Source: Mesorhizobium sp. WSM3626
GTDB lineage: Bacteria; Pseudomonadota; Alphaproteobacteria; Rhizobiales; Rhizobiaceae
Reading direction: 5' to 3'
NCBI RefSeq assembly: GCF_000513935.1
Contig: NZ_AZUY01000009.1
Location: 104,045 to 168,044, forward strand
Length of the DNA: 64,000 nt
Under the pieces are notes generated by a model. It ran no database searches. It worked only from the letters and a program-made list of their open reading frames with translations, and was not told where the DNA came from. Shown piece after piece: positions 1-64,000 of this stretch. Numbering within the stretch: position 1 is the stretch's first letter; every line of letters begins with the position of its first letter. A program made the translations under genes and the position numbers.

Positions 1-1
1 G

Positions 2-328
2 GAATTCACCTCGCTCTGCCCGGTGACCGGACAGCCCGATTTCGCTCATATCGTCATCGACTACGCACCCGATGCCGCCCTGGTGGAATCGAAGTCGCTG
101 AAGCTGTTCATGACCTCGTTTCGCAACCATGGCGCTTTCCACGAAGACTGCACGGTGATGATCGGACGTCGCATCGTGGCCGCGACCAAGCCGCTCTGGT
201 TGCGCATAGGCGGCTATTGGTATCCGCGCGGCGGCATTCCGATCGACGTGTTCTGGCAGACCGGCGCTCCGCCGGAAGGCGCCTGGCTGCCGGACACCGG
301 CGTCGCCCCCTATCGCGGGCGCGGCTAG
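2..328 (+). CDS. queF: NADPH-dependent 7-cyano-7-deazaguanine reductase, C-terminal part
   Basis: QueF reduces preQ0 to preQ1 in queuosine biosynthesis. It is a cytoplasmic enzyme of the tunnelling (T-fold) superfamily. The gene is cut by the left edge of the window; the reading frame is open from base 2 and ends in TAG at 326-328, so about 108 codons are visible. The fragment opens with [12 protein letters not shown], which holds the family's catalytic Cys and the nearby Asp. ESKSLKLF follows and matches the QueF motif that binds NADPH. The rest follows family order to the C-terminus. The start codon and promoter lie outside the window. Identification is secure from these motifs. Confidence 0.95.
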
Positions 329-336
329 CTCGGCCA

Positions 337-945
337 TCATTCGCACTGGTACTGGCTGAGCGCCCATTCGCCGGTCACCGACAAAAGGTCCGATATCTTC
401 CATTCGCCGCCGACCTTCTTGAACTTCCATTCGAGGCGGTGCGGGTTGCCGCCGACGACGAAGGCGACGATGACCTTGGCCTGATCGCCGTTGATTGCCT
501 CGAGCGTCTTCAGGCTCTTGTCGATCTCGGCCTTGTCGTAGTCCGCATTGTCGAGCGCCATGTTGGGGTCGAGGCACTCGCCCTGCCCGGATTTGCGCAA
601 GGCATCGCTCTTGTCGAGCACGGTTTTAGCCGGGTCGACGAAATGGCCGCGCTGGGCTGGATCCACCTCGAGGCCGACCTGATCGTAAAACGGCCGCACG
701 ACCGCTGTCGGCGATCCCGGCTGGATGGGGGCGGCAGGCGCGCTCGGCGGCCATGCGACGGGTGGCGTCGCCGGCTCCACGGCTCCGCCAGGCGCGGTTG
801 TCGGCGGCGTCTCGCTGTCATCAGGCGCGGTGCCGGCAGGGGCATTTGCCGGCGGCGCGCCCAACAGGCCCTGGGCGGATGCGCCGTTCAAGCCAGCCGC
901 CAGCAGGCACATGGCCGACAATGACAGGAGCGCACGACCGGCCAT
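337..945 (-). CDS. Secreted protein with proline-rich linker, paralogue of the next gene
   Basis: Product of 202 aa with no assigned function. The first ~25 residues form a Sec-type signal peptide (hydrophobic LLSLSAMCLLAAGL, then ASA-Q as a likely cleavage site). A Pro/Ala/Thr-rich, low-complexity linker runs from about residue 28 to 80. A compact domain follows that ends in LSQYQCE. That domain shares pattern with the neighbouring product at 950-1429: F-Y near its start, an acidic D-x-D region, KKVGGEWKISD, and a final Trp/Leu-Ser-Gln plus Cys. It resembles DUF3828-type secreted domains by pattern only. The gap to the next minus-strand gene is 4 nt, so co-transcription is likely. It converges on queF. 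Confidence 0.75.
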   Translation of the reverse strand: MAGRALLSLSAMCLLAAGLNGASAQGLLGAPPANAPAGTAPDDSETPPTTAPGGAVEPATPPVAWPPSAPAAPIQPGSPTAVVRPFYDQVGLEVDPAQRGHFVDPAKTVLDKSDALRKSGQGECLDPNMALDNADYDKAEIDKSLKTLEAINGDQAKVIVAFVVGGNPHRLEWKFKKVGGEWKISDLLSVTGEWALSQYQCE

Positions 946-949
946 TGCT

Positions 950-1429
950 TCACTCCGGATCTTGGCCCGCCATGCATTCGAGCTGGCTCAGCGTCCAGTC
1001 GCTGGTCTTCGATGCAATGTCCGATATCTTCCATTTGCCGTCGACCTTCTTCAGCGACCAGTGCATTTCGCGCTGCGCATCGTCTCCTTCCGGAAAAAGA
1101 CTGAAGTTCGCCACCACTTGCGCCGTGTCGCCATCCACCGTCTCGGACAGCTTCAGTGTCTTGGACAGGGTCTTCTGGTCGAAATCCTGCGCGTCGAGGC
1201 CGGGGTCGAAGTCGATACAGGCGACCTGGTCCGGATTCTTCTTGGTCGCCTGGTCGTTGAGGTCGAACAGTTTCGTCACCGGCTCGGTGAAGCGATCGCG
1301 GTATTGCGCGTCGGCCTCGAACTTGACCTGCGGGACATAGAAGAACTTCACGGCGTCGGAAGCCGGACCGGCCACGGCGGCGGCGGGCAAGGCTATCGAA
1401 AGGGCGGCAAGGAGCACTGTCGGTCTCAT
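950..1429 (-). CDS. Secreted protein, tandem paralogue of the 337-945 gene
   Basis: Product of 159 aa. The start at 1429 was chosen because it gives a clean signal peptide (MRPTVLLAALSIALPAAAVAG) and has a GGAGA ribosome-binding site 6 nt upstream. A longer in-frame extension upstream has neither. The mature domain carries KKVDGKWKISD and a C-terminal LSQLEC, matching KKVGGEWKISD and LSQYQC in the downstream gene, so the two look like a tandem duplication. Unlike its partner it lacks the proline-rich linker. It likely acts in the periplasm. Function unknown. Confidence 0.8.
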   Translation of the reverse strand: MRPTVLLAALSIALPAAAVAGPASDAVKFFYVPQVKFEADAQYRDRFTEPVTKLFDLNDQATKKNPDQVACIDFDPGLDAQDFDQKTLSKTLKLSETVDGDTAQVVANFSLFPEGDDAQREMHWSLKKVDGKWKISDIASKTSDWTLSQLECMAGQDPE

Positions 1430-1574
1430 GCAGAATCTCCGGCTTTTCATGGCTTGAAGCAACCAATACCACGCATCCTGCATATCGGTTTTTTTGCGGT
1501 TCATGAAGCCCGCTTGCGCACGCATCACGGCTGAAGCGGGTCATCTCGACGGGACGTGCAGGCCAAGCTTGCAC

Positions 1575-3557
1575 TCAGAGGCCGAGCGCTGCCTTGCGTC
1601 CGTCATGGATGGCGAATGCCACCTGCCTGGAAGCGGTACAATCACCAATCGAAGTGTGGGCAATCTTGCGCCTTTCGAGTTCGATGGAAAGCATGTCGGC
1701 GGCCATATTCGTCGTGGCGAAGACCAGCGCATCGGCTTCGATCTCCTGCTCGGTTCCATCGAGCAGCGAAGCGATCCTGCCCATCCTGCCATCCCAGTGA
1801 ACGACGGCGCTCTCGGTCACAAACCGCACCTTCAGCTTGACGAGCGCCCGCCGCAGCGGCGCGTCGACGGCCATTCGCTGAAGCTCTTTGCCAACCAGGG
1901 CGTCCGGCGTCACAAGCGTCACATTGTGACCATCCTCGGCAAGTTTCCAGGCGGTGCCGCAGCCTTTCCAATTGCCGCCATCGTCCAGCAAGAGAACATT
2001 TTTCCCCGGCCTCGCCTCACGGGCCATCACCGCTTCGGTCGAGAGCACCGGCCCGCCGCCCGGAATGCTGTCCCACTGCGGCAAGGCCCGCTGGAAAGCG
2101 CCGTCTGGCGGCATCGAGCCGGTCGCGACGATGACGTGATCCGCGCCTTCGCGCTCGACATCGTCGGCTTCGACATACCGCCCGTAGCGGATGTCGACCT
2201 GAAGCTGGCCGAGCTGGCGCTCGTACCAGTCGATCAGATCCAGAATCTGGGCACGGCGCGGCTGCAGTCCCGCAAGACGGAACTGCCCCCCAAGGCGGTC
2301 GGATGCTTCGGCCAGTGTCACCCGGTGACCGCGCTCGGCCGCGGCGCGCGCCGCTTCGAGCCCGGCCGGGCCACCGCCGACGACCAGCACGCGCTTCGGC
2401 TGGGCGGCCGGAGCGAAGCGGTCTCCGCCCCACTCCCATTCCCGCCCCGCGGATGGATTGATGACGCAGCTGATCCAGTAGTCACGGCTGCGCCGGCCCC
2501 AGCACATCTGGTTGCAGGACAGGCAGCCGCGAATGTCCTGCGGCCGTCCGGCGGCGGCCTTTGCCGCAAGATGCGGATCGGCGATCTGCCCGCGCACGAT
2601 GGAAACGAGATCGGCGCGACCTTCGCTCAACACGCTCTCGGCGTTCTCGGCGGTGCGGATATGGCTCTCGGCGGTGATCAGCGCATGACGCACGGTGGAT
2701 TTGAGCACGGACGCCAGGTCGGCACCGAGCTTTTCCGGGTAAACAAAGGTCGGCATGATCTTGTAGAAGTCGAAGTAGGAACCCGTTCCGCAAGTCACAT
2801 AGTCCATCAAGGCATCGCGGTCGTGGAGGTCGATTATCTCGGCCAGCGCTTCGCGCTTCAGCGCCACTTCGACTTCCGGCTCATCACTGATCGCAAGACC
2901 GATGATGAAATCATCGCCGCATTCCCGGCGAATCCTGGTCATCACCTCACGGCTCATCCGGGTGCGGTTTTCAAGGCTGCCGCCCCATCGGTCGTCCCGG
3001 CGGTTCGACCAGGATGTCCAGAACTGGTCCAGCATCGAATGGTACGCCGCCCAGACCTCGACGCCGTCGAAGCCGGCCTCGCGGCAACGGCGCGCCGCCT
3101 GGACAAAGCCGTCGATCGTTTCTTCAATCTCGGCTTCGGACATCCGATGCGAACCGTCGGAATCGTGGTAGCTCGGCAGGCCGGAAGGCGACCAACCGGG
3201 GTGAAACGAGTTGTCCGCGTCCGCGTGCTGGCCAACATGGTAGAGCTGCTGGATGGCGACGGCGCCGTTGCCGCGAATCGCCTCCGTCACCTTGCGAAAA
3301 TGCGGGATGACGCGGTCATCGGACGGGCTGAAGTTGCCGCGGGTAAGCACGGCGGCCTGATGCACGGGCATCGGCTCGACCACAATCATGCCGGCGCCGC
3401 CGATGGCGCGTTCCGCGTAATAGCCGACATGCCGCGCGGTCGGCAGCCCCTCCACCGCCATGTTGGCGGTATGGGCTCCGAACACGATCCTGTTGCGTAA
3501 CGTCTTGCCGCGCAGAGTGGCCGGCGTGAACAGCCGGTTGAAGACCCGCCCAGACAT
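1575..3557 (-). CDS. FMN/4Fe-4S/FAD oxidoreductase, trimethylamine dehydrogenase-like (probable N-demethylase)
   Basis: Product of 660 aa. Residues 1-340 form an old-yellow-enzyme TIM barrel (FTPATLRGKTLRNRIV; LENRTR near 195). Cys345, Cys348, Cys352 and Cys364 form the CxxCxxxCx11C 4Fe-4S site. Residues 390-660 form a pyridine-nucleotide/FAD domain with GGGPAG at 394-399. This is the order of trimethylamine dehydrogenase, the DgcA-type dimethylglycine demethylase and the Stc2/HpbB-type proline-betaine demethylases. Such enzymes remove N-methyl groups oxidatively. The start at 3557 has AGGAG 6 nt upstream. Neighbours (binding protein, MttB homologue, divergent LysR) point to methylated-amine catabolism. 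The exact substrate is not known from sequence. Confidence 0.88.
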   Translation of the reverse strand: MSGRVFNRLFTPATLRGKTLRNRIVFGAHTANMAVEGLPTARHVGYYAERAIGGAGMIVVEPMPVHQAAVLTRGNFSPSDDRVIPHFRKVTEAIRGNGAVAIQQLYHVGQHADADNSFHPGWSPSGLPSYHDSDGSHRMSEAEIEETIDGFVQAARRCREAGFDGVEVWAAYHSMLDQFWTSWSNRRDDRWGGSLENRTRMSREVMTRIRRECGDDFIIGLAISDEPEVEVALKREALAEIIDLHDRDALMDYVTCGTGSYFDFYKIMPTFVYPEKLGADLASVLKSTVRHALITAESHIRTAENAESVLSEGRADLVSIVRGQIADPHLAAKAAAGRPQDIRGCLSCNQMCWGRRSRDYWISCVINPSAGREWEWGGDRFAPAAQPKRVLVVGGGPAGLEAARAAAERGHRVTLAEASDRLGGQFRLAGLQPRRAQILDLIDWYERQLGQLQVDIRYGRYVEADDVEREGADHVIVATGSMPPDGAFQRALPQWDSIPGGGPVLSTEAVMAREARPGKNVLLLDDGGNWKGCGTAWKLAEDGHNVTLVTPDALVGKELQRMAVDAPLRRALVKLKVRFVTESAVVHWDGRMGRIASLLDGTEQEIEADALVFATTNMAADMLSIELERRKIAHTSIGDCTASRQVAFAIHDGRKAALGL

Positions 3558-3674
3558 GCACCGCTCCTTCAAAGCCTTGGCGGCGGCACCCAGGCGCCAG
3601 CGCTCGCAACCAAAGTTGCTTTTTTGCCGGAAAGCCGGCACCTCGAGAGTGCCGGCTTGCCGCGATCCTTGAAG

Positions 3675-5324
3675 CTAGGCGTCCAGCCAGACGTTCTGGA
3701 GATCCATTTCGAAGGTCTGGTGGACGCCGTAGTTCTTCACCTTCTTGTTCGTATGGCTGTAGAGCTTCTGCCAGAACGGCTGGATGATGACGCCGGAGTC
3801 CTGCAGGATCTGCTCGACATCCTTCATCACCTCCTTGCGCTTGGCGACGTCGATCAGCGAGAGCGCCTGCTTGAGCTTGGCGTCGAAATCGGGATTGGAA
3901 TAAGCCGATTCATTCCACGCCTCGCCGGTGCGATAGCCCAGCGCCAGCACCTGGACACCGAGCGGGCGCATGTACCAGATGGTCATCGAATAGGGATATT
4001 TCGTCCAGTCGTTCCAGAAGGTCGAGCCCGGCAGCACGGTGCGCTTCACCTTGATACCGGCGTCGCGCAGCTGGCCGGCGATCGCATCGCCGGTGTTCTT
4101 CTGCCAGTCGTCCTCGATGGTGATCAGCTCGTGCTCGAAGTCGGCCTGGCCGGCTTCCGCCATCAGCTTCTTGGCGCCCGCGGCATCGCGCTCCTTCTTG
4201 GGCAGGGCATAATATTCGGGATGGATCGGGCTGACATGGTGGTTCTCGCCGACCGTGCCCCGGCCATTATAGCCGAGTTGCAGCACCGCGTTGTTGTCGA
4301 CCGCCATCTGCAGGGCGTTGCGAACGCGCTGGTCGTCATATGGCTTGTGCGTGATGTTGGTGCGGGCAACCAGCGTGGTGGCGGTCGCGACCTCCGATTT
4401 CTGCAGCCCCATCTTGTCGAGAATGTCGATGAAGTCGGCGGGCGACTCGAAGTTGACATCGACCTCGCCGGAGTCGAAAGCGTTCACCGTGGCGTTGAAG
4501 TCGGTGCCGTAATCGATGAATTCAACCCCGTCGAGCGGCGCCTCGCCACCCCACCACTTGCCGTTCTCGCGGCGCTTGACCACCGCCTTCTGGCCGACGT
4601 CGTAAGAGACCAGCTCGAACGCTCCCGTGCCGATCGGCTTCTTGATCGGATCGGCGCCATCGGTATCGAAATTCCGGTGCACGATAAGGGCGGGGTAATC
4701 GGTGAAGTTCGGAATGAGCGAAATGTCGGGCTCGCTGAGCTTCAGCTTGACCGTATTGTCGTCGACCTTGGTGATGGCACCGTCCCTGGCCTTGCCGGTC
4801 TTGGCATCGATCAGCGCACCGACGCGCGCCGCCATCGAGTTGCCGGCGACGCCCTTCTCGCACCAGCGCGTCACATTGTGCACCACGTCATCGGCATTGA
4901 AGGCATCGCCATTGTTCCAGGTGACGCCCTTGCGCACATGCAACGTGTATTCGGTGGCGTCGTCGTTGATGTCCCAGCTTTCGAGCAGCACCGGCTCGAA
5001 GGTGAATTGTCTGGTGTAGCGAACCAACGGCTCTAGCCAGCTGCGCGAGATGTTGGCCAGTTCCACCCAGTCGTAAGTACGCGGATCCTTCTGCGCCTTC
5101 ACCGCCATCGAGACGTGCAGCGTCCCGCCCTTCTTCGGCTCCTCGGCCAGAGCTTGCGTCGGCGCGGCGAGGCCGATCATGCCATAGGCAAACGCCGTCG
5201 ATGCGCCAAGCGCGCTGGCCAGCGCCAGGAACTCGCGCCGGTCCATGCGACCCGCCCGCGCCTCCGTTGCCATCGCTTCGATAGCCTGCGGCACACGATC
5301 GCCATTACTTTTGAAAACCGTCAT
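3675..5324 (-). CDS. ABC transporter substrate-binding protein, peptide/opine (DppA/OppA) family, Tat-exported
   Basis: Product of 549 aa of the SBP family 5 type. The N-terminus has the twin-arginine motif [12 protein letters not shown] (Arg29-Arg30), followed by a hydrophobic stretch and an Ala-x-Ala cleavage site (QALAEE). The mature protein has the usual family order: [21 protein letters not shown], the DVVHN region, and RNALQMAVD at mid length. The start at 5324 has GGGGAG about 6 nt upstream. No permease or ATPase genes accompany it, so it must work with a transporter encoded elsewhere. It lies between the flavoprotein and MttB-like genes, so it probably captures the substrate those enzymes process. 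The ligand cannot be read from sequence. Confidence 0.9.
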
Positions 5325-5370
5325 GTCACTCTCCCCTTGTTGTTCCCGTCAGGTCTTTGTCTGTTGTTTT

Positions 5371-6921
5371 TCAACTAACGCTGTCGGGCAATTTTTCCTC
5401 GCGCCGCGCGATCAAATCCTTGAGACCGTCGGCGATGCCTTCGTCGAGTTTCGGCTCCTCATAATCGGCGAGCATGTTGCGCGCCTTCTCGCGGCCGCGC
5501 GTGTCGTGGTCCTTCGCCCCTTCCGCCTTCCATTGTTCGTAGGAGTTGAAGTCCATGATGCTCGGCATGAAGAAAGCCTTCTCGAAATGTTCGAGCGTGT
5601 GCTGGGTGCCAAGGAAATGGCCTTGCGGTCCGACCTCGCGGATCGCCGCCATCGCTTCCTTGAAATCGTCGAAAGGCAGGCCGCCCGCGTATTTGTACCA
5701 GCCGACGAGCTGTTCGCAGTCGGTGGCGAATTTCGAGTACCCGCAGGTGAGACCTGCTTCCAGCCAGCCGGCCGAATGCCAGATGTAGTTGGCGCCGGCA
5801 AGGATGGCGGCATGCATCAACATGTTCGCCTCGTAGCCGGCCTGGGCATCGTTGAGCTTCGAGCCGACATGGAAGCCTGACGTGCGCCACGGCAGTTTGT
5901 ATTTCCGCGCCAGCGCACCCATCAGATACATCATCTGGGCGGCTTCCGGCGTGCCGCCCATCGGAGCGCCGGTCTTCATGTCGACCGTGACCATGAACTG
6001 GCCGTAGATCTGGGGTGAACCCGGACGGATGAGCTGGGTGAAGGCCACGCCGGCAAGCGCCTCGGCGTTGACCTGCGCAACCGCACCGACGGCCGACGCC
6101 GAGGTCGAGGCGCCGCAGAGCGCGAAGGGCGCCAGGATCAGCGGCTGATTGTGGCGCGCATACACTCTCATCGCGTCCAGCATGGTGGCGTCCCAGACCA
6201 GCGGCGAATTGCAGTTGGTGATTGCAACCAGCACCGGATTGTCGCGGACGAACTCCTCGCCGAACACGACGCCGGCCATCGCCATCGTATCTTCCGCCCG
6301 CTCCTTGGACGTCACGATGCCCATGAACGGTTTGTCGGAATATTTCAGCGCCGAATGGATGATGTGCAGGTGCCGCTTGGGCACGGCAATTTCCATCGGC
6401 TCGCAGATGATCGAACTCGACGAGTGCAGCGCCGGCGCCATGTAGGCGAGCTTGTGGAAATTGTTGAGGTCGGCAAGCGTACCGTAGCGCCTGTTGTTGT
6501 CGAGGTCGCGCACATAGGGCGCGCCATACATCGGCACGAAGATCGAGTTCTTGCCGCCGACGCGCACCGTACGCTCGGGATTGCGCGCGTTGAGCGTGAA
6601 CTCGGAGGGAACCTTGGAGACGAGTTCCATCAGCAGCGCGCGATCGATGCGGACCCGCGTTTCCCGGACATCGGCACCGGCGGCCTTCCACAAGGCGATG
6701 GCCTCGTCGTCGCGGAATTCGCAACCGACCTCTTCCAGGATCGAAAGCGACTCCTCGTGGATCAGTTCCACCGCCTCGTCCGGAACCATCTGGTACACCG
6801 GGATCTGACGAACCAGGGTTGGGAACGAGGCGATTGGTGCCCCCCGAAGCGCCTTGCGCCCGAGACGGCCACCGCCACGGCGATGGGTCGGTTCGGTCAA
6901 TTCAGCGGCGGGTGCGTTCAT
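5371..6921 (-). CDS. MttB-family (COG5598) methyltransferase, non-pyrrolysine
   Basis: Product of 516 aa of the trimethylamine:corrinoid methyltransferase family. Archaeal MttB uses pyrrolysine at an in-frame amber codon. This gene has no internal TAG, so it belongs to the non-Pyl branch, some of whose members act on glycine betaine or other quaternary amines. The start at 6921 was chosen for the GGAGGT upstream; upstream in-frame codons encode low-quality sequence that overlaps the promoter of the divergent LysR gene. It is first in a probable operon with the binding protein and flavoprotein. No corrinoid protein gene is seen in the window. The methyl acceptor and donor are unknown. Confidence 0.88.
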   Translation of the reverse strand: MNAPAAELTEPTHRRGGGRLGRKALRGAPIASFPTLVRQIPVYQMVPDEAVELIHEESLSILEEVGCEFRDDEAIALWKAAGADVRETRVRIDRALLMELVSKVPSEFTLNARNPERTVRVGGKNSIFVPMYGAPYVRDLDNNRRYGTLADLNNFHKLAYMAPALHSSSSIICEPMEIAVPKRHLHIIHSALKYSDKPFMGIVTSKERAEDTMAMAGVVFGEEFVRDNPVLVAITNCNSPLVWDATMLDAMRVYARHNQPLILAPFALCGASTSASAVGAVAQVNAEALAGVAFTQLIRPGSPQIYGQFMVTVDMKTGAPMGGTPEAAQMMYLMGALARKYKLPWRTSGFHVGSKLNDAQAGYEANMLMHAAILAGANYIWHSAGWLEAGLTCGYSKFATDCEQLVGWYKYAGGLPFDDFKEAMAAIREVGPQGHFLGTQHTLEHFEKAFFMPSIMDFNSYEQWKAEGAKDHDTRGREKARNMLADYEEPKLDEGIADGLKDLIARREEKLPDSVS

Positions 6922-6999
6922 GAGACCTCCTGGCGTCCGTTCCAGCCAAGTTAGCGAGGTGAAATATGGCTGTGACGCTGGAAAATCCTGATCTCTTGT

Positions 7000-7014
7000 A
7001 TAAGCTGTGCTTAT
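7000..7014. promoter_or_regulatory. LysR-type operator overlapping the regulator's start codon
   Basis: ATAAGC-TGT-GCTTAT is a perfect 6-bp inverted repeat with a 3-nt spacer and contains the T-N11-A pattern typical of LysR-family sites (T7001, A7013). It lies in the 91-bp region between the divergent MttB-like and LysR genes, and its right arm includes the A and T of the probable ATG at 7013. Binding there would fit autorepression and control of the divergent operon. Inferred, not tested. Confidence 0.6.
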
Positions 7015-7915
7015 GCGAAGCCTGCGCCACCTCCTGCCGTCCGCCGGCAGCCTGATCGTCTTCGAGGCGGCGGGCCGGCTGTCGAGCTTCACCGCCGCCG
7101 GGCGCGAGCTCGGCATGACGCAGGCGGCCGTCTCCTATGCGGTGCGCGGACTGGAAGAGCAGCTCGGCGCCAAGCTGTTCCAGCGCCGCCACCGGCAAGT
7201 CAGCCTGACGGAAGCCGGCGAGCGGTTCCATGCCGACGTCTCGCTGGGCTTGTCGCATATCCGCAAATCCGCCGAGGATCTGCGCCTGCAGGCGACCGGT
7301 GGCCATGTGACGCTTGCCGCCTCGACCGCTTTCGGTTCCTTCTGGATGATGCCGCGCCTGCAGCAGTTCCGCGACGAATTGCCGGGCATCGACCTGCGCA
7401 TCCAGACCGCCGACCGTGATCTCGACATCATCGCCGAAGGTATCCCGCTGGCTGTGCGCGGCGGCGAGCCCAGGGAATGGCCGGACTACCACTCGCTGCC
7501 GCTCGCCGATGAGGAGATCTTCCCCGTCGCCGGCACCGGCTATCTGGCCAAGTTCGGCATGCCGGGGAGCATCGAGGAACTGGCCACGCACCGTCTCATT
7601 CACCTCGAGGAGCCCTATCGTGAAGCGGCAAGCTGGGACGAATGGTTCCAGTCGGCCGGCGGCAGCCTGAGCAATACCGCGCGAGGCCTGCGCATCAATG
7701 ACTATGGCTTGGTAATCCAGGGCGTCATGGAGGGACAAGGCATTGCGCTGGGCTGGCGGCACCTTGCCGAGCGGCTGCTGGCGACGGGCCTGCTGGTGCC
7801 GGTGACGAACCACGTGCTCAAGACCGGCAAGGCCTTCTATGTCGTGTGGCCGAAGAACCGCGAGCTCTCGGACAATGCCCGCAAGGTAAGAGACTGGCTG
7901 GTCGCGCAGGCGTAA
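7013..7915 (+). CDS. LysR-family transcriptional regulator (GcvA-like)
   Basis: Product of 300 aa. The N-terminal winged helix-turn-helix covers residues ~8-65 (FEAAGRLSSFTAAGRELGMTQAAVSYAVRGLEEQLG, then LFQRRHRQVSLTEAG). The C-terminal effector-binding domain starts near residue 90, with TASTAFGSFWMMPRL in the GcvA/AmpR manner. The gene is divergent from the MttB-like operon and very likely controls it. The start could be ATG 7013 or GTG 7007; ATG is preferred. A T-N11-A palindrome overlaps the start. The inducer is probably a compound of the neighbouring pathway. Confidence 0.9.
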   Translation: MRSLRHLLPSAGSLIVFEAAGRLSSFTAAGRELGMTQAAVSYAVRGLEEQLGAKLFQRRHRQVSLTEAGERFHADVSLGLSHIRKSAEDLRLQATGGHVTLAASTAFGSFWMMPRLQQFRDELPGIDLRIQTADRDLDIIAEGIPLAVRGGEPREWPDYHSLPLADEEIFPVAGTGYLAKFGMPGSIEELATHRLIHLEEPYREAASWDEWFQSAGGSLSNTARGLRINDYGLVIQGVMEGQGIALGWRHLAERLLATGLLVPVTNHVLKTGKAFYVVWPKNRELSDNARKVRDWLVAQA

Positions 7916-7958
7916 AGTGGCCTCGCACGCAACGACCGAATCCGTGTAAGATCAGATC

Positions 7959-9848
7959 ATGCCCATTCGCCAGCTTTCCGAAACGATGATCAACCAGATC
8001 GCCGCCGGCGAAGTCATCGAGCGTCCGGCGAGCGTGGTCAAGGAACTGGTCGAGAACGCGCTCGATGCCGGTGCAAGCAAGGTAGAGGTCGTCACGTCGG
8101 GCGGCGGGCTGAACCTTATCCGCGTCACCGACGACGGCTCCGGCATTCCGGAGCAGGAGCTGGCGCTGGCGATCGCGCGTCACTGCACGTCCAAGCTTGC
8201 CGAGGACATCCACGACATCCGCTCGCTTGGTTTTCGCGGCGAGGCGTTGCCGTCGATCGGCTCGGTGTCGCGGCTGTCGATCCGCTCGCGCACGGCTTCG
8301 GGCGACAGCGCCGCCGAGATCGGCATCGAGGGCGGCCGCGTCCTGCCCATCAGGCCGGCTGCAGCCAATCGCGGCACCACCGTGGAGGTGCGCGACCTGT
8401 TCTTCGCCACGCCGGCACGGCTGAAATTCATGAAAGGCGAACGCGCCGAAAGCTCGGCCATCAGCGACATCGTCAAGCGCATCGCCATCGCCTTCCCCAC
8501 AGTGCGTTTCACGCTGGCCGGATCCGACCGCACGACGCTGGAACTGCCGGCGACCGAGGACAGCGCGGACGGCAGCCTGCGCCGTGTCGCGCAGGTGATG
8601 GGCGCCGACTTTCCCGACAATTCCATTGCCATCGACGCGATGCGCGAAGGCGTGCACCTGACCGGCCATGTGTCGATCCCGTCCTTCACCCGCGCCAACG
8701 CGCTGCAGCAATACGCCTATGTCAATGGCAGGCCGGTGCGCGACAAGCTGATCGCCGGCGCCATCCGCGGCGCCTTCGCCGATGTCCTGCCGCGCGACCG
8801 CCACGCCGTGACCGTGCTGTTCCTGACGCTTGATCCGGCCATCGTCGACGTCAACGTCCATCCGGCCAAGGCCGATGTCCGATTCCGTGATCCGGGCCTC
8901 GTGCGCGGCCTGATCGTCGGCGCGATCCGGCAGGCGTTGGCCGATGCCGGCATCCGCTCCGCCACCACGGGTGCCGCCGGCATGATGGCTGCGTTCCGTC
9001 CGGGCGCCGCGCCCTATGATCACGGCGGCCCGACAAATGGCCATCGCAGCTACGAAGCAGCCTTCCGCGCGTCCGGTCCCGCGGGTTTCGACCCTTCGCG
9101 CTCGCCGCAGCGACCGCTCGACATGCAATTCTCAGGCGCCGGCTTTGAACGCGGCAATGCAAGAACCGCCGGCTTCGGCGAGAGCGACCAGGCGGCGTTC
9201 GATGCCGACCCGCTCGCCAGCGCCGATGCGCGTGCCGGGCAGAATGAGGCAACCGAGACGCTGCTCGGCGCGGTGCTGGGTGCGGCGCGCGCCCAGGTGC
9301 ACGAGAACTACATCGTCGCCCAGACCAGGGATTCGCTCGTCATCGTCGACCAGCACGCGGCCCATGAGCGGCTGGTCTATGAAGCGCTGAAGAACGCCCT
9401 GCACTCGCGGCCAGTGCCCTCGCAGATGCTGCTTCTGCCCGAGATCATAGACTTGCCGGAAGAGGACGCCGAGAGGCTCGCCATGCATTCCGAAACGCTC
9501 GCCCGCTTCGGCCTCGGCATCGAGCGTTTCGGCCCGGGCGCGGTTGCCGTGCGCGAGACGCCGTCGATGCTGGGCGAGACCAATGTCCAGCAATTGGTGC
9601 GCGACCTCGCCGACGAGATCGCCGACAACGACACGGTCGAGACACTCAAAGGTCGGCTGGACAAGATCGCGGCGACCATGGCCTGCCACGGCTCCGTGCG
9701 CTCCGGCCGGCTGCTCAAGGCCGAGGAGATGAACGCGCTGCTGCGCCAGATGGAGGCGACGCCGGGCTCAGGCACCTGCAATCATGGCCGGCCGACCTAT
9801 ATCGAGCTCAAGCTGGCGGACATCGAGCGGCTGTTCGGGCGGCGGTGA
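7959..9848 (+). CDS. mutL: DNA mismatch repair protein MutL
   Basis: Product of 629 aa. The N-terminal GHKL ATPase (residues 1-~330) carries [14 protein letters not shown] and [11 protein letters not shown] variable, disordered linker spans ~350-430. The C-terminal dimerisation domain holds [12 protein letters not shown] from Asp464, which fits the DQHA(x)2E(x)4E endonuclease metal site, so this MutL is predicted to nick DNA, unlike the E. coli protein. It couples MutS mismatch recognition to strand removal. It stands alone here, 43 nt after the LysR gene, and may have its own promoter. Confidence 0.98.
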
Positions 9849-9870
9849 ACCGGCCCTAACGGGCCAGCCC

Positions 9871-10632
9871 TCATTTCATCTGCTGATATTTCCTTGTCCG
9901 TGAATTGAAGACGTAGTCGACCGCGGTTCCGGCGCCGCCGCCTTGAAAATTCACGGAAATGACGTCCTTGCCTCGCTCCACCCATTTCTGGACGTTCATG
10001 TAGATGATCGTCTTCAGCATGCCGGCACTGCAAGCGTCGTCATCGGCGAAGGTAATTTCCTGGACAACCTTGCGGCTGCTCTTTTTGATGACCTGCACTT
10101 TTTCCATGCAAAGGCCGCCACCGGTATTCGTGTAAATTCCCGAAAACCTGTGGGTGGCTGTCTGCGCCCAGAAGGGGATCTCGACAGTGCCGTCGATCTT
10201 TGCCTCGCCGGTGTCATCCAAGCTCGCGATTTTCTTGAGGGTGACGGGATATCTGTCCGTGCCCTTGCTCCAGCTTCCTGTCAAAGCGTTTCCCTTGAGA
10301 TCGAGGGACAATGGGCACCTTGCGGTGTCGACAGGGGGCGTCGGTCCCTGCACTATTATCCGATAAAGCTCCTTATCGTCTGAAATCTCGCAAAGCACGA
10401 ACCTGGTGCCGCTGACCGTGCCATACAGCGCAATCGGGATTTGCTTCGCGTCGTAGAAGTAGCTTCCATTGACCTCTGGCGCGCTGCCTAAGCTGTCATC
10501 TGTCTGGATGGAGAAATGGATAGGAGACGACCCGAGGAAACCCTCGTAGTTTTCCACGTGGTACCAACCCGCAACGGCTTTTGCGTTGAGCAGCAACAAG
10601 CAAATGACCGTTGAGATAAAACGTCTTCCCAT
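9871..10632 (-). CDS. Hypothetical secreted protein
   Basis: Product of 253 aa with an N-terminal signal peptide (RRFISTVICLLLLNAKAVAG, likely cleaved after AVA). The mature protein is rich in beta-prone segments, with Gly/Ser/Tyr-rich strands such as VNGSYFYD and TGSWSKGTDRYPVTLKK, and has several Cys residues, which fits a periplasmic or outer-surface fold with disulfides. No catalytic motif or known family is recognised. It converges on mutL with a 22-nt gap. Function unknown; it is probably a real gene because of the coherent signal peptide and alphaproteobacterial codon use. Confidence 0.7.
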   Translation of the reverse strand: MGRRFISTVICLLLLNAKAVAGWYHVENYEGFLGSSPIHFSIQTDDSLGSAPEVNGSYFYDAKQIPIALYGTVSGTRFVLCEISDDKELYRIIVQGPTPPVDTARCPLSLDLKGNALTGSWSKGTDRYPVTLKKIASLDDTGEAKIDGTVEIPFWAQTATHRFSGIYTNTGGGLCMEKVQVIKKSSRKVVQEITFADDDACSAGMLKTIIYMNVQKWVERGKDVISVNFQGGGAGTAVDYVFNSRTRKYQQMK

Positions 10633-10766
10633 CCCAACCCCGCTGCGCTCCGCGACGACAATCCGCCAAGACTGCGTGACAGTTGCCTTGCGTTGCGGCA
10701 GCCGTCAACTGGCGATGAAATCCGTCGTTCCTGATCCGAGTCAGGGAAAGACCGCAACCTTTTGAA

Positions 10767-11660
10767 TTAGCGTTTCAAATTCACCACGATAACGCCGCCG
10801 AGCGCCAGCGCGCCGCCGAGAATGCCGAGCAGCGTCGGCACCTCGCCCAGCCAGAAGAAGCCGATCAGGGCCGACATCGGCGAGACTAGGTACAAGAAGT
10901 TCGAGGCACGCGCCGCCGGCAGGCGCGACAGCGCGGTCGCCCAGGCCGCATAGGCGATCAGGCTCGGCACGATGCCGAGATAAATGACGGCGCCAAGGCC
11001 GGCGGTGTTCGCGACGGCGGCCTGCTGGAGAGCAGCGGGCAGGAAGGGCGCCAGGCAGAGCGCGCCGAGCACCATGTTGGACGCCGCGATGGTCAGCGGA
11101 TTGTGGCGGGCAAACAGCGGCTTCTGGACGATGGTGTTGACGGCCGAGCAGAGTGCCGAACCAAGCACCAGCAGCGCGCCGGCGTTGAAATGCAGGCCAT
11201 GCCCATCGGCGATGGCGATGATGCCGATGCCGGCGAAGGAAATGACGGTACCGCTCCAGGCCAGGCCTGAGAAGCGCTCGCCAAGCAGGGCCATCGCCAT
11301 GATGGCGGTGAAGATGGGACTGACATTGATGATGAAGCCGGCTGCTCCGGCCGAGACGGTCTGCTCGCCAAAATTGAGCATCGCCGTGTAGAGGGCGACG
11401 AAAATGGCGCCGCCGAAGGCGAAGCGCCAGAAATCGCCGATCCTGGGCAGCGCCGGACGCTTGACGGCGAGGAAGATGGCAGCCGGCACGGCGGCTATGG
11501 CAAAGCGCAGGGCGCCAAGCTCCAACGGCTGGAAAGCGGCGAGCCCGGCCCGGATCGCCGGGAAGGCGGAGGCCCAGCCGATCACCGTCAGCGCCACGGC
11601 GATGGCGGCCGTGGTGTCCATCCGCTGTGTTGAATTCAACGTGCCTGTCGTTGCGCTCAT
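10767..11660 (-). CDS. DMT-superfamily (EamA) transporter
   Basis: Product of 297 aa with about ten hydrophobic segments arranged as two EamA repeats, the usual size for drug/metabolite exporters of the inner membrane. Typical features are GWASAFPAIRAG in the first helix and SPIFTAIMAMALLGERFS at the end of the first repeat, with the matching SPMSALIGFFWLGEVPT in the second. The start at 11660 removes a charged N-terminal extension. It is divergent from a LysR gene 91 nt away, a common arrangement in which the regulator controls the exporter. The substrate is unknown. Confidence 0.9.
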   Translation of the reverse strand: MSATTGTLNSTQRMDTTAAIAVALTVIGWASAFPAIRAGLAAFQPLELGALRFAIAAVPAAIFLAVKRPALPRIGDFWRFAFGGAIFVALYTAMLNFGEQTVSAGAAGFIINVSPIFTAIMAMALLGERFSGLAWSGTVISFAGIGIIAIADGHGLHFNAGALLVLGSALCSAVNTIVQKPLFARHNPLTIAASNMVLGALCLAPFLPAALQQAAVANTAGLGAVIYLGIVPSLIAYAAWATALSRLPAARASNFLYLVSPMSALIGFFWLGEVPTLLGILGGALALGGVIVVNLKR

Positions 11661-11751
11661 CTCATTGCCCTCGGATTCTTCAGGTCTCAGTCGCAGAAAA
11701 CGCCTTTCCAGCTCAATTGACAAACGACCAAATCGAGGGTCACCTGTGAGC

Positions 11752-12678
11752 ATGGATCACAGCTCGAACAGCATGCTGCCGCTGGAGACATTGCGCGCCT
11801 TCGACGCGGCGGCCCGCACGGGAAGCTTTTCGGCCGCCGCTGAAAAACTCAACCTCACCCATGGCGCCGTCAGCCGGCAGATCGCCAAGCTCGAGGACTG
11901 GCTTGGCCTGAAGGTTTTCGAACGCGGCGCGCGCGGCGTGTCGCTGACCAACGAAGGCAATCGCCTGCATCTCAGGACCACCGAAGCCTTCGCGCTGATA
12001 TCGGTCAATTCGGATCGGTGGGTGGAGCCGCGCGGCACCGCCGTGGTGCGCCTGGCCTCCATTCCATCGGTGAGCGGCTTGTGGCTGATGCCGCGTATGG
12101 CAACGCTGGAAAACGACCCTACCCGCCTGCGCATCGTGCTCGACGTCGACAACCGTCAGGCCGACCTCGCAGACGAAGGCATCGATCTGTCGGTCCGCTG
12201 CGGTCGCGGCCGCGTCCCGGGCCGTGTCTCGGTGCAACTGTTCGAAGAACTTCTCTTCCCGATCGCCTCGCCGGGCCTCGCACGAGAGATCGGCGGTGGC
12301 GACCCGGCCCGGTTGCTCAAATTCCCGCTGATCAACGATTCCGACGCTTCGGGCTGGCGCGCCTGGTTCGCCGCGCAGGACATGGATTACCGGCCGCGCC
12401 CGCAAGACCGCCGCTTCGAGGACTACAATCTGGTGCTCGATGCCGCAGCCCATGGTCTCGGCATCGCGCTGGCGCGGCCACCGCTCACCGAGCACCAGAT
12501 AGAATCGGGGCGCCTCGTCGCCGTCGACGATCGCACCGCGCTCAATCCCGTTTCCTACTGGCTGGATCGTCCGGTCGGCCGACCGCGCGCGGCCGCCGCC
12601 GATCTCGCCAGGCGCATTGCCGAACAGGCCGGGCTTGCTTCGGCAAGGCTGGAAGCTTTCCTGCAGGATGACGATTAG
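11752..12678 (+). CDS. LysR-family transcriptional regulator (GcvA-like)
   Basis: Product of 308 aa. The N-terminal HTH is LRAFDAAARTGSFSAAAEKL plus THGAVSRQIAKLEDWLG, followed by VFERGARGVSLTNEG. The effector domain carries RLASIPSVSGLWLMPRM and DLSVRCGRG, as in GcvA-type members. The start ATG at 11752 was chosen because it opens directly into the HTH; in-frame sequence upstream lies antisense to the transporter gene and is not coding. It is divergent from the EamA exporter and probably regulates it. A TTGACA at 11717-11722 could be the -35 element. Confidence 0.9.
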   Translation: MDHSSNSMLPLETLRAFDAAARTGSFSAAAEKLNLTHGAVSRQIAKLEDWLGLKVFERGARGVSLTNEGNRLHLRTTEAFALISVNSDRWVEPRGTAVVRLASIPSVSGLWLMPRMATLENDPTRLRIVLDVDNRQADLADEGIDLSVRCGRGRVPGRVSVQLFEELLFPIASPGLAREIGGGDPARLLKFPLINDSDASGWRAWFAAQDMDYRPRPQDRRFEDYNLVLDAAAHGLGIALARPPLTEHQIESGRLVAVDDRTALNPVSYWLDRPVGRPRAAAADLARRIAEQAGLASARLEAFLQDDD

Positions 12679-12738
12679 GCTGCGACGCGTCTCGGAGACA
12701 ATGCGCGACGGTCGCGGTCGGAAATCGCGCGATGCCTC

Positions 12739-13341
12739 TCAACGAAACAGAAAAAGCACAATCATGGTGGTCGCGGCCGAGACGATGGCCGTCACGATCG
12801 ATATCGTCCACAGCGACGACGGAGCTGGCTCGGATCGCGGAGCATGGCCCGCGGGACGGATGGAGGCACCGCGCGGTTGCGGCGCGTTGGCGTTGGCCGC
12901 GACCAGCACCGCGGCGGAAGCGACAGCAGGCGAAAATGTGGACGGGGCCGGGGCCGCTGCCAGTTTGGGTGTGCTGTCAGTCGCCATCGTCTGCTGCGGG
13001 GCGAAGCCGCGCCAATCCTGATCGGTGTCCGTCCCTGCCCCACGCGTCGACGTTCCTGCCGGTGCATGGTGGGTGGCGGCGTCAGGTTCCATGACGGCCC
13101 GGTAAGCATCCTCGATTTCGGAGGATGACAGGCGTTGCGAGGTCTGAGCGGCCGGTCGCGGCAGCGAGCCTTGCAGCGCCTGGGCGGCGAACTGCGCCGA
13201 TTGCACCATCGCGGGCGCCGGCGGCTGGACGAGCGCCTTGACCAGCGCCGCGGTCGCCGGGTCGGCCTTGAGGGAAGGCACCGGTTGGGGCGTGAGTGCT
13301 TCTTTCAGCAAAGACGGCATGCTTGCATTGGCGATGTCCAT
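12739..13341 (-). CDS. Hypothetical Ala/Pro-rich protein with C-terminal membrane anchor
   Basis: Product of 200 aa, not recognised. Most of it is Ala/Pro/Ser/Thr-rich and likely disordered. A short segment, SSEIEDAYRAVMEPDAATH, near the middle could form a helix. The last ~24 residues (LWTISIVTAIVSAATTMIVL then FLFR) make one transmembrane helix with almost no sequence after it, as in tail-anchored proteins. The start at 13341 has GGAAG a few nt upstream. It is convergent with the preceding LysR gene. Function unknown. Confidence 0.6.
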   Translation of the reverse strand: MDIANASMPSLLKEALTPQPVPSLKADPATAALVKALVQPPAPAMVQSAQFAAQALQGSLPRPAAQTSQRLSSSEIEDAYRAVMEPDAATHHAPAGTSTRGAGTDTDQDWRGFAPQQTMATDSTPKLAAAPAPSTFSPAVASAAVLVAANANAPQPRGASIRPAGHAPRSEPAPSSLWTISIVTAIVSAATTMIVLFLFR

Positions 13342-13456
13342 GGCGCTTCCTGACAACCATTGTGCCAAAGGGCAATATTACATGAGCATTGCGCCAAGCT
13401 TGACCTTGCCCACGATTTATGGCGATTGAATCCCCGATGAACTCAAGTACCACCGC

Positions 13457-13690
13457 ATGATGAACCGTTTCGAAGGCCCGGGCGGCAAGGAAGCCCGCAT
13501 CCGCTATCTCGATGGCGATTTCCAGGTCACCAGCCCCGGCTCGTTCGTGCGCTGCGCCGTGACGGGCGAAAACATCCCACTGGACGAGCTGAAATACTGG
13601 AGCGTTGCCAGGCAGGAGCCCTACGTGAACGCGAGCGCATCGCTGCGCCGCGAAATCGAGGTGCATCCGGAACTGCGCAAGCGGGGTTAG
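13457..13690 (+). CDS. DUF2093 domain protein
   Basis: Small protein of 77 aa matching the DUF2093 pattern: A-x-I-x-YLDGDFQV-x-x-PGSFVRCAVTG, then IPLDELKYWSVARQE and a charged tail. The family is found almost only in Alphaproteobacteria and has no known function. The stop codon (13688-13690) overlaps the convergent lpxK stop by 2 nt. Confidence comes from strong motif match and conserved context next to lpxK. Confidence 0.9.
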   Translation: MMNRFEGPGGKEARIRYLDGDFQVTSPGSFVRCAVTGENIPLDELKYWSVARQEPYVNASASLRREIEVHPELRKRG

Positions 13691-14712
13691 CCTCTCAGCT
13701 TACGCTGGCGCCAGGCATCGAGCGTTTCCTCGATGATGCGTTCGGGAACGTGATCAAGCTCGAAAATCGTGTCGATTTCCAGCACGTCGAGACGGTCGAG
13801 AAAATCCTGCGGGGCGCCATGGCGCAACCGGGCGGCGTCCTTGGCGGTGGTGATCAGGCCAAGGCCTTCGGCCCGCGCCGTCGCGGCCAGTTCGGCGAGC
13901 TCGTCCTCGGCGTAAAAGTGATGGTCCGGAAAGGGCCTGGACAGGATCACTTCGCCGCCGGCCTCGCGCACCGTGTCGAAGAACTTTTCGGGATGACCGA
14001 TGCCGGCAAAGGCCAGAAACCGCTTTCCGGCAAGCCCCGCCTTGCTGCTCGGCTCCGTGTGGGCCTCGAAGATCGGCCGGCCGGCACGCGCTGCCCGGCG
14101 GACCACGGCATCGGCGGCGGTGCCCTCGCCCATCTTCAGCAGCCCGCTGGTGAAGACCAGCTGGTCGACGATTTTGGCCCTGAGCGGACCGCCCGGGATG
14201 ACGCGGCCATTGCCGATCCCATAACGGGCATCGACCACGACCAGCGCATAATCGATGTGGATGCGCGCGCTCTGGAAGCCGTCGTCCATGATCAGGAAAT
14301 CACAGCCGTGCTTTTCCAGCAGCAGCCGGGCGCCGGCGGCACGGTTCGGCGTCACTGCAACCGGGGCATGTTCGGCCAACAGAAGCGGCTCGTCGCCGAC
14401 GTGCTTGGCGCTGTCATGACGGATATCGACGACATGCGGTTCGGCGAAGGAACCGCCATGGCCGCGCGACAGGAAACCCGGTTTCAGCCGCATGCGCTTG
14501 GCCTGTTGGGCGAGCGCGATCGCCACCGGCGTCTTGCCGGTGCCGCCAACGGTGAAATTGCCGACGCACAGAACCGGCGCCTGGATCTTCTCGCGTCGGG
14601 CCCGCCGCATGCCGCGACCGGCGACCAGCGCATAGACAGCCGACAGCGGCGATAGCGCCAGGACTTTCCAGTCCGGCTCTTCCCACCAGAATGGTGGTGC
14701 CTCCGAGGCCAC
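13687..14712 (-). CDS. lpxK: Tetraacyldisaccharide 4'-kinase
   Basis: LpxK phosphorylates the 4' position of lipid A disaccharide at the inner membrane. Product of 341 aa, normal for the family. The N-terminal membrane-associated helix (LSPLSAVYALVAGRGM) is followed by the P-loop GNFTVGGTGKTPVA, and MDDGFQS carries the conserved Asp-Asp-Gly. The start is GTG at 14712, 1 nt after the waaA stop, so it is the last gene of the envelope operon. Its own stop overlaps that of convergent DUF2093. Confidence 0.97.
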   Translation of the reverse strand: MASEAPPFWWEEPDWKVLALSPLSAVYALVAGRGMRRARREKIQAPVLCVGNFTVGGTGKTPVAIALAQQAKRMRLKPGFLSRGHGGSFAEPHVVDIRHDSAKHVGDEPLLLAEHAPVAVTPNRAAGARLLLEKHGCDFLIMDDGFQSARIHIDYALVVVDARYGIGNGRVIPGGPLRAKIVDQLVFTSGLLKMGEGTAADAVVRRAARAGRPIFEAHTEPSSKAGLAGKRFLAFAGIGHPEKFFDTVREAGGEVILSRPFPDHHFYAEDELAELAATARAEGLGLITTAKDAARLRHGAPQDFLDRLDVLEIDTIFELDHVPERIIEETLDAWRQRKLRG

Positions 14713-14713
14713 G

Positions 14714-16030
14714 CTAACGCCCGTTCGCGCCCTTCAGGCGCGCCTTGACCACCAGCGGCTGGATATAGGGTTCGAGCGATTTGAGTGTGCGTGCCAGTGC
14801 GCCGCGCATCTCATCGACAGTCGCGATTCCCGCCGCCATCATCTCGTGGCGAGCCACTTCGTTGGTCAGGAGGAAATTGACGGCGCCAGCCAGCATGTCG
14901 CGATCGCGCACCAGCTTGGCGCCGCCGCTGTCGAGCAGGCGTTGATAGGCCTCGCGAAAATTCTGCACGTTGCGACCGGCGAGAACCGCCGTGTCGAGCA
15001 TGGCCGGCTCGAGCGGGTTCTGGCCGCCTTCGGAGGTCAGCGAACGGCCGACGAAAGCGATTTCGGTCAGGCGGAGATAAAGCCCCATTTCGCCGATCGT
15101 ATCGCCAAGCAGGATATCGGTGTCGGGACCGATACGGTCACCCTTGCTGCGCCGCGCGACCTTCAGTCCCATGCCGGAAATCTGCGCGGCAAGGGCTTCG
15201 GCCCGATCGGGATGGCGCGGGACGACGATTGTCAAAAGGCCGTGGTGACGCTTGTGCAGCGTCGCGTGGACTTCCGCGGCGACCACTTCCTCGCCATCAT
15301 GGGTCGAGATCGCCGCCCAGGTCGGCCGACCGCCGATCTGCCGCTGCAAAGTGGCAAGCGCCCGTTGGTCGACCGGCGGCGGGTTGGTGTCGACCTTGAG
15401 ATTGCCCGACACCGTGACCGGCCGGGCGCCGAGCGCGCGAAAACGCTCGCCGTCGACGTCGGATTGCGCAACGACATGGGCCAGATTCTCGAACAGCGCC
15501 TCGGCGATGTTGGCCCGCTTCTTCCACGAGGTGAACGAGCGATCGGAAAGCCGGCCATTGACCAGCACCTGCGGCACGTGGCGCGCACCGAGTTCGAGGA
15601 TGGTCATCGGCCAGATCTCGGATTCGGCGATGATTGCCAGATCAGGTTTCCAGTGATCGAGGAAGCGGCTGACCGCCGGCTTCAGATCGAGCGGCACATA
15701 TTGGTGGATGATGCGGTCGCCGAGCCGCTCGTCCACGACCTGGGCGGAGGTCACCGTGCCGGTCGTCAGCACGATGTTGACGCCATAGTCGAGGATGCTT
15801 TCGACCAGCGGCACGACGGCCAAGGTCTCGCCGACGCTCGCGGCATGGATCCAGATCACCGGCCCCTCGGGGCGCGGGCGGCCGGCGACGCCATAGCGCT
15901 CGCGCCTTCGGTTGCGGTCTTCCTTGCCGCGCGAGGTGCGCCAGGCGACGTAAGGCCCGACCAGGGGATAGGCGGCCGCGCCGGCAAAACGGTATGCCGA
16001 CAGCATGGTACGTGCCCAGCGGCCGCTCAC
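14714..16030 (-). CDS. waaA: 3-deoxy-D-manno-octulosonic acid (Kdo) transferase
   Basis: WaaA (KdtA) adds Kdo to lipid IVA on the inner face of the inner membrane. Product of 438 aa. It shows an N-terminal membrane anchor, the acceptor-side WIHAASVGE motif, the DLAIIAESEIWP segment, and a C-terminal GT-B domain with SLTSEGGQNPLEPA. A GTG start at 16030 overlaps the upstream acyltransferase stop by 4 nt; ATG at 16006 is an alternative. It sits between a DUF374 acyltransferase and lpxK, the usual rhizobial order. Confidence 0.96.
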   Translation of the reverse strand: MSGRWARTMLSAYRFAGAAAYPLVGPYVAWRTSRGKEDRNRRRERYGVAGRPRPEGPVIWIHAASVGETLAVVPLVESILDYGVNIVLTTGTVTSAQVVDERLGDRIIHQYVPLDLKPAVSRFLDHWKPDLAIIAESEIWPMTILELGARHVPQVLVNGRLSDRSFTSWKKRANIAEALFENLAHVVAQSDVDGERFRALGARPVTVSGNLKVDTNPPPVDQRALATLQRQIGGRPTWAAISTHDGEEVVAAEVHATLHKRHHGLLTIVVPRHPDRAEALAAQISGMGLKVARRSKGDRIGPDTDILLGDTIGEMGLYLRLTEIAFVGRSLTSEGGQNPLEPAMLDTAVLAGRNVQNFREAYQRLLDSGGAKLVRDRDMLAGAVNFLLTNEVARHEMMAAGIATVDEMRGALARTLKSLEPYIQPLVVKARLKGANGR

Positions 16031-16818
16031 CGCGGACCATCCACGAGACGGTAGGCCTCGGCGGTCGCGGCGTTGAGGGCGGCCGTCACTTCCTGGCGCT
16101 TGCGCTCCATTTCGGCATCGTCGGCATCCGCCGCCACAAAGATCGGCGTGCCGATGGTCACGGCGGAGCGGCCGAAGGGCAGGTTGATGGTGGTTTTGTC
16201 CCAGCTCTTTTCCAGCACCTTGCGGCGGCTGGTGGCGATGGCGACGGGCAGCAGCGGCCGGCCGGAGAGGCGAGCCAAAAGAACGATACCGAGCCCTGCA
16301 TCGCGAGGGGTACCGTGGGGAATGTCTGCGATCATGGCGACGTTCTTGCCTGCGGTGAGCGACTTTTTGAGGGCGATGAGGGCCTTGGCCCCGCCCTTGT
16401 CGAGATGCCTGGCATTCTCGCGCCCGCCCGAACCGCGCACCGCCTCGATGCCGAATTTCTCCAGCATCAGGGCGTTGAGTTCAGCATCGGCGCTGCGCGA
16501 CACCATGGCGACCAGCGGCTTGCGCTTGGGGTAAAAGGCCGGCGTCAAAAGATGCTGGCCATGCCACAAAGCAATGATCCCCGGCTCGAACTCGGCATAG
16601 GCGCCGCCCGCAAAGCGGGCCGATCCGGCGACCAGGGGGCTGGTCAGGCGAACCAGCCGCACGAACTGTGCGAGCAGGCTGGCAATAGCGTTCTTGACGA
16701 ATCGGGATTGCGCGAGCGGCTCGCGAATCCTGCGCCAGAAGGCCTTGGTCGTGCGGCTGCCGCCCCTGCCCGTGGGCGCGGCCTCGCTGGCTGGCTCTTT
16801 CGCCAGATCACGCTCCAT
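16027..16818 (-). CDS. DUF374 lysophospholipid acyltransferase-like protein
   Basis: Product of 263 aa from ATG 16818 (a TTG at 16827 overlapping the DUF4170 stop is also possible). It matches the DUF374 branch of the PlsC/LplAT superfamily: IIALWHGQHLLTP contains the His that usually starts the HxxxxD-type active site, followed by VAMVSRSADAE and MIADIPHGTPRDAG. Members occur beside waaA and lpxK in Alphaproteobacteria and are thought to act in lipid A or envelope lipid acylation. A role in lipid A acylation is inferred from context only. Confidence 0.85.
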   Translation of the reverse strand: MERDLAKEPASEAAPTGRGGSRTTKAFWRRIREPLAQSRFVKNAIASLLAQFVRLVRLTSPLVAGSARFAGGAYAEFEPGIIALWHGQHLLTPAFYPKRKPLVAMVSRSADAELNALMLEKFGIEAVRGSGGRENARHLDKGGAKALIALKKSLTAGKNVAMIADIPHGTPRDAGLGIVLLARLSGRPLLPVAIATSRRKVLEKSWDKTTINLPFGRSAVTIGTPIFVAADADDAEMERKRQEVTAALNAATAEAYRLVDGPR

Positions 16819-16823
16819 CGAAG

Positions 16824-17069
16824 TCAACCGGCGGCCTTGCTATCGGGATCCAGCAGACGGTGCAGATGAACGACGAAATAACGCATATGGGCATTGTCCA
16901 CGCTGGCTTGTGCCTTGGCTTTCCACGCGGTGTGCGCGGATTGATAGTCGGGATAGACACCAACGATGTCGAGCGCGTCGAGATCGCGGAACTCGGTGCC
17001 GCCAAGCTTCTTGAGTTCGCCGCCGAACACCAGATGCAAAAGCTGTTTCTTTCCGTCTTCCGCGGCCAT
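16824..17069 (-). CDS. DUF4170 domain protein
   Basis: Small protein of 81 aa: LLHLVFGGELKKLGGTEFRD, then VGVYPDYQSAHTAWKAKAQ and MRYFVVHLHRLLDP. This is the DUF4170 pattern, a short alphaproteobacterial family commonly encoded upstream of waaA. The function is unknown. The stop overlaps or abuts the start of the acyltransferase gene, so it belongs to the same operon. Confidence 0.9.
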   Translation of the reverse strand: MAAEDGKKQLLHLVFGGELKKLGGTEFRDLDALDIVGVYPDYQSAHTAWKAKAQASVDNAHMRYFVVHLHRLLDPDSKAAG

Positions 17070-17145
17070 GTCGGTCCTTCACATATCGTGAGTTTGTCAC
17101 AGGTCTAGACCAAAGCCGCCGACTTTGGAACCTTCGAAAATGCTT

Positions 17146-17949
17146 TCAGCCATCCAGCCCGGCGATGACATCGACAAGCACCGCCAGCAGGTCCCCGCTG
17201 CCGGCGGCGAGCGCGCCGTGACGGATCACCTCGCCGGCATAGAGCGGCGCCCGGCCATTCGGGTCGAGCAGCTGGCCGCCCGCTTCGCGCAGGATGAGAT
17301 CGGCGGCGGCGATGTCCCAATCATGCGCGTTCGGCTTGACGAACGTTGCGTCGAGCGTCCCGTTGGCGATCATCGCCAGGCGGTAGGCGAGCGAGGGGAT
17401 GTAGGGTGCCCGCTGCAGCCGCTTCTGCCAGCCGGCAGGCACCATGTCGATCAACTGCTTCAACCCTGAAATTTCAGCCTTGTCCTCAGGCTTGCGTACC
17501 GCGATGCGCTTGTCGTTGCGGAAGGCGCCCTGGCCGGGTAGCGCCCAGTAGGTCTCATCCATGGCCGGACATTCGAGCACGCCGGCGAGCGTGCGGCCAA
17601 GCTCAACGACGGCAACGCTGACGCACCATGTGGGCAGGCCTTCGAGGAAGCCGCGCGTGCCGTCGATCGGGTCGACAACGAAGGTGCGGCGCGCCGAAAG
17701 CCGTGCCGGATCGTCGGTCGTCTCTTCCGACAGCCAGCCATAATCCGGCCGTGCCGCAAGCAGCGTCTGGCGCAGGTACGCATCGGCGGCATGATCGGCT
17801 TCGCTGACCGGCGAGGTACCACCCTTCATCCAGACCTGCGGATTGTTGCCGAAGTAGCGCATGGCGATAAGACCGGCCTCGCGGGCGGCGTCGCGCAGCA
17901 GCGGCAGATCCTGATCGGCAGCGGCAGTGGTCAGGTCATGCTCCGGCAA
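17146..17949 (-). CDS. Inositol monophosphatase-family protein, CysQ-like 3'(2'),5'-bisphosphate nucleotidase
   Basis: Product of 267 aa with the Mg2+/Li+-dependent phosphatase motifs. These are WLSEET (metal-binding Glu), DPIDGTRGF (the DPxDGTxxF signature) and HDWDIAAADLI (the WDxAAxxxI motif). The family hydrolyses PAP or PAPS in sulfur assimilation, or inositol phosphates; CysQ is the closest match by motif style. The reading frame most likely starts at TTG 17949, preceded by GAAGG and overlapping the pmbA stop by 14 nt. This implies translational coupling within the envelope operon. Confidence 0.88.
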   Translation of the reverse strand: MPEHDLTTAAADQDLPLLRDAAREAGLIAMRYFGNNPQVWMKGGTSPVSEADHAADAYLRQTLLAARPDYGWLSEETTDDPARLSARRTFVVDPIDGTRGFLEGLPTWCVSVAVVELGRTLAGVLECPAMDETYWALPGQGAFRNDKRIAVRKPEDKAEISGLKQLIDMVPAGWQKRLQRAPYIPSLAYRLAMIANGTLDATFVKPNAHDWDIAAADLILREAGGQLLDPNGRAPLYAGEVIRHGALAAGSGDLLAVLVDVIAGLDG

Positions 17950-19279
17950 GGGTCATGCCTTCGATCAGGAGCGTCGGGGCGGCAGTACCGAAATTCCGGT
18001 CGAGGTCATTCGCCGGCACCATGTTGAGGAACATCGTCTTCAGGTTCGAGGCGATGGTGACTTCGGCGACCGGATAGGCAAGCGCGCCATTTTCGATCCA
18101 GAAGCCGGAGGCGCCGCGGCTGTATTCGCCGGTGAGCATGTCGACACCCTGGCCAAACACTTCGGTGACGTAGAAGCCGGTCTTGAGCGAGCCGATCAGG
18201 TCTTCCGGCGAGCGCTCACCCGCCTCGATGGCAAGGTTCGTCGACGACGGCGAGACGGAGGAACCGCCGCGTGCGCCGCGACCGTTGGTGACGAGGCCGA
18301 GCTCCCGGGCCGCCGACGTCGACAGGAACCAGTGGTTGAGGACACCCTTTTCAATCATCAGGAGCTTCTCGCCCTCGACGCCTTCGCCATCGAATGGGCG
18401 CGAGGCCTGGCCACGGCGCCGCAGCGGGTCATCGGTGACGGTGATGGCGGCAGCGGCCACCTGCTTGCCCATCATGTCGCGCAGGAACGAGGTCTTGCGG
18501 GCGACGGAAGCGCCGTTGATGGCGCCGGCGATATGGCCGGCAATGCCGCGCGCGACGCGCGGGTCGAACACCACGTCGACCGGTCCGGTCGCCGCCTTGC
18601 GCGCGCCAAGGCGGCGCACCGCCCGTTCACCGGCCTTGCGGCCGATGTCCTCGGGTGAGTCGAGATCGGCAAAATGCTGGCGCGAGGAGAATTCATAGTC
18701 GCGCTCCATGCCGGTGCCCTCGCCGGCGATCACGCTGGCCGAGCGCGCAAAGCGCGAGCCGACATAGTGGCCGAGAAAACCGTGCGAGGTGGCCAGAACC
18801 AGCCCGCCAAGCCCGGCGCTGGCATTGCTGCCGGACGAATTGGTCACGCCCTTGACGGCGAGAGCCGCCGCTTCGGCCGCAAGCGCGGCTTCCTTCAACT
18901 GGTCGGCCGATACTTCGGTCGCGTCGAACAGGTCCAGATCGCGCGTCTGCCCGGCGAGCAGCGCAGGGTCGGCAAGACCCTGGTAGGGATCCTCGGGAGA
19001 CACCTTGGCCATGGCGACGGCACGCTCGGCAAGCGCCTTCGGATCGGACGCGGCGGTCGCCGATACGCTGGCCACACGCTGGCCGACGAAGACCCGCAGC
19101 GAAACATCGTCGCCCTCGGAAGCCTCGGTGTTTTCGACCTTGCCAAGCCGCACCGAGACGCCGGTCGAGCGGCCACGCACCGCGACGGCGTCCGCGGCAT
19201 CGGCGCCGGCGCGTTTGGCGGCCTCGACTAGGGCCGCGACGCGGTCCGTCAATTTCGCCGCGTCCAGCTTGTCGGTCAT
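17936..19279 (-). CDS. pmbA: TldD/PmbA family metalloprotease-like protein
   Basis: Product of 447 aa of the TldE/PmbA family. This is the partner subunit of the TldD/TldE peptidase that degrades unfolded peptides and matures some ribosomal peptides. Visible features are DDVSLRVFVGQR near residue 80, the central SSGSNASAG/GLVLATSHGF region, and the C-terminal MLTGEYSRGASGFWIENG. The HExxxH metal motif belongs to TldD, so its absence here is expected. No tldD is nearby. It is the first gene of the pmbA-cysQ pair, upstream of the LPS genes. Confidence 0.93.
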   Translation of the reverse strand: MTDKLDAAKLTDRVAALVEAAKRAGADAADAVAVRGRSTGVSVRLGKVENTEASEGDDVSLRVFVGQRVASVSATAASDPKALAERAVAMAKVSPEDPYQGLADPALLAGQTRDLDLFDATEVSADQLKEAALAAEAAALAVKGVTNSSGSNASAGLGGLVLATSHGFLGHYVGSRFARSASVIAGEGTGMERDYEFSSRQHFADLDSPEDIGRKAGERAVRRLGARKAATGPVDVVFDPRVARGIAGHIAGAINGASVARKTSFLRDMMGKQVAAAAITVTDDPLRRRGQASRPFDGEGVEGEKLLMIEKGVLNHWFLSTSAARELGLVTNGRGARGGSSVSPSSTNLAIEAGERSPEDLIGSLKTGFYVTEVFGQGVDMLTGEYSRGASGFWIENGALAYPVAEVTIASNLKTMFLNMVPANDLDRNFGTAAPTLLIEGMTLAGA

Positions 19280-19453
19280 GCACTTGATCCTGTTTCTTCA
19301 GCCTGTCCGGAAGGCAGTTGCTGCCGCACCATCTATTGTTCCAATGCCGCTTGTGCAATGGCAGAAGGGCAATCAGGATGTCGCGACCAAACCGGCATCG
19401 AAGCGCCCGCAAAGAGCGGACGTCGCGGTTTTTGCCTATCTGGAGCCTTCGCC

Positions 19454-19864
19454 ATGACGCCTTTCCATCTTGCCTTTCCGGTTCGTGATCTCGATGAAAC
19501 CCGAACTTTCTATGGCGAGGTGCTGGGCTGCGCGATCGGCCGCTCGTCGGCGACCTGGGTCGATTTCGACCTTTACGGCCACCAGATGTCGGCGCATCTG
19601 CGCCCCGCGCAAGCCGCCAGTGACGGCAAGGTCGACGGTATCACCGTACCGATCCCGCATTTTGGCGCTGTGCTCTTGATGGACGACTGGCAGCGCCTTG
19701 CCACTCGGCTGGAAGCGCGCGACGACATAGACTGGCTGGAGCGGCCAATGGTGCGTTTCAAGGGCGAGCCCGGCGAACAGGCGACATTGTTTATCCGCGA
19801 CCCCTCGGGCAACGCCCTGGAATTCAAGGGCTTTCGCTCGATCGAGCAGGTTTTCGCGCATTGA
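19454..19864 (+). CDS. VOC (glyoxalase/bleomycin resistance) superfamily protein
   Basis: Product of 136 aa from ATG 19454, chosen because it opens at the first conserved strand ([24 protein letters not shown]). The last strand ends [15 protein letters not shown], and Glu there is the usual metal ligand position. The fold is two beta-alpha-beta-beta-beta modules. Substrate unknown; the family covers glyoxalases, dioxygenases and drug-binding proteins. It is convergent with epmA and divergent from pmbA. Confidence 0.88.
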
Positions 19865-19889
19865 AGTCAGAGGGGCAGCAGCCTGTCGT

Positions 19890-20936
19890 TCAAGATGCCG
19901 CGACCGGCGTCCAGATCACGTCCTCGATCTTGTGCGCGCCGGTCGCCAGCATCACCAGGCGGTCGAAGCCGAGCGCGACGCCGCTGGCCTGCGGCATGAT
20001 GGCAAGGGCGGCGAGAAAATCCTCGTCCAGCGGGTAGCGCTCACCATAGACGCGCTCTTTCTCGTCCATCTCGATGATGAAGCGCCGGCGCTGCTCGGCT
20101 GCGTCGGTCAACTCGCCAAAGCCGTTGGCGAGCTCGACGCCGCAGCAATAGAGCTCGAAACGTTCGGCGACGCGTGGATCTCCGGGGCCCGGCCGGGCGA
20201 GTGCCGCCTCGGCGACCGGATATTCGCACAGGATGGTCGCCCGCCCCTGCCCGAGAAGCGGCTCGATCTTTTCCACCATCACGCGGCTGAACAAATCCGC
20301 CCAGCTGTCGTCGGGCGCGGTGCGCAAGCCGGCCTGGATCAGTGCGGCATGAAGCGCGTCCCGGTCCGTGCCGCCATCGACGGCGACCGTGGCCAGCAGA
20401 TCGATGCCGGCATGGCGGCTGAAGGCATCCGCCACGGTCAACCGCTCCGGTTCGGCAAACGGATCGCAGTCGCGGCCCCGGAAAGAAAAGCGCGCGGCTC
20501 CTGCCCTCGTCGCGGCCAACGCCAGCAGCGCTGCGCAATCGCGCATCAGGCTCTCATAGGTCTCGCCCACCCGGTACCATTCGAGCATGGTGAATTCGGA
20601 ATGATGCAAGGGGCCGCGCTCACGATTGCGGTAGACCGGACCCAGGCTGAAAATGCGCTGTTCGCCCGCGGCGAGCAGCTTCTTGCAGGCGAATTCCGGC
20701 GAGGTGTGGAGATAAAGCGGCGAGCGGATGCCATCCGATCCGACCGCTTCCGTGGCGAAAGCCGCCAGATGCGCCTCGTTGCCGGGCGAGACCTGCAGCG
20801 CGGCTGTCTCCACCTCGATGAAGTCGTTGCGGGCGAACCAGTCGCGCAAGGCAGCCGTCAGCCCGTTGCGCAGCATCAGGCGCGGACGGCGGTCGGCATG
20901 GACATGCGGCGTCCACCAGGGCGACGCGGCGGTCAT
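19890..20936 (-). CDS. epmA: Elongation factor P--(R)-beta-lysine ligase
   Basis: EpmA is a truncated class II lysyl-tRNA synthetase that lacks the tRNA anticodon-binding domain and attaches (R)-beta-lysine to EF-P. Product of 348 aa, the expected size. Motif 2 is seen as [20 protein letters not shown] followed by TMLEWYRVG, and motif 3 as [12 protein letters not shown]. It is divergent from efp, its substrate gene, 198 nt away. No epmB (lysine 2,3-aminomutase) is seen in the window. Confidence 0.96.
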
Positions 20937-20960
20937 GAGCGGATTGAAGGCATGCAGGTG

Positions 20961-21034
20961 CGCCCCATGTCAGTTCGCCCCATGTCGGTTCGCCCCAGGC
21001 CAGTTCGCCCCAGGCCAGTTCGCCCAGGCCAGTT
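20961..21034. repeat. 15-bp tandem repeat, five copies, between epmA and efp
   Basis: Consensus CGCCCCAKGYCAGTT. Copies start at 20961, 20976, 20991 and 21006, with a fifth, 14-nt copy at 21021 (one C lost). The first two have ATGT where the later ones have AGGC, so the array probably grew by slippage. It lies in the divergent epmA/efp promoter region. The 15-nt period is a multiple of three, so it is open in several frames, but no gene is supported. Confidence 0.9.
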
Positions 21035-21134
21035 CGCATTGAGGGGCTGGCGGTTCGCGCCAAGATGCGCTAGGCCCCCATCCAGCGCCGCACAAGCCGG
21101 CAAACGCCAGTCAACTCTCGCAGGATTTAAAACC

Positions 21135-21704
21135 GTGGTGAAAGTCATCGCCAGTTCGCTCCGCAAAGGCAATGTCGTCGACAAGGACGGCAAGCTTTAT
21201 GTGATCCTCTTTGCCGAAAACATCCACCCAGGCAAGGGCACGCCCGTGACGCAGCTCGACATGCGGCGTATCGGCGACGGGGTGAAGGTGTCGGAGCGCT
21301 ACCGGACCACCGAACAGGTGGAGCGCGCCTATGTCGAGGAGCGCGAGCACACCTTCCTCTACGCCGACGGCGAAGGCTATCACTTCATGAATCCGGAAAC
21401 CTACGACCAGGTGGCGGTGTCGGAAGCCGTGGTCGGTGACGCGGCACCTTATCTGAAGGAAGGCATGCCGGTGCAGGTGTCACAGTTCAACGGCATCGCG
21501 ATCTCCCTGGTGCTACCGCAGCGCGCCACCTTCGAAGTGGTCGAGACCGAGCCGACGACCAAGGGCCAGACGGCATCGTCCTCCTACAAGCCGGCCGTGC
21601 TCTCCAACGGCGTGCGCACCACCGTGCCGCCCCACATCGCGCCCGGCACCCGCGTGGTGGTGATGACGGCCGATGGGTCCTATGTGGAGCGAGCGAAGGA
21701 CTGA
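21135..21704 (+). CDS. efp: Elongation factor P
   Basis: EF-P relieves ribosome stalling at polyproline stretches. Product of 189 aa. The N-terminal KOW domain has HPGKGTP with Lys34, the residue modified by EpmA. Two OB domains follow, and [36 protein letters not shown] split below 20 residues are the family signature near the third domain. A GTG start at 21135 gives the normal length. Coding-looking sequence in frame upstream is antisense to epmA and not translated. Confidence 0.97.
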
Positions 21705-22085
21705 GGGGGACCGGCCCTTCCAGTCCAAGAGGCTTACCAACAAAGCTCTTCTGCAAATAGGCGGACGACTTCTCGCGCCAGTTGGATAGACGGGCGCCGA
21801 AGCCTTGGCATGCGCTGACCGCTGTGCCGCGTTTCGATTGGAATAGTCGGCGTGTACTAAGTTCACAGCACACGAAGCGGTAATTCCTCACGTTCGCAGA
21901 GCTGATCCAGGATGAGCAACAGACTGACCTCATGGACGCGATGTAGGAGCAAGCTCTTTGTGAATCTGATGGTACGGCAGCAACGCCTCCGGATCGAATA
22001 ATTTGATCGACGAAATTACAAATCGTCTAACGAAGTAATCCCGACTTCGATTCACCCTATTCCTTCCCTTCAGTTGACTCCTTCG

Positions 22086-22102
22086 ACAATTGGCTGAATT
22101 GT
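22086..22102. promoter_or_regulatory. Inverted repeat in the restriction-modification promoter region
   Basis: ACAATT-GGCTG-AATTGT is a perfect 6-bp inverted repeat with a 5-nt spacer, 48 nt before the ATG at 22150. A TATCAT at 22103-22108 just downstream is a possible -10 element with a weak TTCGAC at 22082-22087. The repeat would overlap the promoter spacer, as expected of an operator. The binding protein is unknown. Confidence 0.45.
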
Positions 22103-22110
22103 TATCATTC

Positions 22111-22128
22111 CCGCCTAAATAAAGGCGG
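22111..22128 (+). promoter_or_regulatory. Leader hairpin before the restriction-modification gene
   Basis: CCGCCT-AAATAA-AGGCGG forms a perfect 6-bp stem with a 6-nt loop. It ends 21 nt before the ATG, just before the ribosome-binding site GAGGGGAG, and is not followed by a U run, so a translational or DNA-operator role is likelier than termination. Confidence 0.45.
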
Positions 22129-22149
22129 TGGGTAGAGGGGAGTTGCGTC

Positions 22150-25100
22150 ATGAGTTCGGGTGTTGGTGCGCTCGCGCCAATGATGACGCCTGTTGCGTTC
22201 ATCAAGAAGTGGAAAAAAGTCTCGCTGACTGAGCGCCAGACAGCCCAGGAACACTTCATCGATCTTTGTGCACTCCTCGGTCATCCAACGCCAACCGAGG
22301 AAGACCCCAAGGGTCAGTTTTTTGCTTTCGAGAAGGGCGCGAACAAAGTGGCGGGTGGGCGCGGCTTCGCCGACGTTTGGAAAAAAGGCCACTTTGCCTG
22401 GGAGTACAAGCGTAAGAACGGCAATCTCGACGACGCCCTCCTGCAACTTGTCCGCTACGCACCGGCTCTACAAAGTCCACCGCTGCAGGTGGTTTGCGAC
22501 ATCGAGCGTTTCCGTATCCACACGGCATGGACGAATACGGTCCCGGTAACCTACGAGATCACGCTTGACGACCTGGCCGAGCCAGCCCCACGCGAAATTC
22601 TGCACAATGTCTTCTATGACCCCGAAAAACTGAAGCCGACCAAAACGCGTGCCGCCGTGACCGCAGAGGCGGCGGATAAGTTCTCGACGATCGCGTTACG
22701 CTTGCAAGGGCGAGGCACAGCCGACGAGATCGCCCATTTCGTCAATCAGCTCGTGTTTTGCTTCTTCGCCCAAAGTGTGAGGTTGCTACCGGATGCGTTG
22801 TTTGCGAAATTATTGAGGCGCTCTTCCCAAAACCCGGAGAGGGCAAGCGGTTACCTCGGCAAGCTCTTCGAAGCGATGGAACGTGGTGGCGAATTCGACC
22901 TCACCGAAATTGCTTGGTTCAACGGTGGTCTTTTCGACGGCCGTCGCGCACTGCCGCTCGATGAAGGTGATATCGGGCTGCTGATAGCAGCCGATAGTCT
23001 TGACTGGAGCTTGATCGACCCGACCATTTTCGGAACGCTGTTCGAACGCTTTCTTGACCCGGACAAGAGAGCACAGATCGGTGCGCACTACACTGACACC
23101 GACAAGATCATGAAGCTCGTAGATCCCGTTATTCTAAGACCGCTTCGTGCAGAATGGGAGGCCGCCAAACAGCAGATCGCAGCGCTCTTAAATGGCGAAC
23201 TTGGCCCACCAATGCGCAAGAAGCCGCATCGGCGCATGACTCGAGAGGAAGCGGCGCAGGAAATTCGCTCCCAATTCCTGGAACGCCTGCGCAACTTGCG
23301 CATTCTCGATCCGGCATGCGGATCGGGAAATTTTCTTTATCTTGCCCTGCAGGGTGTCAAGGACATCGAAAACAGAGCCAATCTCGAATGCGAAATTCTG
23401 GGCCTTAGTCCGCAACTGCCGCTCGTCGGCCCGGAAATCCTTCGTGGAATCGAGATCAACACACCAGCGGCTGAGCTTGCTCGCACTACAATTTGGATAG
23501 GCGATATCCAGTGGCAATTGCGAAACGGCATCCGGTCGAAATCAATTCCGATCCTGCGCAAGCTTAAAGCAATCGAAAAGGGCGATGCGCTCGTCAAACC
23601 TGTGTCGTCTCCTCTCCATGATCAGAAAGACGCGCCGGAGAATAGCAACCTGCAAAGCGCGGCAACCGGCTCAAAATTCATCGAGACTGATTGGCCTGAG
23701 GCAGAATTCGTCGTCGGAAACCCTCCATTCCTCGGCATACGGCTAATGCGCCACGGTTTGGGAGACGAAACCGTGGATCGTCTGTTCGATGTTTATGATG
23801 GCCGCGTTTCGCGAGAAGCCGACCTCGTCTGTTATTGGTTTGAAAAAGCCCGCGCCGCCTTGAAATCCGGCCATTCACAACGAGTCGGGCTTGTCGCTAC
23901 AAATTCAATTCGTGGAGGTGCCAACCGAAAGGTCCTTGATAAGATCGCTGCAGAGAACCGTATTTTTGAAGCCTGGAGCGATGAACCTTGGATTGTCGAC
24001 GGTGCGGATGTTCGGGTCTCACTTATATGCTTCGGTCATGGTGAGGATACATTACGGCTCGATGGCAATGATGTCGCGGAAATCAATTCGGACCTTACGG
24101 CCGGAACAACGAACCTTACCCGTGCGCACAGACTCACGGAAAATCTCAGCGTTGCATTTATGGGAGATACAAAGGGCGGCGCTTTCGACATCCCAGGTAG
24201 GCTTGCGCGGGAGTGGTTGCAGCTTCCTCTGAATCCCAATGGCAAGCCAAATTCAGATGTGCTGCGCCCGTGGCGAAATGGAATGGATATGACGCGCCGT
24301 TCGAGAGACATGTGGATTATCGATTTCGGTTGGGAAATGTCTCAGCAGACGGCCTCGTTGTACGAGGGTCCGTTCGAACACATAAAGGAACACGTCCTGC
24401 CCGAGCGGGCCCAAAATAGGCGCGATGCATATCGCGACCGATGGTGGCGCCATGTTGAGCCGCGACCCGGCATGTGGCGGGCGCTGGAGGGACGAAACCG
24501 CGTTATCGTTACGCCCGAAGTTTCGCGGCATCGTGTCTTTACATGGCTATCAACGCTGATCGTTCCGGATCACAAGTTGCAGGTAATTGCACGTGACGAC
24601 GACACAACTTTCGGGATTTTGCTTTCCAATTGGCATCTAGTTTGGTCGCTGGGTGTGGGTTCGTGGCATGGTGTGGGCAATGATCCTCGCTATACGATAA
24701 GCTCCTGTTTCGAAACTTTCCCATTTCCAGAAGGCCTAACGCCAAACGTTCCCGCCAAGCGCTACGAGAACGACCCCAGAGCTGTGGCTATCGCTCAGGC
24801 GGCAACGCGGCTCGATGACCTCCGCAATGCATGGCTTAACCCAACCGATCTCGTTCGTATCGAGCCGGAAGTTGTTGCCGGCTATCCGGACCGCATTCTG
24901 CCCAGAGACGTGAGCGCGGAGGCGATCCTGCGCGAGCGGACTTTGACCAATCTATACAACCGGCGCCCGCAATGGCTTGTTGATGCGCATCGCGAACTCG
25001 ACGCAGCTGTTGCTACCGCCTATGGCTGGCCAACAGATATCTCGGAGGAAGACGCCTTAGCAAAGCTGCTTGAACTTAACTTTACTCGTGCCGCAGCTGT

Positions 25101-25284
25101 ACAGCGGACAAAAAAGACTCGGCGCAAGACGCCGGAGGAATTGCGTGCCCAGCCGCAATTGCTGTTGCCAATTCCCGGCAAGAAACGAAAGCAAGAGGAG
25201 CTTGCTCTGGACGAGCTTGAAAACGCACAGGAACGAGGGGCGGCTGTGACGGGACGCCCCAGCAGGAGACATCGAACCGCTTAA
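22150..25284 (+). CDS. MmeI-like (type IIL) restriction-modification enzyme
   Basis: Product of 1044 aa that appears to hold cleavage, methylation and DNA recognition in one chain. The N-terminal nuclease has Asp75-x9-Glu85-Tyr-Lys87 within GRGFADVWKKGHFAWEYK, the same spacing as the MmeI D-x9-ExK site. A helical linker follows. The N6-adenine methyltransferase has LDPACGSGNFLY (motif I, Asp387) and NPPF at 524-527 (motif IV). The C-terminal ~450 residues carry the target recognition domain, with a Lys-rich tail. It looks intact. Base composition is lower in GC than the neighbours and codon use is less biased, which suggests horizontal acquisition. The recognition sequence cannot be predicted. 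Confidence 0.92.
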   Translation: MSSGVGALAPMMTPVAFIKKWKKVSLTERQTAQEHFIDLCALLGHPTPTEEDPKGQFFAFEKGANKVAGGRGFADVWKKGHFAWEYKRKNGNLDDALLQLVRYAPALQSPPLQVVCDIERFRIHTAWTNTVPVTYEITLDDLAEPAPREILHNVFYDPEKLKPTKTRAAVTAEAADKFSTIALRLQGRGTADEIAHFVNQLVFCFFAQSVRLLPDALFAKLLRRSSQNPERASGYLGKLFEAMERGGEFDLTEIAWFNGGLFDGRRALPLDEGDIGLLIAADSLDWSLIDPTIFGTLFERFLDPDKRAQIGAHYTDTDKIMKLVDPVILRPLRAEWEAAKQQIAALLNGELGPPMRKKPHRRMTREEAAQEIRSQFLERLRNLRILDPACGSGNFLYLALQGVKDIENRANLECEILGLSPQLPLVGPEILRGIEINTPAAELARTTIWIGDIQWQLRNGIRSKSIPILRKLKAIEKGDALVKPVSSPLHDQKDAPENSNLQSAATGSKFIETDWPEAEFVVGNPPFLGIRLMRHGLGDETVDRLFDVYDGRVSREADLVCYWFEKARAALKSGHSQRVGLVATNSIRGGANRKVLDKIAAENRIFEAWSDEPWIVDGADVRVSLICFGHGEDTLRLDGNDVAEINSDLTAGTTNLTRAHRLTENLSVAFMGDTKGGAFDIPGRLAREWLQLPLNPNGKPNSDVLRPWRNGMDMTRRSRDMWIIDFGWEMSQQTASLYEGPFEHIKEHVLPERAQNRRDAYRDRWWRHVEPRPGMWRALEGRNRVIVTPEVSRHRVFTWLSTLIVPDHKLQVIARDDDTTFGILLSNWHLVWSLGVGSWHGVGNDPRYTISSCFETFPFPEGLTPNVPAKRYENDPRAVAIAQAATRLDDLRNAWLNPTDLVRIEPEVVAGYPDRILPRDVSAEAILRERTLTNLYNRRPQWLVDAHRELDAAVATAYGWPTDISEEDALAKLLELNFTRAAAVQRTKKTRRKTPEELRAQPQLLLPIPGKKRKQEELALDELENAQERGAAVTGRPSRRHRTA

Positions 25285-25356
25285 CACCGATGTTGAGCGC
25301 TTAGTCCAGATCGCAGAAAACCTTCCCCGCCATGTTGGCTATCGACGCGGCGAGCT

Positions 25357-26220
25357 TCACCCAGTCACCCGCTTCCCGCGTTTGTCCTTCCCGCCCCGCG
25401 CCTCCATCACACTCGCCACCTCCCGCTTCAGCCGATCCTTGATTTCAACGGTCTCCTTCATCAAGGCATCGATCTTCAGGAAATCGAGCACCCGGTATTT
25501 GGACACCGCCGGGCGGACCAGTATATCGGGCTGGCATTGGTTCAGCTTGTTGGCGATGATCGACTGCATCATCAGCTGCGTGGCGCCGAACATCAGGTCG
25601 ACGGAGGTCGGCTGTTTGCGGTCGGCCTCTTCCGGCGCGCCGACCACGTCGACGCCGATGATGATGTCGGCATCCTTCTCGATCAGATCGAAGGGCACGG
25701 GGTTGTAGATGCCGCCGTCGATCAGCAGTCTGCCGTCACGCATCACCGGGCGGAAGACGGCGGGGATGGCGGCCGAGGCGGCAAGGGCCGAGTGCAGGTC
25801 GCCATCGTCGAACACGGCGAGCTTATGGCCGAAATAGTCCGTCGCTGTCACCTTCAGCGGGATTTTCAATTCGGCGAAGGTTTCGGGAATGGCTTCGGGC
25901 AAAAAGGCCTTGAGGATGCGCTCGACATTGAACTGGCTGACCCGGATGCCATTTTGCATGGCTTCCGCGATCGTGCCTGGCCGTGCCCGCCACATGCGGC
26001 TCGCCACCTGGGCGCGCCGGCCGAGGATCGAGCGGGCATAGTCGTGCATGTCCTTGCCGGTCATGCCCGAGGCCATGCCGGCGCCCATGACGGCGCCGAT
26101 CGAGGAGCCGGCTATCGCCACCGGCTTGATGCCGAGTTCGTTTAGCGCCTCGATGACATGGATATGCGCCAGGCCGCGCGCGCCGCCGCCGCCGAAAGCT
26201 ATGCCGAAAGTCGGGCTCAT
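25357..26220 (-). CDS. Patatin-like phospholipase (RssA-like)
   Basis: Product of 287 aa. It has the oxyanion-hole motif GGGGARG at the N-terminus, the nucleophile elbow GSSIG and the catalytic Asp in DGGIYNP, so the Ser-Asp dyad is complete. Members hydrolyse acyl esters of phospholipids; rssA-type proteins in bacteria have poorly known roles. Its ATG overlaps the stop of the upstream M16 gene by 4 nt, so it is the third gene of a peptidase-peptidase-patatin operon. The C-terminus is Lys/Arg-rich. Confidence 0.92.
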   Translation of the reverse strand: MSPTFGIAFGGGGARGLAHIHVIEALNELGIKPVAIAGSSIGAVMGAGMASGMTGKDMHDYARSILGRRAQVASRMWRARPGTIAEAMQNGIRVSQFNVERILKAFLPEAIPETFAELKIPLKVTATDYFGHKLAVFDDGDLHSALAASAAIPAVFRPVMRDGRLLIDGGIYNPVPFDLIEKDADIIIGVDVVGAPEEADRKQPTSVDLMFGATQLMMQSIIANKLNQCQPDILVRPAVSKYRVLDFLKIDALMKETVEIKDRLKREVASVMEARGGKDKRGKRVTG

Positions 26221-27617
26221 CCCTTGCCGGCTCCCGCCAGCGGCGGTCCGACCACCATGATGGTCGGCTCGGCGGTCAGCAGCTTCTTCGCCGCCGCCTT
26301 GACCTGATCGAGCGTCACCGCGTTGATATAGCCGGTACGGCGCTGCATGTAGTCGATGCCGAGATCGTCGAGCTGCAACTCGACCAGCGTCGCGGCGATG
26401 GCACTCGACGAATCCAGATTGCTGATGGCATAGGCGCCGATCAGATATTTCTTGGTCGCCGCCAGTTCGGCCTCCGTCGGGCCGTCCTGCGCCAACCGCT
26501 TGACGACGTCGCGTACGATGCCGAGCGTCTCGGCGGCGCGGTCGGAACGCGTTCCGGTGGTGACGATCAGCGCGTCGGCGTGGTCCTGGTTTACCAGCGA
26601 GGAATTGACGCTGTAGGCCAGCCCGCGCTTTTCGCGCACCTCCTGGAACAGGCGCGAGGTAAAAGTGCCGCCGCCAAGGATTTCATTCATCAGCGCGGCC
26701 GGGAAGAAATCCGCCGACTTGCGCTTCACGCCTGGCCAGGCGAGCTGCAGCGAGGTCTGCGGCAGGTCGTAGTTGACCTCGATATGCTGCGCCAGCCTGG
26801 GCTCGATATCGGCGACAGGGGCGATCGCCTGGTTTGGCGGCAGATCGCCAAACACCATGTCGAGCTTCTTCTTCAGCGTCTCGGCATCGATGGCGCCGAC
26901 CACGGCGACATGCAGGCCGCCGCGCGCGAACACCGCCTTGTGCAGGGCCTCAAGGTCGGCCTGCGTGATGGCGGCGATGCTCTGCCTGGTGCCCTGATCG
27001 GAGCGCGAATAGGGGTGGTCGCCATAGACGGCGCGCGCCCATCGATTCTGCGCCACCGTGTCCGGGTCGTTCTCGTTGGCGATGATGCCGGACAGGACCT
27101 GGGCGCGGATGCGATCGATCGGCGCCTGGTCGAAGCGCGGCTCATTGACCGCCAGCCGCAACAGGTCGAAGGCTTCGTCGCGCTGTTCGGCCAGCATGCG
27201 CATGGAGCCGTAGATGCCGTCGCGGGTCGCGTCAAAGCTCATTTCGGCGCCGGCGTCGAGCTTGATCTGGAAGGCTTCCGAATCGAGCGGGCCGGCGCCC
27301 TCATCGAACAGGCCGGTCATCAGATTGGCCAGGCCTTCCTTCCCCACCGGATCCTGCGTCGAGCCGCCGCCGAAGACGAAACGGACGGCGACAACCGGCA
27401 CGGAATAGTCCTCCACCAGCCAGGCCGTGACGCCCTTCGGCGAGGTGACGGACTGGATGTCCATGGCGTGGGCGGCAAGCGCCGGCAGGATTAGGAAGAG
27501 GATGGAGAGGAATAGGGTTGCGATGGCATGCAGGGCCTTCCCTTCTCCCCTCGCAAGGGGAGAAGGGGGAGCCTCGCGGGGAGAAGTCAACGCGCCGCTA
27601 AACTCGTTCATCATCAT
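26217..27617 (-). CDS. M16-family peptidase, non-catalytic type subunit
   Basis: Product of 466 aa. The position where M16 enzymes carry HxxEH reads LMTGLFDEGAG, so the zinc site is missing. The C-terminal half keeps RLFQEVREKRGLAYSV, the Arg/Tyr motif of the partner subunit in two-subunit M16 peptidases. It is exported: LFLSILFLILPALAAHAMD is a signal peptide at residues ~33-52. The N-terminal 30 residues before it include SPLARGEGK, encoded by a palindromic repeat. The start (ATGATGATG at 27617) overlaps the upstream M16 stop by 1 nt. It probably pairs with the catalytic subunit in the periplasm. Confidence 0.9.
   Translation of the reverse strand: MMMNEFSGALTSPREAPPSPLARGEGKALHAIATLFLSILFLILPALAAHAMDIQSVTSPKGVTAWLVEDYSVPVVAVRFVFGGGSTQDPVGKEGLANLMTGLFDEGAGPLDSEAFQIKLDAGAEMSFDATRDGIYGSMRMLAEQRDEAFDLLRLAVNEPRFDQAPIDRIRAQVLSGIIANENDPDTVAQNRWARAVYGDHPYSRSDQGTRQSIAAITQADLEALHKAVFARGGLHVAVVGAIDAETLKKKLDMVFGDLPPNQAIAPVADIEPRLAQHIEVNYDLPQTSLQLAWPGVKRKSADFFPAALMNEILGGGTFTSRLFQEVREKRGLAYSVNSSLVNQDHADALIVTTGTRSDRAAETLGIVRDVVKRLAQDGPTEAELAATKKYLIGAYAISNLDSSSAIAATLVELQLDDLGIDYMQRRTGYINAVTLDQVKAAAKKLLTAEPTIMVVGPPLAGAGKG
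27541..27566. repeat. Palindromic repeat inside the N-terminal coding region of the M16 subunit
   Basis: CCTTCTCCCCT-CGCA-AGGGGAGAAGG is a perfect 11-bp stem with a 4-nt loop. Similar CTTCTCCCC...GGGGAGAAG palindromes are abundant between rhizobial genes. Here it falls within codons ahead of the signal peptide and is read as PSPLARGEGK. A second partial arm, GCGGGGAGAAG, follows at 27576-27586. Confidence 0.75.
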
Positions 27618-29005
27618 CAATTCCCCGCCTGTTGCTGCGGCAAGAGATAACCGGTGGTCGAGCGGGCCAGCACCAGATAGCGCGCGGCAACGGCCTTGAC
27701 CTCGTCGGTGGTGACCTTGCGGATGCGGTCCGGCCATTGCTGCACGTCCTGGACATTGCCGCCGGTGGCGAGTGTCGAACCATAGATATTGGCCATGGAG
27801 TCCTGCTTGTCGCGGGCAAAGATCATTGACCTGACATAGCGGTCCTTGGCTTTTTCGAGCTCATCCGGGGTCACGCCGTCGCTGGCGATGCGCGCCACCT
27901 CGGCATCGACCGCGGCTTCGACGTCGGCCAGCTTGGCGTCGCCGCGCGGCGCGCCGTAGACGGTGAAATTGGTGTCGTCGAGCATGGTGCCCTGGAAATA
28001 CGCGCCGGCGCTGGAAGCGATGCCCTGCTTGATGACGAGCGCCTGGTAAAGCCGGCTGCGGTTTCCGCCGCCAAGGATCTCGGCAAGCAGATCGAGCGCT
28101 TCGGCCTCGCCAGGCTTGGCGGTGTGATAGGAGGGCACGACCCATTGCGTCGAGAAACTCGGCACGCTGACGCGGGCGTCGGAGAGCGTCACGGTGCGCC
28201 TGGTGTTCTGCTCCGGTTCGACCGGGCGGACGCGCGGCGGCAAGTCCGGTCCGCGGGCAACCTTGCCATAGGTCTTTTCGGCCAGCGCCTTCACCGTTTC
28301 CGGTTGGACGTCGCCGGCCACGATCAGCACGACGTTGTTGGGCCGGTAATATTTGTTGTAGAAGGCGACGGCGTCGGTGCGGTTCAGCTGTTCCATCTCC
28401 TGCATCCAGCCAATAACCGGAATGCGATAGGGCTGGTTCTGCCACAGTGTGGCGTCGACCTCCTCGTCGAGCACGGCCTGCGGATTGTTGTCGATGCGCG
28501 AGCGGCGCTCCTCCAGGATCACATCGCGCTCGGTCTTGATGACGTCGTCGGTGAGGATGAGGTTGCGCATGCGGTCAGCCTCGAAGCTCATCATCAGTTC
28601 GAGATCCGACGGCGCCACCGTCTCGTGGAAAGCGGTGTAGTCGTAGGAGGTGAAGGCGTTGTTGGAGCCGCCAATGTCGGAGACGGCGCGGTCGAACTCG
28701 CCGGCTTCGTGATGGGCCGTCGCCTTGAACATCAGATGCTCGAAGAAATGGGCGATGCCGGATTTGCCCGGTGGCTCGTCGGCGCTGCCGATCTTGTACC
28801 AGACCATATGGGTGACGATCGGCGCGCGATGGTCGGGAATGACGACCACTTCCATGCCGTTGTCGAGCAGGAAGTCCGTGACCTTGAACTCGGCCGGCAC
28901 AGTGTCTGGCAATACGGCGTTGTCCGCCAGGACAGGGTCGGTCATGAACAAAGCCAGCGACGTCGCCAGCAGCGTTGGCCTCAGCCACTCAGTCCTGGAT
29001 GTCAT
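27617..29005 (-). CDS. M16-family zinc peptidase, catalytic subunit
   Basis: Product of 462 aa. The start at 29005 was chosen for GGAG about 7 nt upstream; it is followed by a signal peptide ([20 protein letters not shown]). The inverted zinc motif HFFEH is present in [11 protein letters not shown], with the distal Glu region expected about 75 residues later. M16 enzymes degrade peptides in the periplasm or at the outer membrane. Together with the downstream subunit it forms a pair of catalytic and R/Y-motif proteins, as in bacterial heterodimeric M16B peptidases. Confidence 0.94.
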
Positions 29006-29123
29006 CGATGGCTCCGGTTTCATGCAGCGACGATAGGCAAGGCGCAGGCGACAAGCAAAGTGATTTGTTGGTCATGTTGACGGCAAAGGCGGCGGCAAAG
29101 AGGCCACTGCTGAAAGAGGCCTG

Positions 29124-29678
29124 TCAGGCAGCTTCGATGAAGCGGATGACGGTCTCGCCGTAGTTGCGCTCATCAAGCACGGAAAAGCCCGGGCCTGGCT
29201 CGAAGGGAACCGACGCCGTCTCCTCGATCACGCAGAGCGCCCCGGGGCGCAGCCAGCCGCCGGCCATGGCCGACCGCAGAGCGCGCTCGCCAAGGCCCTT
29301 GCCATAGGGCGGATCGGCAAAGACGAGACCGAACGGCGCCAGCGTGCCCGCCTCGCCAAGGCCCGTTGCATCGCGTCGGAAGATCTTGGTGCGTCCGGTC
29401 AGGCCGAAGGCCTCGACGTTGTCGCGGATCAGGCCACGGCCCTCCGCCGATTCCTCGATGAACACGCCATAGGATGCACCGCGCGACAGGGCCTCCAGAC
29501 CAAGCGCGCCGGTGCCGGCGAACAGGTCGAGCACGCGCGCGCGCTCCAGTTGCCCGGTAAAGCGATGCGCCAGAACGTTGAAGACGGCCTCGCGGGTGCG
29601 GTCGGTCGTCGGGCGGATGGCGCCGCTGCGGGGCGTCGCCAACGGACGCCCGCGAAACTCACCGCCGACGATTCTCAT
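29124..29678 (-). CDS. rsmD: 16S rRNA (guanine966-N2)-methyltransferase
   Basis: Product of 184 aa. It has the Rossmann SAM motif DLFAGTGALGLEALSRGA and the catalytic DPPYGKG (usual N/D-PPY). RGRPLATP near the N-terminus is typical of RsmD, which methylates G966 of 16S rRNA in the assembled small subunit. The start overlaps the stop of the pseudouridine synthase gene by 4 nt, so the two rRNA-modification genes are coupled. Confidence 0.95.
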   Translation of the reverse strand: MRIVGGEFRGRPLATPRSGAIRPTTDRTREAVFNVLAHRFTGQLERARVLDLFAGTGALGLEALSRGASYGVFIEESAEGRGLIRDNVEAFGLTGRTKIFRRDATGLGEAGTLAPFGLVFADPPYGKGLGERALRSAMAGGWLRPGALCVIEETASVPFEPGPGFSVLDERNYGETVIRFIEAA

Positions 29679-31624
29679 CTTGTCCGGGGGCCCTTGGGGC
29701 CACGCGGCCGCTCACCGCCACCTCCTGGACGCTCGCCACGCGGCTTGCCGAATGGCTTTGCGTCGCCTGGTTTACCAGCGGGCTTGCCATAAGACGGCTT
29801 GAACGAGGCCTTGCGCGCCTTGGCCTCGGCCGCCTTGGCCGCATCGGCCTCCGCCCTGCCCTTGCCGATCGGCCGGGCTCCCGGTGCCATCCAGACATTG
29901 GCCTTGCGCTGGCCTGGCGGCTCGATCGGCCGCTGCTCGCGTTCGGATTTCTTGCCGCCGCCACGAGGCTTGTCACCGAAACCGCCGCGCGGCTTGTCGC
30001 CGAAGCCGCCACGCTCCGGTCGCGGACCGCGTTCGCCGAAGCTCTTTTCTGGCCTCTCGCCCCTATCAGGACTTGTCGACAGTTTGCCGAGCGCCTCGTC
30101 GCGGCTGCCTTCCCGGCGTTTGCGGTTCTTGATCAGCCCGCCCTCGCCGATCGGCCGCCGCTCGCCGTCTCTCGTAAATTTCGGCCGTTCGGGCTCGGCC
30201 TCACGGACTTCGGTACGCCGCACCGGCTGGTTGGAAAACGGTTTTGTTATCTCGGCGTCGAAATTGGCACCGGATTCCTCGACCAGGCGCTCGCCAAGCT
30301 GGTCGCGCAGCACCCGGCCCTTGATTTCCAGCACGTGGCCCTCGGCGAGATCCTCGAGCTGGAACGGGCCGTAGGAGATGCGGATCAGCCGCGTGACGTC
30401 GAGGCCGAGCGCGCCGAGGATGTTCTTGACCTCACGGTTCTTGCCCTCGCGCAGGCCGATCGTCAGCCAGGCATTGGAGCCCTGCTCCCGATCAAGGCTG
30501 GCTTCGATGGCGCCGTAGAAGACGCCGTCGACGGCAATGCCTTCGCGCAGGCCGGCAAGCGCGCTTTCCTCGACCTTGCCGTGGACGCGCACGCGGTAGC
30601 GGCGCAGCCAGCCGGTGGCCGGCAGTTCCAGTACGCGCGACAGGCCGCCATCATTGGTCAGCAGCAGCAGGCCTTCGGTGTTGATATCGAGCCGGCCGAT
30701 GGTCATCAGCCGCGGCAGTTCGGCCGGCAGCACGTCGAAGACGGTCTTGCGGCCTTCGGGGTCGCGGTTGGTGGTGACGACGCCGGCCGGCTTGTGGAAC
30801 AGGAACAGGCGCGTGCGTTCGATCGGCGGGATTTCCATTCCGTCGAGATGGATGATGTCGTTGGGCATGACGTTGAACGCCGGCGAGGCCAGCACCCGAC
30901 CATTGACCTTGACGCGGCCGGCGGCGATCAACTCCTCGGCGTCGCGGCGCGAGGCGAGCCCGGCACGTGCCAGACGCTTGGCGATGCGCTCGCCGGCTTC
31001 TTCCGTTGCTTCGGTTGTTCGCGGACGTGGCTTGAAGCCGCCGCCCGATGCGCCCTGTGGCCGGTCTCCGAAATCACGTTTGGGTCTGTCGCCTCCAAAG
31101 TCTCGCTTTGGACGGTCGGCAAAATCCCGCTTCGGACGATCTGCGAAATCACGCTTGGGACGGTCGAAGCGCTTTTCGCCGCCCTCCGCCGAAGCAGAAA
31201 ACGGACGGTCGCCACGTGGCGCGTAAGGCTTGCGCGGCCCTTCGCGCTTCTCATAAAGCTTGCGTTCGCCCTCGGCCGCCATCGGGCGGTCGCCACGTGG
31301 CGCGTAGGGCTTGCGCGGCCCTTCGCGCTTCTCATAAGGCTTGCGTTCGCCTTCCGCCGCCATCGGGCGGTCGCCACGCGGGGCGTAGGGCTTGCCTTCG
31401 GGGCGCGGTCCCTTGCGGAACGGCTTGTCGCCGCTCTTGAAGTCGCGCTTCGGGCGCTCGCCTTCAGCGGCGGCCGGCCGGTCGCCGCGTGGGGCATAGG
31501 GCTTTTTCGCACCAAAGGACGGCTTCCCGCCCTTGCTGGCGCCGCGGCCACGTGCACCTGCCGATTTCGGGCCACTCCTGCCCGGGCCGCCTTTGCGCGG
31601 AGATTTCTTGTCGTTGTCGTCCAT
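29675..31624 (-). CDS. Pseudouridine synthase (RsuA/RluB family) with long basic, repeat-rich tails
   Basis: Product of 649 aa, more than twice the usual size. Only the middle is the enzyme: an S4 RNA-binding domain (ERIAKRLARAGLASRRDAEE), then the RsuA/RluB core with the catalytic Asp in GRLDINTEGLLLLTNDGG. The first ~200 residues are Lys/Arg/Gly/Pro-rich, with four copies of KPYAPRGDRP and several RPKRDFADR units. The last ~190 residues are of similar composition, with GGFGDKPR twice. These tails are probably disordered and bind RNA. The start at 31624 follows AAAGG. It probably modifies 23S or 16S rRNA; which position is not clear. Coupled to rsmD. Confidence 0.92.
   Translation of the reverse strand: MDDNDKKSPRKGGPGRSGPKSAGARGRGASKGGKPSFGAKKPYAPRGDRPAAAEGERPKRDFKSGDKPFRKGPRPEGKPYAPRGDRPMAAEGERKPYEKREGPRKPYAPRGDRPMAAEGERKLYEKREGPRKPYAPRGDRPFSASAEGGEKRFDRPKRDFADRPKRDFADRPKRDFGGDRPKRDFGDRPQGASGGGFKPRPRTTEATEEAGERIAKRLARAGLASRRDAEELIAAGRVKVNGRVLASPAFNVMPNDIIHLDGMEIPPIERTRLFLFHKPAGVVTTNRDPEGRKTVFDVLPAELPRLMTIGRLDINTEGLLLLTNDGGLSRVLELPATGWLRRYRVRVHGKVEESALAGLREGIAVDGVFYGAIEASLDREQGSNAWLTIGLREGKNREVKNILGALGLDVTRLIRISYGPFQLEDLAEGHVLEIKGRVLRDQLGERLVEESGANFDAEITKPFSNQPVRRTEVREAEPERPKFTRDGERRPIGEGGLIKNRKRREGSRDEALGKLSTSPDRGERPEKSFGERGPRPERGGFGDKPRGGFGDKPRGGGKKSEREQRPIEPPGQRKANVWMAPGARPIGKGRAEADAAKAAEAKARKASFKPSYGKPAGKPGDAKPFGKPRGERPGGGGERPRGPKGPRTR
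31206..31394. repeat. 81-bp tandem repeat within the pseudouridine synthase gene
   Basis: CGGTCGCCACGTGGCGCGTA recurs at 31206 and 31287, with a diverged copy at 31368, giving an exact 81-bp (27-codon) period. The first two full units differ at only a few positions. The encoded unit is KPYAPRGDRPMAAEGER followed by KPYEKREGPR. Being in frame, changes in copy number would leave the enzyme core intact. Confidence 0.85.
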
Positions 31625-31646
31625 GTGGCCTTTGTCCGTTTGCGCT

Positions 31647-31751
31647 GCTACAGCGTGGCGCATCCGTTCGGCGCGCAACGAACGCTGTAGCATTTTTGAT
31701 TTGGCGCATGATCATTCCCGAAAATCGAGTCCGATTTTCAGGTTGATGCGC
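31647..31751. repeat. Rhizobial-type composite palindromic element (RIME-like)
   Basis: Two nested palindromes. GCTACAGCGT (31647-31656) pairs with ACGCTGTAGC (31682-31691). Then GCGCAT (31704-31709) pairs with ATGCGC (31746-31751), enclosing CGAAAATCG/CGATTTTCA (31719-31740). The layout and core words match the mosaic intergenic repeats common in Rhizobiales. It lies directly upstream of the pseudouridine synthase start, in its leader or promoter region. Confidence 0.75.
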
Positions 31752-31822
31752 TCCATAACAGGATCACCGCCGGGTGGCGAGGATATAATGGGAAGACAAA
31801 CCGCTTGAAGAGGCCGGATTTC

Positions 31823-32254
31823 ATGGCGCTGGCGCTAAAAGAGGCCGAAGCGGCAGCCTTGCGCGGCGAAGTGCCGGTCGGCGCGGTCATTGCCAATGGC
31901 GGCACGGTCATTGCCAGTGCCGGCAACCGCACGCGCGAGCTTGCCGACCCGACGGCGCACGCCGAAATGCTGGTTATCCGTGAAGCCTGCGGCAAACTCT
32001 CGAGCGAGCGGCTCACCGGCCACGATCTCTATGTGACGCTGGAGCCCTGCGCCATGTGTGCCGGGGCAATCTCATTCGCCAGGCTGCGCCGTCTCTATTT
32101 CGGTGCCGCAGACGAAAAGGGCGGCGCCGTGGTCAACGGTGTGCGCTTCTTCGCTGCACCGACCTGCCACCACACGCCCGACATCTATCCGGGCATGGCC
32201 GAGACCGAAGCAGGCCTGCTGCTGAAGGATTTTTTCAGGGGACGTCGAGACTGA
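31823..32254 (+). CDS. tadA: tRNA adenosine(34) deaminase / nucleoside deaminase
   Basis: Product of 143 aa with the deaminase zinc site: HAEM (His and catalytic Glu) and PCAMCAGA (two Cys). The family converts A34 to inosine in tRNA-Arg(ACG). The sequence FGAADEKGGAV and the C-terminal LLKDFFRGRR are typical of TadA rather than cytidine or guanine deaminase. ATG 31823 follows GAGG; an in-frame TTG at 31805 is an alternative. It is divergent from the pseudouridine synthase gene. Confidence 0.93.
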   Translation: MALALKEAEAAALRGEVPVGAVIANGGTVIASAGNRTRELADPTAHAEMLVIREACGKLSSERLTGHDLYVTLEPCAMCAGAISFARLRRLYFGAADEKGGAVVNGVRFFAAPTCHHTPDIYPGMAETEAGLLLKDFFRGRRD

Positions 32255-32290
32255 GCCAAGGCCGCCGCAAGATCAGCGGCGCGACTGTTC

Positions 32291-32968
32291 CTACAGCGAC
32301 GGCAACCAGTCGAACCAGCCGCCCTTCTTGCCCTCGGCCTTTGCCTTGAGGCGGCGCTCCTTCTTGTACTCGTCTTCGCCGAGTTCGTTCTGCGGCGCGG
32401 CACCGGAGGCGGTGCGGTAGGCCAATGGCGGCTCGCTGAGGTATTTGCGCGTGTTCGGATCGCCCTGCTTGCTGTCGGCAAGGCGGCGCTGGATCTCCGC
32501 AGCGCGGCCCTTGTCGGAATCGGCGGGTTTCCATGCCGGCGGATGGCTTGAGCCGGACTCTTCCATTGCCTTCTTCACCGAAGCCGGATCCGTCTGCACA
32601 TCATCGACGATCTCCGACTGGTAGGCCGGGTCGTTCTGGTGGGCGGTGGCGTCGGCGCGCAGACGCGCGCGGCGCTGCTCGGGCGATTCGGGCCACCCGG
32701 CGTTTGCCGTCTGGATGCTTTCCTGCGGGGCAGGCAGCGCTTCCTTCTGGCCGGGTGCCGGCTTCACCAGGGTGGGACGCGGCTTGTAGTCGATCGGGTC
32801 CTTGCGCTTCGGCGCGAAGGAAACGGCGCCTGTAAGATCGCCGGCCAGCTGTTCGGCTGCGGTCTTGTCGGTGCCATAGGTCGGAGAGCCCATGCAGCCG
32901 GATAGAGCGAGGCCCGAAACGACAAGCGGCGCCAACAGCGCAAGGCGCGCGTTATATCTCTCGGTCAT
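32291..32968 (-). CDS. Hypothetical lipoprotein
   Basis: Product of 225 aa. The start at 32968 places a lipoprotein signal at the N-terminus, ending in the lipobox LSGC (Cys25) followed by MGSPTYGTDK. The mature part is hydrophilic, rich in Lys/Pro/Glu/Ala, with several QRRARLRAD-type charged segments, and ends in KKGGWFDWLPSL. No known domain recognised. Probably anchored to the outer membrane, since residue 2 after Cys is not Asp. Confidence 0.8.
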   Translation of the reverse strand: MTERYNARLALLAPLVVSGLALSGCMGSPTYGTDKTAAEQLAGDLTGAVSFAPKRKDPIDYKPRPTLVKPAPGQKEALPAPQESIQTANAGWPESPEQRRARLRADATAHQNDPAYQSEIVDDVQTDPASVKKAMEESGSSHPPAWKPADSDKGRAAEIQRRLADSKQGDPNTRKYLSEPPLAYRTASGAAPQNELGEDEYKKERRLKAKAEGKKGGWFDWLPSL

Positions 32969-33149
32969 GCCAAAAAGTCCCACTCTAGACAGCCTCTCGA
33001 TCGCACCGGCTTTGTATCCGGTCCCCATCATGCAAGCACTTGCGACGGAAATCCGGCGACAATTTGTCTTCCGGAGTTTCGCGTGTTTACCTCAACCACT
33101 CGTTAAGGGCAACGCACGGGCGGATTTGTACCGCCCGGCGTTCTATTTG

Positions 33150-33273
33150 CGCACTTCTTTGATCTGATGCCGGTCGTTTAAACCGCCACGCACTTTCGGG
33201 CGACAGGAACTGGCTTGATCTGGTCCCTGTCGTTTGTCCCAAAACCGCTACGCACTTTTGGGCGACAGGAACT
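33150..33273. repeat. Tandem repeat with 62-bp period downstream of ileS
   Basis: CCGCCACGCACTTTCGGGCG and the same word with two C/T changes begin 29-nt units at 33183-33211 and 33245-33273. Each is preceded by a similar TTTGATCTG...GTCGTTT stretch, so a longer unit of about 62 bp is duplicated. The second unit ends at the ileS stop codon. A related copy lies upstream of ileS at 36324-36350. The rest of the gap 32969-33271 shows no gene and carries the lipoprotein promoter region. Confidence 0.85.
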
Positions 33274-36256
33274 AAAGCCTTCCCAGTGCCTTCAATTCGT
33301 GCAGCACGGCTGCGTCACGTGCCGAAACATCCGGGAAGTCCGGATCCTGCCCGACATCGGCCGTGTAGCGCCAGGAACGTGCGCATTTGACCAGCCCTCG
33401 GTCCTCGGCTTTCTCGACCACCACGGCGATGCCCTTGACATCGTCGAGGGCAAAGGCGGTTTGCGGCGCCTGGCCATGGGCAATGACGAGATCGCTGGTG
33501 ATCGCCATTTCAGCCATGTCGACGTCCGATATCGCCGCCTCGAGCGCCGCGTCGTTGATCGTGACCACCGGTATAGCCTCCAGCGAGGAGCCGATCACCT
33601 TCTGGGCACGGGCGATCTCGAGTGCGCCGGTGACGACGCGGCGCACCTGCCTGACCTTGCGCCACTTCTCCGCCAGCGCCTCGTTCTTCCAATTCGCCGG
33701 GATTTGCGGGAACTGGTCGAGATGCACCGAGACCGCGTCGGGATGACGGTCGAGCCAGGCCTCTTCCATGGTGAAGGGCAGCATCGGCGCCAGCCATTTC
33801 ACCAGGCAGTCGAAGAGATGGCGTACCACCTGGACCGAGGCCTTGCGCTTCACGCTCGACGGGCCGTCGCAGTAGAGCGCGTCCTTGCGGATATCGAAAT
33901 AGAAGGCCGACAGCTCGACCACCATGAAGTCGAGCAGAGCTCGCGTGATGCGCTTGAACTCGAAGGCGTCGTAGCCTTGGCGCACCACCTCGTCGAGCTC
34001 CGCCAACCGGTGCAGCATCAGCCGCTCCAGCTCCGGCATCGTCTCCAGGGGAACGACCTCACCATCGTCATGGGCGAGCGTGCCCAGCATCCAGCGGATG
34101 GTGTTGCGCAGCTTGCGATAGGCGTCGATGTTGGTCTGCAGTACGTTCTTGCCGAGCCGCTGGTCTTCCCAATAGTCCGTCGTCACCACCCAGAGCCGCA
34201 GGATGTCGGCACCGGACTGCTTGATCACATCCTGCGGCACCACCGTGTTGCCGAGCGATTTCGACATCTTGCGGCCATCCTCGTCCATGGTGAAGCCATG
34301 GGTGACGACGGTGTCGTAAGGCGCCCTGCCCCTGGTGCCGCAGCTTTCGAGCAGCGAGGAGTGGAACCAGCCGCGATGCTGGTCGGAGCCTTCGAGATAG
34401 ACGTCGGCCGGCCACTTCAGGTCGGGCCGGTCCTCCAGGGTGAAGACATGTGTCGAGCCCGAATCGAACCAGACGTCGAGAATGTCCATCACCTGCTTCC
34501 ATTTGGAGGCATCGTGATTGCCGAGGAAGCGCTCGCTGGCACCGGGCGCGAACCAGGCGTCGGCGCCCTCCGCCTCGAAGGCGTCCATGATGCGCTGGTT
34601 GACGGCCTCGTCCTTCAGCACATTGCCATCCTCGTCGGCAAAGACGGCGATCGGCACGCCCCAGGCACGCTGGCGCGACAGCACCCAGTCGGGGCGTTCC
34701 TCGATCATGGCGCGGATGCGGTTCTGGCCTGCGGCCGGGACAAAGCGCGTCTCGTCGATCGCCTTCAGCGCGCGGCCGCGCAGCGTGGTGCCGTCGCCGA
34801 GGTCCTTGTCCATGTAGACGAACCATTGCGGCGTGTTGCGGAAGATGACCGGCTTCTTCGAACGCCATGAATGCGGATAGCTGTGCTTCAGCCGGCCGCG
34901 CGCGAACAGCGCGTTGCGCTTGATCAGCTCGTCGATGACCGCCTGGTTGGCGTTGCCCTTCTTGCCGTTGTCGTCGATGACGCGCGCCGGTCCGCCTTCG
35001 CGGTCCGGGCCGAAGCCCGGCGCGTCCTTGGTGAAGAAGCCGCCGTCGTCGACGGCAAACGGGATTTCAGTATCGATGCCGCGTTGACGCAGCGCGGGCG
35101 CGGCATCCATCCAGGCATCAAAGTCCTCCCGGCCATGACCGGGAGCCGTGTGCACGAAGCCCGTGCCGGCGTCGTCGGTGACATGGTCGCCGGCAATCAT
35201 CGGAACCGGGAATTCGTAGCCGCCACCGAGCCCCTTGAAGGGATGCGAAAGCACAAGATTTCCAAGCTGTTCGGCGCTGATGCCGTGAAGGCGCTTCAAG
35301 ATGATCTTCGCTTTGGCCTGGCTTTCCTCGGCCAGCGCATCGGCAAAGATCAGCTTCTCGCCTGGCTGCGGACCAAATGCGTTCTCGGCCGCCGTCACCT
35401 CGTAGAGGCCATAGGCGACGCGCGGCGAATAGCTGACGGCGCGATTGCCAGGGATGGTCCATGGCGTCGTCGTCCAGATGACGACATGGGCATCCAGCAG
35501 GTCAAGCGACCGCCCGCTCAGGTCCGGATCGAGCTCCGCCGGCAGCCCGTCCACGACACTGGCGACGACGAGATTGGCCACCGGAAACTTCGCCCAGATC
35601 GTGTCGGACTCGTAATCCTGGTACTCGATCTCGGCCTCGGCGAGCGCCGTGCGCTCAACGACGCTCCACATCACCGGCTTCGAACCCCGGTAGAGCTGGC
35701 CGGACATGGCGAATTTCAGCAATTCGCCTGCGATGCGCGACTCGGCGTGGAAGGCCATCGTCGTATAAGGGTTCTTGAAGTCGCCGACGACGCCAAGCCG
35801 CTGGAACTCGCCACCTTGCACGGAGATCCAGTGCGCGGCGAATTCACGGCATTCCTGGCGGAATTCGTTGACCGGCACCTCGTCCTTGTTCTTGCCCTTG
35901 GCGCGGTACTGCTCCTCGATCTTCCATTCGATGGGCAGACCGTGACAATCCCAGCCGGGCACATAGTTCGAGTCAAAGCCGCGCATCTGGAACGAGCGGG
36001 TGATGACATCCTTGAGGATCTTGTTCAGCGCGTGGCCGATGTGGATGTTGCCGTTGGCGTAGGGCGGACCGTCATGCAGCACGTATTTCGTGCGGCCCGC
36101 CGCGCTCTCGCGCAGCTTGCGGTAGAGGTCCATGTCCTGCCAGCGCTTGACCAGCACCGGCTCCTTCTCGGGCAAGCCGGCGCGCATCGGAAATTCCGTC
36201 TGCGGCAGGTAAAGGGTCTTCGAATAGTCGATCGTTGATTGGTTTTCGTCGTTCAT
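33272..36256 (-). CDS. ileS: Isoleucyl-tRNA synthetase
   Basis: Product of 994 aa. Class I motifs are present: HIGHALN in the N-terminal Rossmann fold and KMSKSLGN in the loop of the second half. The editing (CP1) domain lies between them ([14 protein letters not shown]). WDCHGLPIE and [10 protein letters not shown] are typical of IleRS. The C-terminal tRNA-binding domain is complete. The start at 36256 gives the family N-terminus ([20 protein letters not shown]); longer in-frame sequence upstream is not conserved in style. It stands alone and is flanked on both sides by related repeats. Confidence 0.98.
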
Positions 36257-36323
36257 TGGTCTGCCATGTGCATGCCGGGCCACGTGGCTTGCGGCGAATT
36301 CTACTTTATACGCATGCCGTTTT

Positions 36324-36350
36324 CCCAAACCGGGCCACTTCTGGGCGACA
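36324..36350. repeat. Repeat related to the 33183/33245 units, upstream of ileS
   Basis: CCCAAACCGGGCCACTTCTG followed by GGCGACA matches the CCCAAAACCG...CACTTTTGGGCGACA portion of the units downstream of ileS. CCCA and TGGG can form a short hairpin. The rest of the 36257-36537 gap holds no gene; it contains the small inverted repeat CAGCCTTCAGGCTG at 36409-36422. Confidence 0.6.
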
Positions 36351-36537
36351 TCCTTTGATGATCTGGAAAAGCGCGAGAGGCCGCGCGCAATATTCCCGGC
36401 GGCTCCTACAGCCTTCAGGCTGCTGGGAACACCGGGCTGGTAATTCGTATCGTCGGCGCGTGAAGGCGCGAAAAGCTCGTCATTGCTGGGCTTTTAGCGG
36501 AGAAGAGCGCAGGAATAAAGCGTCTCCTTCGATTCAC

Positions 36538-37350
36538 TTACATCTTGAAGTCGAAGCGATAGGTGGTCGAAACGCCGACCATGAACTGGTTGCGGTCGCC
36601 GCGCTCCTTGACCAGGCTGGAATCGGCCGCCGGACCCTCGAGGCGCGAATATTCGCCAAACAGGCTGGCGGTCATCGGATCGGTCACCTTCCAGGTCACG
36701 GCGCCGCCGAGGCCGACGGATTTCAAGCCGCCGCCGGGATTGTACTGGCTCAGTCCCGAGGCCACGGCTTCCTGTGCGTTGACGCCATAATAGGCATCGA
36801 AATAGTTCGCCGAGGCAAAAGACACGCGCGGGCCGCCCGAAATCCTGACGGTTGGCGTTACGTCGTAGAAAGCATCGGCGGCGATGTCGGCGACAAAGCC
36901 GTTATGGGCACGAATGCCATGCCGCAATTCGGCACGCGCGCGCATCCAGTCCGTCGGATAGAATTCGAAAAAGCCGCCGACCTCGCCGCCCCAGCGGACC
37001 GGGTCCAAGCCCCTAAGCTCGTCGGCATCGCCGTCGTCGCGCGAGAACAGGAACTTGCCGGTCAGGCCTGCACGGACGCTGCCATCGTCGACAAGCGCCA
37101 GCGAAATGTTGTCGTTGCGCGAGGTGAAGCGAGCAGCAGGGCCGGCCTTGCCCAGCGAAATGATGGGCTGGGCGCTCAGCATGTACTTCTTGCCGCCCTC
37201 GAAATTGGGCGCCACCAGGCCGGTCGCGCCGACCGTCAGATACCAGTCGCCGGACAGCCAGCCGAAAGCGCCATCACCGGCTTCGGCCGCGCCTGACGTC
37301 ACCAGCACGACGGTAGCCAAGGCTATAGAAATCTTCCCGACCTGACTCAT
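36538..37350 (-). CDS. MipA/OmpV-family outer membrane protein
   Basis: Product of 270 aa. It has a signal peptide (ISIALATVVLVTSGAAEAG) and beta-barrel-like alternation, and it ends in the aromatic-rich TTYRFDFKM. The family region SGDWYLTVGATGLVAPNFEG and the C-terminal GVSTTYRFDF are typical of MipA/OmpV proteins, which include the E. coli scaffolding protein MipA and various osmo- or antibiotic-related porin-like proteins. The start at 37350 has GGAG upstream. Its role here is unknown. Confidence 0.9.
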   Translation of the reverse strand: MSQVGKISIALATVVLVTSGAAEAGDGAFGWLSGDWYLTVGATGLVAPNFEGGKKYMLSAQPIISLGKAGPAARFTSRNDNISLALVDDGSVRAGLTGKFLFSRDDGDADELRGLDPVRWGGEVGGFFEFYPTDWMRARAELRHGIRAHNGFVADIAADAFYDVTPTVRISGGPRVSFASANYFDAYYGVNAQEAVASGLSQYNPGGGLKSVGLGGAVTWKVTDPMTASLFGEYSRLEGPAADSSLVKERGDRNQFMVGVSTTYRFDFKM

Positions 37351-37539
37351 GGTCACTCCACTAACACGTCAAAGCTGTCCTGCCGCGACAGCTTTGACGA
37401 GGCTTTGGTAAAATTTGATTTAAGGGCGAGACATCCAGCGCGTGTCGGTTGCACCATCGCGCCCGCCATCGGCTGGACGCGGGTCGGCGCCGAGGGTAAC
37501 CTCCCTTGCATTCTGGCGGTCTTCAATGGAGGTGGCGAC

Positions 37540-38094
37540 ATGACCTTGGACGGCGATACATTGAAGAACGCGATCGGCCAGACGCGCGACAAATGGGGGT
37601 GGTTTGTCGGGCTGGGCGTGGTGCTGCTGGTCCTCGGCGGCATTGTCTTCGGCAATCTGTTCATCGCCACGGTGGCTTCCGTCTATGTCGTGGGATGGCT
37701 GATGCTGGTGGCCGGCATCATCGAGATCATGCACGCTTTCGGGGTCAAGACCTGGGGCCGCTTCTTCTACTGGCTGCTCAGCGGACTGCTCTATGCGGTC
37801 GCCGGATTCTTCGCTTTCGACAATCCGCTGCTGGCCTCGGCGGTGCTGACCTTCCTGCTGGCCGTCGCGCTCGTCGCTTCGGGCGCCCTGCGGGCCTGGG
37901 TCGGCTATAGCCACCGTCCGGAGCGGGGCTGGGGCTGGATTGTCGCGGCTGGCGTCATCAGCGTGCTTGCCGGCCTGATCATCGCCATGGGGTGGCCGGT
38001 CAACAGCCTGTGGGTGCTCGGACTGTTCCTGGCGATCGACCTGATCTTCCAGGGCTGGACCTTCATCGCCGTCGGTCTTGCGCTAAAGAAATAG
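37540..38094 (+). CDS. HdeD-family membrane protein
   Basis: Product of 184 aa with six transmembrane segments, for example WGWFVGLGVVLLVLGGIVFG, then IATVASVYVVGWLMLVAGII and ILRA-type loops with GYSHRPERGW. This is the DUF308/HdeD family, linked to acid resistance in E. coli. The ATG at 37540 has GGAGGT 6 nt upstream; sequence in frame before it lacks hydrophobic pattern. It is divergent from mipA. Function in this organism is not known. Confidence 0.88.
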   Translation: MTLDGDTLKNAIGQTRDKWGWFVGLGVVLLVLGGIVFGNLFIATVASVYVVGWLMLVAGIIEIMHAFGVKTWGRFFYWLLSGLLYAVAGFFAFDNPLLASAVLTFLLAVALVASGALRAWVGYSHRPERGWGWIVAAGVISVLAGLIIAMGWPVNSLWVLGLFLAIDLIFQGWTFIAVGLALKK

Positions 38095-38124
38095 GAAACT
38101 CGTTCCCCTTTTCGGGATCACGCT

Positions 38125-39105
38125 TCAGAACGCCACAGCGGCGTCCAGACCGGACAGCGGCTTGACGCCGCCAAGCAGCGCGCGTGCCTCGGCTTCATCG
38201 CGCTTCATCTGCACCACCAGTGCATCGAGCCCGTCGAACTTGATCTCGCTGCGCAGGAAGCCGAAGAACGACACTCCGCAGGTCTCGCCATAGAGATCGC
38301 CGGAAAAATCGAAGACGAAGGTTTCCAGGAGCGGCGCGCCATTGTCGTCGACGGTCGGGCGGCGGCCAAAACTGGCGACGCCGTCGTGCAGCGTGCCGTC
38401 CTCGCGCCGGAAGCGAACGGCGTAGATACCTTCCTTGAGCGTGGCTTCCGCCGGAAGCCTCATGTTGGCTGTGGGAAAGCCGAGCGTTCGCCCGAGCTGT
38501 TGGCCGCCGACGACCTCGCTTTCCACCGTGAAGCGATAGCCGAGCAGACCGGCTGCCCCGGCCACCTCGCCCTCGCAAAGCAAGGCGCGGATGCGGCTCG
38601 ACGAAACCACCTCGGCGCCTTCGTCGCGAAAGGCGTCGACGAGGGTGACACCGAAGCCCTGGCGCTCGCCGGCAGCCATCAGGTAGGCCGGCCCGCCCTG
38701 GCGGTCCTTGCCGAAATGGAAATCGAAACCGGTCACGGCGTGGCTGATGCCCAGCGTCCTCTCCAGCACGTCGGTGACGAAGGCTTCCGCCGACAGCGAG
38801 GCGAAGTCGCGCGTGAAAGGCTGCTCGACGAGCGCGGCAAAGCCCAGAAGCGACAGGAGCCGCGCCTTCATCGGCGGCGGCGTCAGCACGAAAAGCGGCA
38901 AATCAGGCCTGAAAACCGTTCGGGGATGCGGTTCGAAGGTCAGCACCAGGGCCGGCACGCCGCGCCGCGTGGCCTCCGCCAATGCCCGTTCGAGCACGGC
39001 CTGATGGCCGCGATGGACGCCATCGAAATTGCCGATCGCCACGACGCCGCCTCGCAGATCGGCGGGCAGCGGCCCGGTTGTCGTAAGATGCTGGAACGCG
39101 ACCAT
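38125..39105 (-). CDS. ribF: Bifunctional riboflavin kinase / FAD synthetase
   Basis: Product of 326 aa that makes FMN from riboflavin and then FAD. The N-terminal nucleotidyltransferase has GNFDGVHRGHQ (HxGH-like motif) and TGFDFHFGKDR with the SSSRIRALL region. The C-terminal flavokinase has GRTLGFPTANM and ETFVFDFSGDLYG. ATG 39105 is preferred over the GTG at 39111; TAGGTG lies just upstream. It follows the HAD hydrolase gene almost without a gap, so they form an operon. Confidence 0.97.
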   Translation of the reverse strand: MVAFQHLTTTGPLPADLRGGVVAIGNFDGVHRGHQAVLERALAEATRRGVPALVLTFEPHPRTVFRPDLPLFVLTPPPMKARLLSLLGFAALVEQPFTRDFASLSAEAFVTDVLERTLGISHAVTGFDFHFGKDRQGGPAYLMAAGERQGFGVTLVDAFRDEGAEVVSSSRIRALLCEGEVAGAAGLLGYRFTVESEVVGGQQLGRTLGFPTANMRLPAEATLKEGIYAVRFRREDGTLHDGVASFGRRPTVDDNGAPLLETFVFDFSGDLYGETCGVSFFGFLRSEIKFDGLDALVVQMKRDEAEARALLGGVKPLSGLDAAVAF

Positions 39106-39111
39106 TGTCAC

Positions 39112-39972
39112 CTACTGCAGTCTTGCGATGACGGCCACCGGATGATAGCCGTGCCGCTCCAGGAAGAGCCCGAGCCTGGCCGGATCCGGCCGGGAGGGAT
39201 CGCCATAGTCGCGGGCATGAATGCCGCCGGAGACATAGAGGACGTCGAAACCATTGTCGGCCGCGCCCTTGACGTCGGTAAACATCCCGTCGCCGATAGC
39301 CAGTATTTGCGGACGCCCGACCGGCCGGCCGAGGATCTCGGCCACCTCCTTCATCGCGACCTCGTAGATTGGCGCATAGGGTTTTCCGGCGATCAGCGTG
39401 CGACCGCCCAGCTGCGCGTAGTCACGCGCGAGCGCACCGGCGCACCAGATGATCCGTTCGCCGCGTTCAACCATGATATCGGGATTGGCGCAGATGAACG
39501 GCAGGTTCCTGGCCCGCAACCGGCGCAGCAGTTCCGTATAGTCCTCGGGTTTTTCGATCTCGTCGTCGAACAACCCGGTGCACACGACGCCGGCGGCCTC
39601 GAATTCCTCGACGAGTTCGACATCGAGACCATCATAAAGGGTCAAATCGCGGTCGGCGCCGATGTGGAAGACTTTGCGAGGGCCCTCCGCGATCAGATCA
39701 CGGGTCACGTCGCCCGAGGTCACCACACGATCATAGGCCGACGGCGGAACGCCGATCACGCTCATCTGCGCCACGACGTCGGCGCTGCGGCGCGGCGAAT
39801 TGGTGATCAGAACGACAGGAGTGCCGGCCGCCCTTGCCGCCGCCAACGCGGCCGCGGCCGCCGGAAAATGCCATTCGCCATTGTGCACCACGCCCCAGAC
39901 GTCGCAGAGAATTGCCGAATAGGCTTTCGAGACGTCTTCCAGCGAGCCGACGATTTCAGGCGAATCCGCCAT
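39112..39972 (-). CDS. HAD-superfamily class IIA hydrolase (TIGR01459 type)
   Basis: Product of 286 aa. Motif I is AILCDVWGVVHNGE, with the nucleophile Asp in the usual D-x-W/D form of this subgroup. Motif II is VVLITNSPRR, and motif IV is ILAIGDGMFTDVKGA with the metal-binding Asp residues. Class IIA HAD proteins include NagD-like sugar or nucleotide phosphatases. The TIGR01459 subgroup is alphaproteobacterial and of unknown substrate. The start at 39972 removes an unsupported N-terminal extension. Placement directly before ribF suggests possible FMN-related phosphatase activity, which is inference only. Confidence 0.9.
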   Translation of the reverse strand: MADSPEIVGSLEDVSKAYSAILCDVWGVVHNGEWHFPAAAAALAAARAAGTPVVLITNSPRRSADVVAQMSVIGVPPSAYDRVVTSGDVTRDLIAEGPRKVFHIGADRDLTLYDGLDVELVEEFEAAGVVCTGLFDDEIEKPEDYTELLRRLRARNLPFICANPDIMVERGERIIWCAGALARDYAQLGGRTLIAGKPYAPIYEVAMKEVAEILGRPVGRPQILAIGDGMFTDVKGAADNGFDVLYVSGGIHARDYGDPSRPDPARLGLFLERHGYHPVAVIARLQ

Positions 39973-40025
39973 GCCGTTTCCTTCAGTATGATCGTTGCGG
40001 GTGCGGCGGCCGACGGTTCGCCGCA

Positions 40026-40050
40026 GCCGGTTCGAATTATCCGAACCGGC
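40026..40050. promoter_or_regulatory. Long palindrome between the HAD/ribF operon and the TadG-like gene
   Basis: GCCGGTTCG-AATTATC-CGAACCGGC: a 9-bp perfect inverted repeat, extending inward with A-T/T-A pairs to give 11 of 12 matched pairs around a central T. It lies 54 nt upstream of the HAD gene start and 181 nt before the TadG-like gene, in a divergent promoter region, so it is more likely a protein-binding site than a terminator. The regulator is unknown. Confidence 0.5.
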
Positions 40051-40230
40051 CCATGCTGTCACCAGCTTTCGCCCGCATCGGCACGAATTGCCGTGCAACC
40101 GGCGGCTTTGATTGGTTAGCGGTTGGTGAAGCGCCGACGAAGCAATAGAGCGGTTTCCCAAACCCGTCCTTCAGCGTTTTGTGGAAAGCTGGCGCCGACC
40201 GAGAATCCGTCGGCGGGGGCCGCTCCAAGC

Positions 40231-42225
40231 ATGTTTGAAATCTGGCGTCAGTTCCGCCGCGACAGGCGTGGCAATTATGCTCTTATGACGGCTGTGGCGA
40301 TGGTGCCGCTGATGGGCGGCCTGGCAATCGCGGTCGATTACACGGAAATGAACCGTGAAAAGCAGATGCTGATGAACGCGCTCGACGCCGCCAACTTCGC
40401 CACCGCCCGCCGGCTGACGGAAGGCGCGACCGACGACCAGTTGAGAGCCTATGCGCTCGACTTCTTCAATGCCAATTTGAACGATATCGATCCCGCGAGC
40501 ACGACGCTCAACGTCACCTTGCCGAGCAACAGCAGCAGCAGCGGCGGCGGCGGCCTGCTGACGATGACCGCCCAGCTCAACTACAAACCCTATTTCTACC
40601 CCGCCTTCGCCCAACTCGTTGGCAAATCGGCGACCGATGCGAACCAGAGGCTCAGCTTCAACGTCACCTCGCAGGTGCGGTTGAAGAACACGCTGGAAGT
40701 TGCCCTGGTGCTCGACAATTCCGGATCGATGACCACGCTCGGCACGGGCTCGGGGCAAAAGCGCATCGATCTTCTCAAGACTGCTTCCAAGCAGCTGGTC
40801 GACACCCTGGCTCAGCAGGCGGTCATGATCAGGCAGGTCGACAAGCCGGTGCAATTCGGCCTCGTGCCTTTTGCCGCCTCGGTCAATGTCGGCCCCGGGA
40901 ATGGCAATGCTTCGTGGATGGACACCGAGGGGCTTTCGCCGGTGTCGAATGAGAATTTCGACTGGTCGACGCTGAACGCCGCCAACAAATACGCCCAGCG
41001 GACCAACGGCATCTGGTACAAGCGCGGCACGGGCTGGGGAACCGAGGACGGCCAGATGCTGACCCGGTTCTCGCTCTACCGCGACATGAAGGTCGTCACC
41101 AACCACGAGCGTGTCGTCAACAGCAAACGGGTCGTGTGCGACCAATACAATTCGAACAACACCTGCAAAAGCAGCCATGACGAATATGACTATATCGATT
41201 CCTACGGTCCGTTCGCCAGTTGGCAGGGCTGCGTCGAGGCCCGGCCCTACCCTTACAATATAAACGACGCCACGCCGTCAGGTGGCTCGGCCAACACCGG
41301 CATCGGTGTCGGCGATCCGGCAACGATGTTCGTGCCCATGTTCGCGCCCGACGAACCGGGCAATCACTGGAAGCTCACTCAAGACCCCGACGAGGCCGCG
41401 CCGGTAACTTATGGTGCCGTCAACAGCTGGTGGAACGACGACCCGGCGAGCAGCACCGGCCAATCGCAGCTGCGCAACATGGCCAAGTATTTCCAGCCGC
41501 GGCCGATCGATGCGCCGGCGCTGCCCGCCGGCAACGGGCCGAATTACAGCTGCACCACCAACCCGATCACGCCGCTGACCGATGTCAGCGTCGCCGAGGG
41601 GGTCACCTCGATCAAGGCGGCGATCGACCTGATGCAGCCGAATGGCGGCACCAATGTTCCCGAGGGCATGGCCTGGGGCTGGCGGGTGGTTTCGAGCGGA
41701 GAGCCGTTCACGCAAGGGCGCCCGGAAACGGAAAGAGGCAACGACAAGGTGGTGATCGTGCTGACCGACGGCGCCAACACCTATTATACGCCTTCGTCGC
41801 TGGGCTACTCGGATCCCGCCAATTCGAAATCGACCTATGCGTCCTACGGCTATCTCAACCCCGGATACAACGGCACCTCGATCGGCCGCCTGTTCATGGG
41901 CACATCGAGCGCCATCGGTCAGCTAGATTATTCGAACGGCAACTACACCAACGCGCTCAACGAGCAGATGGCCACGCTCTGCAACAACGCCAAGGCAGCC
42001 AACATCATGGTGATGACGGTGGCGCTCGACCTGTCGACGACCAAGGCCAGCGACAAGCTGGCCATCGATGCGCTGAAATCCTGCTCGTCGGAGTCGCGCT
42101 TTCGCAAGGATGCCACGGATCCGAGCAAACCGGCGAAACTGTTCTGGAATGCGACCGGCGCCAGCCTGGCAAACGATTTCAAGGAAATAGGCAACGAGCT
42201 GTCGAACCTGCGCGTGGTCGGCTAA
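40231..42225 (+). CDS. TadG-like Flp pilus-assembly protein with von Willebrand A domain
   Basis: Product of 664 aa. The N-terminus (RDRRGNYALMTAVAMVPLMG) is the TadE/TadG type Flp-like segment with one membrane helix at residues ~15-37. A VWA domain starts near residue 150 with LVLDNSGSM, the MIDAS DxSxS motif. VIVLTDGANTYYTP is the conserved late VWA strand and metal loop. The middle is a long insert rich in Asn/Thr/Ser/Tyr. It is probably anchored in the inner membrane with its domain in the periplasm. The other tad genes are not in this window. The start at 40231 was chosen because it opens at the RRGN motif. Confidence 0.88.
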   Translation: MFEIWRQFRRDRRGNYALMTAVAMVPLMGGLAIAVDYTEMNREKQMLMNALDAANFATARRLTEGATDDQLRAYALDFFNANLNDIDPASTTLNVTLPSNSSSSGGGGLLTMTAQLNYKPYFYPAFAQLVGKSATDANQRLSFNVTSQVRLKNTLEVALVLDNSGSMTTLGTGSGQKRIDLLKTASKQLVDTLAQQAVMIRQVDKPVQFGLVPFAASVNVGPGNGNASWMDTEGLSPVSNENFDWSTLNAANKYAQRTNGIWYKRGTGWGTEDGQMLTRFSLYRDMKVVTNHERVVNSKRVVCDQYNSNNTCKSSHDEYDYIDSYGPFASWQGCVEARPYPYNINDATPSGGSANTGIGVGDPATMFVPMFAPDEPGNHWKLTQDPDEAAPVTYGAVNSWWNDDPASSTGQSQLRNMAKYFQPRPIDAPALPAGNGPNYSCTTNPITPLTDVSVAEGVTSIKAAIDLMQPNGGTNVPEGMAWGWRVVSSGEPFTQGRPETERGNDKVVIVLTDGANTYYTPSSLGYSDPANSKSTYASYGYLNPGYNGTSIGRLFMGTSSAIGQLDYSNGNYTNALNEQMATLCNNAKAANIMVMTVALDLSTTKASDKLAIDALKSCSSESRFRKDATDPSKPAKLFWNATGASLANDFKEIGNELSNLRVVG

Positions 42226-42349
42226 CCCGGTATCATCCCTCTGGCGCAACGCCTGGCGCCATCAAGCTCTTGCAGCCACCTGTCGGGATAGGCACAGATT
42301 GGCCGCTCGCGAGATCGCGAATCCATCGCGGCATGCTGGGGAACGAACA

Positions 42350-42982
42350 ATGCCCGATACCGCCAACCACCTCGCCTTCGCGCTGGTCTGCCTCGGCATG
42401 GTGCTGACGCCAGGCCCGAACATGATCTACCTGATCTCCCGCTCGCTGTCGCAAGGGCCGAAGGCCGGACTGATCTCGCTTGGCGGCGTTGCGATCGGCT
42501 TCCTGTTCTACGTGCTGTCGGCCGCGTTCGGCATCACGGCGCTGCTGCTCGCCGTGCCATTCGCCTATGACGTGTTGCGCTTTGCCGGCGTGCTCTATCT
42601 CCTGTGGTTGGCCTGGCAGGCGGTGAAACCGGGCGGACGCTCGCCGTTCCAGGTGCGCGACCTGCCGAAGGATCGGCCGCGCAAGCTGTTCGCCATGGGA
42701 TTGATGACCAATCTGCTCAATCCCAAGGTGGCCGTTCTCTATCTGTCGCTGCTGCCGCAATTCATCAGCCCCGGCAAGGGCCATGTCCTGTCACAGCTTC
42801 TGGTGCTGGGCGCGACGCAGATATCGATCAGCCTCAGCGTCAATGCCATCATCGCGCTGACGGCCGGCTCGATCGCCACCTTCCTCGCCGGACGCCCGCT
42901 GTGGCTGGTGATCCAGCGCTGGATGATGGGAACCGTGCTGACGGCACTCGCGCTGAAGATGGCGACCGACGCGCAGCGCTGA
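42350..42982 (+). CDS. LysE/RhtB-family amino acid exporter
   Basis: Product of 210 aa with about six transmembrane helices. The LysE/RhtB N-terminus is clear: ALVCLGMVLTPGPNMIYLIS with the TPGPN motif, followed by GPKAGLISLGGVAIGF. KLFAMGLMTNLLNPKVAVLY is the second conserved region. It exports an amino acid or derivative; the substrate is unknown. The start at 42350 was chosen for the family N-terminus. It is convergent with the DUF2189 gene. Confidence 0.93.
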   Translation: MPDTANHLAFALVCLGMVLTPGPNMIYLISRSLSQGPKAGLISLGGVAIGFLFYVLSAAFGITALLLAVPFAYDVLRFAGVLYLLWLAWQAVKPGGRSPFQVRDLPKDRPRKLFAMGLMTNLLNPKVAVLYLSLLPQFISPGKGHVLSQLLVLGATQISISLSVNAIIALTAGSIATFLAGRPLWLVIQRWMMGTVLTALALKMATDAQR

Positions 42983-42986
42983 GTGC

Positions 42987-43796
42987 TCACATCGGACGGC
43001 GCGGGGGCCGGATATGGGCCGGTTCGACCACCTTTCGGTAGAGGTGCCAGGTCGCGTGACCGAGGATCGGCATGACGACGGCCAGTCCGGCAAACAGCGG
43101 GATAGAGCCGATCACCAGCAGCACCGCGACGATCAGACCCCAGAGCGCCATCTGCAGCGGATTTGTCATGACCGCGCGCGCCGAGGTCTCTATTGCCGAA
43201 ACGGCGCCGACATCGCGATCAAGCAAAAGCGGGAAGGCAACGACCGTGGTCGCCAGCACAACCACCGCGAAGACCAGGCCGGCCGCATTGCCGAGAAGGA
43301 TCAGCGTCCAGCCCTTGCTGGTCGTCAGCACATCGCGCAGGAAGGCCCCGACCGAAGCCGGCGGCTCGCCGCCAAAAAGGCTGGTGTAAATCGACTGCGC
43401 CGTGAACAGCCACAACAGGAACAGCGCGACCAGCATGATGCCGATGACCGCTATCGAGGGTAGCGCCGATGAGCGGCGGACATCGAGTGCGTGCCGCCAG
43501 TTGGTGTTCATGCCGAGCTCGCGCCGGCGGCTGATCTCATAGAGTCCGAGTGCGGCGAACGGGCCGACCAGGGCAAAGCCCGACATCAAGGGGTAGACGA
43601 GCTGGATGGCGTTGGAGCCGGACGTCCACTGCGTCAGGACCAGGCCGACGATCGGATAGATCAGGCACAGGAACACGTAATGCGAGGGCTTGGCCCAGAA
43701 GTCCTCGGCGCCAAGCCTGAGCGCGTCCCAGAGGTCTGTCGTGGAAATGCGGCGGACCGCGGGTTGCACATGCATTCCGCGCGTCCGCCATGACAT
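42987..43796 (-). CDS. DUF2189 integral membrane protein
   Basis: Product of 269 aa with about six membrane segments. The N-terminal WDALRLGAEDFWAKPSHYVF, the central GPFAALGLYEISRRRELG and the late PLLLDRDVGAVSAIETSARA match the DUF2189 pattern, a family of bacterial membrane proteins of unknown function. The gap to the convergent lysE-like gene is 4 nt. Confidence 0.88.
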   Translation of the reverse strand: MSWRTRGMHVQPAVRRISTTDLWDALRLGAEDFWAKPSHYVFLCLIYPIVGLVLTQWTSGSNAIQLVYPLMSGFALVGPFAALGLYEISRRRELGMNTNWRHALDVRRSSALPSIAVIGIMLVALFLLWLFTAQSIYTSLFGGEPPASVGAFLRDVLTTSKGWTLILLGNAAGLVFAVVVLATTVVAFPLLLDRDVGAVSAIETSARAVMTNPLQMALWGLIVAVLLVIGSIPLFAGLAVVMPILGHATWHLYRKVVEPAHIRPPRRPM

Positions 43797-44039
43797 GAAA
43801 GCCGGCCATAACCTACCTCCGTTTTTCTCGGGGGGCGGTCACCGCCTAGGGTGGCCGCCCGTAGCTGCCACTTCAACAACGCTGGCATCATATCCGATCT
43901 TCCTGGAATTGTCGCCGCGTCCTTCGTTTGGAGAACCGCTGACTTCATTTTAGAATCTATGCATTTTAGTAATTGCTTAAATTACTCGTAGAGACCCCTG
44001 GGCGTATCACCTGAGCTTTACAAACCTTGGCGAGGGGCG

Positions 44040-45263
44040 ATGTTCACATTGAAGGGCTTCTGGTCTTCGGAGCGCGGAAATTTTGCCATGGCGACTGCCA
44101 TAGCGATGCTGCCGATAATGGCTGTCGTCGCCGGCACCCTTGATCTGACGGGCACGAGCGACGACGCGGCGCAATTGCAGAACTCGCTGGACGCGGCTGG
44201 GCTTGCCGTCGGCACAAAGTACCTGCCCAGCATGAGCGCGAGCGATGTCCAAGGGCTTGGGCTGACATTCTTTGCGGCCAATATGAACGTCGCCGACCAG
44301 CAGGAATATTCAGACAGCATCACCGCCTTTTCGGCCACCGCCAGCGGCGACCCGAGCGCCTATTACATCTCGCTTTCGTCAGGCATCAACCGTCCGAGCT
44401 TCATCAATGGCGCTGCCCCCTGGCCGGCTCACCGGTCGGCGACGGTGAAGATGCACCCGGGCGCGCAGGCCTGCGTCCTGGCGCTCGATCCGCATGCGTC
44501 GTCCGCGGTAAGCCTGCAAGGCTCGACCGATGTCGCCATGAGCAACTGCGTGATCGCGGCAAACTCGGACGCGTCCGATGCCGTCAGCAGAGGCGGTTCC
44601 GCGCAGGTTTCGGCGGGCTGCGTCTCGACCGTCGGCGGCACTTCCGGGCTTTCACCGCCCAGTGCCAATCTCACCTGCGGCTCGCCGCTCGAACATCAAT
44701 ATGCGTCCTTCGATCCCCTGGCCGATATCGTGCCTCCCCCTTATACGTTTTGCATGCCGGTCCCGAACGGCAAAACCTACACGCTGTCGCCCGGCACCTA
44801 TTGCGACAAGACATTGTCGGGAAACATCACGCTCAGCCCGGGCGTCTACATCTTGCGCGGCGTCACCCTGAAGCCTGGCGGGAACGGCAGCCTGAGCGGC
44901 CAGGGCGTGACCATATTCCTCGTGGAAGGAGCACAGATCATCATAAATGCCAATGAAACGGTGAACCTTTCTCCGCCAACCAGCGGGCCTTACGCCGGCA
45001 TCACCATCTTCCAGAGCCGAGGGAACATTTCAGCATTGACCCTGAATGGCGGTGCAAATTCCGTGATCAGCGGATTCGTCTATGCGCCTGACGCGGCTGT
45101 TTCGTTCGCCGGCAACTCGGATATGAGCGGCCAGGGCGATTGCCTGAGGCTTGTTGGCTTGACCGTGCAGATGACAGGCAACTCATCCATCAAGACCGAC
45201 TGCACGGCCGTATTCGGAAATCGCGAGATGTACGCCAGCCGCCGCATCACGCTTGTGAGATAG
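44040..45263 (+). CDS. TadG-like protein with Gly/Ser/Asn-rich, beta-helix-like C-terminus
   Basis: Product of 407 aa. The N-terminus (SERGNFAMATAIAMLPIMAV) is the same Flp/TadG-type anchor seen in the product at 40231, with one membrane helix, followed by QLQNSLDAAGLAVGTKY. It has no VWA motif. The region from ~190 has six or more Cys residues and strand-turn repeats such as LSPGTYCDKTLSGNITLSPG and VYILRGVTL, which look like a parallel beta-helix. Possibly a pilus-associated or surface-exposed protein. An inverted repeat GTAATT-GCTTA-AATTAC at 43969-43985 lies in the promoter region. Confidence 0.8.
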   Translation: MFTLKGFWSSERGNFAMATAIAMLPIMAVVAGTLDLTGTSDDAAQLQNSLDAAGLAVGTKYLPSMSASDVQGLGLTFFAANMNVADQQEYSDSITAFSATASGDPSAYYISLSSGINRPSFINGAAPWPAHRSATVKMHPGAQACVLALDPHASSAVSLQGSTDVAMSNCVIAANSDASDAVSRGGSAQVSAGCVSTVGGTSGLSPPSANLTCGSPLEHQYASFDPLADIVPPPYTFCMPVPNGKTYTLSPGTYCDKTLSGNITLSPGVYILRGVTLKPGGNGSLSGQGVTIFLVEGAQIIINANETVNLSPPTSGPYAGITIFQSRGNISALTLNGGANSVISGFVYAPDAAVSFAGNSDMSGQGDCLRLVGLTVQMTGNSSIKTDCTAVFGNREMYASRRITLVR

Positions 45264-45340
45264 CCGCTAACTGCCGCTTCAATTCGAAATTTCACCGCCC
45301 TGCCCGGCAAAAGCCATGATCGCGACTATCTCAGGCAGGC

Positions 45341-45856
45341 ATGACCACTTCAAGACTCAAAAGCGAGCGGATCGCGAACCCGAATAGGCGCACCTGGCTC
45401 AAGACAGCCGGCCTCGCGGCATTGCTCGGGCTTGCCGCCTGCAGCACCGTCTCGCTGCCGACCGGGCAAGGCGCCGGGGTTTCCTCCTCGGCAACCGGCA
45501 CGCTGGCGAGCCTGCGTGTCACGGCTGGGCTCGGACCGCTGGTCCCCGATACACAGCTGGAGCAAGCAGCACTGCAGCAGGCCGGCTACATGGCGCGGCG
45601 TGAAAACATGAGCCACACGACCGGCTGGGGCAAGGATTTCGCCTCGCGCATGAAGGACAATGGCGTACACGGTGCGGCGGCCGAGAACATCGCGGCCGGC
45701 CGCTTCGACCAACAGAAGCTGTTCGATATCTGGATGCATTCGCAGGGACACCGGCGCAACATGCTCGATCCGGACTTCAGCCGCTTCGGGCTTGCCTATG
45801 TCCGTGACGGCCGCGACCCCAACCTGCGCTACTGGTCGCTGGTGCTCGGGAAATAA
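45341..45856 (+). CDS. CAP-domain (SCP-like) lipoprotein, probably Tat-exported
   Basis: Product of 171 aa. NRRTWLKTAGLAALLGLAAC combines a twin-arginine motif (Arg16-Arg17) with a lipobox ending in Cys34. The CAP domain follows: LVPDTQLEQAALQQAGYMAR, then MSHTTGW, GAAAENIAAG with the conserved Glu, and HSQGHRRNMLDPDFSRFGLA with the second His. Bacterial CAP proteins are secreted and of mostly unknown function. The protein probably sits folded in the periplasm, attached to a membrane. Confidence 0.92.
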   Translation: MTTSRLKSERIANPNRRTWLKTAGLAALLGLAACSTVSLPTGQGAGVSSSATGTLASLRVTAGLGPLVPDTQLEQAALQQAGYMARRENMSHTTGWGKDFASRMKDNGVHGAAAENIAAGRFDQQKLFDIWMHSQGHRRNMLDPDFSRFGLAYVRDGRDPNLRYWSLVLGK

Positions 45857-45866
45857 GGGCTCCAGC

Positions 45867-46844
45867 CTATTTCGTCGTCGCCTTGAATTTCGCCATCAGG
45901 TAGGGACCGGAGCGCACCGGGCCGTATTTCGGCGGCTCGCCGTCTGCAAGGCAGGCATCCAGCACCTTGATCTCGGCATCCCAGTTCGGCTGGTGGAAGA
46001 AGGCCATGGACTGGCGCCTGTCCCGGCCGCCCGCTGCTGGATTGACGACACGATGCACGGTGGACACCCAGCGGTCATTGGTCCATCGCGCCATCAGGTC
46101 GCCGATGTTGATGACGAAGGCTCCCGCGATCGGCGGCACCTCCGTCCATTCTCCGTCCGGCGTGACGATCTGAAGGCCGCGCGACCCGGCCTGCGGCAGC
46201 AGAATGGTCAGGCTGCCATAGTCCGTGTGGGCGCCGGCTCGGATCTGGCCGGGCTTCGGCGCGACATGCTGTTCGGGATAATTGAGCGCCCTCAGCGCGC
46301 TGATCGGCGCATCGAGATAAGTGTCGAAATAAGTCTCCGGCAAGCCGAGCGCAGTGGCGAAGACGCGCATGATGCGCAGCGCCAAATCCTCCAGTGCGGC
46401 GTAGTAGGCTTTCCAGGCATGGATGAAACCGTCCGGTGCTTCAGGCCAGATCGTCTCGGCATAGCAGAAGGCGAGTGCCTCGGGATCAGACATGCCCGGT
46501 GGCACACTGAGCGGTCCGCCGTTGAAGCTCTCCTTGAGGTCCGGCGGCGTGTCGACGTTACGGGACTTGGCCAGCGCTTCGAGTTCGGGGCCGAGATAGC
46601 CGTAGGGATAGCCCTTATAGGGCGCCTTGGAGCGCTGCTTCTGTTCCGGCGGCAGGTCGAAGAAGGCGCGGGCCTTCGACCAGGCGGCGTCGATCACCGC
46701 CTGCGAAATGCCGTGGTTCTTGACCGCCAGGAAACCCGTACCGCGGCAGATGCGATCGACCTCGGCGCCGCGCGCGGCCTTCTCCTCAGGGCTCGCTTTC
46801 TCGAATTGCCCGAGATCGAATACCGGAAATGTCGGGTTCTGCAT
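45867..46844 (-). CDS. 2-oxoglutarate/Fe(II)-dependent dioxygenase, isopenicillin N synthase family
   Basis: Product of 325 aa. The Fe ligands are visible: HTDYGSLTILL (HxD) and the distal His in WVSTVHRVVNP. The Arg-x-Ser pair that binds the 2-oxoglutarate carboxylate is in DRRQSMAFFHQP. The N-terminal DIOX_N-like segment starts at PTFPVFDLGQF. The family is wide, including flavonoid, gibberellin and ethylene-forming-like enzymes and bacterial amino acid or purine hydroxylases. Substrate unknown. No cotranscribed neighbour; the adjacent emrB gene is on the same strand after a 112-nt gap. Confidence 0.9.
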   Translation of the reverse strand: MQNPTFPVFDLGQFEKASPEEKAARGAEVDRICRGTGFLAVKNHGISQAVIDAAWSKARAFFDLPPEQKQRSKAPYKGYPYGYLGPELEALAKSRNVDTPPDLKESFNGGPLSVPPGMSDPEALAFCYAETIWPEAPDGFIHAWKAYYAALEDLALRIMRVFATALGLPETYFDTYLDAPISALRALNYPEQHVAPKPGQIRAGAHTDYGSLTILLPQAGSRGLQIVTPDGEWTEVPPIAGAFVINIGDLMARWTNDRWVSTVHRVVNPAAGGRDRRQSMAFFHQPNWDAEIKVLDACLADGEPPKYGPVRSGPYLMAKFKATTK

Positions 46845-46956
46845 CGTCTTTGCACTCGTCCGTCAACTTGCGAAACGATGCCGGCTTGCCCGGCAACCGG
46901 CTAGGACCAACCGATGCGGCAGTGTAGTCCATATCGACAGCAGGCCTGCCGTCGGC

Positions 46957-48492
46957 CTAGTCCATATGGGCGGCAGGCGCGCCGCCGCCGGCCGGCGCCG
47001 TCTTCGGCTTGCGCAGCAGGAAGACGAACGGGATGGCGACCAGGGTCATCACCATCAGGATTTTGAAGTCGTTGACGTAGGAGATCATCATCGCCTGGAG
47101 ATTGACCATGCGGTCGACCTGCGACAGCGCCGTCGGATCGCCGCCGGCGGCGGCCGGCGAGACCGCCCAGAGATTGGGATTGAACGGGTTGATGAAGGCT
47201 GAGAGCTCGGCATGATTGACCTGCGTGTTGCGCACCAGCAGCACCGTCACGACCGACACACCGATCGACGAGCCAAGGTTGCGCACCAAGCTGAACAACG
47301 AGGTTGCATCGGTGCGGTAACGGGCGTCGAGCGTGGCGAAGGCAACCGTCGACAGCGGCACGAACACCATTCCCATGCCCAGGCCCTGGATCACGCCGGA
47401 GCTGATGATCAGCCAGTTATCCATCTGCGGCGAGAAACTGGCCATGGTGTAGAGCGAATGCGCGGTCAGGAGGAAACCGATGACGACGAGGATCCTGGCA
47501 TCGATCTTGCCCATGATGCGCCCGACGACGAGCATGGAAATCATGGTGCCGACGCCGCGCGGCCCGATGACGATGCCGATGGTGACTGTCGGATAGCCGA
47601 AGATTGTCGACAGCATCGGCGGCAGCAGCGACATCGAGGCCAGGATCAGCACGCCCATGACGAAGATGAACGCCAGCCCCGTGACGAAATTGCGATCGAG
47701 GAAAATCTTCGGATCGATGAAGGGATGTTCCGACGTCACGGTGTGAATGATGAACACCCAGAAGCCGGTGATCGAAAGGCCAAGCTCGATCCAGATCTCG
47801 ACCGAGGAAAACCAGTCGACCTCGCCACCGCGATCGAGCATCAGCTGCAGGGCGCCAACGCCGAGCGATATCATGGCAAAGCCGAAGAAATCGAAGCTGC
47901 GCACCCGCCGGGCAACGGCCGGCAGATAGGCGGCCATGCCAAGAAAGGCGAGGATGCCGACCGGCAGGTTGATGAAGAACACCCAGCGCCAGTTGAAATT
48001 CTCGGTCAGCCAGCCGCCAAGCGTGGGGCCGAGGATCGGTCCCAGCATGATGCCGGCGCCCCATATGGCCATCGCCTGGCCATGGCGTTCCTTGGGATTG
48101 ATGTCGAGCAGGAAAGTCTGCGACAGCGGCACGATCGCGGCGCCGAACACACCTTGCATCAGCCGGAAAAGCACGATCGTTTCCAGGCTCCACGCCAGGC
48201 CGCACAACATCGAGAAGATGGTGAAGCCGACCACCGCCGTCAGGAACAGTTCCTTGCGGCCGAAACGGTCGGCGAGCCAGCCGGTGACGGGCGTCATGAT
48301 GGCGGCGGCGACGATGTAGGAGGTCAGCACCCAGTTGATGTTGTCGGGCGAGGCGCCGAGGTCGCCGGTCATGGTCGGCAGCGCGACGTTGGCGATCGTG
48401 GTGTCGAGCGCCTGCATGATCGTCGCCAGCATGAGCGCGACGGTGATCAAGCCACGATGCGGCACTTCTTTGAATGGTTCGGACGTGCTCAT
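46957..48492 (-). CDS. DHA2-family MFS multidrug efflux permease, EmrB-like
   Basis: Product of 511 aa with 14 transmembrane segments, the size of the DHA2 family. LDTTIANVALPTMTGDLGAS is the helix 1 signature, and WVLTSYIVAAAIMTPVTGWL plus DRFGRKELFL forms motif A. GPILGPTLGGWL is motif C of antiporters. It exports drugs or toxic metabolites through EmrA and an outer membrane channel (TolC-like, not in this window). It is the third gene of marR-emrA-emrB, although a 306-nt gap separates it from emrA. Confidence 0.93.
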   Translation of the reverse strand: MSTSEPFKEVPHRGLITVALMLATIMQALDTTIANVALPTMTGDLGASPDNINWVLTSYIVAAAIMTPVTGWLADRFGRKELFLTAVVGFTIFSMLCGLAWSLETIVLFRLMQGVFGAAIVPLSQTFLLDINPKERHGQAMAIWGAGIMLGPILGPTLGGWLTENFNWRWVFFINLPVGILAFLGMAAYLPAVARRVRSFDFFGFAMISLGVGALQLMLDRGGEVDWFSSVEIWIELGLSITGFWVFIIHTVTSEHPFIDPKIFLDRNFVTGLAFIFVMGVLILASMSLLPPMLSTIFGYPTVTIGIVIGPRGVGTMISMLVVGRIMGKIDARILVVIGFLLTAHSLYTMASFSPQMDNWLIISSGVIQGLGMGMVFVPLSTVAFATLDARYRTDATSLFSLVRNLGSSIGVSVVTVLLVRNTQVNHAELSAFINPFNPNLWAVSPAAAGGDPTALSQVDRMVNLQAMMISYVNDFKILMVMTLVAIPFVFLLRKPKTAPAGGGAPAAHMD

Positions 48493-48798
48493 GGCGTAGA
48501 ACTTCCAGAAGGTACTGAAACATGTACAACGGGTTTCCGGGCGGCAAAGCCTGCCGTTGAGAGGCCTTCATCGCGGTGGGACGCGATTATCGATGTGGGG
48601 GTTACATCGACTGAAAGTCTCTGATGAGCGGATGCATGCCGCCCGGAAACCTGAGGACCGACGGGTCCGTGTCGAAGATTTCAGCTTCGGCTTGGCCGCG
48701 ACGCGGCTCTGCCCAAACGCTGATCCTTCCCACCCCTCCCATCAGTCCAATCCTGCAACTCGCTCCCACCCGCCTGGTCCCCGCGGGCTTCCGCTGAC
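48493..48798. other. Intercistronic gap between emrA and emrB
   Basis: No gene supported in these 306 nt. It is a mildly Pro/Ser-rich open stretch in several frames without a ribosome-binding site or family motif. It is unusually long for an emrAB operon, so a second promoter for emrB is possible. No recognisable promoter or hairpin was identified. Confidence 0.5.
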
Positions 48799-49977
48799 TT
48801 ACTGCGCGGGCTCGCCGGCCGTGGCGTGACCGAAGATCGACGGCCAGCCACGTGCCACGCCGGTGTCGACGGTGACGGAGGCGCTCATGCCGGTACGCAG
48901 CGCCATCTTGGCATCGGGATCGGTCAGTTCCAGGCGTACCGGAATACGCTGGGTGACCTTGACCCAGTTGCCCGTGGCGTTCTGGGCCGGCAGCAGCGAG
49001 AAGTCCGCGCCGGTGCCGGCACCGATGGCCTTGACGGTCGCCTCGAAGGTCCTGCCCGGATAGGTATCGACCACGATCTCCGCCTTCTGACCCGGCTTCA
49101 TGTTGGTCAGTTGGGTTTCCTTGAAATTGGCGTCGATCCAGCTGTCGCCGGTCTCGACCAGCGCAAACAACGGTGTGCCGGAGCCGACATACTGGCCGAC
49201 CTTGAAGGACGCGGCTTGATAGACAAGACCATCGGCAGGCGCCTTCACCGTGGTCTGCGCCAGGTCATAGGCAGCCTTGTCGCGCGCGGCGAGTGCCGAC
49301 ATCACGGTCGGATGCTTGTCTGTCTCAATGTCGGGATTGCCGCCAAGCGCCGCCTTGGCGCTGACGATACCCTGTTCGGCAACGGCAAGCTGCTGCTTGG
49401 CCTTGTCGAGATCATTCCTGGCTTCGTCCAGCGAAGACTTGGCGTTGATCCCTTTCTGGGCAAGATCGGCGGCGCGGTCATATTGCGACTGCGCATAGGC
49501 AACTTCGCTGCTGGCGGATTTCTCCTGCGCCATCGCCTGGCCGTAGGCGGCGCGCAACTGCTCGACATTGAGGCGCGCGGCAGCCACAGCGGCATCGGCC
49601 TGGGCAAGCGCGATGCGGTAGGGCTCGGGGTCGATGGCGAACAGGAGATCGCCCTGCTTCACCGTCTGATTGTCCGATATGGCGACCTGGACGATACGAC
49701 CAGCCGTGTCGGAGGCGATCGACACCTTGGCCTGCTGCAGATTGGCGTTTTCCGTTTCCTGGTAGCGCCCGCCCGTCACCCAGACATAGCCGCCGCCGAC
49801 GATCAATGCCGCCGGCAAGGCGAACATCAAGAAGAAGCGACCAATGCGGCGCTTCTTCTTCGGCGCCGGCGCCGGCTGCACGAGAGGAGCGACCGCGACA
49901 GGGGCGGCAGCCGGCTGGGCCGGCGCTTCCATCTCCACCTTGGGAGCGTTTTCTTCTACTTTAGCTACCGCGTTCAT
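48799..49977 (-). CDS. HlyD-family membrane fusion protein, EmrA-like
   Basis: Product of 392 aa. A Pro/Ala-rich cytoplasmic N-terminus precedes one membrane helix (RFFLMFALPAALIVGGGYVW). The biotinyl-lipoyl half motifs and the coiled hairpin (LNVEQLRAAYGQAMAQEKSA to KQQLAVAEQGIVSAKAAL) follow, then the barrel domain with DGLVYQAASFKVGQYVGSG. EmrA bridges EmrB to the outer membrane channel. The ATG overlaps the stop of marR by 4 nt, so translation is coupled to the regulator. Confidence 0.93.
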   Translation of the reverse strand: MNAVAKVEENAPKVEMEAPAQPAAAPVAVAPLVQPAPAPKKKRRIGRFFLMFALPAALIVGGGYVWVTGGRYQETENANLQQAKVSIASDTAGRIVQVAISDNQTVKQGDLLFAIDPEPYRIALAQADAAVAAARLNVEQLRAAYGQAMAQEKSASSEVAYAQSQYDRAADLAQKGINAKSSLDEARNDLDKAKQQLAVAEQGIVSAKAALGGNPDIETDKHPTVMSALAARDKAAYDLAQTTVKAPADGLVYQAASFKVGQYVGSGTPLFALVETGDSWIDANFKETQLTNMKPGQKAEIVVDTYPGRTFEATVKAIGAGTGADFSLLPAQNATGNWVKVTQRIPVRLELTDPDAKMALRTGMSASVTVDTGVARGWPSIFGHATAGEPAQ

Positions 49978-50453
49978 GCTGTCGCACCTTCCGCACTCTT
50001 GATCTTTTCAAGCGACGAAGCTTCGCTGTCCGTCAGATTTTGTACCATTACATCCAGCGCCCGGATCAGGACGCGCCGGTCTTCCGGGGAAACGCCGCTG
50101 AGCGATTCCTCATAGACTTCGCCAGCAAGGCTCTTGACGTCCGCATAGGCCGCGTTCGCCTTCTCGGTTGGGAAGATCATGCGCACGCGCCGGTCCGCCG
50201 CGTCGGAGCGGCGTTCGATCCAGCCGCCCTCCTCCATCCGGTCGACCAGGCGTGAGACGCTGATCGGCTCGATTTCGAGCAGTTCGGCGAGCCGCGCCTG
50301 TGCAACGCCCGCCTCCTTGGCAACGCGGACCAGAAGCCGCCATTGCGCCGAAGAGAGGCCGAGCCCGCTGGCGCGCGCCTCAAAGCGCTTGCGCATCAGG
50401 CGCTGCACGTCGTGGATCAAAAATCCCAATCTGTCGATGCCATCTGAAACCAT
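49974..50453 (-). CDS. MarR-family transcriptional repressor
   Basis: Product of 159 aa. It has a winged HTH: SSAQWRLLVRVAKEAGVAQA, then RLAELLEIEPISVSRLVDRM and GWIERRSDAADRRVRMIFPT. It is typical of EmrR/MprA and MarR efflux regulators. It is the first gene of the operon and very likely represses marR-emrA. The start at 50453 lies 6 nt after a -10 element, so the transcript may be leaderless. An operator palindrome sits in the promoter spacer. Confidence 0.92.
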   Translation of the reverse strand: MVSDGIDRLGFLIHDVQRLMRKRFEARASGLGLSSAQWRLLVRVAKEAGVAQARLAELLEIEPISVSRLVDRMEEGGWIERRSDAADRRVRMIFPTEKANAAYADVKSLAGEVYEESLSGVSPEDRRVLIRALDVMVQNLTDSEASSLEKIKSAEGATA

Positions 50454-50459
50454 GAGCGA

Positions 50460-50488
50460 TATATATAATAAGCGTGCTTACTATTCAA
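50460..50488 (-). promoter_or_regulatory. marR-emrAB promoter with operator in the spacer
   Basis: Minus strand: -35 TTGAAT (50488-50483), 17-nt spacer, -10 TATATA (50465-50460). The spacer holds TAAGC-AC-GCTTA (50480-50469), a perfect 5-bp inverted repeat with flanking A/T, typical of MarR sites. Repressor bound there would block polymerase. The start codon follows the -10 by only 6 nt. Confidence 0.7.
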
Positions 50489-50610
50489 GATGCCAGATCG
50501 CGATGAAGGTGGCAAAATGCGCATGGCAGGCTTGCAACCCGATCCTGGTTAGCGAGAGGTGAACGCGTGCCCGTGCGCAACAACGCCCGGAAGGCAACAA
50601 GGCGCCGTCT

Positions 50611-51660
50611 TCAAAGGCGGTTTCGGACAATCATGGTGACGACGAAGAATGCGCCGAGCGAGCTGGTGATGATGCCGATCGGCAGTTCCTGCGGCGGCAG
50701 CAGGGTCCGGGCCAGAAGATCGCTTGCCAGCAGGAGCACCGCCCCGAACAGCGCGCAGCTTGCGATCAGGCGCAGATGCAGGGAACCGGCCAGCGGCCGC
50801 GACAGATGTGGGATCATCAATCCGACAAAGCCGATGACACCGGCGACCGAGACGAGGATTGCCGTCGAGAAGGCGGCCACAAGAAATGTCGTCCTGCGCA
50901 TGCGGGCCACCGGCACGCCGAGGCTTTCGGCAGCGCTTTCGCCGGCCAGGAAAGCGTCCAGCTTGCGGTGGTTCCACAGCCCGTAGGCCGCGATCGTGCC
51001 AGCACCCACCGCACCCAGCCACACATTGTCCCAGCGCGCCAGCCCGAGCCCGCCCATGGTCCAGAACAGCACCGAATGGGCCGCGCGCTGGTCGCCGGCA
51101 AAAACCAGCTAATTGGTCAAGGCCGTGAACATGAAGGAGACGGCAAGGCCGGCGAGGATCAGCCGCTCCGGACCTTGCCCCCTCACCCGCGCCACCAGCA
51201 AAAGCACGATGGAAGCGGCGAGTATGCCGCCGGTGAACGCAGCCACAGGCAAGGTCCAGATGCCGAAACTGTCGCCGAGGACGGTGATGACGGAAACCGC
51301 GCCGGCAGCGGCTCCCGACGACAGGCCGAACAGGAAGGGGTCGGCAAGGTCGTTGCGGGTCACCGTCTGCAAAAGCGCGCCGACGATGCCCAGCCCGCCG
51401 CCGACACAGATCGCCAAGATCGTGCGCGGCAGCCGCAGGTCGACGACGATCCTGCCGACCGGACCCGATATCTGAGGTTCATCCAGCCCGATGGAACGGC
51501 CAAGGGCGGCGACGACATCGGCTAGAGGTATCAGCGTCGAACCGTAGGCGATCGACAGCAGCGCCAGCGCGACGAGCGCCACCGCGCCCGCCGTCATGGC
51601 CAGCGTGAAGCCCTTGTGCCCTGAAAGCGCGCCGGATTTGTGCTCCCGGGCGAGAGCCAT
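50611..51660 (-). pseudogene. FecCD-family ABC permease interrupted by one in-frame amber codon
   Basis: Reads as one BtuC/FecCD-type permease of ~349 codons. The first part (51660-51112) ends AVSFMFTALTN, then TAG (51111-51109). The same frame continues LVFAGDQRAAHSVLFWTMGG to the natural end, with VGLMIPHLSRPLAG and LPIGIITSSLGAFF. All expected membrane helices are present, and no frameshift is needed. The codon is usually an aromatic or aliphatic residue at this place. The start overlaps the binding protein stop (TGATG). Either the permease is inactive, or the stop is a sequencing error or suppressed. Confidence 0.85.
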
Positions 51661-52607
51661 CAGAACGCTTCCGGATGCATCGCCCTGGCGATCTTGCCGA
51701 TGGCGTCGATGTTCGCCGGTCCTGGCGTCAGCTCGGCGTAGCGAAGCGCCACGAAACGCTCGTTCCTGACCGCGTCCGTCTCTTTCATCGCCGGGTGCGC
51801 CTTCAGGAAATCGAGCAGTTTCCTGTAACCGCCGCCGTCCTGATAATCGAGCAGGATGAGGAATTGCGGATTGCGCGCCGCCACCGTCTCCCAGTCCGTG
51901 TTGCCCCAGCTCTTATCCATGTCGGCCATGATGTTGTCGCCGCCGGCTGCCGATATCATGGCGCTGGGGATGGCGAACTTTCCCGCGGTGAACGGCTTGT
52001 CCTCGCCGGAATCGTAAAGGAACACGCGTGTTCCCTTGGCGCTGCCGACCCTGGCGATGATATCGGCGAGTTGCGCCTTCCAGCCGGAGACAAGCTTCTC
52101 CGCTTCTGCTTCCTTGCCGAAGATCTTGCCCAGCTTTTCGATGTCGCCATAGAGCAGGTCCATGGAGGCGGCCGGGCGGCTCCTGTCGAGATGGACGCAG
52201 CTTTCGGTCAGCACCAGCGTCTTGATGCCGTGCGGAGCGAGCGTGTCGGGGGTCACGTCGCCGCCAGGCTTCATGCCGTAGTACCAGCCGGCGAAGAAGA
52301 AGTCGGGCTCGACGGCGAGGAGATTCTCCAGCGTCGGATATTTCGGTGCCAGTTCGGGAATGGAACCCTGCTCTGCCTTGAAGTCGGGGCCGACTTTATA
52401 CCATCCGGTGATACCGGTCAGGCCGACAATCGATGGCTGCAGCTTCAGCGCGAAGACCATCTCGGCCATGTTGAGATCATGGATGACGGCGCGCTTTGGC
52501 GGCGCGTCGAAGGTCAGCGGCTTGCCGCAGCTGTCGACGGTCACGGGGAAGGCAAAGGCCGTCGAGGCCAGCAACGAGAAGACGATGGACAGGGCGAGGC
52601 GTTTCAC
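51660..52607 (-). CDS. ABC transporter binding protein, cobalamin/iron-siderophore (BtuF/FepB-like) type
   Basis: Product of 315 aa. A signal peptide (MKRLALSIVFSLLASTAFAF) is followed by the two-lobe helical-backbone binding protein pattern: PKRAVIHDLNMAEMVFAL, VGLTGITGW, PTLENLLAVEPDFFFAGWYY. One Cys near the start (DSCGKP) and one in ESCVHLD may pair. The family binds vitamin B12, haem or ferric siderophores. The B12 riboswitch upstream favours a corrinoid or cobalt compound. The gap to the ATPase gene is 46 nt. Confidence 0.88.
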   Translation of the reverse strand: MKRLALSIVFSLLASTAFAFPVTVDSCGKPLTFDAPPKRAVIHDLNMAEMVFALKLQPSIVGLTGITGWYKVGPDFKAEQGSIPELAPKYPTLENLLAVEPDFFFAGWYYGMKPGGDVTPDTLAPHGIKTLVLTESCVHLDRSRPAASMDLLYGDIEKLGKIFGKEAEAEKLVSGWKAQLADIIARVGSAKGTRVFLYDSGEDKPFTAGKFAIPSAMISAAGGDNIMADMDKSWGNTDWETVAARNPQFLILLDYQDGGGYRKLLDFLKAHPAMKETDAVRNERFVALRYAELTPGPANIDAIGKIARAMHPEAF

Positions 52608-52653
52608 GGACTTTGCTCCTTGGTTGAACCGTGCCGGATAAGGATGGATTTGG

Positions 52654-53438
<785 letters not shown>

Positions 53439-53442
<4 letters not shown>

Positions 53443-53816
53443 CGATTGCCATCCACCAGCTTGCCGGGTCTCGGGATGCGAGCCAGCGTCTTGCCGGCCA
53501 GGCGCGGCGGCCGTTGTCCGGAATTGCACCAGCCGTCGGGAAGCGAGGCGTAAAGCCTGGCAAACCGCACGAGATCGGCAGCGTCGGCCTGCGCATCGAC
53601 CGACCCGAAGAGATAGGCGGCCTTGCCAGGCGCCTGGAAAGCCACCACCAGGGGACGCGCGCAACCCGCCATGCAAGCCACGCTCTCGACCGTGAAACCA
53701 AGCGCCACGTCAGGCTGGGCCGAGAGGCGGGAGCGCAACTCGGTGCACAAACCTTCGCCCGACCTGACGCCGGTCGGCACGTCGCGGCAAAGGGTGCACA
53801 CGATGATCTGGTGCAT
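53439..53816 (-). CDS. DUF1636 metal-binding-like protein
   Basis: Product of 125 aa from ATG 53816. IIVCTLCRDVPTGVRSGEGL and ESVACMAGCARPLVVAFQ place Cys pairs as in DUF1636 and thioredoxin-like 2Fe-2S ferredoxins (CxxC, then CxxxC). DUF1636 is common in cobalamin-regulated operons of Alphaproteobacteria, with no proven role; a metal- or corrinoid-handling function is inferred. It is the first gene behind the riboswitch. An in-frame GTG-led extension from 53936 is possible but overlaps the expression platform. Confidence 0.85.
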
Positions 53817-53954
53817 GGGCCCGGGGTGAATACGATCGATTGCGCCGTCCAACTTCCCGTCACTTTCAAACTGGCGACGGAAGGATGTTGGTCGACCGGC
53901 CGACAAGACCGATGTCCACGTTTCCTCCCGGCACACCCCGTCCGGTCAACTCGG

Positions 53955-54135
53955 TGATGGCAGGTCTCCTGGCTCACGGGTCTGTGCGCAATCCTGCCTT
54001 CCCAGCCTTGCCGGCCAGTGGCGTTCCGGATCTTGCTCGCCGCTTACAGTTGCGGGGGCAGCCGCGGCCTCGACCCAAAATCGGATCTCCCGCGTTCCCT
54101 TTTCACCCCTCGCCTTTCGGCTCGGGGACCATCAC
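53955..54135 (-). promoter_or_regulatory. Cobalamin riboswitch
   Basis: Read on the minus strand, the conserved elements appear in order: GGGAACGCGGGA (54099-54088), CCCCCGCAACTGTAAGCGGC (~54058-54039), GCCACTGGC...GGGAAGG (54022-53997) and the B12 box AGCCAGGAGACCTGCC (53974-53959). This is the adenosylcobalamin aptamer. It lies 140-320 nt upstream of DUF1636, so B12 is expected to switch off the whole DUF1636-ATPase-binding protein-permease operon. The expression platform was not resolved; no U-tract terminator is seen, so translational control is likely. Confidence 0.93.
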
Positions 54136-54211
54136 GAGTCGCAGCCTAGGCCGCGCGCGGTGGCGAGGCAAGGCAGTTTGTTTGTTTTGTTATAACAGAA
54201 CCAACAAATGG

Positions 54212-55237
54212 TCAATCGCTGTCGCGGGCGATCAGTTCCAGCGGCCAGACCTCCCTGATGGTCTCTGGCCCGGCGGCCCCCGCAAAAGCCGGCAGCGACG
54301 CCAGCAGCATTTCGGCGAGCCGCCGTCCCATCGGCTGCAGCGCCGGGCGGAAAGCAGTCAGCGCCGGCGAGAAGTAGCGGCAGAGCGGCGTATCGACGAT
54401 GACGGTCACCGCCATGTCGTGACCCGGCTTGATGCCCATCTCGGCCAGCGCCTTGCAGCCCCCAAGCGCCATTGCGTCATTGTTGAAGATGATGGCGGTC
54501 GGCGGGTCCTTGCGCCGCATCACCTGCGGTGTCACTTCGTAGCCACCGGCCTCGTTGATGAAGCCGCCGGCAATCAGGCCGGGATCGACGGCGATGCCAT
54601 GCCGGCGCAAGGCCTTGCGGTAGCCGTCGAGGAACAGATAGCCGAAATTCAGATCGAGCGACGGGCGGATGGCGGCGATCCGGCGATGGCCGCGCGCCAC
54701 CAGCCGATCGACCGCGTCGGCGCCTGCTTTTTCGAAATCGAGATCGAGCGAGGGGTAGGTCTTGCCGCCGGAGCGGCTGCGGCCGAGCGTGGCGAAGGGG
54801 AAGCCGGCCTGGGTCAGATAGTCGATGCGCTCGTCCTCGCGCCGCGTCCAAGCCAGCACAACCGCGTCGGCACGGCGGGTCTCGACGACACGCCGCAGGC
54901 GCTCCTGCTGATAGTCGCCCGGCGCGCCCATCACCACGATGAGATCCAGCCCGCTTTCGGCGAGCCGGCCCTGCAATCCAGTCAGGAACGGAATGAAGAA
55001 AGGCTCGCCGTATTCCTGGTCGCCCGGATGCGGCTGCAGCATGAAGGCGATCGAGTGGGTAGCGCCTTGCCTGAGACTGCGACCGGACTGGTTCGGCGAA
55101 TAGTTGAGAGCCCGGGCCGCCTCGAGAACGCGCTGGCGCGTGTCGGCATTTACGTCGGCGCGGCCGTTGAGGGCACGCGACACCGTGCCGATCGAAATGT
55201 TCAGGTGACGGGCAAGGTCGTGAATGCTGAACGTCAA
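54212..55237 (-). CDS. LacI-family transcriptional repressor
   Basis: Product of 341 aa. The N-terminal HTH and hinge read SIHDLARHLNISIGTVSRAL, then NGRADVNADTRQRVLEAARA and LNYSPNQSGRSLRQGAT. The C-terminal domain is the periplasmic-binding-like sugar sensor. It is divergent from the oxidoreductase-epimerase-ABC operon. Two LacI-type operators in the 194-nt intergenic region are its likely sites. The effector is probably a sugar or polyol taken up by that ABC system. Confidence 0.94.
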   Translation of the reverse strand: MTFSIHDLARHLNISIGTVSRALNGRADVNADTRQRVLEAARALNYSPNQSGRSLRQGATHSIAFMLQPHPGDQEYGEPFFIPFLTGLQGRLAESGLDLIVVMGAPGDYQQERLRRVVETRRADAVVLAWTRREDERIDYLTQAGFPFATLGRSRSGGKTYPSLDLDFEKAGADAVDRLVARGHRRIAAIRPSLDLNFGYLFLDGYRKALRRHGIAVDPGLIAGGFINEAGGYEVTPQVMRRKDPPTAIIFNNDAMALGGCKALAEMGIKPGHDMAVTVIVDTPLCRYFSPALTAFRPALQPMGRRLAEMLLASLPAFAGAAGPETIREVWPLELIARDSD

Positions 55238-55317
55238 GTGACTGTTCTCCCCCTTGCTTGGCTAGCACCGGTGGCCGCCCGGGCCAAGGCGCAACGACGA
55301 TTTTCATGGGCGGCCGA

Positions 55318-55373
55318 TTGACATTCTACGCCTTCGGGTGTGTTCTCGTAAACGTTTACGGAAAAACGTTTAC
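55318..55373 (+). promoter_or_regulatory. Promoter and tandem LacI operators of the sugar operon
   Basis: TTGACA at 55318-55323, then 17 nt, then TGTTCT as a weak -10 (55341-55346). GTAAACGTTTAC (55348-55359) is a perfect 12-bp palindrome; AAAAACGTTTAC (55362-55373) is a second copy, 10 of 12 matched, with centres 14 bp apart. Both contain the AANCGNTT core of LacI/PurR-family operators. They overlap the expected transcription start. Confidence 0.75.
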
Positions 55374-55431
55374 GGTGACGCAGTGAACGCCGGGACGATC
55401 GGCCTGGAGGGGCCGAGAGGAGGAGCGCTGG

Positions 55432-56463
55432 ATGATCGACGCCGTTCTGGTCGGCTGCGGAGCGATGAGCAAGGCCTGGCTCGATGCCGCGCGGCAAATC
55501 GACGGGCTCGCCATTGTCGGCCTTGTCGATCTCGATGCTGACAGGGCGAAGGCCAGGGCTCGCGAATACGACCTTGGTGGTGCCGTCATCGGCACCAGTC
55601 TCGACGCCGTGCTCGACCAGGCCCGACCGCAAGCGGTCTTCGATGTGGTGGTTCCCGCCGCCCGGCGCGACGTTGCGTTTTCCGCCTTTGCCCATCATTG
55701 CCATCTGCTGACGGAAAAGCCGCTCGCCGATAGCCCGGAGAATGCCCGCGCCATCGTCGAGGCCGCCCGCCAGACCGGGCGCATCCATGCCGTCGTTCAA
55801 AACCGCCGCTATGTCGCCAATGTCAGGCGCATCCGGAGATTTCTGGACTCCGGCGCCATCGGTGCCGCGACCAGCATCCACGCCGACTTTTTCGTCGCAC
55901 CGCATTTCGGCGGCTTTCGCGAGGAGATGGCCCATGTGCTGCTGCTCGACATGGCGATCCACACATTCGACGCCGCCCGTTACATGGTCAATGGCGAGCC
56001 GGCCGGCGTCCATTGCCAGGAATGGGAACCGGCTAATTCCTGGTACCGACAGGGCTCGTCGGCCAGTGCGGTCTTCGATCTCGGCGGCGGCAAGGTTTTC
56101 ACCTATGCGGGCAGCTGGTGCGCGGCCGGCTTCCGCACCAGTTGGGAGGGCAGCTGGCGCATCGTCGCCGAGCGCGGCAGCCTGATCTGGGACGGCCATG
56201 AAGGGTTGAAGGCGGAAGCGGTGGTGCCGGGCCGCGACGGCATGTTCGACAAAATTCAGCCAATCGAGGTGCCGGCGCTCGATCCCGCCGACCGCGTCGA
56301 CGGCCATCTCGGTATCATCAGGGATTTCATGCGCGCCATCGAGACCGGCACCGAGCCGGAAACGCGCGGCGCCGACAACATCAAGAGCCTGGCCATGGTC
56401 TTTGGCGCCATCGAGAGCGCCGAAACCGGACGCCGCGTGATGATCGCAAAGGAAGCACAATGA
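55432..56463 (+). CDS. Gfo/Idh/MocA-family oxidoreductase
   Basis: Product of 343 aa. The N-terminal NAD(P)-binding Rossmann domain has AVLVGCGAMSKAWLDAAR (GxGxxx), then VGLVDLDADRAKA and LLTEKPLADSPENA with the conserved EKP. The C-terminal alpha/beta domain follows, with MAIHTFDAARYMV and catalytic His. The family oxidises or reduces sugars, inositols or their derivatives. It is the first gene of the LacI-controlled operon. The stop overlaps the next start (ATGA). Confidence 0.93.
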   Translation: MIDAVLVGCGAMSKAWLDAARQIDGLAIVGLVDLDADRAKARAREYDLGGAVIGTSLDAVLDQARPQAVFDVVVPAARRDVAFSAFAHHCHLLTEKPLADSPENARAIVEAARQTGRIHAVVQNRRYVANVRRIRRFLDSGAIGAATSIHADFFVAPHFGGFREEMAHVLLLDMAIHTFDAARYMVNGEPAGVHCQEWEPANSWYRQGSSASAVFDLGGGKVFTYAGSWCAAGFRTSWEGSWRIVAERGSLIWDGHEGLKAEAVVPGRDGMFDKIQPIEVPALDPADRVDGHLGIIRDFMRAIETGTEPETRGADNIKSLAMVFGAIESAETGRRVMIAKEAQ

Positions 56464-57368
56464 TGCCAAACCCGCTCCTCGACATCAGGATCGGCACCAT
56501 GGTGCGGGCCAACCTCGACGACCCGGCCGCCTATATCAAGGCAATCCTGCCGCTCGGCTTCGAGAGCATCCAGCCCTTCTTCTGGCAGACACTGGGCGGC
56601 AAGGACCTGCCCCGGCTGGCGGGCCAGATCCGCGAGGCGATCGGCGATGCCGATGTCACGGTGTCGTCGCTCGGCGTGTTCGGCAATCCGCTGGAGGGCG
56701 GCGATGTCGACCGTGGCGTGCTCCAGGCCTGGGAGACGGTCATCGACAATGCGCATTTGTTCGGCGCCTCGATGGTCTGCGGCTTTACCGGCCGGCTCCG
56801 CGGCAAGCCGCTGACAGACAGCCTGCCGCGCTTTCGCGAGGTGTGGGGGCCGCTGGCCAGGCGCGCCGCCGACAAGGGCGTTCGCATCGCCTTCGAGAAC
56901 TGTGCGATGGACGGCAACTGGGCTGCTGGTGACTGGAACATCGCCCACAATCCGGACGCCTGGGAGCTGATGTTCAACGAGTTGCCTGACGACAATCTCG
57001 GCCTCGAATGGGAGCCTTGCCACCAGCTCGTGTATCTGATCGATCCGATGCCGCAGATCCGCAAATGGGCGCCGCGCATCTTCCACGTCCATGGCAAGGA
57101 CGCGACGGTGCGCTGGGACGTCATTCGCGAGCACGGCGTGTTCGGCCGTCTGCCGTTCGTACAGATGCGCACGCCAGGCTTCGGCGACAGCGACTGGACG
57201 CGGGTGATCAGCGAATTGCGGCTGGCCGGCTACAAGGGCGCGATCGACATCGAAGGCTGGCACGACCCGGTCTATCGCGGCGACCTCGAGATCACGGGGC
57301 AGGCACGCGCGCTGGAGTATCTCAAGCTATGCCGGGGAGGTGCGAGCTACCTGCCAAATCCGGCGTGA
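56460..57368 (+). CDS. Sugar phosphate isomerase/epimerase (xylose isomerase-like TIM barrel)
   Basis: Product of 302 aa with the AP2Ec/IolE-like TIM-barrel pattern. IAFENCAMDGNWAAGDWNIA carries the first Glu metal ligand; LGLEWEPCHQ has a second Glu and His; RIFHVHGKDA has His; IDIEGWHDPVYRGD carries the last Glu. Enzymes of this family epimerise or dehydrate keto sugars and keto-inositols. Paired with the preceding oxidoreductase it likely forms successive steps in one sugar or inositol route. Exact substrate unknown. Confidence 0.92.
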   Translation: MMPNPLLDIRIGTMVRANLDDPAAYIKAILPLGFESIQPFFWQTLGGKDLPRLAGQIREAIGDADVTVSSLGVFGNPLEGGDVDRGVLQAWETVIDNAHLFGASMVCGFTGRLRGKPLTDSLPRFREVWGPLARRAADKGVRIAFENCAMDGNWAAGDWNIAHNPDAWELMFNELPDDNLGLEWEPCHQLVYLIDPMPQIRKWAPRIFHVHGKDATVRWDVIREHGVFGRLPFVQMRTPGFGDSDWTRVISELRLAGYKGAIDIEGWHDPVYRGDLEITGQARALEYLKLCRGGASYLPNPA

Positions 57369-57465
57369 GGACCGGTCGGCGGGAGGAGCCGGCCGCAAGT
57401 GGTACTGCCAAAGCAATCGTTCAAAGGCCCCTCGGCTGACGAGGGAAACAATGGGAGGAACGTGC

Positions 57466-58479
57466 ATGAGCATCGCGATCAGAACGACACTTCTGCGGAC
57501 GACCGTGGTTGCGGCGGCCACGGCGCTTGCCGCCGCAATCTCCACCTTGCCGGCGCAGGCGCTCGACGGCCAATGGTGCAAGGACGTCCACATCCGCTTC
57601 TTCGTCGGCGGCGCCGAGGGCGACGCCTTCGGCACCATCGTCTACAATGGCGCCAAGCAGGCCGCGGCCGATCTCGGGCCCAAGGTCGACTACATCTTCT
57701 CCCAGTGGGACGCGGAGAAGATGGTACAGCAATTGCGCGAAGCGGTCGCGGTCAAGCCCCAGGGCATCGCCATGATGGGCCATCCGGGCGACGCCGCGAT
57801 CATGCCGCTCGCCGAAGAGGCGCATAAGGACGGCATCAAGATGATGTACCAGAACGTCCCGGTGCCGAAGGTGACGGCGGCGTTCGGTGGCGGCTATGTC
57901 GGCGCGCAGCAGGAACAGCAGGGCCGCGCGCTCGGCGCCGAAGCGTTCAAGCTCGGCAAGCTCAAGGCCGGCGACAAGGCAATCATGATCGGCCCGTTCG
58001 AGAACGAGAACCGCGGCGCGCGTGAGCGCGGCACCGTGGCGGCGCTGAAGGAAGCGGGCGTCGAGGTCATCCAGCTGTCCTCGCCGCCAAGCGGCGAATG
58101 GGCTTCCGACCCCAACCTCGCCATTCCGGTGATCACGGCGGCGCTTCTCAATCACCCGGATATCAAGGCGGTGGGCTATCCCGGCGGACAGATGCTCGGC
58201 AATGTCCCCACCTACATGCAGGCGGCGGGCCGCAAGCCTGGCGATATCTTCAACTTCGGTTTCGACACCAGCCCGCAGATCGTCGAGGGGTTCAAGGGCG
58301 GCTGGGTGCAGCTGACGGCCGACCAGCAGCCATTCCTGCAGGGCTATCTGCCGATCCTCAGCCTGTGCCAGCAAGTGGTGCTGGGTCTGGCGCCGATGAA
58401 CGTTGACACCGGCGCCGGTTTCGTCACGCCCGAAAATTACGAGATCGTCGCAGAACTCGCCAAGCAGGCGCTGCGCTGA
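57466..58479 (+). CDS. Sugar ABC transporter substrate-binding protein (RbsB-like)
   Basis: Product of 337 aa. The start at 57466 follows GGAGGAA by 7 nt and opens a signal peptide ending in STLPAQALDG. The mature chain has the periplasmic-binding type 1 fold: IRFFVGGAEGDAFGTIVYNG, then AVKPQGIAMMGHPGDAAIMP, and FNFGFDTSPQIVEGF near the hinge. These bind pentoses, hexoses or polyols. It is followed by a strong hairpin, then ATPase and permease genes. Confidence 0.93.
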   Translation: MSIAIRTTLLRTTVVAAATALAAAISTLPAQALDGQWCKDVHIRFFVGGAEGDAFGTIVYNGAKQAAADLGPKVDYIFSQWDAEKMVQQLREAVAVKPQGIAMMGHPGDAAIMPLAEEAHKDGIKMMYQNVPVPKVTAAFGGGYVGAQQEQQGRALGAEAFKLGKLKAGDKAIMIGPFENENRGARERGTVAALKEAGVEVIQLSSPPSGEWASDPNLAIPVITAALLNHPDIKAVGYPGGQMLGNVPTYMQAAGRKPGDIFNFGFDTSPQIVEGFKGGWVQLTADQQPFLQGYLPILSLCQQVVLGLAPMNVDTGAGFVTPENYEIVAELAKQALR

Positions 58480-58488
58480 CCTCCCAAG

Positions 58489-58519
58489 CCGCCGGCCGGG
58501 ATCAGGCCCCGGCCGGCGG
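58489..58519 (+). promoter_or_regulatory. Strong hairpin between binding-protein and ATPase genes
   Basis: CCGCCGGCCGGG-ATCAGGC-CCCGGCCGGCGG: a perfect 12-bp GC stem with a 7-nt loop, starting 10 nt after the binding-protein stop. No U tract follows. Such intercistronic stems protect upstream mRNA or act as partial attenuators, giving more binding protein than ATPase and permease. Confidence 0.7.
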
Positions 58520-58565
58520 GACCGCTGGCGAGAAGGCCGGTGCGAGACAATCAAGCGAGGATCCG

Positions 58566-59359
<794 letters not shown>

Positions 59360-59363
<4 letters not shown>

Positions 59364-60412
59364 GCAAGACCATGGAGCCCGATCTGCACGAGCCGTCGGC
59401 CGGCATTTCCCGCCAAGGCAGTTCCCAAAACGAGTGGAAGCACCCGTCCGATCATTGGCTGCGCGGCTTCGTCCTCGACAATCGGGCGTCGCTTGGCACG
59501 CTCGCCGTGTTCATCGTCATGATGGCGGTCTTCATGATCGCCAACCCGACGGTCTTCACAACCTGGTATCTCTACAGCGCCGTGCTCACCACGCTTCCCG
59601 TGGCGCTGTTCGTGGTCGTGCCGCTGGTCTTCGTCGTCACCTGCGGCGAAATCGACCTGTCGTTTCCCGCGACGATGGGTTTTGCCTCCTGGGTCTTCGC
59701 GCTGGTGGTGCAGGCCGGCTACGATCCGTTCCTCGGCATTGCGGCAGCGCTGGTCACCGGCACGCTGCTCGGCTTCCTCGTCGGGTCGCTGGTAGTGTAT
59801 GGCGGGCTGTCGTCGCTGATCGCCACGCTTGGCATGAATTTCCTGCTGCGCGGACTGATCCAGATCATCAATGAGGGCAGATCGACTTCGCTGACCAGCC
59901 TTGCCGACAGCTGGGCCTACAGGATCTTCTCCAGCCAGTTCATGGGCATTCCGGTGCAGATCTTCTGGGCCATCGCCTTCGTCGTGCTGTCGGCGATGCT
60001 CTACAACCGCCACCGCTTCGGCGCGCAGGTGAAGGTGGTCGGTGACAATCCCGACAGTGCCCAGCAGATGGGCATCGACGTCAAGCGCGTGCGGGTGAAA
60101 GTGTTCGTCTTCGTCGGCATCGGGGCCGCGATCGCCGGCACGTTCTCCGTAATGATCAACTTCACCTGGTGGCCAACCGCCGGCGACGGTTATCTCTTGC
60201 CGGTGCTGGCCTCGGTGTTCGTCGGCGGCACGCCTACCTGGGGTGGCATCGGCACCGTGGCCGGCGGCGCGATCGGCGCCGTCACGGTGTCGTTTATCCA
60301 AACCGGCGTCGTGGCGGCTGGCCTGAGCGGCTTCTACGTCCAGTTCTTCAACGGGCTGATCATCATCCTTTCGCTGCTTGGCCACAAATGGAACCAGGCG
60401 CGCTACCGCTGA
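59360..60412 (+). CDS. Sugar ABC transporter permease (RbsC-like)
   Basis: Product of 350 aa with about nine to ten membrane segments, of the BPD_transp_2 family. VTCGEIDLSFPATMGFASWV is the first family motif, followed by GLSSLIATLGMNFLLRGLIQ and VGDNPDSAQQMGIDVKRVRV, the conserved cytoplasmic loop. FVGGTPTWGGIGTVAGGAIG is the later one. Completes the LacI-controlled ABC importer. It is the last gene of the operon; an AraC gene follows after 186 nt. Confidence 0.94.
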
Positions 60413-60598
60413 ACCAATCGGCCATTTGAACCAGGCGGCCCTTCAACGGCAATTTTCGGCCCATCCGAGCCACCAATAGACGACAGGCCGCGCGGATGGG
60501 ACCGCGCGGTCCGATCGCCCATTTGCGCCATGCGCAATTTCGATCAAACTGGCCGGGCAACGAGGCGCCAGAGTGAGGACGCCACATGCGAGGAACCC

Positions 60599-61432
60599 AT
60601 GAACCCGACCGAGAAAGCGCTATGGTTTGTCGAAAGCCATCTGCCGGAAGCTGTTACGCTCGACGACGTCGCCCAAAGCAGCGGCGTGTCGCGCTTTCAT
60701 GTGACGCGCGCCTTCGGCGCCGCCACTGGCCGCTCTGTCATGGGTTACATGCGCTCGCGCCGGCTGACCGAGGCGGCGCGCAGGCTCGCCGGCGGGGCGC
60801 CCGACATCCTGTGCGTCGCGCTCGACGCCGGCTACAACTCGCATGAGGCTTTCACCCGTGCCTTCCGCGACCAGTTCGGCACCACGCCGGAACTGGTGCG
60901 CGCGCAAGGTTCGACCAAGACCCTTGATCTCGTGGAGCCTATCCTGATGGACCACACCCTGCTCGCCAGCCTCGAACCACCGCGCTTCGAGACCAGCCGC
61001 CCCTTCCTCATCGCCGGCTTCGGCGAGCGCTACAGCTGCGAATCGAGCGCCGGCATTCCGATGCAGTGGCAGCGTTTCAGCCCTTACATCGGCAACATAC
61101 CCGGCGAAGTCGCCGGCGTTTTCTATGGTGTCTGCCTCAATGGTGACGATGCCGGCAATTTCGACTATGTCGTCGGCGTCGAAGTGCGCGACTTCGCGGA
61201 TCTGCCGAAGGAATTCTACCGGGTGCGGGTTCCGGCGCGGAAATACGCCGTTTTCACCCATCGCGAGCACATCTCGACCATCCGGCGTACGATCAACACG
61301 ATCTGGAACAGCTGGCTGCCGGCCTCCGGCCACGAAATCGCCGACGCGCCGGAATTCGAGCGCTATGGGCCCGAATTCGACGCACGCACAGGTAATGGCG
61401 GGCTGGAGATCTGGGTGCCGGTCAAGGCATGA
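60599..61432 (+). CDS. AraC-family regulator with C-terminal GyrI-like domain
   Basis: Product of 277 aa. Residues 1-105 are the two AraC helix-turn-helix units (VTLDDVAQSSGVSRFHVTRA and SHEAFTRAFRDQFGTTPEL). Residues ~125-277 are a GyrI/SOUL-like effector-binding domain (VAGVFYGVCLNGDDAGNFDY, then FYRVRVPARKYAVFTHREH), the arrangement seen in Rob and BmrR-type regulators that sense small hydrophobic drugs. The start at 60599 was chosen for GAGG upstream and the family N-terminus. Target genes are unknown. Confidence 0.92.
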   Translation: MNPTEKALWFVESHLPEAVTLDDVAQSSGVSRFHVTRAFGAATGRSVMGYMRSRRLTEAARRLAGGAPDILCVALDAGYNSHEAFTRAFRDQFGTTPELVRAQGSTKTLDLVEPILMDHTLLASLEPPRFETSRPFLIAGFGERYSCESSAGIPMQWQRFSPYIGNIPGEVAGVFYGVCLNGDDAGNFDYVVGVEVRDFADLPKEFYRVRVPARKYAVFTHREHISTIRRTINTIWNSWLPASGHEIADAPEFERYGPEFDARTGNGGLEIWVPVKA

Positions 61433-61439
61433 CGCGCCG

Positions 61440-62390
61440 CTACAGTTCCAGATCCCAGTTCTGTCCAACCAGATCCTTGCCGAAGGAATGGTGAGGCTCT
61501 TCCTCGATCAGCTTGAAACCGGCCGCCTGATAGATGTGCCGGGCCGCGGTCAAAATGTCGTTGGTCCATAGGGTCAGCGTCTTGTATCCCCTGGCGTGGG
61601 CAAAGCCGATGCACTCGTCGACCAGGCGCTTGCCGATGCCGAGGCCGCGCGCCGAAGGTTCGACATAGAGCAGCCGCAGCTTGGCCACCTGGTCCGACTT
61701 GCGCACGACGAAGACCGAGCCGACGACCTCGCCTTCCCGCTCGGCGATCCAGCCTCGCTCCCATTTCGGATCGAAGGATTTTACGAAATTCGCGAGGATT
61801 TCGGCGACCAGCGCCTCATAGGTTTCGTCCCAGCCATAGTCCTGCGCGTAGAGCATCCCTTGCCGGCGGGTGATCCAGCCAATGTCGCCGACCTGCAACG
61901 GCCGTAGCAGATACGGGATTTTCGGCTCGCCACTGTCATCCAGCAGACGCTGCACCGTGCGCATGGAATTGACCAGCCGGTCCTGCTCCGACGCGGGCAG
62001 CCGATCGAGCAGCGCTGCGACCTGGTCGTGCGAATCCTTGTTCAGCGGTGCGAACGCGTTCCTGCCCGCCGGCGTCAGCGCGATCGACGATTGCCGCGCG
62101 TCCGAAACCAGGGTGACCCTGGAGATGAGATGAAGCCGCTCGAACTTCTTCAGCAAACGGCTGACATAGCCGGCGTCGAGGCCAAGATCGCGCCCGAGGT
62201 CGGTCGCGGTCAGTCCGTCACGATGCGCCAACTCGTAGAGCACGCGCGCCTCGGTCAGCGAGAAGGCGCTCTTCAGCAGCCCTTCGTCGAGCAGTCCGAT
62301 CTGACGGGTATAGAAGCGGTTGAAGGCCCGCACCGCATCGATCAGGTCCTTGCTGGGTGCAGCCTTGTCGGGTTGATGGTGGATTGTCAT
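61440..62390 (-). CDS. MarR-GNAT fusion protein
   Basis: Product of 316 aa from ATG 62390, chosen for GGAGA 8 nt upstream. Residues ~15-150 are a MarR winged HTH (LTATDLGRDLGLDAGYVSRL, then RVTLVSDARQSSIALTPAG). Residues ~165-316 are a GNAT acetyltransferase, with LLYVEPSARGLGIGKRLVDE as the acetyl-CoA motif A. This fused architecture is common in soil bacteria; the natural acetyl acceptor is unknown. It is convergent with the AraC gene. A palindrome at 62428-62440 lies in its promoter region. Confidence 0.93.
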   Translation of the reverse strand: MTIHHQPDKAAPSKDLIDAVRAFNRFYTRQIGLLDEGLLKSAFSLTEARVLYELAHRDGLTATDLGRDLGLDAGYVSRLLKKFERLHLISRVTLVSDARQSSIALTPAGRNAFAPLNKDSHDQVAALLDRLPASEQDRLVNSMRTVQRLLDDSGEPKIPYLLRPLQVGDIGWITRRQGMLYAQDYGWDETYEALVAEILANFVKSFDPKWERGWIAEREGEVVGSVFVVRKSDQVAKLRLLYVEPSARGLGIGKRLVDECIGFAHARGYKTLTLWTNDILTAARHIYQAAGFKLIEEEPHHSFGKDLVGQNWDLEL

Positions 62391-62427
62391 CGAGTCATCT
62401 CCTGCTGGCACAGGATCAAACATTTAC

Positions 62428-62440
62428 TTGACTAAGTCAA
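62428..62440. promoter_or_regulatory. Probable operator of the MarR-GNAT gene
   Basis: TTGACT-A-AGTCAA is a perfect 6-bp inverted repeat around one base, 38 nt upstream of the ATG. Read on the minus strand, TTGACT (62440-62435) may also be the -35 element, so binding would block it. Autoregulation by the MarR domain is the simplest reading. Confidence 0.55.
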
Positions 62441-62463
62441 ATATCAGGAGATGGCACGGACAC

Positions 62464-63609
62464 TTACATCATCGGCAGCACCGGCCAGCGGTCGACGATC
62501 CTGCCACCGGAAAGCACCGCGATCGGCCCGAGCTGCTGCAGCACGGCTTCGCTCTGCGTCGGTCGCAGGAACGCGTAGTCGCCCGGCCTGACGGCGGCCG
62601 CGGCGGGCAAGCCCATGAATTGCTGGTTGGAGGACAGGCCAAGCAGGCCGTTCGTCGTCAGGCCTTCGGGAAACACCGGTTCGGCCATCCATTTGCCGCC
62701 ATAGAGATAGCAGCCCTTGGGCGAAAACCGGCCGAGCGCCTGGAGCAGACGCGAGACCGCCGGTGGGCCGGGCAGCATTGGCTCGACCACTTTCAGGATC
62801 GGCGTCGCGATGAAGGCCGCCGGCCGGAAGCCATCGAGGCCTGGCGTGTCGAAATCGCCGGGCAGCACGAAGGCCGACCCGATCGACACTTCATTGGCAG
62901 CGCCGCCATGATGAAGCAGCGCGGTCTTGCTGCCACCGATGTTCAAGATGTGGCGCTGGTTCATACCGAGGCGCGCGATGAAAGCGGCGGCCCGTTGCGA
63001 GGCTTGCGCCAACGCCTTGGCCGGCCCGCCGAACAGGGCGGGTATGTGCGGCGCATGCGCCTCATAGGCCATGACGCCTTCGCAGCGCAGCCCTTTGTGG
63101 GCCGGCAGCGCCTTAAGCGCCCGCGACAGAGCCTCCGGTTCGGCAAAGCCGCCGCGATGCAGTCCGACATCGATTTCGAAAGCAATGCGCAGCTCGACGC
63201 CGAGTTCGTCAGCGAGCGCGCCATACTCAGCCAGTCTCTCCTGTGTGTCGATCAGCCAAGATACTCGCGACCAGACTGCATCGCCTCTGGAAAGCGCCGC
63301 CCTTGCCGCGCCAACCGGCATCGGCTTGCCGTACAGCATATCCGCATCCGGAAACGCGCTCAGCACCGCCTCGCTGATCGGCGGATGGAAGGTCATGAAG
63401 CGTTGGGTTCCAAGCGCCTTGCCGACATGGGAGAGCAGCGGCAGGCAAGCGAGCGACTTGTCGACCAGCCGTACGGCAAGGCTGGCATCAAGCCTCTCCT
63501 TCACCAGGGCGATGTTGCCATCCAGCAGGTCGAGGTCGAGCAGCAGGCAGGGTTGGAAGATGCCCGCCTGCTTCAGCGCATCCGAAAGCGTGGCGAAATA
63601 AGCCTTCAT
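62464..63609 (-). CDS. PLP-dependent alanine racemase-fold enzyme, DSD1/D-threonine aldolase-like
   Basis: Product of 381 aa. The N-terminal alanine-racemase-type TIM barrel starts with PCLLLDLDLLDGNIALVKER; VRLVDKSLACLPLL carries the Lys expected to bind PLP. The C-terminal DSD1-like domain has SNQQFMGLP and RPGDYAFLRPTQSEAVLQ, where the eukaryotic D-serine dehydratase family places its metal site. The family acts on D-amino acids or 3-hydroxy amino acids. The ATG overlaps the stop of the aldonolactone oxidase-like gene by 4 nt, so they are cotranscribed. Confidence 0.88.
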   Translation of the reverse strand: MKAYFATLSDALKQAGIFQPCLLLDLDLLDGNIALVKERLDASLAVRLVDKSLACLPLLSHVGKALGTQRFMTFHPPISEAVLSAFPDADMLYGKPMPVGAARAALSRGDAVWSRVSWLIDTQERLAEYGALADELGVELRIAFEIDVGLHRGGFAEPEALSRALKALPAHKGLRCEGVMAYEAHAPHIPALFGGPAKALAQASQRAAAFIARLGMNQRHILNIGGSKTALLHHGGAANEVSIGSAFVLPGDFDTPGLDGFRPAAFIATPILKVVEPMLPGPPAVSRLLQALGRFSPKGCYLYGGKWMAEPVFPEGLTTNGLLGLSSNQQFMGLPAAAAVRPGDYAFLRPTQSEAVLQQLGPIAVLSGGRIVDRWPVLPMM

Positions 63610-64000
63610 TGTCCGATGCCGAACAAGCCGGCCATGTAGGGCGAGACGAAACGGTTCTGGGGATCGATGTCGCGGCGCACCGCCATGGCATCGTCCCAGC
63701 GCGGATAGAGCTTTTTCAGGTCGGCCGCTTTCAGGCTGTGCATCTTGCCCCAGTGCGGCCTGCCGCCATATCTGCGGAAGATCGGCTCGGCCGCACGCAT
63801 GAACGGCAGCGGATCGTTCGCCGCGTCATGGTGGATGGCGATGGAACAGGTGAGCCTTTTGTGAAAAGGCGAGAGCCAGAATTCGTCTGATGCCACCGAC
63901 CGCACCTCCATCGGGAAATAGACTTCCGGAAAATGCTTCTCGGTCAGTTCGATGATCTCGGCCAGCGCCTTCGGCCCCTCCTCGAAGGGAAGGTGATATT
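63606..64000 (-). CDS. FAD-linked oxidoreductase, D-arabinono-1,4-lactone oxidase-like, C-terminal part
   Basis: The frame is open to the right edge, so the N-terminal FAD domain is missing; about 131 codons are visible. YHLPFEEGP near the edge and GRPHWGKMHSL followed by YPRWDD and RFVSPYMAGLFG match the C-terminal ALO domain of aldonolactone oxidases. In GRPHWGKMH the His and Lys are family hallmarks. It is the first visible gene of a pair with the DSD1-like enzyme. Confidence 0.88.
   Translation of the reverse strand, partial: YHLPFEEGPKALAEIIELTEKHFPEVYFPMEVRSVASDEFWLSPFHKRLTCSIAIHHDAANDPLPFMRAAEPIFRRYGGRPHWGKMHSLKAADLKKLYPRWDDAMAVRRDIDPQNRFVSPYMAGLFGIGQ

Follow-up and report, generated by a model that had tools for sequence, protein, structure and literature searches.

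Within the window, by which we mean the whole stretch of 64,000 nucleotides analysed here, a putative type IIG/IIL restriction-modification gene lies between efp and a gene for a patatin-like phospholipase (Table 1). Both neighbours had been named in an earlier note on this DNA and were borne out by Pfam. The same note had read D75-x9-E85-Y-K87, LDPACGSGNFLY and NPPF in one intact chain of 1044 residues, and all three were found there, the latter two as residues 386-397 and 524-527 within the methyltransferase domain. The marks of a gamma-class adenine methyltransferase (DPACGSGNFL and NPPF) and the helical spacer sit on the same chain; the motif alignment contained 32 of an initial 35 sequences (L044, L099 and L112 were omitted and L066 was shortened). 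D75, E85 and K87 are identical in every one of the 78 family rows longer than 850 residues (83 rows were aligned, the 5 shorter ones being left uncounted). The corresponding nuclease residues of MmeI are named as D70/E80/K82 in a passage of PMC4833311. At the other end, helices are predicted at residues 932-990, and most of 80 homologues, retained as the best 80 of 260 relatives, end near residue 980.

Table 1. Features of the restriction-modification locus (coordinates refer to the window).
Feature	Coordinates	Strand	Basis or remark
efp, left flank	21141..21704	+	Pfam EF-P
Insert relative to nearly empty efp-patatin junction	21706..25356	.	Comparison with relatives
Upstream stretch sharing DNA with homologous loci of two relatives, possibly promoter region	22034..22149	+	
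Putative type IIG/IIL restriction-modification gene	22150..25284	+	1044 aa, ATG start, no internal stop
N-terminal nuclease domain MmeI_N, residues 12-178	22183..22683	+	Pfam 50.9 bits, cut-off 27
PD-(D/E)XK catalytic residues D75-x9-E85-Y-K87	22372..22410	+	ORF translation; alignment with MmeI stretch
Helical spacer MmeI_hel, residues 193-262	22726..22935	+	Pfam 41.7 bits, cut-off 27
N6-adenine methyltransferase domain MmeI_Mtase, residues 373-614	23266..23991	+	Pfam 99.2 bits, cut-off 27
TRD-N, approximately residues 636-782	24055..24495	+	Limits from alignment with MmeI
Segment with ancestry conflicting with the rest (versus L184, L034), residues 718-853, approximate	24301..24708	+	
TRD-C, approximately residues 783-862	24496..24735	+	Profile alignment to MmeI, column lists, covariation
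C-terminal helical region MmeI_C, residues 929-977	24934..25080	+	Pfam 19.2 bits, under cut-off 27
Low-confidence basic tail, residues 991-1044	25120..25281	+	pLDDT <50
Patatin-like phospholipase, right flank	25357..26220	-	Pfam

Sequence, profile and predicted structure all support the proposal, already made in the earlier note, that the gene encodes an MmeI-like single-chain restriction-modification enzyme. The PADLOC REase_MTase_IIG model PDLC03627 scores 1029 bits across residues 12-985. MmeI (5hr4) was the sole PDB sequence at E<=0.01 in a single-sequence search (3e-36), and in a profile search of the PDB it was far ahead (1.1e-81, the runner-up reaching 4.1e-6), at a low identity of 21-24%. 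MmeI was also the best VIA-align match of the predicted model (pLDDT 83.8), with Z 32.8 over 693 MmeI residues, followed by CamA at 23.7. Because this match takes in only model residues 166-983, the nuclease domain rests on sequence. Pfam MmeI_TRD scores 26.3 bits, just below the cut-off of 27; an MmeI-type TRD is indicated by the fold match, which runs through to residue 983, together with covarying contact columns. The note had assigned specificity to the C-terminal domain, which by comparison with MmeI holds for the TRD (approximately residues 636-862) and not for the terminal helices or the tail. No other recognisable gene was found in the insert, and the gene appears to stand alone, with neither a separate methyltransferase gene nor a specificity gene next to it among the 10 neighbouring ORFs scanned.

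Several lines of evidence support acquisition of the gene between efp and patatin. The junction, anticipated to be empty in sister strains, is nearly so in three relatives, measuring only 127, 114 and 143 bp in G062, G022 and G010 respectively; in other relatives it holds unrelated cargo. The left limit of the insert is good to a few bases, whilst on the right similarity to the relatives returns within the 3′ end of the patatin gene, at 25416-25421. The three 1-kb bins covering 22001-25000 have a GC content of 0.54-0.56, versus 0.58-0.68 in all remaining bins of the window, and the GC3 of the gene is 0.589 versus a mean of 0.798 (sd 0.050, z -4.2) for 48 other window ORFs, chosen mechanically and each at least 150 aa long. 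The lowest GC3 among these reference ORFs (0.610) comes from a probably spurious ORF antisense to an M16 protease gene. Composition unlike that of the neighbours, as claimed before, is thus upheld, codon choice being judged here by GC3 alone. What had been called an AT-rich island is indeed low in GC, but extends over one gene plus about 450 bp upstream. Likewise, the claim of recent acquisition stands as regards acquisition (from the junction, patchiness, other loci and composition), and as regards recency only in the sense of absence from close relatives. The gene was not found with matching composition in all relatives, the pattern named in the note as contrary to its reading.

The insert shows no visible mobility gene, tRNA or att-like repeat, the single tRNA of the window lying at 47344, and none of the short repeats found in the window bracket the insert. 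The minus-strand upstream ORFs at 21490-21933 and 21933-22259 gave no Pfam match at E<=0.01. A promoter scan returned 2 sites versus 1.8 expected, both on the minus strand within the gene, and the single Rfam match in the window is distant from the gene. The efp-patatin junction was also considered as a defence island and this was set aside; the 19 genomes whose intervals were inspected (20 stretches) have varied, mostly unassigned genes there, and further scanning or comparison of three showed an HNH_2 protein in five genomes (G030, G033, G014, G073 and G001) and a DDE transposase in G021.

The gene itself is ordinary, being one more MmeI-like enzyme in a genus in which 11 of 146 genomes, the source genome included, contain a close homologue. 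The five homologues that were located (G129, G098, G009, G063 and G074) all lie at loci other than efp-patatin. Amongst plasmids, 401 of 72,556 records match, 70 of them over at least 80% of the query, the best being from Bradyrhizobium elkanii (74.5%). Close homologues were absent from the phage collection searched, where 8 of 50,697 records match and none across more than 80% of the query.

Comparison of the window gene with its nearest relative (L184, from G129) and with a Bradyrhizobium homologue (L034) revealed a discordant TRD-C. L184 is 92% identical to the window gene in the body and 51% in TRD-C, whereas the values for L034 are 80% and 90%. In a mosaic scan of 879 informative nucleotide sites, 32 sites inside residues 718-853 are L184-like and 93 L034-like, versus 593 and 161 respectively outside, a score reached by none of 10000 shuffles. 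The body tree joins the window gene with L184 (support 97) and rejects its grouping with L034 (p-AU 3.8e-85), whilst the TRD-C tree joins it with L034 (support 100/99) and rejects L184 (p-AU 0.006); both were built from 24 hand-picked rows, and the tested clades were chosen after the identities were known. As judged from these sequences, TRD-C and body of the window gene and L184 have different histories. Between these two genes, codon identity of conserved residues is 48% in 718-853 versus 68% elsewhere (p = 7.5e-4, with limits set after the scan); with limits of 765-845, p is 0.086. Recent transfer of TRD-C from Bradyrhizobium into the window gene was considered and set aside, because codon identity to L034 is 48% within the segment and 41% outside it, a difference short of significance (p = 0.18). 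Moreover, L047, a broken copy from Mesorhizobium loti UFLA 01-765, is 90% identical to the window gene in this segment and 60% to L184. It therefore appears likelier that the L184 lineage, rather than the window gene, was the recipient.

Discordance of this kind recurs across the family. Bodies are at least 80% identical in 80 pairs, and 33 of these have TRD-Cs no more than 65% identical. Some genomes, such as that of Thiospirillum jenense with its four copies, carry several versions at once. We consider it probable that in this MmeI branch TRD-C is a natural specificity cassette, swapped among genes, strains and paralogues independently of the nuclease and methyltransferase. Alternatively, near-identical enzymes could differ in TRD-C through fast point mutation under diversifying selection, with no exchange. 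The codon test lends this some weight: only 4 of the 33 divergent pairs show a drop in TRD-C codon identity at p<0.01 (although in 29 the value is lower there than elsewhere), 2 of 35 pairs with alike TRD-Cs also reach that level, and 3 of the 6 T. jenense pairs miss even a threshold of 0.02. However, four pairs have far fewer identical TRD-C codons at conserved residues, namely the three that match L090 with another T. jenense paralogue (49-55% in TRD-C versus 81-85% elsewhere, p<=1.6e-4) and L040-L042 (54% versus 79%, p = 1.2e-4). The codon deficit between the window gene and L184 and the conflict between the body and TRD-C trees also speak against point mutation, which we regard as unlikely. 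The covariation, mosaic, codon and pair counts used 84 rows, being the contact-column alignment described below with L113 omitted as well.

It seems very improbable that the window protein instead supplies the methyltransferase of a defence system made up of several genes (DISARM DrmMI, BREX PglX or an OspHL35III-like split system). Split MmeI-like systems do exist, according to a portion of PMC4752239, and in G129 and G098 the homologue and an HNH_2 protein of about 300 aa are arranged tail to tail; in PADLOC, the patatin weakly matches a CBASS-type phospholipase effector (34.5 bits) and a PF03602 protein at 29127-29678 weakly matches mad2 (56.5 bits). Against this stand the full-length type IIG score, a nuclease triad intact here and invariant family-wide, and the lack of any HNH remnant in the window insert. 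None of the 10 ORFs scanned at 17149-31693 matched DISARM (drmA/drmB/drmC) or BREX (brx/pgl) models at E<=1e-5, their Pfam families being ordinary, and the best PglX score of the window protein itself was 19.9 bits. The patatin, moreover, was found in 61 of 61 Mesorhizobium genomes searched, whether the restriction-modification gene was present or not. Scarcely more credible is a relic that has lost its activity, or an orphan methyltransferase whose nuclease is dead. Decay is known in the family, as the G098 homologue is broken near residue 420 and the matches of L047 (the same copy as that of G098), L068 and L070 are split over two ORFs, but the window copy is an uninterrupted frame with every motif and the D/E/K residues intact.

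The TRD-C residues E790, H808, K809, G843, D845 and R847 occupy the places of MmeI E751, N773, A774, E806, R808 and R810, as mapped by profile alignment plus a manual one-residue shift at 790. The contact-column alignment comprised 85 rows, excluding L180 (same locus as L005) and L182 (a 36% paralogue) and dropping L047, L054, L068, L070 and L189 as short and L005 as a duplicate. Because residues matching MmeI base-contact pairs covary across the branch, the right half of its sites could become predictable. For the window enzyme we tentatively suggest that this half, which would be read by 790/808, 809/847 and 843/845, might be CGAG; the contact residues gave no prediction for bases 1 and 2.

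Taken together, one protein very probably makes up an entire MmeI-like (type IIL) restriction-modification system, having entered a variable efp-patatin junction as a small unit. That unit would comprise the gene and some 100 bp of DNA ahead of it, or possibly more. By sequence and predicted model, the parts succeed one another as in MmeI: a nuclease, then a helical spacer, a gamma-class adenine methyltransferase, a TRD in two parts and predicted C-terminal helices. By analogy with MmeI, the TRD would read one asymmetric site of about 6 bp, and the methyltransferase would flip out and then methylate an adenine of one strand; methylation of a lone strand is described for the MmeI family in part of PMC3874165. 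Where a site is unmodified, paired molecules would cut about 20 bp downstream with their N-terminal PD-ExK domains. Replacement of TRD-C by recombination, more likely in the L184 lineage, would bring a new specificity whilst the nuclease and methyltransferase were kept. If so, since cutting and marking depend on one and the same TRD, each exchange would by itself produce a restriction-modification specificity that is both new and self-consistent. Relatives with nearly identical bodies and differing TRD-Cs are natural experiments for the recognition code; they could serve the finding of new 6-bp cutters and test how restriction systems switch specificity without killing the host.

Lastly, we compared the enzyme with known systems. 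MmeI of Methylophilus methylotrophus (type IIL, TCCRAC 20/18) shares its domain order, D-x9-E-x-K nuclease, gamma-class m6A methyltransferase, two-part TRD and, going by the predicted model, helices at the C-terminus. However, MmeI has 919 residues, and the window enzyme has a recognition loop two residues longer, other contact residues and, unlike MmeI, a disordered basic tail. NmeAIII, called 'highly similar' to MmeI in a passage of PMC4833311, recognises GCCGAG 20/18 according to an excerpt of PMC3874165; compared by specificity alone, its right half CGAG equals our contact-residue suggestion. PDLC03627 resembles the enzyme over nearly its full length but is a model without stated specificity. 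DISARM DrmMI aligns with residues 521-879 (239 bits); unlike it, the window protein has a nuclease domain and no drm match among the 10 neighbouring ORFs scanned. No account of natural TRD-C exchange in MmeI-like enzymes was found in the open-access literature among the matches listed, of which portions were covered. In Helicobacter pylori, as set out in part of PMC3983042, TRDs of type I and type III systems pass from one gene to another on their own; the mobile unit in that case is a whole TRD of an S or Mod protein, whereas here it would be about half a TRD, in a single-chain type IIL enzyme.

The restriction-modification (R-M) gene of the window, WIN, is a single unbroken reading frame of 1044 aa with D75-x9-E85-Y-K87, LDPACGSGNFLY at residues 386-397 and NPPF at 524-527, confirming the intact chain and motifs described in the earlier note. 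Its reading as an MmeI-like enzyme is supported by domain, profile and structure searches. MmeI_N, MmeI_hel and MmeI_Mtase were found above the Pfam cut-offs, MmeI_TRD slightly under (26.3 of 27) and MmeI_C well under (19.2 of 27), whilst PADLOC REase_MTase_IIG (PDLC03627) scored 1029 bits across residues 12-985. MmeI was the sole solved structure matched in a single-sequence search (E<=0.01), and a 32-row profile search of structures returned it at 1.1e-81, with the next entry at 4.1e-6. An AlphaFold2 model (pLDDT 83.8) matched MmeI (5hr4) over 693 residues (Z 32.8, rmsd 4.1, model 166-983), ahead of CamA (Z 23.7) and M.TaqI (Z 17). The putative nuclease domain lies outside this match, and its identification rests on sequence. 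D75, E85 and K87 align at MmeI D70, E80 and K82, whose alanine mutants lose cleavage (PMC4833311). Of 83 family rows aligned, the 78 that exceed 850 residues all have these three residues (78/78 identical). These data demonstrate an MmeI-type architecture with intact catalytic residues. Such an enzyme would use S-adenosylmethionine as cofactor and methylate one adenine, on one strand, and paired molecules would cut downstream. The best 80 of 260 homologues are from Pseudomonadota (65), Actinomycetota (5), Acidobacteriota (5), Chloroflexota (4) and Cyanobacteriota (1).

The differing composition and the flanks claimed earlier were both borne out: EF-P lies on the left and patatin on the right, GC over 22-25 kb is 0.54-0.56 versus 0.58-0.68 in the other 1-kb bins, and GC3 of the gene is 0.589, where 48 further window ORFs, chosen mechanically, average 0.798 (sd 0.050). 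An empty efp-patatin junction had been proposed as a check in sister strains. Patatin is present in 61/61 genomes of the genus and efp was found in 56/61 at the threshold used; in 12 genomes both lay within one fetched locus, and distance was measured there from the end of one protein match to that of the other. Three of these junctions are nearly empty (genomes G022, 114 bp; G062, 127 bp; G010, 143 bp), compared with an insert of ~3.65 kb in the window versus ~0.13 kb. Likeness to all three ends 1-6 bp past the efp stop and returns at 25416-25421, within the patatin 3' end, showing that the R-M gene is an insertion relative to these relatives. The gap is 840-912 bp in G035, G084, G070, G080 and G031, and 1.7-4.0 kb in G021, G014, G012 and G074. 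By coordinate subtraction, a distance of 1.7-70 kb separates the two genes on a single contig in 25 further genomes, and one of 1.8 Mb in G016; in the remainder they are on separate contigs or efp was not found. Gaps larger than ~19 kb are found chiefly where the genome is a more distant member of the genus (efp identity 88-91%), and such gaps may represent a different gene order instead of insertions. The gene content of the interval varies between genomes, and we read it as a tolerant junction of convergent genes; a defence-island reading was set aside since other genomes carry varied genes there. Inspection of the insert revealed neither an integrase nor a tRNA nor flanking repeats.

Homologues (E<=1e-80) were found in 15/146 genomes of the genus, 11 of which (own genome included) carry copies 51-100% identical to WIN, the other four being 34-37% identical. 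The G098 copy has a break near residue 420, and in G113 the match starts at residue 47. Neither efp, epmA, patatin nor the next M16 protease lies beside a homologue in the best 80 of 260 loci (E<=1e-20, flanks <=6 kb) or in the G129 and G098 loci (16 kb each). Match coordinates place the homologue elsewhere in G009, G063 and G074 too; location was compared in these five genomes, leaving out G101, G093, G113, G091 and G090. DNA likeness to G129 and G098 (80%) runs from 22034-22049 through 25259-25264, beginning ~100-115 bp before the start and ending just before the stop, from which we infer a mobile unit of promoter region plus gene. The best plasmid matches were Bradyrhizobium elkanii plasmids (74.5%).

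In G129 and G098 the homologue has an HNH_2 gene, encoding ~300 aa, as its tail-to-tail neighbour, the G098 protein being identical to the one on NZ_LPWA01000113 (L047, the broken Mesorhizobium loti UFLA 01-765 copy). Proteins 82-91% identical lie between efp and patatin, without an R-M gene, in G030, G033, G014, G073 and G001, that of G001 being split across two frames. The window insert holds the R-M gene and no HNH gene trace was found in it.

Coordinates of the R-M gene and of other features in the window, its genome (G000) and related loci (L-handles)
Feature	Location	Strand	Remarks
R-M gene (WIN)	window 22150-25284	+	
40-bp stretch	window 33228-33267		perhaps an interspersed repeat; G129 and G098 both have copies, 90-93% identical, near their R-M loci
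Cobalamin riboswitch	window 53942-54148	-	120 bits
HNH_2 gene	L218:5454-6353		
HNH_2 gene	L219:10341-11246		
Other HNH_2 genes	L200, L199, L213, L210, L216		
Second MmeI-like enzyme	L182:5995-9627 (G000:C74)		1210 aa; 36% identical to WIN; PDLC03627 1464 bits; adjoins GmrSD_N protein
N6 methyltransferase	L183:1296-3353 (G000:C41)		685 aa; likeness to models of types I and IIG; C-terminus weakly matches type I specificity subunits

The kind of enzyme is ordinary, and the part worth following is the cassette-like behaviour of the C-terminal part of its target recognition domain (TRD-C). Identity of WIN to its nearest relative, L184 of G129, is 93% in the nuclease, 92% in the spacer, 86% in the methyltransferase, 81% in TRD-N, 54% in TRD-C and 79% in the C-terminus; the corresponding values for L034 of Bradyrhizobium macuxiense are 82, 82, 74, 77, 91 and 63%. 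When 879 informative nucleotide sites were scanned, the conflict was placed at residues 718-853, with 32 sites L184-like and 93 L034-like inside versus 593 and 161 outside, a score reached by 0/10000 shuffles. Trees of 24 hand-picked rows, with clades named once identities had been seen, placed WIN with L184 for the body (support 97; L034 grouping rejected, p-AU 3.8e-85) and with L034 for TRD-C (740-853; 100/99; L184 grouping rejected, p-AU 0.006). TRD-C and body are thus of different ancestry, and an exchange of TRD-C would alter specificity. As to which copy changed, identical codons at conserved residues are fewer within 718-853 for WIN-L184 (39/81 versus 484/714 elsewhere, p 7.5e-4, rising to 0.086 with limits 765-845), and similar for WIN-L034 (56/116 versus 256/617, p 0.18) and L184-L034 (36/83 versus 251/607, p 0.72). 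On these tests the L184 segment looks foreign to the WIN-L184 pair, and that of WIN may be simply inherited. L047 is 90% identical to WIN in the segment and 60% to L184.

Across the family, 80 non-independent pairs from 84 rows had bodies at least 80% identical, with TRD-C identity <=65% in 33, intermediate in 12 and >=80% in 35, many of the last being near-identical Mesorhizobium copies. Codon identity of conserved residues was lower in TRD-C than elsewhere in 29/33 divergent pairs, four at p<0.01 (L040-L042, and L090 paired with each of its three Thiospirillum jenense paralogues), compared with 16 of the 35 control pairs, two at p<0.01. Two loop types exist, an MmeI-like acidic-x-R (32 rows) and G-N-D or G-N-Q (45 rows), requiring at least 17 changes on a FastTree body tree (77 labelled rows; a raw count). 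The four paralogues of T. jenense DSM 216 (L090, L096, L097, L098) have bodies 82-91% and TRD-C 44-65% identical. No description of TRD-C cassette exchange in type IIL enzymes was found among the literature matches listed, which cover the literature in part.

Lastly, the recognition site was considered. MmeI reads base pair 3 with E751 and N773, 4 with R810 and A774, and 6 with E806 and R808; D773 together with an arginine or lysine at 751, a bulky 774 (leucine) and K806 with D808 give G:C at 3, 4 and 6, respectively (PMC4833311). Profile alignment gave H808, K809, G843, D845 and R847 as the WIN counterparts, and for 751 the alignment was moved one residue, putting P789-E790 onto P750-E751. 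This assignment is independently supported by covariation (corrected mutual information over 17,391 TRD column pairs, a measure that ignores relatedness), in which 790-808 ranked 3rd, 843-845 6th, 790-809 10th, 808-809 11th and 809-847 40th. Pairs like the published ones are E843+R845 (29 rows), R790+D808 (3) and K809+S847 (3), and, loosely, R790+S808 (21); others, e.g. M or V790+N808 (15) and T790+H808 (6), lack a counterpart among the pairs taken from PMC4833311. The WIN contacts suggest C at 3 (E790/H808), G or perhaps R at 4 (K809/R847), A at 5 and G at 6 (D845), so that 5'-NNCGAG-3' is put forward as a doubtful, tentative prediction; the residues of L184 (R/S, A/R, D) would give NNGRAG by the same code. 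NmeAIII, called highly similar to MmeI (PMC4833311), reads GCCGAG (PMC3874165).
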